This document shows positions 1 to 32,829 of a stretch of DNA of 32,829 nucleotides, piece by piece. Each line of letters starts with the position of its first letter. Positions within the stretch are counted from its first letter, which is position 1. Both the position numbers and the translations under genes were made by a program. The DNA lies in contig CACZBK010000032.1 in NCBI GenBank assembly GCA_902779395.1, positions 1 through 32,829 of the forward strand. The letters are read 5' to 3'. Origin of the DNA: an uncultured Lachnospiraceae bacterium. GTDB lineage: Bacteria > Bacillota > Clostridia > Lachnospirales > Lachnospiraceae. The notes beneath the pieces are model-generated. The model had not been told where the DNA came from, searched no databases, and was given only the letters and a program-made list of their open reading frames with translations.

Positions 1-63
1 GGGCATAAGTGTAAGTGCGGTAACGCACTCAGCGGAGTGTCACTAATCGGTCGAGGGCTTGTT
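1..63 (+). rRNA. 23S ribosomal RNA, 3' end (partial)
   Basis: The first ~63 bases carry the conserved 3' terminus of bacterial 23S rRNA, including the CACTAATCGGTCGAGGGCTT block next to the final helix. The gene enters from outside the window. No 5S rRNA follows in the 117 bases before the tRNA. The 3' boundary is approximate, set by the end of the conserved block. Confidence 0.85.
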
Positions 64-113
64 CTGATAAGGTCTGTTGGTTTGAGAGATTCTGTATTCA
101 ATTTTCAAGGTAA

Positions 114-141
114 TTGACACTTTGATAGTATAGTGTATAAT
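114..141 (+). promoter_or_regulatory. Promoter of tRNA-Asn
   Basis: Consensus -35 TTGACA (114-119) and -10 TATAAT (136-141) are separated by 16 bp, about 40 bp upstream of the tRNA. The tRNA can therefore be transcribed independently of the rRNA operon. Confidence 0.8.
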
Positions 142-179
142 AGGGATTCACAGACAGTGGATCTCTTTTGTATAAATAA

Positions 180-251
180 TCCTCGATAGCTCAATGGTAG
201 AGCACGCGGCTGTTAACCGCGGGGTTGTAGGTTCGAGCCCTACTCGGGGAG
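180..251 (+). tRNA. tRNA-Asn (anticodon GTT)
   Basis: A full cloverleaf can be folded by eye. The acceptor stem is TCCTCGA/TCGGGGA, the D arm GCTC-AATGGTA-GAGC, the anticodon arm CGCGG-CTGTTAA-CCGCG with anticodon GTT, the variable loop 5 nt, and the T arm GTAGG-TTCGAGC-CCTAC. The discriminator base is G and CCA is not encoded. It reads asparagine codons. It has its own promoter and is followed by a terminator. Confidence 0.95.
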
Positions 252-266
252 CTTTTTTATTACAGT

Positions 267-290
267 AAATCCCGAAAGGGATTTTTTTTA
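267..290 (+). terminator. Rho-independent terminator after tRNA-Asn
   Basis: AAATCCC, a GAAA tetraloop and GGGATTT form a perfect 7-bp stem that runs into a T tract, 16 bp after the tRNA. It closes the rRNA/tRNA transcript. Confidence 0.85.
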
Positions 291-370
291 TCCGCGGGAG
301 ATTATAATAAAGTAGCAGTTTATTTATTCCATGCCGCGAATTAATTATGCGATAAAAACGGATTACATAT

Positions 371-398
371 TTCATAGAAAAAAAAGATATGGTATATT
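371..398 (+). promoter_or_regulatory. Candidate promoter placing the transcript start at the ATG
   Basis: TTCATA (371-376) and TATATT (393-398) are 16 bp apart. The -10 element ends only 6 bp before the ATG at 405, and no Shine-Dalgarno sequence is visible. If this promoter is used, the mRNA would be leaderless or nearly so. Confidence 0.35.
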
Positions 399-404
399 TT
401 TCTT

Positions 405-2117
405 ATGGAAAACAGTGCAAAAGCGAAAAAGAGATTGATACAGATTAGTCCGTTTATATTGGCTATAGCAGCTTATATTATTTATTGTTTTACCGGATCT
501 TTGTATCATGATTATGATAACTATTTCATAGCCATAATCTGTAATGGCTTATTGGGGAATAATAATTTCAGCCAATATACTCATCCGCTTCTTTGCCTGA
601 TATTACGATTGTTTAAATCATTCCTTCCGTCAGCAGATGTATTTACTGCTTTTGCACATTTTTTGCTTATTTTTGCACTGGGATGGATGCTGCAGATACT
701 TTTGGAGATCTTTGGTTCTGTTAGTGAAAGGATAGTCATAATTGCTTCTTTTCTTTATCTTTGTTTCGGAATTGTTCTTTGGAATATTAATTATACCGTT
801 TGGGCAGCTTTCTTATCATTTGTCGGTATTTTAGGGATTGTTTTTTCGGAAGATGGTAATAAAGGAATAAAGAGACAGATGACCGGGGCTGTTTTGTTCG
901 GCTTTGGAATGATGTTCAGATGGGAAGGATCATTTCTTCTTCTGCCCTATATTGCTTTGATCATATTGACCGGTCTTGCAGAAGATCATTTTTCAAAAGA
1001 AAGCATAAAAAGAACGGCAAAACGATTTATGCCTTGGTTAATAGTGATTTTTGGCCTCGGGATAGGTCGAAATGTGTTTTACTCGTTTGAACCCTGGAAG
1101 ACGGATCTGGCTTATGATAATGCACGAAGGATAATGGAAGATTTCCCGACACTGAGCTGGGATGAGATGCCTGTAATACCGGAAGGGGCAGATGAATATA
1201 CATATCGCGGTGTAACCCATTGGATGAATGCTGATACAGACGAAGTAAGTGCTGAAAAATTATCCGAATTTGTTGCACTCGGTAAGATTAACAAATATAA
1301 TTATGATGCTGAAGGATTGGGCAAAGCATTTATAGAACTTGGGATATTTCTATTTCAGGAAAAAGATGCACTTTTATTACCATTCAGTATACTTTTTTTG
1401 TTATGTATAAGCTCCAAAATGTCAAAATATCATTCTTTGGGGATCTGGATGGCTCTGGTGGGGACCTTTGTCATTATCCTGTATTTTATGATGCGGGGGC
1501 GGTTATTACTCAGGGTATGTCAGCCGCTTCTTTTAGCTCTTTTTATGATCAGTATTGTTTTTAAGTATGAAGCGGTCAAAGATGAAAAGCACATAAATCT
1601 TCCGATGGATATAGCGATAGGTATTCTTTTCCTGGTGGGATGTATAAGCTATGGAAAAGGTGTTTCAGCCGGGACAAATGTCTTTAATGCAGCGGACGGC
1701 AGACCGGAAGAACAATATGCATCCGTTTATGCAGAAGATAAGATCTATCTGCTTGGTGGGGTTTTAGAGAGTATCGATCTAGGCGGAATGTTAACGCAGG
1801 GATGGAATGGCATTGTATGGGAACTGATGGAGAAGGGAAGGCTGCCTTCAAAAGCTTTTCTCCGGCATTTTCTGCCGATAGGCATGTACTGGTATGGACA
1901 GGAGTACTACCGCAGCATGCTGGAGGAGATCGGTGTTAAAAATCCGATTACTGCGCTTTTCGAACAGGATAGAATGCGTTTATGGGATATGAGTGATGAT
2001 TCCGCATTCAGGGAATATTTTTTTGTATACCTTTATCGCTGCTATGGCGATATGGATGTAATAAAGGAAAAAACGATGAACGGTCATCAGGTTTATCGAT
2101 TTGAAAAGAAAAGATAA
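405..2117 (+). CDS. Multi-pass membrane protein, possibly GT-C/EpsG-like glycosyltransferase or polymerase
   Basis: This 570-residue protein has about nine to eleven hydrophobic segments, starting at roughly residue 14. Between the first segments is an acidic/aromatic loop (HDYDNY, then THPLL). That resembles the acidic first external loop of GT-C glycosyltransferases and the polysaccharide-polymerase-like EpsG group, but I cannot assign a family. The C-terminal ~150 residues are soluble and probably external. No ribosome binding site precedes the ATG, and a -10-like TATATT lies only 6 bp upstream. The stop at 2117 is 13 bp before the next gene, so the two are probably co-transcribed. This suggests a membrane enzyme acting with, or on, the secreted repeat protein downstream. 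The fold is inferred from hydrophobicity and one loop only. Confidence 0.75.
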   Translation: MENSAKAKKRLIQISPFILAIAAYIIYCFTGSLYHDYDNYFIAIICNGLLGNNNFSQYTHPLLCLILRLFKSFLPSADVFTAFAHFLLIFALGWMLQILLEIFGSVSERIVIIASFLYLCFGIVLWNINYTVWAAFLSFVGILGIVFSEDGNKGIKRQMTGAVLFGFGMMFRWEGSFLLLPYIALIILTGLAEDHFSKESIKRTAKRFMPWLIVIFGLGIGRNVFYSFEPWKTDLAYDNARRIMEDFPTLSWDEMPVIPEGADEYTYRGVTHWMNADTDEVSAEKLSEFVALGKINKYNYDAEGLGKAFIELGIFLFQEKDALLLPFSILFLLCISSKMSKYHSLGIWMALVGTFVIILYFMMRGRLLLRVCQPLLLALFMISIVFKYEAVKDEKHINLPMDIAIGILFLVGCISYGKGVSAGTNVFNAADGRPEEQYASVYAEDKIYLLGGVLESIDLGGMLTQGWNGIVWELMEKGRLPSKAFLRHFLPIGMYWYGQEYYRSMLEEIGVKNPITALFEQDRMRLWDMSDDSAFREYFFVYLYRCYGDMDVIKEKTMNGHQVYRFEKKR

Positions 2118-2130
2118 GAAGGAGGATATG

Positions 2131-5100
2131 ATGAAGAAAAAAGGAACGCAGCAAAAAATAGCTTCATTTATGAGTCTTGTAATGTTGCTGGGGACTCTGT
2201 TCACACCATTCGGACAGCCGGTTTATGCATCGGATACGGATGCAGAGACAGGGGAAGAGCAATTAATTGAAGCGGCAAGTGAAAATACCGTTGAAGATGT
2301 AATGGAGGAGCAGAGGATGAGCCTGGCGGAGCTGGCTGAAGAGTATTCAGTTCCGGAAGACAGGCAGGGTGAGAGTTACAAGATCATTTATATCATGGAA
2401 GAAGGGGTCAGTCTTAGAGAAGACTGGGAGAATAAACTGTCAGAAACCGGTAATGAAAGTATTTCTATGGGGGAAGATGGTCAGGTAATCCAGACTTTTG
2501 ATAAAGACAGTGAAGATATCCTGGCCCAATTGGTATATGTAAAGAATGGAAGTTTTACCCGCAGGGAATCCAGATGGAAATTATTTTATGAGGAAGAGGA
2601 ATATGTTCCTCCATATAGGGATTCTAAGGGATATTGGCATAATCCCGACCCAAGGATTGTTACCAAAACACTTATAGTTTCTGCAAATACAGCAGTGAAA
2701 ACATTGCAGCAATATGCTTTAAATGGTGTGATCCGTGTCTATCCCAACTGGGAGGATCCGGGGAGCCTGCTTCATGTTGATTTCCATTCCAATCTTGAAC
2801 CGGATTCCGTTAAGAGCATAGAGTTTAATCCCTCTGATCTGAGATTTGAAGTGCCCGGAAACCGTGATGAGCGTTTGCAGTTTAAAAATGATGGCTTCAT
2901 GGTTGTTTCATGGAATATCGTTCAGGACGGAAGCGGAGAGGGAACAGTTTATCGTCACACAGATGTAGATATGGAAGAGCTGCTGGAAATGGGCAGTGGT
3001 AATGGGAAAAGCTGGAAGCTGGATCTCTATGCTCAGTGGGAAAAGCTGTCTTATGACATGGTTTTCGACAGAAATATTGAGCAGCTTTCAGCAAAGGGAG
3101 TACAGGCGCTTGATCCCGGAGTTTCGACAAACGAGACAGATGATATAGCAAAGGATTATGCCTGGGATGAAACGGTATCAGTAAATGGATATACAACGGA
3201 TCATCCCGGTTATGAAATGCTTGGCTGGGCATTCACAAAAGATGCAGAAGAAGCAGTGATAACTGTAGATGGTTTATCGAAGCTGACGGCAGATGAAGTG
3301 TTCACGATGAAGGAAGCAAGCCCTGTTGCAGATGATAAGGAAAGTATGGTGCTTTATGCTGTATGGGGATATCATCAGTATAAGATCGTATACCGTGGTA
3401 TAAAGGTACTTTCGGCAAATGCGGTGTCAGAAAACAGTATTTCCGGCAATTCTTCTCTGACTTCAGCGGGAAATAACGTTGAAGATATTTCGGAAAGTGT
3501 TTTTTGCGATAATGCTCTGAAATATGAAATCCTGGGAGAAGAAGAAACGGCAGCGATCACAAAAGGTCTTCCGTTAACATATACAATAGGTGAGCAGTTG
3601 ATACTGCCGGGACCGGATTATATCAATGAAGGAGCAACAGATCCGGAATTTACTGATGAGTATGATTTCATATGCTGGACAAAAAATAAGTGGATGCGTG
3701 TAGATGTTCGTACTTTGGGCAAAAATGGAGATATCAATGGTAAAGACGTGCTGCTCTATGCCGTTTATAGCCCTAAGCAGATGACGGCATCGGTAAATGT
3801 GGCGCAGAGCGCATCTAAATTCAAAGTCCAGCAGATAAATACACTTAATCTGCTGGATTCCCGTGATTATGCCGTTATACGCATTACAGATACGGATTCC
3901 CATGCGGACATGCTGAGCGTAAGCTTTGATAACGGAAAGACGGAAACAGATTATTATGAGCTATGTGAGGTTGACAGTACAAAGGCTAAGCTTGGACAGG
4001 GCTATGCTACTATCGGAATAAAGCTTAAGGACAGTGTGAGAGCAGATAAGATCAAACAGGCAGAGACAGATAAAAAGCTTTTAATCCGTGTGCGTGGCGT
4101 GAATGATCCCGAAGGTTCTGAGCAGACTCTGAGCATTAAGCTCAAGACCGTATATAAGATTCCTTCCTTTAGATTCGATGCTAAAAGCGTGACCATTTTC
4201 CCTGCATTGACAGGAGAAGATGGAAAGGCAGAATTTATGATCAATGAAAAGAACGGTAATTTTAGCAGCTGTCTTTTGGCCGGAAAATGGGAGCTGGCTT
4301 ATGTAGATACGTCTAAAAATAATATTATAGATAATGTTGAGCTTAGCCTGACAGGAGATAACAGCATACTGCTTAATGCTTCAAAGGAGACGAATGTCAA
4401 AGGATATATCAGAATACGTAACACCAGCTGGATAGAAGGTGCATACAGTTATGTATCATTGCCGGTTAAAAACAGTACAAAGAAGGCATCGATAGTTATT
4501 ACGAAAAAAATTATCACATTAAATAATACATCTGAAAATGAAGAAGTATTTGTGGGTATAAAAACATCTGGAGGCATGATGACTGATGCGTTGGATTATA
4601 CGCTGACACCTGATAAAAAATGGCCGGAGAAAGGGCTTACGGCAGAATTGGTAAAAGGCGGTATCCGTATAAATGGTGCTAAAAATGTAAAGAAGGGAGT
4701 CTACATAATAAAAGTATCCTGTGAGGGTATGAAGAAAAAGCTTCTTAAAGTAAAAGTTGTGGATACGAAGGCAGAAAAGGCGCTGAAATTTAAGATCTAT
4801 GGTAAGGTTGATGCTGTTTATGGCGGACAGGTGTTTCTTAAACCGCAGATAAAAGGGTTTTCAGGTGAAATAGTTTCTGTTAAGCTTACAAAAGAATCTG
4901 TGGCTCTCGATCGGGAGGATCCGGAATTGATGCGTTATGAGGCTTTCTGGGATGGTGCGTATGTTGTATTGTCGGCAACTGATGATTTTCGTCCGCATAC
5001 GGAAAAAATAACGGAAACAGTAGAATTGACATTATCTACAGGGCAGAAACTTTCGACAGAGGTTGTACTTAACCCGGTCAAAGGAAAATTCAAGCTGAAC

Positions 5101-5448
5101 GCATTAAATGCTGTCGTATCAGGAAATAGCGTAAGCGTACCGCTGATGGCTTCATACACCTGGAAGTTTTATTACGGACCGAAAATCTGTGAGAAGCGTA
5201 TAAGTGATTTTGATATGACTAAGCCCGAAGTGAATGATATGATCAGGATAGAAGATCCGGGCAGTCTGAATAAGAAAGGCGTATATGCATTAAGCTACGA
5301 CAAAGGCATTATAACAGTCAATAAAGAGCCGGATCATAAGGCGGTCAAGAGCAGTGTTTATAAATTGAAGCTGCCTGCTGTATGGAGTGTGGACGGTAAG
5401 AAATACAGTGCGGTATTTGATCTTACCATAATGCCGGATGCGGAATAA
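2131..5448 (+). CDS. Large secreted protein with InlB/Flg_new-type repeats
   Basis: A 1105-residue exported protein. The start at 2131 is chosen because AAGGAGG (2119-2125) lies 5 nt upstream; an ATG at 2128 and an upstream TTG are poorly spaced. The N-terminus is a classic signal peptide (MKKK, hydrophobic core, cleavage after VYA). Blocks with the GYEMLGWAF...LYAVWG pattern match the Listeria-Bacteroides repeat (InlB B-repeat, beta-grasp) found in surface proteins of Firmicutes. The second half is Lys/Thr-rich and looks like serial Ig-like beta domains. No LPXTG sorting signal or C-terminal membrane anchor is visible, so it is either released or held non-covalently. It follows the membrane protein by 13 bp. 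Binding partner and function are unknown. Confidence 0.85.
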   Translation: MKKKGTQQKIASFMSLVMLLGTLFTPFGQPVYASDTDAETGEEQLIEAASENTVEDVMEEQRMSLAELAEEYSVPEDRQGESYKIIYIMEEGVSLREDWENKLSETGNESISMGEDGQVIQTFDKDSEDILAQLVYVKNGSFTRRESRWKLFYEEEEYVPPYRDSKGYWHNPDPRIVTKTLIVSANTAVKTLQQYALNGVIRVYPNWEDPGSLLHVDFHSNLEPDSVKSIEFNPSDLRFEVPGNRDERLQFKNDGFMVVSWNIVQDGSGEGTVYRHTDVDMEELLEMGSGNGKSWKLDLYAQWEKLSYDMVFDRNIEQLSAKGVQALDPGVSTNETDDIAKDYAWDETVSVNGYTTDHPGYEMLGWAFTKDAEEAVITVDGLSKLTADEVFTMKEASPVADDKESMVLYAVWGYHQYKIVYRGIKVLSANAVSENSISGNSSLTSAGNNVEDISESVFCDNALKYEILGEEETAAITKGLPLTYTIGEQLILPGPDYINEGATDPEFTDEYDFICWTKNKWMRVDVRTLGKNGDINGKDVLLYAVYSPKQMTASVNVAQSASKFKVQQINTLNLLDSRDYAVIRITDTDSHADMLSVSFDNGKTETDYYELCEVDSTKAKLGQGYATIGIKLKDSVRADKIKQAETDKKLLIRVRGVNDPEGSEQTLSIKLKTVYKIPSFRFDAKSVTIFPALTGEDGKAEFMINEKNGNFSSCLLAGKWELAYVDTSKNNIIDNVELSLTGDNSILLNASKETNVKGYIRIRNTSWIEGAYSYVSLPVKNSTKKASIVITKKIITLNNTSENEEVFVGIKTSGGMMTDALDYTLTPDKKWPEKGLTAELVKGGIRINGAKNVKKGVYIIKVSCEGMKKKLLKVKVVDTKAEKALKFKIYGKVDAVYGGQVFLKPQIKGFSGEIVSVKLTKESVALDREDPELMRYEAFWDGAYVVLSATDDFRPHTEKITETVELTLSTGQKLSTEVVLNPVKGKFKLNALNAVVSGNSVSVPLMASYTWKFYYGPKICEKRISDFDMTKPEVNDMIRIEDPGSLNKKGVYALSYDKGIITVNKEPDHKAVKSSVYKLKLPAVWSVDGKKYSAVFDLTIMPDAE

Positions 5449-5461
5449 TACGGATATGTAC

Positions 5462-5490
5462 TTGCGCAGCAGATATCAGCGTGATATAAT
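5462..5490 (+). promoter_or_regulatory. Promoter of the GMP synthase gene
   Basis: TTGCGC (5462-5467), a 17-bp spacer and a perfect TATAAT (5485-5490) lie 38 bp before the ATG. The gene therefore has its own promoter, separate from the secreted-protein gene upstream. Confidence 0.65.
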
Positions 5491-5528
5491 TCCACCATTA
5501 AAATTCTGAATAGTAGGAGGAATATATA

Positions 5529-6512
5529 ATGGCAACAGACAGAAGACCCGATGATATGGTACGTATCACAACACCTGAACTGGCGGATGCGTTTATTGCC
5601 GGACAGATTAAGGAAATACGTGAGCAGGTCGGGGATAAAAAGGTGCTGCTGGCTTTATCCGGCGGCGTTGATTCCTCAGTTGTAGCTGCATTACTTATTA
5701 AAGCAGTGGGTGATCAGCTGGTTTGTGTTCACGTTAATCACGGACTTCTTCGTAAGGGGGAGCCGGAGCAGGTAATAAAAGTATTCCGTGATGAGATGAA
5801 GGCCAATCTTATATATGTGGATGCTACAGACCGTTTCCTTGACAAGCTTGCCGGAGTTACCGATCCGGAAACCAAGCGTAAGATCATCGGCGGTGAATTC
5901 ATAGAAGTGTTTGCGGAAGAAGCAAGAAAGCTTGATGGTATCGAATTCCTGGCACAGGGCACCATCTGGCCGGATATACTTGAGAGTGAGGCGGGGATCA
6001 AAGCTCATCATAATGCAGGCGGTCTTCCCGAAGATATGAAGTTTGAGCTGGTCGAGCCTGTTAAGATCCTCTTTAAGGATGAAGTCCGTGTTGTAGGTGA
6101 AAGACTTGGACTCCCTGCAAATATGGTATACCGTCAGCCTTTCCCCGGCCCCGGACTTGGTGTACGTTGTCCCGGTGCTATTACCAGGGACAGGCTGGAA
6201 GCAGTTCGCGAATCCGATGCTATACTCCGTGAAGAGTTTGCCAGGAATGGTCTTGAAGGCAAGGTATGGCAGTATTTCACTGTAGTGCCTGATTTCAAAT
6301 CTACCGGTGTTAAGGATGGAAAGCGTACCTTTGACTGGCCCTGCATCATCCGCGCCATCAATACTACCGATGTTATGGAAGTTACCGTAGAACATCTTTC
6401 AAATGAACTTATCGATCATCTGGTAGAACGTATCATCAAAGAAGTACCGGGCATCAACAGAGTGCTTTTTGATTATACACCGAAGCCTCCGGCTACAGTC
6501 GAATACGAGTAA
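5529..6512 (+). CDS. guaA: GMP synthase, ATP-pyrophosphatase subunit (no glutaminase domain)
   Basis: The enzyme aminates XMP to GMP using ATP, the last step of de novo guanine nucleotide synthesis. The PP-loop SGGVDSS is at residues 44-50. The XMP-binding/dimerisation part follows, with PFPGPGLGVRCPG and an intact C-terminus ending ATVEYE. AGGAGG lies 8 nt before the ATG. The protein has 327 residues, whereas the usual bacterial GuaA has about 510-525: the whole N-terminal class I glutamine amidotransferase domain (~190 residues) is absent. There is no sign of truncation, because a clean promoter and ribosome site precede the ATG. It resembles the separate synthetase subunit of archaeal two-subunit GMP synthases. 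No glutaminase partner is in the window, so it may use ammonia or a subunit encoded elsewhere. Its 3' end looks like an integration site (see 12204 and 25434). Confidence 0.93.
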   Translation: MATDRRPDDMVRITTPELADAFIAGQIKEIREQVGDKKVLLALSGGVDSSVVAALLIKAVGDQLVCVHVNHGLLRKGEPEQVIKVFRDEMKANLIYVDATDRFLDKLAGVTDPETKRKIIGGEFIEVFAEEARKLDGIEFLAQGTIWPDILESEAGIKAHHNAGGLPEDMKFELVEPVKILFKDEVRVVGERLGLPANMVYRQPFPGPGLGVRCPGAITRDRLEAVRESDAILREEFARNGLEGKVWQYFTVVPDFKSTGVKDGKRTFDWPCIIRAINTTDVMEVTVEHLSNELIDHLVERIIKEVPGINRVLFDYTPKPPATVEYE

Positions 6513-6513
6513 A
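6501..6513 (+). other. guaA 3'-end attachment-like core, copy 1
   Basis: GAATACGAGTAAA spans the last codons (EYE) and stop of guaA. It matches the cores at 12216-12228 and 25434-25446 (GAGTACGAGTAAT) with two mismatches. The 3' end of guaA is a known target of tyrosine recombinases of genomic islands. The attachment role here is inferred. Confidence 0.5.
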
Positions 6514-6520
6514 GATCAGG

Positions 6521-6560
6521 TCCCGCAAGTCTTGAAAAATAAGGGCTTGCGGGATTTTTA
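6521..6560 (+). terminator. Terminator of guaA
   Basis: TCCCGCAAG (6521-6529) pairs with CTTGCGGGA (6546-6554), followed by TTTTT. A near-identical copy of this terminator sits at 12236-12277. Confidence 0.85.
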
Positions 6561-6576
6561 TAGATCGGAGACATAT

Positions 6577-7227
6577 ATGAAGTATGAAAATATAACACGC
6601 GCGGTATTTCTGAAGAGGCCTAACCGCTTTATAGCCGAGGTGGAGGTCGATGGTCATAAAGAGACAGTTCATGTAAAGAATACCGGCCGGTGCAGGGAAC
6701 TCCTGATACCGGGATGTGAAGTCTGGCTTACTGAACCCGGGACAGAGGGGAGAAAGACTAAGTATGATCTGATAGCGGTCCGGAAGAGTACAGGGGTATT
6801 ATTTAATATAGACAGCCAGGCACCTAATAAGGTGGTTAAGGAGTGGCTTTACGGGCAGGGGTATGACCGGATGATACCGGAATATACTTATGGTGATTCA
6901 CGCATCGACTTCTATATGGAACGCGGCAGTGAAAAGTATCTGATGGAGGTAAAAGGCTGCACGCTGGAGAGAGACGGAGTGGGATATTTTCCGGATGCAC
7001 CTACGGAGCGTGGTGTAAAGCATATACATGAGCTGATCAGGGCAAAGAAGGAAGGATACCGGGCGATACTTGCTTTTGCGATACAGATGGATGGAGTTAA
7101 AGAGGTAAGGGCGAATGTGGCTACACATCCTGAGTTTGGGGAGGCGCTCTCGGAGGCTGAGAAGAGCGGTGTGGAGATCCTGTTCCTGCAGTGTCATGTT
7201 GAACCTGATGAACTGGTGATAAGATGA
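6577..7227 (+). CDS. sfsA: SfsA-family DNA/RNA nuclease-like protein
   Basis: A 216-residue protein of the SfsA family (sugar fermentation stimulation protein). The family combines an N-terminal OB-like nucleic-acid-binding part with a PD-(D/E)xK nuclease-like C-terminal part. Visible family features are HVKNTGRC near residue 30, the nuclease-like DSRIDFY followed by EVKGCTLE, and the FPDAPTERG block. Length is about normal. The start at 6577 is set by GGAG at 6567-6570 and by alignment of MKYENI with family N-termini. A longer in-frame extension exists but would overlap guaA and its terminator. The biological role of SfsA is poorly defined. It lies 64 bp after guaA, behind guaA's terminator, so it needs its own promoter, which I could not locate. 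Confidence 0.9.
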   Translation: MKYENITRAVFLKRPNRFIAEVEVDGHKETVHVKNTGRCRELLIPGCEVWLTEPGTEGRKTKYDLIAVRKSTGVLFNIDSQAPNKVVKEWLYGQGYDRMIPEYTYGDSRIDFYMERGSEKYLMEVKGCTLERDGVGYFPDAPTERGVKHIHELIRAKKEGYRAILAFAIQMDGVKEVRANVATHPEFGEALSEAEKSGVEILFLQCHVEPDELVIR

Positions 7228-7300
7228 CTATTAAGAAGGGTGAAACTGCCAGACTCCAGTTCAGTTACTCAATGATGCAGACAATGATTTTTTGAGGCAG

Positions 7301-7333
7301 CAGGCCGGGGAGCAATCCCCGGCCTGTTTGTGT
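7301..7333 (+). terminator. Terminator after sfsA
   Basis: CAGGCCGGGG (7301-7310), a 6-nt loop and CCCCGGCCTG (7317-7326) form a perfect 10-bp stem followed by TTTGTGT. This GC-rich hairpin is the main structure in the 192-bp gap before the giant gene. A TATAGT at 7375-7380 could be the -10 of that gene, but no good -35 is seen. Confidence 0.85.
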
Positions 7334-7419
7334 AATTACCTACTTTTGGAGGTAGTCACCTGAAAAAAATAGGATATAGTATATGAATAGCACTGATTAT
7401 CAGACTGGAGGAAAATCAT

Positions 7420-10400
7420 ATGAAACGAATCAAAAGGATACTGGCATTGTTGCTGACTTTCATGCTGTGCATGGGGGAATTTGCTTCTACGGGCTTAACA
7501 GTATTAGCTGAAGGAGAGGATTATCCGGATACAGAAGAAGAAAATTCTATATCGGAAGAAGCAGATATCGCTGCGGAGGACGATATATCGCTTGACGGAG
7601 CTTCCGGCCGAAAAGGAGGCAGCATCATCAAAAATCAGAACAATACGATGCTGGGAACCGCAGGCATGGCCAAGGCAAAAATACCTATGTATAACAGTGA
7701 CCCCTGGCACGGGAGCTATGTTTATTACGGAAGATATGATGGTTCTCCCGTAAAGTACCGTGTATTGGACCGGTCGACTACGGAATATGATTTCTTTGGT
7801 CATTCCACGATCCTTTTGACTTCCGACAGTGTATTATATAAAACCCGTTTTGATTCCGGCAGTAAGTCCTGGAGTAAAAGCAATATCATGAAAGGACTTA
7901 ACGGGGAGGATTTCCTTGATAATGATGTCTTTTCAACTGTAGAGAAAGCAGCATTAACCGACAGCTATAAAAGTAAAAAGAGTGCTTATGACGGGAACGG
8001 AGAGTCTATTCTGGATTTTGCAGGATTAAACGGCGAAAAGATATTCCTTCTGGATGCGGCGGAAGCTACAAGAACTGCTTACGGCTTTTCGGGGCTTACA
8101 AATAAAACATCAACCCGATCAAATACCGATACCTGGTGGTTAAGATCTTCAAGCAGCAGCCTGGATTCAGCCGGGAGGGTAAGGGCAGACGGATCGATAT
8201 TTGATGATTTTGTATACAACGAAAACGGTGTGCGCCCTGCATTTAATATTGATCTTTCGAAGGTGATGTTTTCAACTGTTATAAACGGTACCAAGGGTGC
8301 GACAGATGCGGAGTATAAGCTTACGCTGAATACGGATAGGCTATTGACAAATATCTCATCAGGTCAAAAGGTTACTGTAATGTCAGGAAAGGTTACTGTG
8401 CCTTATATGGTTGGCAGGGACAGCAGCAGTCCTGTAGTGCCGGATGCATTATCAGTGATGATACTTGATAAGGCGTATAACTATGATGCAGGTAACAGTA
8501 ATACCGCAAATATCCTTTACCTTGGCAGACTCAGCATTTCCGGAGGATATTCTGATGCCGGAACAGCAACTTTTTATCTTCCGGAAGGACTTGATGTTAA
8601 CAAATGGGGAAGCACATACAAAGTATATATCTTTGCTGAACAGACCAACGATGATAAGTATACGGATTACGCAGGCATACCCTGCCAGATATCGAAAAGC
8701 GATCTGGATATAATTGAAGGTGTGACAGTTACCTTTAACGTCAATGGTCACGGAAAGGCACCTGAAGCCCAGATAATCGCAAAAGGAAGCAGGGCGGTAA
8801 AACCTTCCGATCCTTATGAAAAAGGATGGAAATTCAAGGGATGGTATACAGGTTATAATGAAAGGGGAAAACAATATGATTTTAATACTCCGGTTACGGA
8901 GGATCTGACACTTATTGCACACTGGTCAAGTGAAAAGGTGACAGTGACTTTTGATAATAACGGTGGCGGTACGGACACGGAAGCGCAGTCGGTATTTATA
9001 GGAAGCTGTGCCACAGAGCCCGAAGAGTCGGTTCGTGACGGCTATGCTTTCGGAGGATGGTATAAAGATGAGGAGTGTACGGAATCATTAAAATATGATT
9101 TCAGCACCCCGGTAAATGCAAATATCACTTTATATGCGAAGTGGTTAAAAAAGTATACTGTTACATTTGATGCCAACGGCGGAAGCGGCAGTATGGCATC
9201 TATTCAGGTTGCATATGGGAATGGTATCACACTGCCGGCATGTGAGTTTACAGCACCGGAAGATGAGATGGTATTCAGTACCTGGGAGGCTGCCGGAACT
9301 CATTATCCGGCAGGTACCATAAAGAAAATATATCAGGATACTGTATTTAAGGCAACCTGGTATAAGATGAATCTCCGGACAGTAAACTTCTACAATAATT
9401 ATGAAACATATAAAAGCGTAAGGGTGAAATACGGTGAGAAGGTTGAGGAGCCGGCAGCTCCTAAGCGGGAGAATGCTACTTTCATTGGATGGTATACATA
9501 CCGTGCAGAGGATAATAGAGCTAATGATGCATACCGTTATGATTTTGAAAAGCCTGTGAACAGCAACCTGGATCTTTATGCTGCCTGGACAGATGATACA
9601 ACTTATCATATATCTGTAAAAGAGAGTGAATTCGCGCCCGGTGGCAGTATTACGGTAGATAAGGAGTATGTAAAGATTAATGATGAGGTTACCATTACCT
9701 TATCACCGGAAGAGGGGTTTGAGCCGGATCATCTCAGCGGAATACCATATTATGAAAAGCGATTTGGCTGGGTACAGGATGCATGGGAAGTTCCAGTTGA
9801 AGGAAATACATACACATTCACGATACCTGATATGACGAAGGTAAGTGATAATGAGTATAAAAATATACGGATAGAAGCATATTTTAAGGTAAGCGACACG
9901 CATGAACATGATTTTGAGTATTATGACGGCATCCCCACAACATGTCATTCAAACGGGACTATGGATTATGTTGAATGTAAACTGTGTCATCATCAATATG
10001 AATGGATAAAAAAGACAGATACAATCGGAAATGATATAACAAACTGGCCGGAATCATGGAGGCAGCAATACGGATATCACGGGCATGATAAAGGAACGGA
10101 AGATATTGAAGAAAAGGCTCCCACATGTACAGTTTCAGGTAACGTAGCTTATACACATTGTCTTGATTGTGATGCGTGCCTGATAGGTCCTAATTACGCA
10201 CATGAAGGAACGATTGAGGATACTGTCATTCCCATAGATGTTAATGCTCATGAATGGGATACATCTACGATAACATATACCTGGGCGGATGATAATATGA
10301 GTGTTTCTGCCTCATGTATATGTAAGCATAACAGTACGCATTTACTGACGGAAGAAGTGGCTGTCACAAAAACGTATACTAAGGAACCCACTTGTGAAGA

Positions 10401-12081
10401 AGATGGTATAGTTAATTATATATCGGAGGCATTCACTAATCCTGAGTTCAGTATTCAATCAAAAACGGATGTGACGGTTGAGAAATACGGGCATGACTGG
10501 AATGAACCTGAATATGTGTGGAGTGAGGATCTTTTAAGTGTTACCGCAAGCATTAGCTGCAACAGGGATCATTCACACACGATCACGGAGACTGCCCCGG
10601 TAAGTATTAAGAACATGGACGGTTACAGGATCTGTTCCGCTGAGTTTACCAATGAGGTATTTGAGGATCAAGTTAGGGAAATAGCTGAGGTGAGGTTTGA
10701 TACGAATAAAACGATGGCCACGGATATGCCCAAAACGATGCTCGTTAATGTGGGTGATAAATTGGACAGACCGGAAAAAGATCCGAAAGCGGACGGACTT
10801 AAATTTGCAGGATGGTATTGCGAAGAGGAGTGCATAAGAAAGTATGATTTCGATGCATCGGTCAAGAAGGATACAGTGCTTTATGCAAGGTTTATAGATG
10901 AAAAAGCCGTGCTCTTTACTGTGAGCTTTAATATGCTGGGGCATGGAGATGCTGTCGCACCCCAGGAAGTGGAAGCCGGAAAGAGTGCTGTAAAGCCTGC
11001 GGATCCTTCAGAATACAGCTGGATATTTAAAGGCTGGTATACTGATGCAGGCTGTAAAGCTTCATATGATTTCAGTACTGCAGTAAGTTCGGATATAACC
11101 CTTTATGCCAGTTGGGAAAAGGATCCGATGATCATGGAAGGAGGACGGTCTGCGCTTGATTCTGTTCCGGAACTTAACAGTTCAACTACAGAACTTAATC
11201 TGGTAAAGGGACAAAAATTCAATATACCTCAGGGCTGGTATCTGGATAAAGGAAATAAGGCTGACAAAAAGATCATAAGCATCAGCAAATCAGGAGTGTT
11301 TAAGGCTAAGAAGGATGGCAGGGCCACCATATACTGCGGAGCTGATAAAGCTGTATCGGTAAACGTGATAGTACACAAGCCGGCGATAACAAAGGATACA
11401 AAAAAGCTTAAGCTGGATGCGGGAAAAACAGGGGTCATAAAAATTGAGGGATATGATGCTGATAAAATGCCTGTTCTTTTCTACAGTGCAAGTCCTGATG
11501 TGGCAACCGTAGATGAGTCAGGTGTGGTTACTGCCGTTGCCAAAGGAACCGCAAAGCTATCAGTATTTATCAACGGTAAGGAATTTAAGGCGTCTGTTCT
11601 GGTCAGTGAGCCTGAAACAGCAAAAAACCGAACCATGCATGTAGCAGTTGGTTCACAAAAAACTATAAAAGTTAAGGGGGTAAAGAACTGGAGCAGTGCT
11701 TCATCCGACATTGCGGAAATGAACAAAAAAGGGAGCAAGGTTAAAGCCGTGAATGCAGGAAAGACGGTGCTCAGTGCCAGTGCAAACGGTGTGGTTTATA
11801 CCATGGATTTCTATTCCGAAGACCTGACCCTCACCAATGCAGAGGGAACACTTAAAAAGGCCAAAGGAACAAATAAATATACGCTTGAACTTAAGAAGGC
11901 AACCGAAACAAATATATGCTTCAGTGATTCTGTGGATCAGGATATGATCTTTAAGAGCAGCAAAGCTGATATAGCATTTATTGATGAGTATGGCCGGGTG
12001 ACGGCAAGGAGCAAAGGAAAGTGCAAGTTTACTGCAAAAGCAGACGGAAAGACCATTACGATAACGGTTAATGTAATGTGA
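7420..12081 (+). CDS. Giant secreted repeat protein: DUF6273-like head, InlB-type repeats, BIG2-like tail
   Basis: A 1553-residue secreted protein. GGAGG lies 8 nt before the ATG. The signal peptide runs to about residue 30 (VLA|EG). An acidic linker precedes a DUF6273-like domain at about 95-290 (YYGRYDG, ILLTSDS, TWWLRS, GVRPAFNIDLS). Six Listeria-Bacteroides repeats (pattern VTFxxNG...FxGWYxD...LYAxW) start near residues 435, 507, 578, 652, 1089 and 1166. Between the fourth and fifth is a stretch with Cys/His clusters near residues 828-870, 900-920 and 989 (PTCHSNG, CKLCHHQY, APTCTVSG, CLDCDACL). The last ~250 residues hold BIG2/Ig-like domains (SPDVATVDESGVVTAVAKG). There is no LPXTG or terminal membrane helix. 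Such proteins are thought to be surface adhesins or matrix components in Firmicutes; ligand and function are unknown. It ends at a strong terminator. Confidence 0.9.
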   Translation: MKRIKRILALLLTFMLCMGEFASTGLTVLAEGEDYPDTEEENSISEEADIAAEDDISLDGASGRKGGSIIKNQNNTMLGTAGMAKAKIPMYNSDPWHGSYVYYGRYDGSPVKYRVLDRSTTEYDFFGHSTILLTSDSVLYKTRFDSGSKSWSKSNIMKGLNGEDFLDNDVFSTVEKAALTDSYKSKKSAYDGNGESILDFAGLNGEKIFLLDAAEATRTAYGFSGLTNKTSTRSNTDTWWLRSSSSSLDSAGRVRADGSIFDDFVYNENGVRPAFNIDLSKVMFSTVINGTKGATDAEYKLTLNTDRLLTNISSGQKVTVMSGKVTVPYMVGRDSSSPVVPDALSVMILDKAYNYDAGNSNTANILYLGRLSISGGYSDAGTATFYLPEGLDVNKWGSTYKVYIFAEQTNDDKYTDYAGIPCQISKSDLDIIEGVTVTFNVNGHGKAPEAQIIAKGSRAVKPSDPYEKGWKFKGWYTGYNERGKQYDFNTPVTEDLTLIAHWSSEKVTVTFDNNGGGTDTEAQSVFIGSCATEPEESVRDGYAFGGWYKDEECTESLKYDFSTPVNANITLYAKWLKKYTVTFDANGGSGSMASIQVAYGNGITLPACEFTAPEDEMVFSTWEAAGTHYPAGTIKKIYQDTVFKATWYKMNLRTVNFYNNYETYKSVRVKYGEKVEEPAAPKRENATFIGWYTYRAEDNRANDAYRYDFEKPVNSNLDLYAAWTDDTTYHISVKESEFAPGGSITVDKEYVKINDEVTITLSPEEGFEPDHLSGIPYYEKRFGWVQDAWEVPVEGNTYTFTIPDMTKVSDNEYKNIRIEAYFKVSDTHEHDFEYYDGIPTTCHSNGTMDYVECKLCHHQYEWIKKTDTIGNDITNWPESWRQQYGYHGHDKGTEDIEEKAPTCTVSGNVAYTHCLDCDACLIGPNYAHEGTIEDTVIPIDVNAHEWDTSTITYTWADDNMSVSASCICKHNSTHLLTEEVAVTKTYTKEPTCEEDGIVNYISEAFTNPEFSIQSKTDVTVEKYGHDWNEPEYVWSEDLLSVTASISCNRDHSHTITETAPVSIKNMDGYRICSAEFTNEVFEDQVREIAEVRFDTNKTMATDMPKTMLVNVGDKLDRPEKDPKADGLKFAGWYCEEECIRKYDFDASVKKDTVLYARFIDEKAVLFTVSFNMLGHGDAVAPQEVEAGKSAVKPADPSEYSWIFKGWYTDAGCKASYDFSTAVSSDITLYASWEKDPMIMEGGRSALDSVPELNSSTTELNLVKGQKFNIPQGWYLDKGNKADKKIISISKSGVFKAKKDGRATIYCGADKAVSVNVIVHKPAITKDTKKLKLDAGKTGVIKIEGYDADKMPVLFYSASPDVATVDESGVVTAVAKGTAKLSVFINGKEFKASVLVSEPETAKNRTMHVAVGSQKTIKVKGVKNWSSASSDIAEMNKKGSKVKAVNAGKTVLSASANGVVYTMDFYSEDLTLTNAEGTLKKAKGTNKYTLELKKATETNICFSDSVDQDMIFKSSKADIAFIDEYGRVTARSKGKCKFTAKADGKTITITVNVM

Positions 12082-12140
12082 CAAAAGTCATATAAAAGAT
12101 ATTTCTTTTTTCACTACAAAACAGACTGTTGCATTTATAT

Positions 12141-12182
12141 AATGAGTGTGTCAGATGGATCTGGCGCACTCATTATTTTTTA
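12141..12182 (+). terminator. Terminator of the giant secreted protein gene
   Basis: AATGAGTG (12141-12148) pairs with CACTCATT (12167-12174), and the pairing continues inward through CAGAT/ATCTG, giving a stem of about 16 bp. A T-rich tail follows. Confidence 0.85.
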
Positions 12183-12203
12183 TAGAGATACTCAGGTAAA
12201 GGT

Positions 12204-12277
12204 CCGGCAACTGTGGAGTACGAGTAATGATCAGGTCCCGTAAGTCTTGTAAAATAAGGGCTTGCGGGATTTTTTTG
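12204..12277 (+). repeat. Second copy of the guaA 3' end plus terminator (attachment-like site, copy 2)
   Basis: CCG GCA ACT GTG GAG TAC GAG TAA encodes PATVEYE-stop, the exact C-terminus of GuaA. It is written with different codons at several positions than the real gene at 6488-6512. The 3' flank (TGATCAGGTCCCG, then a hairpin with CTTGCGGG and a T tract) closely matches the guaA terminator. No guaA similarity is visible upstream of the proline codons. This is what a recombinase that carries or displaces a gene's 3' end leaves behind: one end native, the other from another host's allele. A decayed guaA duplication is the alternative. Confidence 0.75.
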
Positions 12278-12280
12278 CCC

Positions 12281-12302
12281 AAAATGATTCCAAAATGATT
12301 CC
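12281..12302 (+). repeat. Two tandem 11-bp direct repeats beside the guaA-end copy
   Basis: AAAATGATTCC occurs twice in direct tandem (12281-12291, 12292-12302), directly after the second guaA-end copy. The sequence and period resemble the TGATAAC triple repeat at 25505-25532. Short direct repeats next to an att core are typical arm-type binding sites of phage-like integrases. This role is inferred. Confidence 0.5.
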
Positions 12303-12305
12303 AAA

Positions 12306-12357
12306 TAGCCACTTAACAGCTAAAAAAATACAGGCAAAAATAAAAATTAAGTGGCTA
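12306..12357. repeat. 11-bp perfect inverted repeat
   Basis: TAGCCACTTAA (12306-12316) and TTAAGTGGCTA (12347-12357) are exact inverse copies 30 bp apart, with an A-rich loop. No T tract follows directly, so this is not an obvious terminator. It may be part of the element end. Confidence 0.5.
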
Positions 12358-12466
12358 TCAGGTTATATCTGGGCTCTTTTTTTCGACTTGGCTTGGCACC
12401 GGATAATATCGTACTGATATATTAAAGGCATAAATTACCAATATAACTATCATATCTGGGATTTCA

Positions 12467-12621
12467 GGAATAGGGTTAAATAGCACAAAGCTGCTGGAAT
12501 GAGGGAAAATAGCATGAAGCAGCTATATAAGGAATGGGATTAAATAGCACGAAGCAGCTATATAAGGAATAGGGATAAATAGCACGAAGTTGACATATAA
12601 GGATTAGAATTAAGCATCATG
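12467..12621 (+). repeat. Tandem 35-bp repeats
   Basis: Units start with GGAAT at 12467, 12496, 12531 and 12566, and a fifth partial unit (GGATT) starts at 12601. Spacing is 35 bp except for a 29-bp first unit that lacks the ATATAA end. The shared inner block is TAAATAGCACGAAGCAGC followed by TATATAAGG. Copies are contiguous with no spacers. The third unit is the best preserved and divergence grows at both ends. They lie between the guaA-end copy and the XRE gene, and their function is unknown. Confidence 0.85.
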
Positions 12622-12787
12622 TGTATGATAAAAGCCGGCTTGACATGCATTACATTCGATAGAAAAAAGTGTTGCATCGACGGCAATAGGAATCAGGAAC
12701 TTCATTTTTGAGCAGTATCTTTGCACGCATCATAGCAACAAAAGGATTGAGATTATTTATCTGCATGGAGGCAAGGCTGTCGACATC
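12622..12787 (+). other. Non-coding stretch with possible gene remnant
   Basis: No complete gene is visible. One plus-strand frame reads openly from about 12671 and ends at the TGA at 12815-12817 with a plausible peptide (KRIEIIYLHGGKAVDIPRIA), but it has no start codon or ribosome site. It may be the tail of a decayed DNA-binding or transposase-like gene. A lone TTGACA at 12640-12645 has no matching -10. Confidence 0.25.
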
Positions 12788-12843
12788 CCACGCATTGCGA
12801 AAAGGACGACAGTATGATATATTATTGATATCGCAATGCGTGG
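12788..12843 (+). promoter_or_regulatory. Promoter of the XRE gene enclosed by a 13-bp perfect inverted repeat (probable operator)
   Basis: CCACGCATTGCGA (12788-12800) and TCGCAATGCGTGG (12831-12843) are perfect inverse copies. The left arm contains the -35 (TTGCGA, 12795-12800), a -10 TATATT lies at 12818-12823 (17-bp spacer), and the right arm runs into the ribosome binding site. This layout suggests autoregulation by the XRE protein, or a hairpin masking translation. Confidence 0.55.
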
Positions 12844-12853
12844 AGGAGGTATT

Positions 12854-13054
12854 ATGACTATAGCAGAGAAAATAACTGAACTTCGTGAAAGAGTTGGCGA
12901 AAACAGGAAGGAGTTTTCAATACGTACTGGTATCCCGGTACGCACCTTGGAAGATTGGGAAGCAGGAAGACGGACTCTACCAGAATATATACCAAGGCTG
13001 ATCGCATATCAGTTGGAGTATGAGGAACTGGTAAAAAAGAGCAAGAAGGGTTAA
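12854..13054 (+). CDS. Small XRE-family (Cro/C1-type) HTH regulator
   Basis: A 66-residue protein that is essentially one helix-turn-helix domain. It has MTIAEKITELRERVGENRKE, then the recognition part GIPVRTLEDWEAGRRTLPEY. The IPxRTLxDWEAGRRxxPEY signature is common in small XRE proteins of Clostridia, often in mobile or accessory regions. GGAGGAGG at 12842-12849 is 4 nt before the ATG. A perfect inverted repeat brackets its promoter and an array of palindromes follows its stop, so it probably represses itself and perhaps the methyltransferase downstream. No partner toxin is visible. Confidence 0.85.
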   Translation: MTIAEKITELRERVGENRKEFSIRTGIPVRTLEDWEAGRRTLPEYIPRLIAYQLEYEELVKKSKKG

Positions 13055-13059
13055 TACCG

Positions 13060-13130
13060 TCGAATTCGATGGGAAAACTAAACTTATCGAATTCGATAAG
13101 TTTAAACAGGTCGAAATCGACTTGTTTAAA
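13060..13130. promoter_or_regulatory. Cluster of three TCGAATTCGA-type palindromes
   Basis: TCGAATTCGA occurs at 13060-13069 and again at 13088-13097, where it is the centre of a perfect 26-bp palindrome (13079-13104, arms TAAACTTA/TAAGTTTA). A third, nearly perfect 30-bp palindrome occupies 13101-13130 with core TCGAAATCGA and arms TTTAAACA/TGTTTAAA. They fill the gap between the XRE gene and the methyltransferase. They could be operators, or hairpins in the mRNA. The methyltransferase frame also runs open through them, reading the related peptides VEFDGK, IEFDKFK and VEIDLFK. Confidence 0.7.
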
Positions 13131-13151
13131 AATACGGAATGGAGGAGCAAT

Positions 13152-13733
13152 ATGTCGGATACCATAAAGAAAGATACGATACATGCTAAAGGCTTTGATA
13201 TTGGAATATATACTACGGATTATGAAAATGAGTTCATTCAAATCGTTCCTGAAGATTTGGATTTGCATGATTATGATGATGTAGCCGAAAACTATGATCT
13301 GTATCTTGAAGAGATGTATAAGAATGAAGATAATTACGCTGACTTTCGGGAATTCTATCTTGATTTTGCAAGACAATACGGAAGTGAAGGAGTGATCGAT
13401 ATCGCATGTGGGACAGGAGCTGTACTGCTTTATCTTGCAGAACACGGGATCTTTGCCGACGGTACAGACCTTTCCGAAGCCATGTGCCGTGTGGCTGATG
13501 AAAAGACAAAGAAGAGCGGCTTTAATCTTAATATTTTCCCTGCGGATATGACGACATTTAAAGGTGATCGAAAGTATTCCTGTGCCATTATTGCGCGAAG
13601 CGGATTTATGCATCTGACAACACCGGAATTGCAAAGGGCTGCGCTGATCAATATCCGTGAGAACCTGACAGATGGCGGAATGCTTACGTTTAATACTTTT
13701 GATCCGCATCCTTTTTTTAGGCACAGCAGATGA
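13152..13733 (+). CDS. Class I SAM-dependent methyltransferase, N-terminal part (frameshifted)
   Basis: A 193-residue product with the SAM-binding motif I VIDIACGTGAVLLYLAEHG, an acidic motif II region (DGTDLSEAM) and a motif IV-like stretch (CAIIARSGFMHL). GGAGGAG at 13141-13147 supports the ATG at 13152. The frame ends at TGA just after FNTFDPHPFF, and the rest of the protein continues in another frame from an ATG that overlaps the stop (ATGA, 13730-13733). The two parts together would give an ordinary ~310-residue small-molecule-type methyltransferase, so a one-base loss or sequencing error near 13715-13733 is likely. Translational coupling into two chains is the alternative. The substrate is unknown. 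Confidence 0.7.
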   Translation: MSDTIKKDTIHAKGFDIGIYTTDYENEFIQIVPEDLDLHDYDDVAENYDLYLEEMYKNEDNYADFREFYLDFARQYGSEGVIDIACGTGAVLLYLAEHGIFADGTDLSEAMCRVADEKTKKSGFNLNIFPADMTTFKGDRKYSCAIIARSGFMHLTTPELQRAALINIRENLTDGGMLTFNTFDPHPFFRHSR

Positions 13734-14086
13734 ATACGAAAGATACAGATTATTCATTGCGTCTTGGATATACGAATCATAACGGACAGCATGAAAGGAT
13801 CTACAATGCGATATCCTATGATCCTTATACGCAGATCATGAGCGGAAACTGGAAATTTGAAACGTTTGATGAAAACGGAAATATCGTGGAGGAAAGGATC
13901 CGGCCATTGAAGATGCGGCAGACTTATAGGCAGGAAATGAAATACCTCCTGGAACTTACCGGATATGAGATCGTTGATGTATATGGGGGATATCATAGAG
14001 AGAGCGGGGCGGGGGCGGCTAAAAATGTAATATGGTGTGTTCGAAAAATATTTCATGATTTCGGACCGGCTGCAGCCTGGACATAA
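13730..14086 (+). CDS. Methyltransferase, C-terminal part (out of frame with the N-terminal part)
   Basis: A 118-residue frame beginning NTKDTDYSLRLGYTNHNG and containing YDPYTQIMSGNWKFETFDE and RQTYRQEMKYLLELTGYE. This is typical of the beta-strand cap and last strands of the same methyltransferase. It has no SAM motif of its own and no separate ribosome site other than coupling through the ATGA overlap. The C-terminal tail after CVRK (residues 105-118) looks like extra sequence and may be altered. Unless expressed by frameshifting or coupling, it is part of a pseudogene. Confidence 0.6.
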   Translation: MNTKDTDYSLRLGYTNHNGQHERIYNAISYDPYTQIMSGNWKFETFDENGNIVEERIRPLKMRQTYRQEMKYLLELTGYEIVDVYGGYHRESGAGAAKNVIWCVRKIFHDFGPAAAWT

Positions 14087-14218
14087 ATGATATGGATCTA
14101 CGCAACTGAAATTAGCGCAAAAGCAACCGAATCCTACTGGTTATACAGAATAAAGCTGTTATGATAAAGATGTTAACCCATAACAAACAATTTATCTGTA
14201 TGATTAAGGAGGGAGAAG

Positions 14219-14767
14219 ATGAAAGGTGTTAACGCTAACAAAGGTTTTTCTCTTGTGGAACTGATAATCGTGATCGCTATTATGGCAATTCTGGTCGGTG
14301 TTATGGCACCTCAGCTGCTCAAGTACATTGAAAAGGCAAAAGTTTCCGCTGATACCCAGCAATGTGATGCTATTCATTCTGCTATACTTTATGCTCTGGC
14401 TGATCCGAATGTTCTAAGTGCAAATGATAAGAGTAAGGATTGGATAAAAGAGTTTACCAATCCGGGTGAAGATATACATCTTTATTCGGGAGCTTATGGA
14501 GGGGCCTGGTTAAACTGTGAATTTGTCCGTTCTGTTACAGAGACACTTGGATATAATCCGTGGGCTACAGCAAATACAGCACAAGGCTTTAAGTCCACTC
14601 CTGGCAGCGGCGGCATAGGCCTTGCTCCCTGTGCCAAGGTCAGTGATAACGGAAATAATTTTGCAGTTTATCTTGCGTGGAGCGATCGTACAGGTCATAA
14701 AGAAGGCGAAAACTTTAACGGAGATTATGATGAGCTGGAAGATTCAAAAGTCATTTTTGTAAAATAA
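14219..14767 (+). CDS. Type IV-like prepilin / pseudopilin
   Basis: A 182-residue protein with a class III signal: a short charged leader MKGVNANKG, then FSLVELIIVIAIMAILVGVM with Glu at +5 after the expected cleavage before Phe10. A hydrophobic helix and a globular domain with two or three cysteines follow. A purine-rich AAGGAGGGAG site precedes the ATG. This is the N-methylated pilin/pseudopilin type, normally processed by a PilD-like peptidase and assembled by PilB/PilC. None of these assembly genes is nearby, so it must rely on machinery elsewhere or be an orphan. It has its own terminator and is not in an operon with the signalling genes that follow. Confidence 0.9.
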   Translation: MKGVNANKGFSLVELIIVIAIMAILVGVMAPQLLKYIEKAKVSADTQQCDAIHSAILYALADPNVLSANDKSKDWIKEFTNPGEDIHLYSGAYGGAWLNCEFVRSVTETLGYNPWATANTAQGFKSTPGSGGIGLAPCAKVSDNGNNFAVYLAWSDRTGHKEGENFNGDYDELEDSKVIFVK

Positions 14768-14792
14768 TAGATGTGTATAGATAGGATTTTAT

Positions 14793-14822
14793 CCGGCGGC
14801 TTGTGAAAGCCGCCGGTTTTGT
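14793..14822 (+). terminator. Terminator of the pilin gene
   Basis: CCGGCGGCTT (14793-14802) and AAGCCGCCGG (14807-14816) form a strong GC-rich stem followed by TTTTGTTT. Confidence 0.9.
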
Positions 14823-14837
14823 TTGGCATCCATATTG

Positions 14838-14865
14838 TTGACAAAAGACATCTGATGGCTATAAT
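14838..14865 (+). promoter_or_regulatory. Promoter of the membrane-protein/two-component operon
   Basis: Consensus TTGACA (14838-14843) and TATAAT (14860-14865) are 16 bp apart, about 140 bp before the first gene. The long leader between them (14872-15003) shows no structure I recognise. Confidence 0.7.
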
Positions 14866-15003
14866 TTTTATCAATATCGGAAAATGATATAGGCGAATAG
14901 TTAGGTCTATATATAATAAAGCGGATTTCAGCGTTCAGCTGTCATCAATAAACTGTACAATTCCCTGCAAAACAGGTTGGAAATGGTTTGGAATGAGGTG
15001 GAA

Positions 15004-15624
15004 ATGGGAAAAGAACTGGTAAGACAATATATTATCAAAAGAGCAAAATTCTTTCTGATCGGCGGTATCATTATATCTGTCATCAGCGCAGTCATATTAT
15101 ATTTCCAGATCACCAAAGGTAGCAGTATCTCATTCATTATTTTGACATCGATGTTTCTTTTGTGTGGGATTGTTTTTGCTGTTTGCGGGATTGTACAGAT
15201 GGTAAACCCGTTTAGTGCAGAAGAGGTAAAGCGGAATCCTGAATTGTTTCAGCAGATAGAAGAATTGATGGGGCATGAAACATACAAGGATAAGTTTATA
15301 TCTATTTCCGAGAGAGTGATAGGAAATACAGGCAGACCGCTGCAGATGGCATATAAGGACGAAGTCTTTTTAATATACGCATATACTCAGAAGGTAAATG
15401 GTGTGACTAATTCAAAATTTCTCAAAGTGGAAACTGCCGTTGGAACATTACAGATTGATATAATGGGCGAAAAAGACAATGTTGTTGATGAGCTTGTTCA
15501 ACGTATATGTGATAATTGCAGGTATGCAAAAGTAGGATATACACCGGAGAGTCTTGAATATCTTGAAAAGATGCGAAAGATGTGGAAAAAAGACCGGCTT
15601 ATCAAACGTGGAGGGAACGCATGA
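15004..15624 (+). CDS. Membrane protein with two N-terminal helices, unknown function
   Basis: A 206-residue protein. Two transmembrane helices occupy about residues 15-62 (FFLIGGIIISVISAVILYF, then a second helix around LTSMFLLCGIVFAVCGI). A ~140-residue cytoplasmic domain follows (RVIGNTGRPLQMAYKDEVFL). I chose the ATG at 15004 because GAGGTGG lies just upstream; ATG 14983 and TTG 14977 are alternatives in the same frame. The stop overlaps the next ATG (ATGA, 15621-15624), showing tight coupling. I do not recognise the family. Its place as first gene of an operon with a second membrane protein and a two-component pair suggests a role in sensing at the membrane. Confidence 0.75.
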   Translation: MGKELVRQYIIKRAKFFLIGGIIISVISAVILYFQITKGSSISFIILTSMFLLCGIVFAVCGIVQMVNPFSAEEVKRNPELFQQIEELMGHETYKDKFISISERVIGNTGRPLQMAYKDEVFLIYAYTQKVNGVTNSKFLKVETAVGTLQIDIMGEKDNVVDELVQRICDNCRYAKVGYTPESLEYLEKMRKMWKKDRLIKRGGNA

Positions 15625-16328
15625 GCCGTATCATGTATCCGCTATTTGCGGTGATCACTGGAATCCTGCTTTTGATCACAAGTGTTTCACGACTGCTCCC
15701 GCTAATGTCTGATCCTGTTGATGCCGCAACTGCTGAGCAGAGCGAATTAAAAAAGAATACTCATGTAAGCGCGGATGTCAATATAGCTTATGACTATGTG
15801 ATCTCAGTAAGAAAATCGGCCTCAGGCAGCGATCCGGCTGACGATACCGGCAGGTATTATGCTCTGCCGTTTATCCGGTCTGATGATGACGGATATCGGA
15901 TAGATAGTTTTCTGCTTGTTAAAGTATCAGCGAAACAGTTTGAAACTTTCGATAAGGCCGTGGCACGTTTTCAGGCATGGTGGACGGACAGTAACAGGGA
16001 TAGTATTGAATACCCTGATGAAATCTTATCTTCAGTTGACGGTGTTCTGCAACCGATGGATGATGAGGAAAGCAGACTGATCCGGGAGTATTTTGATGCC
16101 CCGGGTTTTGAAAACTGTGTCATCCCATATGTTTTGTGTCCGCAGTCTAAAACAGAACAGATTATCGTTATCATGATCAGTATAGCGGTCATCATAGCGG
16201 GAACTGTATTCCTGTTCAAGGCTGTGTCAAAGGTCAGGCAGGAAAAAATATTCAGAACTGAAACGGCCGTGACCGGCTACTATGATGTGCCGGAAGATGT
16301 AACTTTCGATAATAACCCTAAAAAATAA
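15621..16328 (+). CDS. Bitopic membrane protein with external domain, unknown function
   Basis: A 235-residue protein with an N-terminal helix (YPLFAVITGILLLITSVSRL), an external domain of about 160 residues (AYDYVISVRKS, RYYALPFIRSDD) and a second helix (IIVIMISIAVIIAGTVFLF) before a short cytoplasmic tail. The start at 15621 is set by the ATGA overlap with the upstream stop and by GTGGAGGGA 5' of it. I do not recognise the family. Two helices around an extracytoplasmic domain, translational coupling to a membrane protein, and the regulator gene 31 bp downstream suggest an accessory sensor or the target of the two-component system. Confidence 0.75.
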   Translation: MSRIMYPLFAVITGILLLITSVSRLLPLMSDPVDAATAEQSELKKNTHVSADVNIAYDYVISVRKSASGSDPADDTGRYYALPFIRSDDDGYRIDSFLLVKVSAKQFETFDKAVARFQAWWTDSNRDSIEYPDEILSSVDGVLQPMDDEESRLIREYFDAPGFENCVIPYVLCPQSKTEQIIVIMISIAVIIAGTVFLFKAVSKVRQEKIFRTETAVTGYYDVPEDVTFDNNPKK

Positions 16329-16359
16329 CACCGGGGGAATATGGTAGAGGTAATAAATA

Positions 16360-17025
16360 TTGAAGATACTGATCGCAGAAGATGATAAAGATCTGCGTAA
16401 GCTTTTGTACGAACAGCTTACGGGGGAAGGATATACGGTAACAGCTGCGGCCGATGGCAGGGAGGCGTATGATAAGTTTATAAGCGAAGCACCTGACATG
16501 GCATTGCTTGATGTGATGATGCCGTATATGGACGGCTTTTCGCTTTTGACTAAAATACGTGAATCGTCGGATATGCCGGTTATATTCCTGACAGCCAAAG
16601 GTGATGAGACAGACAAAGTCAGCGGCCTGAGGCTTGGGGCTGATGACTATCTTGTGAAGCCCTGGAGCCTGAATGAGCTTTTGGCCAGGATAGAGGTGCA
16701 GAAACGCCACATAAAGAAAAGCAGTTCAATCGGTGATGTTGTGACTGTTGTCAATCTCAGAATGGATTTTGCTAACGGTATTATCGAAAAGAACGGAAAA
16801 ACCATAAGCCTTAATGCCAAAGAGTATCATATCCTTAAGTACCTTTCTGAGAATACCGGCAGGGTCGTGACAAAAAAGCAGATCTATCAGGCCGTGTGGC
16901 AGGATGAATATGTGTATGATGACAACACGATAATGGTGCAGATCTCGCATCTGAGGTCTAAAATAGATGATGATGAACATAAGCATATCGATACGCTTGT
17001 CGGTATAGGATACAGGTTTCATTAA
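16360..17025 (+). CDS. OmpR/PhoB-type response regulator
   Basis: A 221-residue DNA-binding response regulator. The receiver domain has the acidic pair D8-D9, the phospho-acceptor D51 (LLDVMMPYMDG), T in FLTAK and K in DDYLVKPW. The winged-helix output domain is typical (LNAKEYHILKYLSENTGRVV, VQISHLRSKI, GIGYRF). The start is TTG at 16360, because no ATG fits and AGAGG lies 9 nt upstream. It is co-transcribed with the histidine kinase 43 bp downstream. Direct 11-bp repeats ahead of the serine hydrolase gene (18357-18378) fit its expected binding pattern, making that gene a likely target. Confidence 0.93.
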   Translation: MKILIAEDDKDLRKLLYEQLTGEGYTVTAAADGREAYDKFISEAPDMALLDVMMPYMDGFSLLTKIRESSDMPVIFLTAKGDETDKVSGLRLGADDYLVKPWSLNELLARIEVQKRHIKKSSSIGDVVTVVNLRMDFANGIIEKNGKTISLNAKEYHILKYLSENTGRVVTKKQIYQAVWQDEYVYDDNTIMVQISHLRSKIDDDEHKHIDTLVGIGYRFH

Positions 17026-17068
17026 AGATTCAGAAGCGGATCTAAATGCAGATCAATAATATAGGACC

Positions 17069-18337
17069 ATGGAAATAAACACAAGACACAATACACCGAC
17101 GCTGTTGATAAAAAGGTTTTTCTTTTTTGCGGTTGTGACGATCGGATTGTCTCTACTGCCTCTTTTATTGTTATTTATATCTATGCATGCATATCAGCCG
17201 AAAACTGTCAGGCGTATTTCTGCGGCGGAAAGGATCACATCTCAGGCTAAAGATGTTGATGTTTCGGATTACATTGCTGATGGCGGGAGCGCCATGATCG
17301 TGGGCAAAGATCTGAAAGTAACTTTGCTCGGAGGAAATCCGATATGGAATAAAGCAGCATTTTCAGAGGAAGAATGGACTCATTTCTTGATAGATATAGA
17401 TGGAATGAACGGCTACCAATATGATATTGCTTACCAAAGTGGCAGTGACGGATACTGGCTTGTTATGAGAAAGCCGGTGGCGGTAACGATATCATTGGCG
17501 CTGTTTTTTAATCCCGAGGCTGAAGATTTTATCGCTGTTTTCATCAGATTTCTATTGCCTTTTTCTGCATATTTCGTAGCGGTCGCGGCATTTGTGATAC
17601 ATTTTTCCAAGCGTACAGCAAACGAGATGAAGGCCAGAGAGGAGCTTCTTCACAGTGAGGAAGAGAAGCGTATGCTGTTGGTTTCAGAGATTTCCCACGA
17701 CCTGAAAACGCCTCTTGCAAGTGTGCAGGGATACAGCGAAATGCTACTTTCAAAGGACGTTGATATTCAAAAACAGCGTGAGTACCTGCAAAGCATACAT
17801 GATAATTCTGTGCGGTCGAACAATATCCTGCGTTCGCTGTTCACGTATTCAAAGCTTGGAAGTGCAGGCTTTAAACCCAATACAGAGCGCACTGATATCT
17901 GTGAATACACAAGGCAGATCATCGCAGAGTATATTCCGGTATTTGAGGAAAAAGGCTTTGGATATGAGCTTGCAGTTCCTGAAAATGAGCTGATCGTCAG
18001 CATAGACAAAGAGCTTTTCAGAAGAGTATATGATAACCTTATTGAAAATGCGTTGAAGTATAATGCCGCAGGCACAAAAATCATGATCGGCGTTGAGAAT
18101 AAGGAGTCATCAGTTGAGATAACAATAGCTGATAACGGTATCGGTATCCCTGCGGAATATACAGACAAGATATTTCTGCCTTTTTTCAGGGCAGATATAG
18201 CTTCATCAAACCGTGACGGAAGCGGGCTGGGTCTCGCTATCGTTCGTCAGATAGTCACGCTGCACGCCGGCGATATTTCCTACACCGGAGATGAAGGCGG
18301 ATGCAGGTGGCTTATCATTATCACCAAAGATAAATAG
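17069..18337 (+). CDS. Sensor histidine kinase
   Basis: A 422-residue kinase with a first transmembrane helix at about residues 15-38, an external region of about 110 residues, a second helix near 155-180, then HisKA with ISHDLKTPLASVQGYSEML (phospho-acceptor H210). The HATPase domain has the N box (YDNLIENALKYN), G1 (DNGIGIP), an F-box-like region (IFLPFFRAD) and G2 (GSGLGLAIVRQI). All catalytic boxes are present. It partners the response regulator immediately upstream. The external sensing loop has no recognisable family, so the signal is unknown; the cell-wall-type hydrolase behind it hints at envelope sensing. Confidence 0.93.
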   Translation: MEINTRHNTPTLLIKRFFFFAVVTIGLSLLPLLLLFISMHAYQPKTVRRISAAERITSQAKDVDVSDYIADGGSAMIVGKDLKVTLLGGNPIWNKAAFSEEEWTHFLIDIDGMNGYQYDIAYQSGSDGYWLVMRKPVAVTISLALFFNPEAEDFIAVFIRFLLPFSAYFVAVAAFVIHFSKRTANEMKAREELLHSEEEKRMLLVSEISHDLKTPLASVQGYSEMLLSKDVDIQKQREYLQSIHDNSVRSNNILRSLFTYSKLGSAGFKPNTERTDICEYTRQIIAEYIPVFEEKGFGYELAVPENELIVSIDKELFRRVYDNLIENALKYNAAGTKIMIGVENKESSVEITIADNGIGIPAEYTDKIFLPFFRADIASSNRDGSGLGLAIVRQIVTLHAGDISYTGDEGGCRWLIIITKDK

Positions 18338-18356
18338 TGAGCGTCCCGCGGCCTCA

Positions 18357-18378
18357 GATTTAAGACGGATTTAAGACG
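18357..18378 (+). promoter_or_regulatory. Two tandem 11-bp direct repeats (PhoB-box-like)
   Basis: GATTTAAGACG is repeated exactly at 18357-18367 and 18368-18378, with a weaker copy (GGTTAAAAGAC) at 18389-18399, two helical turns further on. Eleven-bp direct repeats are the usual binding pattern of OmpR/PhoB-family regulators. They abut the -35 zone of the serine hydrolase gene; a CATGAT at 18403-18408 may be its weak -10. This fits activation by the neighbouring regulator. Confidence 0.6.
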
Positions 18379-18392
18379 GTGATATGCCGGTT

Positions 18393-18445
18393 AAAAGACT
18401 GCCATGATAGGATCTTTTCAAACGTAAAGAAAGGCGGTCTTTTTT
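18393..18445 (+). terminator. Terminator of the two-component operon, overlapping the next gene's leader
   Basis: AAAAGACTGCC (18393-18403) pairs with GGCGGTCTTTT (18433-18443), with one G-U and a 29-nt loop, followed by a T run ending at 18445. The T run ends only 3 bp before the ATG of the serine hydrolase, so the hairpin also covers that gene's ribosome-binding region in any read-through transcript. Confidence 0.6.
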
Positions 18446-18448
18446 ATT

Positions 18449-20200
18449 ATGAAAAATTATAATTTACGTAAAACAATGACACTGCTGCTGATGACGGTCA
18501 TGATGATCGTATTCTGTATGCCCGTTATCTCACGGGCGGCGGAACCGGACGGATCTGCGGACATCGGAGAGCGGATAGAAGCTTTTGTTGAAGAGAATCG
18601 GGAAACTATGGCGGGACTTATGGTGTCCGTCACGGATCGTAACGGTGAGATCTATGCGGGATATTTCGGATATGCTGATATGGAAAATCATATTCCGGTT
18701 GATGATGAAACTGTCATGGAGTGGGGCTCCATATCAAAAATACAGATTTGGGTATGTGTCATGCAGCTAAAAGAGAAAGGGCTTATAGATCTTGATGAGG
18801 ACATCCGCACATACCTGCCGGAGGGATTCCTCACAAGGCTTAAATACGACAAGTCCGTCACCATTACAGATCTTATGAATCACAAGGCGGGCTTTGATGA
18901 GGTACCTTTCGTGTGGGCAGGTTCCAAGGAACAGCTTAAGTCACTGGAGGACTGGCTAAAATGTACGGAGCCGGTCCAGGTATATGAGCCGGGAACGATA
19001 GCTTCTTACAGCAACTGGGGAGCAGCGCTGGCGGCATATATAGTTGAGCGTGTCAGCGGTCTGCCTTATGAGGAATATGTCAGGGAGAATATCTTTAAGC
19101 CTCTTGGTATGGAGCATACATCCATTATGCCTGATGCTTCGGATAATGAATGGGTACTGAACAAGCGGAAAGAATTAAAGACTTATTCTAATGATCTATG
19201 CGGTGAAGTCCTTTCATACGGGGATTATTATTGTTACTGTTATCCTGCAGGCGCATGCATGTCAACTATGGAAGATATGCAGAAGTTTGCCCGGGCGCTT
19301 CTTGATGAGAACTCAGCGCTGTTTGAAAATCCCGAAACACACAGGGAACTGTTTACGCCTACAGATCACTATGGCGATAACGGCGTCGGCAGAAGCTTTC
19401 ACGGTTTATGTTATAACGTATTTATGAAAGGAACGGTGATAGGTCATCTGGGCGAAACCGTCGGCTGCTCCACGGCATTATGGTTGGATATTGAAAACGG
19501 GATCTGTATCACGCTGATGACGAATCAGTATGATGAAAGCAATTTTGTTAACGGATTACCGGAACTGCTTTTTGAAAGATATGAGGGATATCTCCCTGAG
19601 CTTAAAGGTATAGTACAGGATGCACGGGCCGTTTCAACCGGACCGCTCAAGCTACAGAGAATACTTGGTATACAGTCTGTAACTGCTGATCCGGCACAGG
19701 TAGTGCATACAATGTATACGCTTTCAGATGAAAACGGTATCAGCAGGCTGGAAGCCGGCCAATCGGATCTTATTGTAAGGGAAACGGGAGAGATACTTTC
19801 GGATGTCATCTCGATCGCCGTGTATATTCTGTCATTATTACTGTCAGCCATTTTATTCATTATTGCCGTTATTAAAGTACTGTGGCACAGAAGGAGCAGG
19901 CTGGCATTATGGAGCATGATATCTGCAGGCATACAGCTTATACCCGTTGTCGTGATGTACCGCGTGATAGTTCAATTAGTGTTTGAACAGACGCCTTTCC
20001 TGGGGATAGAAACGCTGAGGCTGTTGTTCGTTCCTATATTTGCTCTGCTTATTGCAAATATCACACTTATCACATACGGATTAAAGAATCTTTCACAAAG
20101 TGGCATCTCTAAAGCCCGAAGCATCATGACCCTGGTAACACTTGCCCTCAGCACATACGGGATAATATACTGGGAGCTGTTTGAGTTCTGGAGGATATGA
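18449..20200 (+). CDS. Beta-lactamase-fold serine hydrolase with C-terminal membrane helices
   Basis: A 583-residue exported protein of the class C beta-lactamase/low-molecular-weight PBP-like group. The signal peptide ends near ISRAA. Catalytic motifs are complete: S94-x-x-K97 (GSISK), Y187-S-N189 (ASYSNWG) and H333-x-G (GHLGETVG). After the ~370-residue catalytic domain come about four transmembrane helices (from residue ~455), which anchor it with the catalytic domain outside. Members act as D-amino-acid peptidases, esterases or peptidoglycan-modifying enzymes, and only some hydrolyse beta-lactams. It follows the two-component operon, with PhoB-like repeats and a terminator in the gap. The Shine-Dalgarno is weak and distant (AAAGG, about 14 nt), which suggests tightly controlled expression. 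The substrate is unknown. Confidence 0.9.
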   Translation: MKNYNLRKTMTLLLMTVMMIVFCMPVISRAAEPDGSADIGERIEAFVEENRETMAGLMVSVTDRNGEIYAGYFGYADMENHIPVDDETVMEWGSISKIQIWVCVMQLKEKGLIDLDEDIRTYLPEGFLTRLKYDKSVTITDLMNHKAGFDEVPFVWAGSKEQLKSLEDWLKCTEPVQVYEPGTIASYSNWGAALAAYIVERVSGLPYEEYVRENIFKPLGMEHTSIMPDASDNEWVLNKRKELKTYSNDLCGEVLSYGDYYCYCYPAGACMSTMEDMQKFARALLDENSALFENPETHRELFTPTDHYGDNGVGRSFHGLCYNVFMKGTVIGHLGETVGCSTALWLDIENGICITLMTNQYDESNFVNGLPELLFERYEGYLPELKGIVQDARAVSTGPLKLQRILGIQSVTADPAQVVHTMYTLSDENGISRLEAGQSDLIVRETGEILSDVISIAVYILSLLLSAILFIIAVIKVLWHRRSRLALWSMISAGIQLIPVVVMYRVIVQLVFEQTPFLGIETLRLLFVPIFALLIANITLITYGLKNLSQSGISKARSIMTLVTLALSTYGIIYWELFEFWRI

Positions 20201-20466
20201 GGATTGATTTGAACGGCAAATTTCTCTATCATAGGTACATCAGTTTTTCTAAAGAGTCCGGCTTGATCACTGCAGACTGATCCGTTTGAAACATATGAGG
20301 AGGCGTTATGAGTGACAGATCCCCTTTCTAAAGAAGCGGCAGTATATCAGGTGGAGGGGGATACCTGATCATCTTTACGTAAAAAGTCAAGAGAAAGATA
20401 TCATACTGTGTTATAAATGTATCATCGGACCGATAGGAAACTTCAGGATAAAACAGGAGCTTGTTT

Positions 20467-21276
20467 ATGGCGAATAGTGTTGAAGTGCTCTTGGAAGTGC
20501 TTGAGTACATCGAAAAAAATATTGCCGGTGATATTTCGGTAGATGATATCGCAAGAGACTGCTATATATCGGTTTCAAGCCTTCAGAAGAAGTTTAAGTA
20601 TGTTTTCAACATGACCGTAAAGGATTATATCTTAAGAAGGAGATTTACCTGCGCGGCACGTGACCTGGTCACGACAGATGAAAGCATACTGGATATCGCG
20701 CTCAGGTACGGGTATTCCAATCATGAGAGTTTTACAAGAGGTTTTCAGCGGATATGGGGGGTATCACCCAGCGAATACCGTAAGACAAGACACTTTACCG
20801 GCCATACTCCCAAGCTGTCTGTGAAGAATTTTGACGCAGCGGAGGATAAAAGAATGGGCGGAATGAAATTTGATCTGACAGAGATTTATGACGTGATGAG
20901 GGAAAGAAAAGATAATGCATATGTATGTGCGGATATCTGGCATTTAAAGCCGATCAATGATAACATAAGCATAAAGGCCGGAGATGCAGTGATACTGGAG
21001 ACTATGAGAAGACTGGAAACGGCGTGCAATGAAGATGACGTATTCATGCGGGTAGGGGGGGATGAGTTTGTTATTTTTACCAACAGTAAGGATATGTCAC
21101 ACGCAGAAGATATCGTGATGAAAGTCGGAAACAATCATGACAGTATCAATGTCGATGGCCGTGATATTCCTGTTGAAATACATATCGGAGCTTTTGTCGG
21201 ATTGCCGGAGAAGCTTAGTGCGGATGCTGTGTTTGATGAGATTGCTGAGAAGATGAAACTGATACATAATAAATGA
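20467..21276 (+). CDS. AraC-type DNA-binding domain fused to a GGDEF domain
   Basis: A 269-residue protein. Residues 1-110 form an AraC/XylS double helix-turn-helix (DISVDDIARDCYISVSSLQK, ILDIALRYGYSNHESFTRGF, WGVSPSEYRK). After a short linker is a compact GGDEF-type domain: metal-binding D156 followed by the KPIND element (ADIWHLKPINDN), and an intact active-site loop G197-G-D-E-F201 (RVGGDEFVIF). The usual first motif (LTxLxNR) at the start of GGDEF domains is missing, so the domain is short (~150 residues). It may be a diguanylate cyclase tethered to DNA or a GTP/c-di-GMP-responsive regulator. The start at 20467 is set by AGGAG 7 nt upstream. A terminator follows. The 266-bp gap upstream holds a tiny ribosome-site-bearing frame but no recognised riboswitch. 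Confidence 0.88.
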   Translation: MANSVEVLLEVLEYIEKNIAGDISVDDIARDCYISVSSLQKKFKYVFNMTVKDYILRRRFTCAARDLVTTDESILDIALRYGYSNHESFTRGFQRIWGVSPSEYRKTRHFTGHTPKLSVKNFDAAEDKRMGGMKFDLTEIYDVMRERKDNAYVCADIWHLKPINDNISIKAGDAVILETMRRLETACNEDDVFMRVGGDEFVIFTNSKDMSHAEDIVMKVGNNHDSINVDGRDIPVEIHIGAFVGLPEKLSADAVFDEIAEKMKLIHNK

Positions 21277-21315
21277 TCAGACAATGATTTTTCCGGACAT
21301 ATATGATAAGATTAT

Positions 21316-21349
21316 GGGGATAGACTCAAAGGTCTGTCCCCTGTTTTTT
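21316..21349 (+). terminator. Terminator after the AraC-GGDEF gene
   Basis: GGGGATAGAC (21316-21325), a 6-nt loop and GTCTGTCCCC (21332-21341) form a 10-bp stem with one G-U pair, followed by TGTTTTTT. Confidence 0.9.
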
Positions 21350-21427
21350 GATAGTAAGTTATTTCATTCGGGTATGGGAAAAATTAACCGTGAGCGGATG
21401 AAAAGGAATGAGGAAGGAATTCTGCAA

Positions 21428-22144
21428 ATGAGTGTTAAAACAGCACTAAAGAACGAAGTTACCGGGTGGAAGAAATGGCAGGTGCTGTGGATGGTATTTG
21501 CCAATGTTGTGATACTGGGAATATCCCTTTATCAGAGGGATACGCTTATCGGTATTTTGGCATCCCTTACAGGAGTGATCTGTGTGATCCTTTGCGGTAT
21601 GGGAAGAATATCAAATTATTTTTTTGGGACTATCAATGTTATACTTTATGCATACATTGCATGGAAGGCAAAGTATTACGGTGATGTAATGCTGAATCTT
21701 TTGTATTATTTCCCGACTAACATCATAGGCTGGATAGCCTGGAGCAGGAATATTAATTCGGAAACAAATACAGTCTATAAGAAAAGAATGAGTATTAAAC
21801 AGGATATCCTGCTTGTATTTATAAGCGCGTTGGGCGTAGTGGCATACGGGTATATCCTAAAACTGCTGGGAGGGAATCTTCCCTTAGTCGACAGTATGAG
21901 TACAGTGCTCTCCGTGATCGCACAGATACTGATGATAAAGCGGTATATGGAACAGTGGATAATATGGATAGTTGTAGATGTTGTATCGGTGATCATGTGG
22001 ATCGTGGCTCTGCCCACGGAAGGCGGTAGTATAGCGGTGCTGCTGATGTGGAGCGTTTTTCTTGCTAATGCGATCATAATGTTTATAAAATGGCTTAAGG
22101 AATCCGGGCAGCAGCCGGATAAGGAGAAGAGGACGGGACAATGA
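21428..22144 (+). CDS. pnuC: PnuC-type nicotinamide riboside transporter
   Basis: A 238-residue membrane protein with about seven helices. It shows the PnuC core: GRISNYFFGTINVILYAYIA, then YYGDVMLNLLYYFPTNIIGW, which carries the substrate-binding Trp/Asn region. It moves nicotinamide riboside into the cell by facilitated diffusion, with phosphorylation trapping the substrate. I chose ATG 21428 (GGAAGG about 9 nt upstream) over longer in-frame starts that lack a ribosome site and would overlap the upstream terminator. Its stop overlaps the start of the nadR-like gene (ATGA, 22141-22144), so transporter and kinase/adenylyltransferase are coupled. This is the standard NAD salvage pairing. No NAD or other riboswitch was recognised upstream. 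Confidence 0.92.
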   Translation: MSVKTALKNEVTGWKKWQVLWMVFANVVILGISLYQRDTLIGILASLTGVICVILCGMGRISNYFFGTINVILYAYIAWKAKYYGDVMLNLLYYFPTNIIGWIAWSRNINSETNTVYKKRMSIKQDILLVFISALGVVAYGYILKLLGGNLPLVDSMSTVLSVIAQILMIKRYMEQWIIWIVVDVVSVIMWIVALPTEGGSIAVLLMWSVFLANAIIMFIKWLKESGQQPDKEKRTGQ

Positions 22145-23157
22145 GTTTGGGAAAGAAGTATAATGTGGGGATGTATGGCGGATCATTTAATCCGCTGCAT
22201 CTGGGACATCTGGAATGTATGATAAAAGCAGCGGGGCTGTGCAGGGAATTATTTATAGTCATATCATACGGGGATGATGATACGGATATACCTCTTCGCG
22301 TAAAGATCAGATGGGTTTATCAGCTGACTAAGCATATCGGGAATGTAAAGATCATAACTCTTAAAGACCGGTTGCATGATAAAGCTGATTATACGGAAGA
22401 ATACTGGATAGCAGACTGTAACGAGGTTAAGGAAAAGATCGGGGAAACCATTGATGTGGTATTCTGCGGCAGTGATTATGATGAGAACAGTTTCTGGAAT
22501 AAATGCTATGAAGGCTCCGAGTTTATTGTCTTTCCCAGAAATGAATATAATTCCACAGACATAAGAAGCGATATTTACGGGCACTGGGACTGGATGCCTC
22601 AGATAGTAAGATCATATTTTGCTAAAAAGGTTTTGCTGATAGGCGGGGAAAGTGCGGGGAAATCAACCCTTACCGTTAATCTTGCGAACTATTTTAATAC
22701 CGTTTATCTGGAAGAGGTGGGCAGGGAGCTGTCGGAGCTTTCCGGCACCGATGTATACATGCTGCCGGAAGATTTTACCAGGATCCTGGTAGAGCATAAG
22801 GCAAAGGAACTCAGGCTGTTAGAACAGAGCAATAAGGTATTCTTTGAAGATACAGACTGTCTGATAACAAAGTTTTTCCTGGATTTTCTTAAGGATGGGG
22901 AAGCTGATAAAAACGGATATCTGGCAGGGGCAATAGCACAGCTTAACGCCTATGATCTGATACTGTTCCTGGAGCCTGATGTGGAATGGGTACAGGACGG
23001 TGACAGAAGCGAAGTGATGGCAGCGGACCGCGAAAAGTATTCGCAGATGATAAAGGATATTTATGCGGAACACGGCTTTAAGATCAAAACCATAAGCGGT
23101 GATTACAACAGCCGCTTTGATCAGGCGGTGAAGTATGTAAAGGAGCTTATTGGCTAG
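22141..23157 (+). CDS. nadR: Bifunctional NMN adenylyltransferase / ribosylnicotinamide kinase (NadR without HTH)
   Basis: A 338-residue cytoplasmic enzyme. The N-terminal nucleotidyltransferase has GGSFNPLHLGH (residues 13-23) and a later NSTDIRSD signature. The C-terminal P-loop kinase has Walker A GGESAGKS (168-175) and downstream acidic motifs (FFEDTDCLITKFF). It phosphorylates nicotinamide riboside to NMN and adenylates NMN to NAD. Enterobacterial NadR (~410 residues) has an extra N-terminal HTH repressor domain; here it is absent, so the protein is an enzyme rather than a repressor. It is coupled to pnuC by an ATGA overlap, so uptake and trapping of the vitamin precursor are made together. 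Confidence 0.93.
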   Translation: MSLGKKYNVGMYGGSFNPLHLGHLECMIKAAGLCRELFIVISYGDDDTDIPLRVKIRWVYQLTKHIGNVKIITLKDRLHDKADYTEEYWIADCNEVKEKIGETIDVVFCGSDYDENSFWNKCYEGSEFIVFPRNEYNSTDIRSDIYGHWDWMPQIVRSYFAKKVLLIGGESAGKSTLTVNLANYFNTVYLEEVGRELSELSGTDVYMLPEDFTRILVEHKAKELRLLEQSNKVFFEDTDCLITKFFLDFLKDGEADKNGYLAGAIAQLNAYDLILFLEPDVEWVQDGDRSEVMAADREKYSQMIKDIYAEHGFKIKTISGDYNSRFDQAVKYVKELIG

Positions 23158-23264
23158 CAACAGCAGGTTGCGTGATTTATATATCTCACAGTATTAAACT
23201 GATAGTGTAAAATCCAAGGCGCAGCGAAGATGATCTTGTGTTATACCGGGTGAAGCGTATTACA

Positions 23265-23293
23265 TGTCATCCTGAGCAAAGCGAAGGATCTTA
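23265..23293 (+). repeat. Widespread intergenic motif (TGTCATCCTGAG...GCGAAGGATCTT type)
   Basis: The stretch starts TGTCATCCTGAG and ends GCGAAGGATCTTA. Very similar sequences recur between genes in many unrelated bacterial genomes, where spurious ORFs read SFAALRMT or SEAKDL. Here it ends 7 bp before the AGGAGGT of the next gene, so it lies in that gene's leader. A shorter related fragment (GCAGCGAAGATGATCTT) lies at 23221-23237. Confidence 0.6.
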
Positions 23294-23313
23294 AAACACA
23301 GGAGGTATCGATC

Positions 23314-24078
23314 ATGGAAACTAAAGAAATCTTATACGAATTAAGGACTAAGAACGGGATGTCCCAGGACGATCTGGCTGAAAAGGTATTTGTTACCAGG
23401 CAGGCAGTTTCGCGTTGGGAAAACGGGGATACCGTTCCCAATACCGAGACGCTGAAACTTCTTTCAAGATTGTATAACGTTTCTATAAATACGCTGCTGG
23501 GATCGCCGGAGAAGATGATATGCCAGTGCTGCGGTATGCCGCTTGAGGATTCGATCATCGGCAGGAATAAGGACGGCAGCCTTAACGAAGAGTACTGCAA
23601 ATGGTGTTATGCGGACGGCACATTTACATACAGCAATCTTGATGATCTTATCGAAGTTTGCACAAAGCATATGGTAAATGAGAGTTTTACGGAAGATCAG
23701 GCACGTTCCTATCTTAAGGAGTCCCTTCCCAAATTGAACTATTGGAGGAAATATGATGAGCTCAGCGATGGAGGGGAGTATGAGGCTTTCAAAGAGCAGC
23801 TGATCGGGGAGATAAATGCTCTTGATATTGAGGGCATGCCTAAGGTAAAAAAACTTAATGCACTGGTCGGAAAGTTTGTTAACCTTGAATACCGTCTGCC
23901 TAACGGTCTGAATGCAAAGTTTCTTGATGACGGGACTACTTATCTGGGCAGTCAGCTTGAGTCTGAGATCGTACCCGGTCTCTTTTTCGGCATACTTGGC
24001 TGCATGGATTTCATCCTGATATCCACCTATGGCGAGAACTGTTCTGATCCTGAACTGCTGCTATATAAAAAACGTTAG
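23314..24078 (+). CDS. XRE-family regulator with zinc ribbon
   Basis: A 254-residue protein. An N-terminal XRE HTH (residues 5-62: MSQDDLAEKVFVTRQAVSRW) is followed by a zinc ribbon with C70/C72/C73 (ICQCCGMPLED) and C95-x-x-C98 (YCKWCYADGTFTY). The C-terminal domain of about 110 residues (LEYRLPNGLNAKFLDDGTTY, FGILGCMDFILISTYGEN) recurs in similar Clostridia proteins but has no function I can name. AGGAGGT is 6 nt before the ATG. It is probably a transcription factor that binds a small molecule or metal. The widespread repeat motif sits in its leader. Confidence 0.85.
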   Translation: METKEILYELRTKNGMSQDDLAEKVFVTRQAVSRWENGDTVPNTETLKLLSRLYNVSINTLLGSPEKMICQCCGMPLEDSIIGRNKDGSLNEEYCKWCYADGTFTYSNLDDLIEVCTKHMVNESFTEDQARSYLKESLPKLNYWRKYDELSDGGEYEAFKEQLIGEINALDIEGMPKVKKLNALVGKFVNLEYRLPNGLNAKFLDDGTTYLGSQLESEIVPGLFFGILGCMDFILISTYGENCSDPELLLYKKR

Positions 24079-24176
24079 GCGCTACTTTCAGTAGGTTGTA
24101 TGCATTAATATGCTGCTATATCATCTTTTTACGTAAGACAGATAACCGTATGGGAACAGACGAAAGGAGGAAGATG

Positions 24177-24577
24177 ATGGATCAGTATATAACAGGCGCA
24201 GTGATAAAACAGCTGCGCGAACAGAGTTTTATGTGTGCCCTGTTTGCGGAAATGTGATACACTCTATGGGTGAAACCGTGGTACATTGCCATGGCGTTCA
24301 ATTGCTTCCGGCGGAAGCTGAGGCAGCAGACGAAGATCATGCGGTCAGCATTGAACGGGTGGAGGATGAATACTACGTAAAGATAGAACATGAGATGAGT
24401 AAGGCTCATTATATCACGTTCATCGCAGCGCTGTCATCTGACCGGGCCCAGTTATTGAAACTTTATCCGGAAGAAAATGCGGAGGCAAGGTTTAAGATTA
24501 ACGGCGTGCGGAAGATACTATACTACTGCAACAGGGATGGCCTGTTTATTGCAGATGCGATGAAAGCCGGCAGTTAG
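24177..24577 (+). pseudogene. HTH / desulfoferrodoxin-like protein with its HTH deleted out of frame
   Basis: AAAGGAGG and ATG at 24177 start a normal-looking frame, MDQYITGAVIKQLREQ, the first residues of a common Clostridia XRE-type protein. Right after REQ the DNA jumps to FYVCPVCGNVIHSMGE, which in intact relatives lies some 60-70 residues later, and does so in a different frame. The first frame therefore stops at 24257, while the C-terminal half (24233-24577) stays open to its natural end. That half keeps the CPVCGN rubredoxin-knuckle-like motif and the HYITFIAALSSDR and EARFKINGVRK elements. An internal deletion of the HTH core is the simplest explanation. A short C-terminal protein could still be made from the ATG at 24233, but it has no clear ribosome site. 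Confidence 0.75.
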
Positions 24578-24586
24578 GAGAAAACA

Positions 24587-25237
24587 ATGATAAAAGCTGT
24601 ATTTATCGACTACACGGGAACCATGGTTATGGAAGACGAGCCATACACAAGAGAACTGCTCAAATACTTTATGATGCACAGTGATCTTAAGGATCCTCAA
24701 AAGGTTTTGAAGATAGTCTGGGGAAAAGTAAAAGAGATCGAGGCGGAATGTTTTGGCGATGCATTTGTAAAGATCGATGAGCGTACGGACCGGATACTTA
24801 AATACCTGACAGATAATTGCGGCCTTAAAGGAGATCTGGCATACATGCATGAAGTATGGAGTAAGATCTGGGTGCACGCTCCGCTTTTTGAAGATGTTAA
24901 GCCTTTTTTTGAAAGGACGTCTTTACCGGTTTATGTTCTGTCAAATGATGACCTGTGTTATCTGGAAGAATCATTCAGTCTTAAGGAACTTAAACCCGCG
25001 GGTATCATATCCTCGGAGATGGCACGTGCATGTAAACCCAACAGGGCTATATTTGAGAAGGCGTTGGAAATAGCAGGGGTGAAAGCAGAGGAAACGGTTC
25101 ATATAGGCGATTCTGTTACTTCTGATGTTGAACCGGCCAGAGAACTTGGTATCACCCCTATATATCTTTCACGTAATGCGGATACTGTTATTGACGGAGT
25201 AAGAGTTATCAGATCCCTTGATGAATTACGGTTTTAA
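24587..25237 (+). CDS. HAD-superfamily hydrolase (phosphatase-like)
   Basis: A 216-residue HAD protein. Motif I is FIDYTGTMV with nucleophile D8; the usual second Asp (DxD) is Thr here, as in DxTGT-type HADs. A helical cap follows, then motif II VLSND, motif III Lys in ACKPNRAIFEKAL and motif IV HIGDSVTSDVEPARELG. The loss of the general acid Asp at D+2 may alter or weaken phosphatase chemistry. It starts 9 bp after the preceding broken gene and could share its transcript. The substrate is unknown. Confidence 0.88.
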   Translation: MIKAVFIDYTGTMVMEDEPYTRELLKYFMMHSDLKDPQKVLKIVWGKVKEIEAECFGDAFVKIDERTDRILKYLTDNCGLKGDLAYMHEVWSKIWVHAPLFEDVKPFFERTSLPVYVLSNDDLCYLEESFSLKELKPAGIISSEMARACKPNRAIFEKALEIAGVKAEETVHIGDSVTSDVEPARELGITPIYLSRNADTVIDGVRVIRSLDELRF

Positions 25238-25433
25238 CCGGTATGATCTGATGTGCCCTCCGGGAGAAATATAATATATGCATTTTGTGGATGCAAAAGG
25301 AATACTTACAGGCAGCGGTGGGGGGCTGCGGTATGAACATATACCGGGGCAATGTCGGACCCATATATGCATTGCGAAGAAGAACTTGGATTGACGCGGA
25401 AGTGTCTTGAAATAGGCAAAAATGGTGAATGCC
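25238..25433 (+). other. Intergenic stretch without recognisable gene
   Basis: No gene is supported here. It contains a small inverted repeat (CGGTAT...ATACCG near 25327-25344) and a duplicated ATATGCATT. A short frame reading MHCEEELGLTRKCLEIG runs through the attachment-like core to a TGA at 25456-25458 and may be a gene remnant. No terminator with a T tract follows the HAD gene. Confidence 0.4.
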
Positions 25434-25446
25434 GAGTACGAGTAAT
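25434..25446 (+). other. guaA 3'-end attachment-like core, copy 3
   Basis: GAGTACGAGTAAT is identical over 13 bp to the core inside the guaA-end copy at 12216-12228. It is preceded by GCC, so the frame reads AEYE-stop. It lies 59 bp before the TGATAAC triple repeat and 480 bp before a tyrosine-recombinase gene fragment. A chance 13-bp match in this window is improbable. Confidence 0.6.
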
Positions 25447-25504
25447 TAACGAAGTCTGAAGAATACTGTATTTATTCGGTTTATAAGGATTTTGAAAAGC
25501 GATT

Positions 25505-25532
25505 TGATAACAAAATGATAACACTTGATAAC
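25505..25532 (+). repeat. Three TGATAAC direct repeats (integrase arm-site-like)
   Basis: TGATAAC occurs at 25505-25511, 25516-25522 and 25526-25532, that is, every 10-11 bp on the same face of the helix. The setting, between an att-like core and a recombinase gene, matches arm-type binding sites. Compare AAAATGATTCC twice at 12281-12302. Confidence 0.6.
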
Positions 25533-25592
25533 TGAGCATTATTTATGAGTAATGCAAAAGGTTAGCAGGTGAGGTTTCAGCAAAGACTTAAA

Positions 25593-25640
25593 AAGGTCTT
25601 GTTAAGCTAATGAATAGCTTAGCAAGGCCTTTTCTTTTTG
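25593..25640 (+). terminator. Strong hairpin with T-rich tail inside the recombination region
   Basis: AAGGTCTTGTTAAGCTA (25593-25609) folds onto TAGCTTAGCAAGGCCTT (from 25615), with two mismatched/wobble positions, followed by TTCTTTTTG. No gene ends just upstream, so it may insulate the recombinase region from transcription out of the HAD side. Confidence 0.65.
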
Positions 25641-25719
25641 CCCTTATGTTAGCCGATGGAAACCATTCAAAGAAGAGTTACTTAGATCATTCATGAGCAG
25701 GTACTTCATCAAAGTTTGA

Positions 25720-25926
25720 ATGAGTTGTCTGACCAGGTGTTGGATAGTGATACCTCCAGGCATCGTATTCATCCTGGTTTCTGAAAGTTACGCCTATAAG
25801 CTGATAAGAAAGCTTAACAAAGAAATGAAGGAAATGGGATTTCAGACGATTCAGGGAAGGATCGATACCAAATTCTTCTATGAGCACTTTTATCAGACCA
25901 GGGATTATGAGAGGAGGAATGCTTAA
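25720..25926 (+). pseudogene. Excisionase-like small protein, N-terminally decayed
   Basis: The C-terminal two thirds, beginning SESYAYKLIRKLNKEMKEMG and continuing FQTIQGRIDTKFFYEHFY, match the HTH of small excisionase-like proteins encoded just ahead of integrases in Clostridia integrative elements. The upstream part (SCLTRCWIVIPPGIVF) does not look like the expected N-terminus, and the ATG at 25720 has no ribosome site, so the start has been lost or altered. Its TAA overlaps the integrase ATG by one base, the usual coupling of such pairs. Confidence 0.55.
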
Positions 25927-26291
25927 TGCCGGTATATAAGAATGAAAAGAACGATACCTGGTATGCGATGATACGCTACAAGGACTGGACCGGGACGAAC
26001 AGGCAGAAATGTCAGAGAGGTTTTTCTACTCGTAAAGAAGCTATTGAGTGGGAAGCTCAGTTTAAGCTTCAGCAGGCATCGGATATCGATATGACGTTGG
26101 AAGCTTTCTATGAACTATACGAAAAGGACGTTAGACCAAGACTTAAGGAAAACACATGGATGACAAAGCAGGTCATATATGAAAAAAAGATCCTTCCTTA
26201 TCTTGGAAAACGCAAGCTTTCAGAAATAACCGCAAAGGATGTGATCGACTGGCAGAATGAGATGATGCGTTTGACGAAAGCCAATGGTTGA
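25926..26291 (+). pseudogene. int: Tyrosine recombinase (integrase), truncated after the N-terminal domains
   Basis: 121 residues remain of a protein normally about 380-400 long. Present are the arm-DNA-binding domain (YKNEKNDTWYAMIRYKDWTG, RGFSTRKEAIEWE) and the SAM-like core-binding domain (LSEITAKDVIDWQNEMM). The catalytic domain with the R-H-R-Y residues is absent. Sequence after KANG (26288) is unrelated, pointing to a deletion. AGGAGG at 25911-25916 and the TAATG overlap with the preceding gene are intact. The enzyme cannot recombine DNA, but it could still bind arm sites. It marks the region as a former integrative element. Confidence 0.85.
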
Positions 26292-26313
26292 AACGAAAGC
26301 GGAGAAAGAATTT

Positions 26314-26448
26314 ATGAGATACGCATTTCTCAAAGAACCCAAAACTCCAATCGGCAAGCTTGTCGCAGGAGCATGGCGGAAGTTTAAGAGAGATGAAGCG
26401 GATGATATATCCCACAAAAACCTGCCTCCTTATCCGTATTACTTTTAG
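26314..26448 (+). CDS. Short open reading frame of 44 residues, unknown
   Basis: The frame begins MRYAFLKEPKTPIGKL, is rich in Lys/Arg, and ends LPPYPYYF. GGAG lies about 9 nt before the ATG. It sits at the break point of the integrase and may be a real small protein or the end of a lost gene. I do not recognise it. The next gene starts 21 bp later behind GGGAGG. Confidence 0.35.
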   Translation: MRYAFLKEPKTPIGKLVAGAWRKFKRDEADDISHKNLPPYPYYF

Positions 26449-26469
26449 AGCGGACAGGGAGGTATTTTT

Positions 26470-27605
26470 ATGAGTGTAAATACAGCAAGAATGTTGAACG
26501 GGATCTTTTCGGCTCCGGCGTGGAAGCTGCTGTTGGTCGTGGGCCTTCTGACGTTTGTCGCGTGTTTTATCATAAAGGGGAAGAAAAAGCGATACCGGTC
26601 ATCATCGGTATCGTATCGGTATGCTTATATATTGTCACGGCAGGGATCAGCGGATATGCGGATAATCTGATAAGCAGGCAGGTAGGCCCGGAGCCGGTAA
26701 AGCTAAGTGATGGTGGTGAAGAAAACGGCATCAGAGCTATCGAGATGGACATAGCCGATGGTATGACCACCACGCCGGAGGATGATAAAGAGTTTGTAGT
26801 CATCAGAATCAAGGATGAATACTATGATATCCGCAGAAGCGGGGAGTATCTGAGACTCCATGATGTGTATACCGTCAAAACCGACTATCCGGAAATAGCT
26901 GAGGGAAACTGCGCAAGAGTGGTGGCCGATGTGGATATCATTTGCGGCGGCATAGCAGGTTATGAGGATGATTATTTTATCAGAAACGTAAAATCCTGTG
27001 TCCCTGTTACTTATGATGAAGTGGCTGCGGAATTCGCTCTGGCGGATGCGGGTGAACATAATATAGATATGTACAACCATCTGCTGATCTATCATGATGC
27101 GGGGAGCAGCTATCTGGTCTGTATATACCGGGATAAGACTGTAGTATATAAGGACGGAGTATTCTATGCGGAATATGACGACGAGAGTGCAGAAGGATCT
27201 GAGACGTTTGAACCGTTTCTGGCTGACCCGGGAACCGGTGATACGGATGAACTGAAAGAAACGGAAGAATTAGAAGAAGCAGATGAACTGAAAGAAACGG
27301 GATCGTATTACAAGGAGCCGGGTAAAGAGGATATAATATATGATGAGAGTACCGGTGACAGATATGTAAAGAACCAGCTGATTATCGGAGTAACAGCCGG
27401 TACTGATGAAAGCTTAATAGAGAATCTGGCGGACAGTTATGATGCTGAGATAGTAGGCTATCTCACAGAAATGAAAATGTATCAGATAGAATTCTGCCGC
27501 GACGTATCATATACAGAGCTGGAGAAGATGATAGAAAACCTTGAGAGCTGCCCGTATATTTCATACGTAATGCTGAACTATGTGGATGATCTGAAAAATA
27601 ATTAA
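26470..27605 (+). pseudogene. Membrane-anchored protein with protease-prodomain-like tail, frameshifted
   Basis: GGGAGG and ATG 26470 start MSVNTARMLNGIFSAPAWKL with a first membrane helix ending FIIKGKKK. There the frame is lost (it stops at 26670), while frame -1 continues from the second helix (IPVIIGIVSVCLYIVTAGI) through about 320 residues to 27605. A single missing A in the A-run near 26583-26589 would explain it. A -1 ribosomal shift on AAAAAG is also conceivable. The body is acidic. The last ~80 residues (NQLIIGVTAGTDESLIENLA, AEIVGYLTEMKMYQIEF) look like the N-terminal prodomain of subtilisin-like proteases, but no protease domain is present. It may be an inhibitor-type or autonomous prodomain protein. 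It ends overlapping the converging lipoprotein gene by 4 bp. Confidence 0.6.
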
Positions 27606-28126
27606 TAAGGGAACCGGCTTCGCCCAAACCGAAGTCCCATTTTGCTGAGCACCTCTACCTGACGGTCCTCATCATCCATATCTATACTGAGAAACTCATT
27701 AAGTTCGTCTTCTGTAAACTGCTTACCTGTGTAAGTTTCATCACATGCACCCGATGGACTCCACAGGGGCTCCTCCATCTCACCCTCAAAATAGATCTTT
27801 CCCTCTGAATCTATATAGACATAATCACTGCCAAAGGCATAGGGATAAGAGTTGCCCCATATTACATTTATAGCTTCATATGCAGAGGTATCATCAGGTG
27901 TTTCATCGGGGGTATCATAAGATGTTACATAGGCTGTATCATCAGCATATGCATTTGACTTCGATACTTCTGCCGAAAGCTTCTGCATTTCCGGAAGTGC
28001 CTCCGCTGACTGCCGGCTTTCAAAATCTTCGGCATCAAACCGGCCGCGTACCTTTTCCGCTTTTGTCTGTCCGCACCCGGACAATAACAACATGCTGCTT
28101 AACAGAACTACTACAGCTCTTTTCAT
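27602..28126 (-). CDS. Small lipoprotein, unknown function
   Basis: A 174-residue lipoprotein on the minus strand. The start is at 28126 (GGAGGT 4 nt upstream in the gene's direction); an ATG 12 bp further upstream lacks a ribosome site. The signal is MKRAVVVLLSSMLLLSGC with lipobox LSGC. The mature part is acidic and Ser/Thr/Asp-rich at first, then has a more structured end (YVYIDSEGKIYFEG, DELNEFLSIDMDDEDRQVEV). The family is unknown. It converges on the preceding membrane-protein gene, with stops overlapping over 27602-27605, and no terminator lies between. Confidence 0.75.
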   Translation of the reverse strand: MKRAVVVLLSSMLLLSGCGQTKAEKVRGRFDAEDFESRQSAEALPEMQKLSAEVSKSNAYADDTAYVTSYDTPDETPDDTSAYEAINVIWGNSYPYAFGSDYVYIDSEGKIYFEGEMEEPLWSPSGACDETYTGKQFTEDELNEFLSIDMDDEDRQVEVLSKMGLRFGRSRFPY

Positions 28127-28140
28127 ACATACCTCCATTG

Positions 28141-28180
28141 ATCTCTATACATGATACTCTGTCTTGCTGCTTATAGAGAT
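28141..28180. repeat. 9-bp perfect inverted repeat upstream of the minus-strand lipoprotein
   Basis: ATCTCTATA (28141-28149) and TATAGAGAT (28172-28180) are exact inverse copies 22 bp apart, in the promoter/leader region of the lipoprotein. It is a possible operator. A second IR (AGGGATTT 28193-28200, AAATCCCT 28226-28233) follows. Confidence 0.4.
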
Positions 28181-28312
28181 ACGGAAGGAGGAAGGGATTT
28201 TTATGGGGGATTTTAATTTTCATGTAAATCCCTGATGTTCTGCTGAGATTTCTATGACCCGGAGCACTCCCGGAGAAGACTTTAGGTCATGTGGAATAAT
28301 AGGAAACAGGGG

Positions 28313-28340
28313 TTGCACGAATGGGGATTTGCGTTATACT
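28313..28340 (+). promoter_or_regulatory. Promoter of the lipoprotein-channel gene pair
   Basis: TTGCAC (28313-28318) and TATACT (28335-28340) are separated by 16 bp, 36 bp before the ATG at 28376. Confidence 0.55.
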
Positions 28341-28375
28341 CTCTTTAGAATTGAATTACACGGAAGAGAGAATAT

Positions 28376-28699
28376 ATGGGATTCCAAAGGAGAAAAAACA
28401 TAATAACAAAGGCGGCATTTCCGGCGGTGATGCTTGCCTTTTTATTGTCCTCGTGTAACGTGATGCATTATAGAAGGGAAGCCACAGCAGATGATAAAAC
28501 AGATATCACAGCGGACGATGAAACAGATAATACCACAGACCCCACTGTAGAGGACTGGATCGATTCTGTTACGGATGAGCGGGGAGTGTATATCGGCCAG
28601 GATAAAGAAGTGGTCGGATACTATAAGCGCGTCGGGATTGTCGAGATCGACGGAACGTACGACGATATGCGGATTGCGTTTGAACACTGTTGGTTGTAA
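28376..28699 (+). CDS. Small lipoprotein, unknown function
   Basis: A 107-residue protein with a charged N-terminus, a hydrophobic stretch and the lipobox LLSSC near residue 27. A low-complexity Asp/Thr spacer of repeated TADD(K/E)TD units follows, then a short C-terminal domain (GVYIGQDKEVVGYYKRVGIVEI). The spacer resembles the extension that holds small lipoprotein domains away from the membrane. Its own promoter and a GGAAGAG site precede it. The channel gene begins 50 bp downstream, so they may be co-expressed. The family is not recognised. Confidence 0.7.
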   Translation: MGFQRRKNIITKAAFPAVMLAFLLSSCNVMHYRREATADDKTDITADDETDNTTDPTVEDWIDSVTDERGVYIGQDKEVVGYYKRVGIVEIDGTYDDMRIAFEHCWL

Positions 28700-28749
28700 A
28701 ATGCTCTTATAACAGGAATCGTGTTACGCAGAGAACATGGGGGGGTAAA

Positions 28750-30576
28750 ATGAAATATTCGCTTAAGGACAGATTAGCATACTGGTTTGATACTCATATG
28801 CAGAAAGGGTCGATCGCGCTGATAAAACTGCTGGCCATCGTCACTGCGCTGGCTATAGGGCTTGTTACTCTGGTACTGGTTTTATTGGGCTACAGTGAAG
28901 CAAAATACGGTACGGACGTGTTCTGGGACGGATTTGCTACTATCATAAATGCATGGATGCCGTATTATTCTGATGGGGAAGGTTCGATCGATTATCTGAT
29001 CGTTATGGCTATAGCTGCCATTATCGGCCTGCTTATCACCAGTGTGCTGATAGGTATAATCTCAAACGCAATAGAGGAATACATAGAGGGACTGAAAGAC
29101 GGTAAATCGACTGTCCTGGAAAAAGATCATGTTGTGATCCTTGGCTTTATACCGGGGGATTATACGCTTATCAAACAGATAGTACTGGCAGCGGGAACAG
29201 ATAAAAGATCTGTTGTCATAGCAAGTGATGACAGCAGCGAAGAGATGCATGAGGCAATCTATGATAATGTTGATATTCCTAAGAATATAAAGCTGATATT
29301 CCGTACAATAGATATATTTGACCCTGCATCCCTGGAAAAGCTCTCTTTACCAACATGCAAGCATATCATTATCAGTCCCATGGATGACAGAAAAACGATC
29401 AAAGTACTTCTGGCAGTCTCGTTACTGATCAACAGCAATGACAATGAGAAAGTGCGCGTAAGCGCTCTGGTATCAAAGAATGAACACAGATTTCCGGAAA
29501 CGGTTGCCGCAAAACATAATGTTACAACCATACAGATGCGGAATGCCATCGCAAGAATGGTTGCCCATTCCTGTTCACAGACGGGACTGTCCGATGCGTT
29601 CAGGGAAGTTTTCTCATTTGAAGGAAATGAGTTCTATTACAGGGAGATGAGTGAAGCTGTGGGAATGAGTTTCGCAGATCTGTCATACCGGATGGATAAT
29701 GCGGTTCCCATAGGCCTCATACATGAAGGAAAGATGATGTTAAATCCCGATAAAGATCTAAAGATCGCAAAAGGAGACAGGGTGATCATTTTTGCGGAAG
29801 AAAGTGATTCGGCAGTTATTACGGACCGGAATTATCACGAAGTACCCATGAGCACGTACAGGTCATCGGAAAGAAGCAGGAAGGTTGCCATAGTAGGATA
29901 TAACGGTTCATTCAAACTGGTATACAGGGAATTGGCAGATACTATATCGGAAGTGGTTGTGGCGGGAATACCCGATGAAAAGAAAGACACGATATTGAAA
30001 CTGTATGATGAGTCAATAAACAGGAAGATAACGTTCTTTGAAGATGATATAGATGAAGTAGAGAATATGTCGGAACTGGCTAAAAAGGTCGATCATGTGG
30101 TGCTTCTGAGTGATCATACCTTAGAGGATGAGGACGCTGACATCCAGAGTATATTCCGCATCATGAGATTCAGGGATATCAGGACCAAGCTTGATCTTGA
30201 TTTCAACATTACTGCCGAAATGCGAAAAAAATCCAATCTGAATCTTATCCGTGAAGAGGAACATATGGATTATGTTGTTGCTTCCAATATGTCATCATTA
30301 TTCCTGGCACAGTTATGTGAGAATTATGAGCTGGATGACCTGTTTAAGGAGATCCTTGCGAACAGGGGAAATGAGCTGTACCTTAAGAAAGCAAAGGATT
30401 TTGGATGCGACGGTGTATATACGACACAGCAGCTGAGGAATCTGGCTTTATCTAATAAATCTGTCTTATTGGGGTATTTACGGGCTGACAGTTACGAGAG
30501 TTTCTTTAATCCCGGGTTGAATGAAGAAATAAAGCTGGGGGCTGAGGACAGCCTGATAGTATTGTCAGAAAACTGA
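28750..30576 (+). CDS. CASTOR/POLLUX-like ion channel with RCK domains
   Basis: A 608-residue protein. Two membrane helices (IALIKLLAIVTALAIGLVTL and YLIVMAIAAIIGLLITSVLI) flank a pore-like loop (FWDGFATIINAWMPY) lacking the potassium signature TVGYG. Two RCK/TrkA_N-like Rossmann units follow, beginning HVVILGFIPGDYTLIKQI (residue ~126) and RKVAIVGYNGSFKLVYREL (~379); a TrkA_C-like segment (GDRVIIFAEESDS) follows the first. This architecture is that of the bacterial relatives of the plant CASTOR and POLLUX channels. It probably conducts cations under control of a ligand on the RCK ring. The start at 28750 (G-rich ribosome site) is preferred to in-frame upstream codons that overlap the lipoprotein gene. 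Confidence 0.88.
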   Translation: MKYSLKDRLAYWFDTHMQKGSIALIKLLAIVTALAIGLVTLVLVLLGYSEAKYGTDVFWDGFATIINAWMPYYSDGEGSIDYLIVMAIAAIIGLLITSVLIGIISNAIEEYIEGLKDGKSTVLEKDHVVILGFIPGDYTLIKQIVLAAGTDKRSVVIASDDSSEEMHEAIYDNVDIPKNIKLIFRTIDIFDPASLEKLSLPTCKHIIISPMDDRKTIKVLLAVSLLINSNDNEKVRVSALVSKNEHRFPETVAAKHNVTTIQMRNAIARMVAHSCSQTGLSDAFREVFSFEGNEFYYREMSEAVGMSFADLSYRMDNAVPIGLIHEGKMMLNPDKDLKIAKGDRVIIFAEESDSAVITDRNYHEVPMSTYRSSERSRKVAIVGYNGSFKLVYRELADTISEVVVAGIPDEKKDTILKLYDESINRKITFFEDDIDEVENMSELAKKVDHVVLLSDHTLEDEDADIQSIFRIMRFRDIRTKLDLDFNITAEMRKKSNLNLIREEEHMDYVVASNMSSLFLAQLCENYELDDLFKEILANRGNELYLKKAKDFGCDGVYTTQQLRNLALSNKSVLLGYLRADSYESFFNPGLNEEIKLGAEDSLIVLSEN

Positions 30577-30684
30577 CGGTTGGGAGATGATCCAGCTGAA
30601 GGGGATGAGTTCACAGCTGAAGAGATCCTGGCTAAAATAGAATTCCAGGAGAAATTCTTTGATGGGGAACTTTATCTGAAATAG
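30577..30684 (+). other. In-frame open extension after the channel stop codon
   Basis: Behind the TGA at 30574-30576 the same frame stays open for 35 more codons with protein-like composition (LGDDPAEGDEFTAEEILA, then FQEKFFDGELYLK) to a TAG at 30682-30684. It could be a lost C-terminal extension, the remnant of a small gene, or a mini-gene starting at TTG 30580. No ribosome site is clear. Confidence 0.35.
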
Positions 30685-30699
30685 CAGGAGTTTATTAAA

Positions 30700-31470
30700 A
30701 TGACTATTGAGAAGATCATCGAAGTTGTAAAAGATGCCGGGGCGATCATGTTGAATGCCAGGCGGCCAAAGATAATGGAAAAATCAGGGCATGCGAATTT
30801 CTGCACGGAAACGGATGAAAAGATACAGGCATTTCTGATCGGCAGGTTAAAAGAAGTATTTCCTGAAGCCGAATTTCTGGGGGAAGAGGATGGGCAGGAT
30901 GTGTTCTCTTCCAAAATGAGCAACGGCTATTGTTTTGTTATAGATCCTATAGACGGGACATCAAATTTTATATATGAATACAGACCATCAGTGATATCGG
31001 TGGGATTATTGAAAGACGGAAAACCTTATATGGCTGTAGTTTATAATCCTTATGATGAGCTGGTGTTTTCGGCAATTGCCGGTCAGGGAGCATATATGAA
31101 CGGTGAAAAGATCATGTCTTCCGAAGCGCTATTAAAGGATTCACTTTCCGTTTTCGGAACTGCACCGTATTATACAGAACTTCAGGAGCGGACTTTTGAC
31201 ATTGCAAAGAAGCTTCTGCCGCTGTGTGTTGATCTGAGAAGATCCGGAACAGCAGCATGGGATATGTGCTGTGTGGCTATGGGCAGATGCAGCCTGTATT
31301 TTGAACTCAGGATACAGCTATGGGATTATGCGGCTGCGGCATTGATAGCGCAGGAAGCGGGATGCGTGGTTACGGATGTTGAAGGGAAGGAACTTTCCTA
31401 TACCGGTGCGACATCGGTGCTTTGCCGTGCAAGGGGTGTCAAAGAAATACCTGAATGTTTTAGGCAATAA
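30700..31470 (+). CDS. Inositol monophosphatase-family phosphatase
   Basis: A 256-residue Mg2+-dependent, Li+-sensitive-type phosphomonoesterase of the IMPase/FBPase/CysQ superfamily. Signature elements are G61-E-E-D64 (LGEEDG), D82-P-I-D-G-T (IDPIDGTSNFIYEYRP) and the C-terminal WDYAAAALIAQEAGC. Length and motifs are complete. CAGGAG is 9 nt before the ATG. Possible substrates include inositol phosphates, 3'-phosphoadenosine phosphate or sugar phosphates, which sequence cannot separate. Its stop codon is followed in the same frame by a histidine kinase fragment. Confidence 0.9.
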   Translation: MTIEKIIEVVKDAGAIMLNARRPKIMEKSGHANFCTETDEKIQAFLIGRLKEVFPEAEFLGEEDGQDVFSSKMSNGYCFVIDPIDGTSNFIYEYRPSVISVGLLKDGKPYMAVVYNPYDELVFSAIAGQGAYMNGEKIMSSEALLKDSLSVFGTAPYYTELQERTFDIAKKLLPLCVDLRRSGTAAWDMCCVAMGRCSLYFELRIQLWDYAAAALIAQEAGCVVTDVEGKELSYTGATSVLCRARGVKEIPECFRQ

Positions 31471-31872
31471 GATATATCGCATCAGTTTAAGACACCGCTT
31501 ACTGCGATCTCTCTTATGACAGAACTCTTGATGGAGCCGGGAGTGAGTGAAGAACAGCGCCTGGAGTATGCAGGAAAGATAGATACGCAGATAAACAAGA
31601 TGACCTGGCTGATCAGAAACCTGCTGACATTATCGCAGCTGGAAGCAGGTGTGCTGGAGATGAAAGCAGAAAGAGTGGTGCTTAAAGAAATGATGGACGA
31701 CATCTCCGATTCGCTGAGCGTACTGGCGGAGGTGGCAGAGGTAGAACTGGATTGCAGCGTATCGGATAAGATAGAGATAAAAGCTGATAAACACTGGCTC
31801 AGGGAAGCGGAATGTTTATTTGATACGAATGGAGGTTTATTATGTTTGATATACCGGAATACAAGAAGGTAA
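31471..31872 (+). pseudogene. Histidine kinase fragment (HisKA dimerisation/phosphotransfer domain only)
   Basis: Directly after the TAA of the phosphatase, in the same frame, the DNA reads DISHQFKTPLTAISLMTELL, the H-box of a HisKA domain with phospho-acceptor His at 31480-31482. It continues through both DHp helices (NKMTWLIRNLLTLSQLEAGV) to HWLREA at 31809, the edge of the ATP-binding domain. Everything N-terminal (sensor, membrane helices) and the HATPase domain are missing. The frame then runs as non-homologous sequence to 31872, overlapping the next gene's start. It is a relic, unless read-through or an internal start (ATG 31516, which would omit the His) is used. Confidence 0.8.
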
Positions 31873-32714
31873 GGGTGATAATAGATACAGACGCGGCATG
31901 CGAGGCTGACGATCCTTATGCTATAGTGCAGGCGCTGTTAAGTCCCAAGCTGATAGTCAAAGGAATATGTGCGGAACATTTTGCACAGCCCGGTTCCATG
32001 GAGAAAAGCTATGATGAGGTGGTCACCATATTGAAAGCCATGGATATGGAAGTACCCGTATTAAACGGGCAAAAGGGACCTCTGTCACAGGATGGGGAAT
32101 TATCAGAGGCTTCGGCATTCATTATCAGTGAAGCTTTGAAGGAAGATGATAAGCCGCTGTTCATACTCTGTCAGGGCGCGATCACCAACGTGGCAATGGC
32201 GGTAAAAAGCAATCCAGAAATAATCAGCCGCATGACTATAATCTGGATAGGTACCCACGGAACGAATTACGGACCTGTACCTTTCCGCGAGTTTAACGCA
32301 GGCAATGATGTGGAAGCCGCAAACCTTATCCTTGAAGAAGAAACACAGCTTTGGCTGGTGCCCTCTTATGTTTACACAACGATAAATATCGGGATCGCGG
32401 AAATAAAGAGGAGGATCGCGCCCTGCGGAAAGATCGGGGAACACCTTTACAATAACCTTATGGAATATAATAATTCCGAAGGCGCGGGATGGACCCAGGG
32501 AGAGAGCTGGTCTCTGGGCGATTCACCGGCAATAGCCCTTGCAATAAATCCCGGCTGCGGAAGGTTTGAGATCGCTCCGGCACCGCATATAGAGGATGAC
32601 ACGGCCTCAACCGAATGTCCGGATCATCGTAAGATAAGGATATATAAGGATGTAGATTCAAGATATATACTTGAAGATCTTATTGCTAAACTTGAATTGT
32701 TTACAGGGAAATGA
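31842..32714 (+). CDS. Inosine/uridine-preferring nucleoside hydrolase family protein
   Basis: A 290-residue N-glycosidase-type enzyme that hydrolyses ribonucleosides to base and ribose. The Ca2+-binding N-terminal motif is IIDTDAACEADDPYAIVQAL (Asp15, Asp17, Asp23-24). It is the longer DTDxxxEADD variant of the canonical DTDPGxDD, seen in a subgroup of the family. GAITNVAMA, HGTNYGPVPFREFNAGNDVEA and GDSPAIALAI give the remaining substrate and metal elements. GGAGGT lies 6 nt before the ATG at 31842. The gene begins inside the open tail of the kinase fragment. It could supply bases for salvage, but the exact substrate is open. Confidence 0.88.
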   Translation: MFDIPEYKKVRVIIDTDAACEADDPYAIVQALLSPKLIVKGICAEHFAQPGSMEKSYDEVVTILKAMDMEVPVLNGQKGPLSQDGELSEASAFIISEALKEDDKPLFILCQGAITNVAMAVKSNPEIISRMTIIWIGTHGTNYGPVPFREFNAGNDVEAANLILEEETQLWLVPSYVYTTINIGIAEIKRRIAPCGKIGEHLYNNLMEYNNSEGAGWTQGESWSLGDSPAIALAINPGCGRFEIAPAPHIEDDTASTECPDHRKIRIYKDVDSRYILEDLIAKLELFTGK

Positions 32715-32730
32715 TCAATACTAAGCTGTA

Positions 32731-32829
32731 ATGATCAGATCGATGGATTATGCGACAACTACCGGCAATCTGGTTATACGGCCACAGGGTGTCGGTGAAC
32801 AATATGCGGATCCGGATGAACCATACAAA
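32731..32829 (+). CDS. Possible 5' end of a further gene (partial)
   Basis: A frame open to the window end reads MIRSMDYATTTGNLVIRPQG and then GVGEQYADPDEPYK. Its composition is protein-like, but there is no clear ribosome site and only 33 codons are visible. It may be a gene start or chance. Confidence 0.3.
   Translation, partial: MIRSMDYATTTGNLVIRPQGVGEQYADPDEPYK

Follow-up and report, generated by a model that had tools for sequence, protein, structure and literature searches.

A repeated guaA 3′ end in an uncultured Lachnospiraceae bacterium and the probable decay of integrative islands at this site

The attachment of integrative elements at the 3′ end of guaA is of a kind already known, this site having been established for GIsul2 (PMC9376610), Tn5801-like islands (PMC4844618) and streptococcal ICEs (PMC4701971), as far as the accessible parts of these papers describe them. 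According to the accessible text on GIsul2 and the CR2-sul2 unit, the core GAGTGGGA lies in the last guaA codons, three att sites (attL, attLR and attR) are distinguished, and the CR2-sul2 unit is mobilised by the GIsul2 integrase (PMC9376610). Tn5801-like islands are associated with 11-bp imperfect direct repeats at guaA in the part of the report consulted (PMC4844618). A literature search, with most subscription journals outside it, found no papers joining Lachnospiraceae, guaA and an integrase. Here, we describe a 32,829-nt stretch of DNA from an uncultured Lachnospiraceae bacterium (contig CACZBK010000032.1; hereafter, the window), in which the guaA end occurs twice. On balance, we consider it likely that the guaA 3′ end is the attachment site of accreting and decaying integrase islands and that one of them has left its fossil left end at position 12203. 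The second copy illustrates well a process that is already known, not a new one. The features discussed are listed in Table 1.

Table 1. Features of the guaA locus in the window
Feature	Position	Strand	Basis or remark
guaA (327 aa, without glutaminase domain; presumed attachment site at its 3′ end)	5529..6512	+	ORF; GMP_synt_C; TIGR00884 guaA_Cterm
Repeat copy 1: present guaA 3′ end and terminator, without arm repeats	6488..6559	+	Repeat search, folding, alignment
sfsA	6577..7227	+	First ~75 nt diverged from G017 about like guaA, rest 96–97% identical
1553-aa repeat protein, predicted secreted (N-terminus, by eye)	7420..12081	+	Listeria-Bacteroides repeats, Big_2, DUF6273
Orphaned leader region of ABC-transporter gene	12082..12202	+	12086–12202 matches G017 at 100%; in G017 the gene comes next
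Repeat copy 2: last eight guaA codons and terminator hairpin, at junction with foreign DNA	12203..12274	+	Repeat search, G017 comparison
Two identical 11-bp direct repeats, ATGATTCCAAA	12284..12305	+	Read as candidate arm-type sites of the left end of an integrase element
Imperfect 35-bp repeat in four copies, just within the element end	12461..12594	+	Spacings 29, 35, 35
Third guaA-end core, GAGTACGAGTAA	25434..25445	+	At the place of the guaA core GAGTGGGA given in the accessible text of PMC9376610
Three TGATAAC repeats, spacing 11 and 10	25505..25532	+	Read as decayed arm sites of a third element end
Truncated tyrosine-integrase gene (121 aa), arm-binding and SAM-like domains only	25926..26291	+	Arm-DNA-bind_4, Phage_int_SAM_3

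The repeated guaA end and its layout

The two copies form a direct repeat of 72 nt, in which a repeat search and a direct count gave 65 identical sites (90%). Four of the seven differences lie in the coding end and three after the stop codon, and the four coding differences are all silent changes at third codon positions (Ala, Thr, Val and Glu). Folding of the 70 nt after each stop codon gave terminator-like hairpins of −27.9 kcal/mol for copy 1 and −23.2 kcal/mol for copy 2. The guaA-end pattern matched the window twice, a number reached by none of 100 shuffles (mean 0.00), and a 99-nt query around copy 2 matched these two places only at E ≤ 0.001 in the genome (3.58 Mb, 56 contigs). Over the 72 sites, copy 1 differed at seven positions from copy 2 and at seven from the guaA end of G017, the sister genome and closest relative; copy 2 and G017 differed at ten. 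These results confirm the preliminary description of the locus, which had reported a guaA 3′ end repeated with silent changes and followed in both places by a terminator, and whose coordinates and 1553-aa ORF were correct. Its doubt about a simple DNA duplication is likewise upheld: plain duplication within the genome can be ruled out because the four coding differences are all silent and arm repeats are joined to copy 2 only.

The guaA of the window is not the only GMP synthase gene of this genome, as a full-length one (540 aa) is present on contig C18 (L087 2599–4221). Two guaA genes were also found in G280, G283 and G286. Upstream of the window gene, approximately 5.2 kb containing ORFs of 570 and 1115 aa (254–5515) separates tRNA-Asn from guaA; this DNA is absent there in G017, where the gap is ca. 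190 nt.

Two marks of a guaA-specific element were found at copy 2, namely an element boundary marked by a directly repeated guaA 3′ end and candidate arm-type repeats beside the core. The order is guaA 3′ end, hairpin and then the paired 11-bp repeats 56 nt past the stop codon. Repeats with a spacing of 11 located 55–61 nt after the guaA stop codon were shared by copy 2, G113, G280 and the viral contigs L155, L157, L158 and L162, and in G007 the repeats were at 47 nt after the stop codon and the hairpin was weaker. A strict repeat rule, which was fixed after the pattern had been seen, held for 8 of 34 guaA ends (copy 2 included) versus 38 of 20,000 random positions in the fetched loci, a pool that still contains guaA loci. 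Copy 1 and the guaA end of G017 did not satisfy this rule. One tyrosine integrase family occurred near guaA in G113, G280, G283 and the viral contigs L154, L155, L157, L158 and L162, and an integrase was thereby located near six of the eight ends that satisfied the rule (G113, G280, L155, L157, L158 and L162). L154 has the same sequence as L155 at the guaA end and was left out of the test. G283 contained the integrase and failed the rule; G007 and copy 2 had the repeats and no integrase match in the stretch read. Among the 12 viral loci with the guaA-end pattern, an integrase match was found in five and none in seven. A search for the right end in G280, G283 and G286, based on similarity to the left end, gave nothing convincing.

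Further to the right in the window, the third guaA-end core is followed by the TGATAAC repeats from 59 nt on and then by the integrase stub, an arrangement that fails the strict repeat rule. The stub shares 37% identity with the G113 integrase and 44–45% with that of G280, both of which lie near guaA. Within the window, it was the sole clear match of tblastn searches with three integrase queries, which found no intact tyrosine-integrase gene there; between 12203 and 25433, neither these searches nor Pfam analysis of the ORFs scanned identified an integrase gene. No right end (attR) was found in the window, and a Pfam scan of 24 ORFs between 12203 and the window end, together with four ORFs before 12203, detected no relaxase or conjugation families, the ORFs left out of the scan being mostly small or antisense. 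The right part of the element may be lost. From their layout, we read 12203 and 25434 as fossil left ends in the guaA orientation, the one at 25434 being shorter and more decayed. The earlier proposal of a recombinase acting at the guaA 3′ end stands insofar as integrases occur near guaA in the family, copy 2 has the marks of an element end and its silent changes agree with the end of a formerly complete guaA gene. The window itself retains only the 121-aa stub.

Several other features were observed to the right of 12203. A methyltransferase ORF within 13122–14086 ends at 13733 and is overlapped by a second ORF (13730–14086) that matched no Pfam family; the two might represent one split gene. 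A perfect 26-bp palindrome (13079–13104) lies upstream of the methyltransferase. A two-component pair and a beta-lactamase-family gene (16341–20195) have an 84% identical copy on G024:C46, and a short dispersed repeat (23245–23310) had, among the matches listed, 30 across the G017 contigs and one in G010.

Extra guaA ends in related genomes

An eight-codon guaA-end pattern with one mismatch allowed was present in 12 of the 35 genus genomes and in more than one copy in two of them (G000 and G010), and a looser eight-codon pattern was present in 135 of 397 family genomes. Pairs of ends sharing a contig and a strand were examined in G248, G101, G280, G286 and G283. Extra ends without a second gene were found in G248 and G101. 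The pairs in G280 and G286 were rejected as arrays, each representing two separate guaA genes. In G010, distances of 7.5 and 7.7 kb separate three guaA ends, and copies 1 and 3 had 484 bp in common (95.7% identity), beginning at the first base of the window repeat. The left edge of the homology thus coincided to the base with the start of the window repeat in G010 copy 3 and to within 3 nt in G248, and it lay further upstream in G010 copy 2 (13 nt) and G101 (66 nt). The last eight codons differed from copy 1 at four positions in the window, three and two in G010, one in G248 and none in G101. All 10 differences across these extra ends were at third positions, one being common to both G010 copies, which indicates that the extra copies were selected as coding ends.

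The extra ends in G010, G248 and G101 had no spaced repeats and no integrase match, and no integrase was found in the G010 units, either in the 10 ORFs scanned or by tblastn. The genes in the G010 units encode rhomboid, SUKH, DUF4037, TIR, GNAT, GH127 and PARG proteins; in addition, a 62-bp tandem repeat follows the first guaA end of this genome. In G101, a 2.1-kb AbiEi–AbiEii unit (PADLOC; L102 1515–3680) is situated between two guaA ends that are 98.9% identical over 91 nt. As a speculative extension, rumen Lachnospiraceae and their relatives might build open-ended guaA arrays of small integrase-less units, each with a working guaA 3′ end that serves as a reusable docking tag for the integrases of neighbours; we offer this idea tentatively and think it has a modest chance of being correct.

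DNA between the copies and the junction at 12202/12203

G017 was collinear with the window from 5515 to 12202, comprising guaA, the terminator, sfsA and the 1553-aa gene, and its whole genome contained one guaA-end match, copy 2 being absent. The degree of similarity varied greatly along this segment. Identity to G017 was 85% for guaA (834/984 nt), 95% for sfsA (620/651) and 98.2% for the 1553-aa gene (4579/4662), with corresponding fourfold-site identities of 81/160, 80/88 and 627/648. The 1553-aa gene was also 98.5% identical to that of G032 (4592/4662), and the G017 and G032 genes were 98.7% identical to each other (4603/4662). G032, a second relative, has kept this gene (98.3% over window positions 7131–12095) with different genes downstream. 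In a 9-kb stretch of G000:C21 with ATP-synthase-like genes (by eye), 8.3 kb were 81% identical to G017, and the three pieces that matched G032 had identities of 84%, 78% and 80%. Because the 1553-aa gene is 98.2% identical to that of G017 versus 85% for guaA, these comparisons indicate that it has been exchanged between species recently. The locus is thus a record of movement between rumen species, at ca. 98% identity, of a 4.7-kb gene that encodes a large repeat protein.

The junction of guaA and sfsA behaved differently. Identity to G017 was 87.6% over 6488–6576 and 89.5% over 6577–6700, followed by 96–97% up to the end of sfsA. Since the 88–90% identity from the guaA end to ca. 75 nt into sfsA is near the value for guaA and below that of the following DNA, this junction did not travel with the 1553-aa gene, and the adjacency of guaA and sfsA looks old. 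In tblastn searches of 20 guaA loci, some with little DNA after guaA, sfsA was found in that of G017 only. It had matches in 21 of the 35 genus genomes; full-length sfsA and a guaA relative were on different contigs in G001, G002, G007, G009, G010, G026 and G033, and in the remaining genus genomes, apart from the window and G017, the guaA or sfsA match was missing, partial or weak. No guaA was present in five further neighbourhoods of sfsA that were read. Given that the guaA–sfsA junction is almost as diverged as guaA, the copies are not simple bounds of an imported block. The preliminary description had suggested imported cargo between the copies; the recent exchange of the 1553-aa gene agrees with this, but a matched attL/attR pair bounding the block is not supported, as G017 has guaA, sfsA and the 1553-aa gene in the same order with a single guaA-end match. 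It had also proposed seeking an empty site in relatives; G017 is without copy 2, keeps sfsA and the 1553-aa gene beside guaA, and continues differently beyond them.

At 12202 the match to G017 ends. In G017, an ABC-transporter ATPase gene (by eye) follows, and its contig stops ca. 500 nt past this point of departure; the window retains the leader over 117 nt, and the gene itself was not found there. G017 had one leader and ABC module among the candidates scored (16/31). On G000:C21, a diverged copy (82%) of the leader and gene is preceded by different upstream genes and was therefore rejected as the DNA that would follow on the right in G017. At 12203, it is probably the window that has changed, because there the ABC leader is orphaned and the foreign DNA opens with a guaA end. 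The arm repeats further indicate that copy 2 belongs with the DNA on its right, its left edge cutting the ABC-transporter leader. Inspection by eye showed no likeness between the guaA site and the sequence of G017 at the joint, so that integration at a secondary site lacks sequence support.

Three other explanations were considered. The sfsA–1553-aa block could be a unit that an integrase inserted at the guaA end, its bounds being copy 1, brought in with it, and copy 2, the end that was displaced. The clear mobility of the 1553-aa gene between species, the common starting base of the extra copies in G010 and G248 (the same or within 3 nt) and the G010 units, which lie between guaA ends without a detected integrase, are consistent with such an event. 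However, G017 runs from 12202 into the very gene whose leader the window retains, the DNA from 6488 to ca. 6650 is only slightly closer to G017 than guaA is, and copy 1 has no arm repeats; this explanation is therefore improbable. Less probable still, copy 2 might be the stump of a whole second guaA, tandem or imported, of which a deletion spared only the final 25 nt, stop codon included. Four exclusively silent coding differences would be expected of a once-complete gene, and the left end of an integrated element does sit on a complete guaA, but the same left edge in G010 copy 3, and nearly the same in G248, is unlikely for random deletion ends, and repeat and similarity searches found no further guaA similarity upstream of 12203. 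An assembly chimera at 12202/12203 is very unlikely: the window comes from a 56-contig assembly, and the same junction was found in none of the 34 other genus genomes and in no relative among the 397 family genomes (the window's own included), but the copies share no identical run longer than 24 nt, and at the joint blastn did not match the G017 continuation with copy 2.

Proposed history and comparison with known systems

Under our preferred reading of copy 2 as the fossil left end of an island, elements with a guaA-specific tyrosine integrase would insert at the guaA 3′ end again and again, a working guaA end, a hairpin and arm sites arriving with every insertion, and would then decay. Copy 2 would be a guaA 3′ end that once completed the guaA reading frame, followed by its hairpin and paired 11-bp arm sites and integrated by a guaA-specific tyrosine integrase that has since been lost. 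This fossil end would have been joined to the ABC leader by secondary-site integration or an illegitimate joint, which would have removed the ABC-transporter gene from its place. The silent codon changes could then be explained by selection on each copy as a working guaA end at a time when the two were not yet neighbours. As a point against this reading, the repeat starts ca. 13 nt before the position of the guaA core GAGTGGGA in the last codons, as given in the accessible text on GIsul2. Taken together, the sequence features suggest that the window probably holds a decayed tandem array of islands at guaA. In ordering guaA islands and their fossils, silent changes within the repeated ends can be of help, and the combination of a guaA end, a hairpin and two 11-bp repeats ca. 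56 nt after the stop codon provides a signature by which such elements could be found in fragmented genomes.

As judged from the accessible parts of the published descriptions, the locus resembles GIsul2 in its guaA 3′ attachment, in more than one att copy in tandem and in a third core at the same codons, and the movement of a unit by the integrase of the island is a further likeness (PMC9376610). In contrast to GIsul2, the elements of the window are decayed and belong to a relative within the Lachnospiraceae, genes for sulphonamide, arsenic or CR2 functions were not observed, and copy 2 is separated from guaA by 5.7 kb that includes other genes. Tn5801-like islands are similar as integrase elements of Gram-positive hosts located at the guaA 3′ end and flanked by its imperfect repeats, as far as the part of the report consulted describes them (PMC4844618), whereas the ORFs scanned in the window contained no conjugation genes or tet(M) and the integrase is a stub only. 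The site and the type of repeat are shared with the streptococcal ICEs, as they are described in the accessible text (PMC4701971), from which the present locus differs in that its repeat also covers the terminator and that it is an old array.
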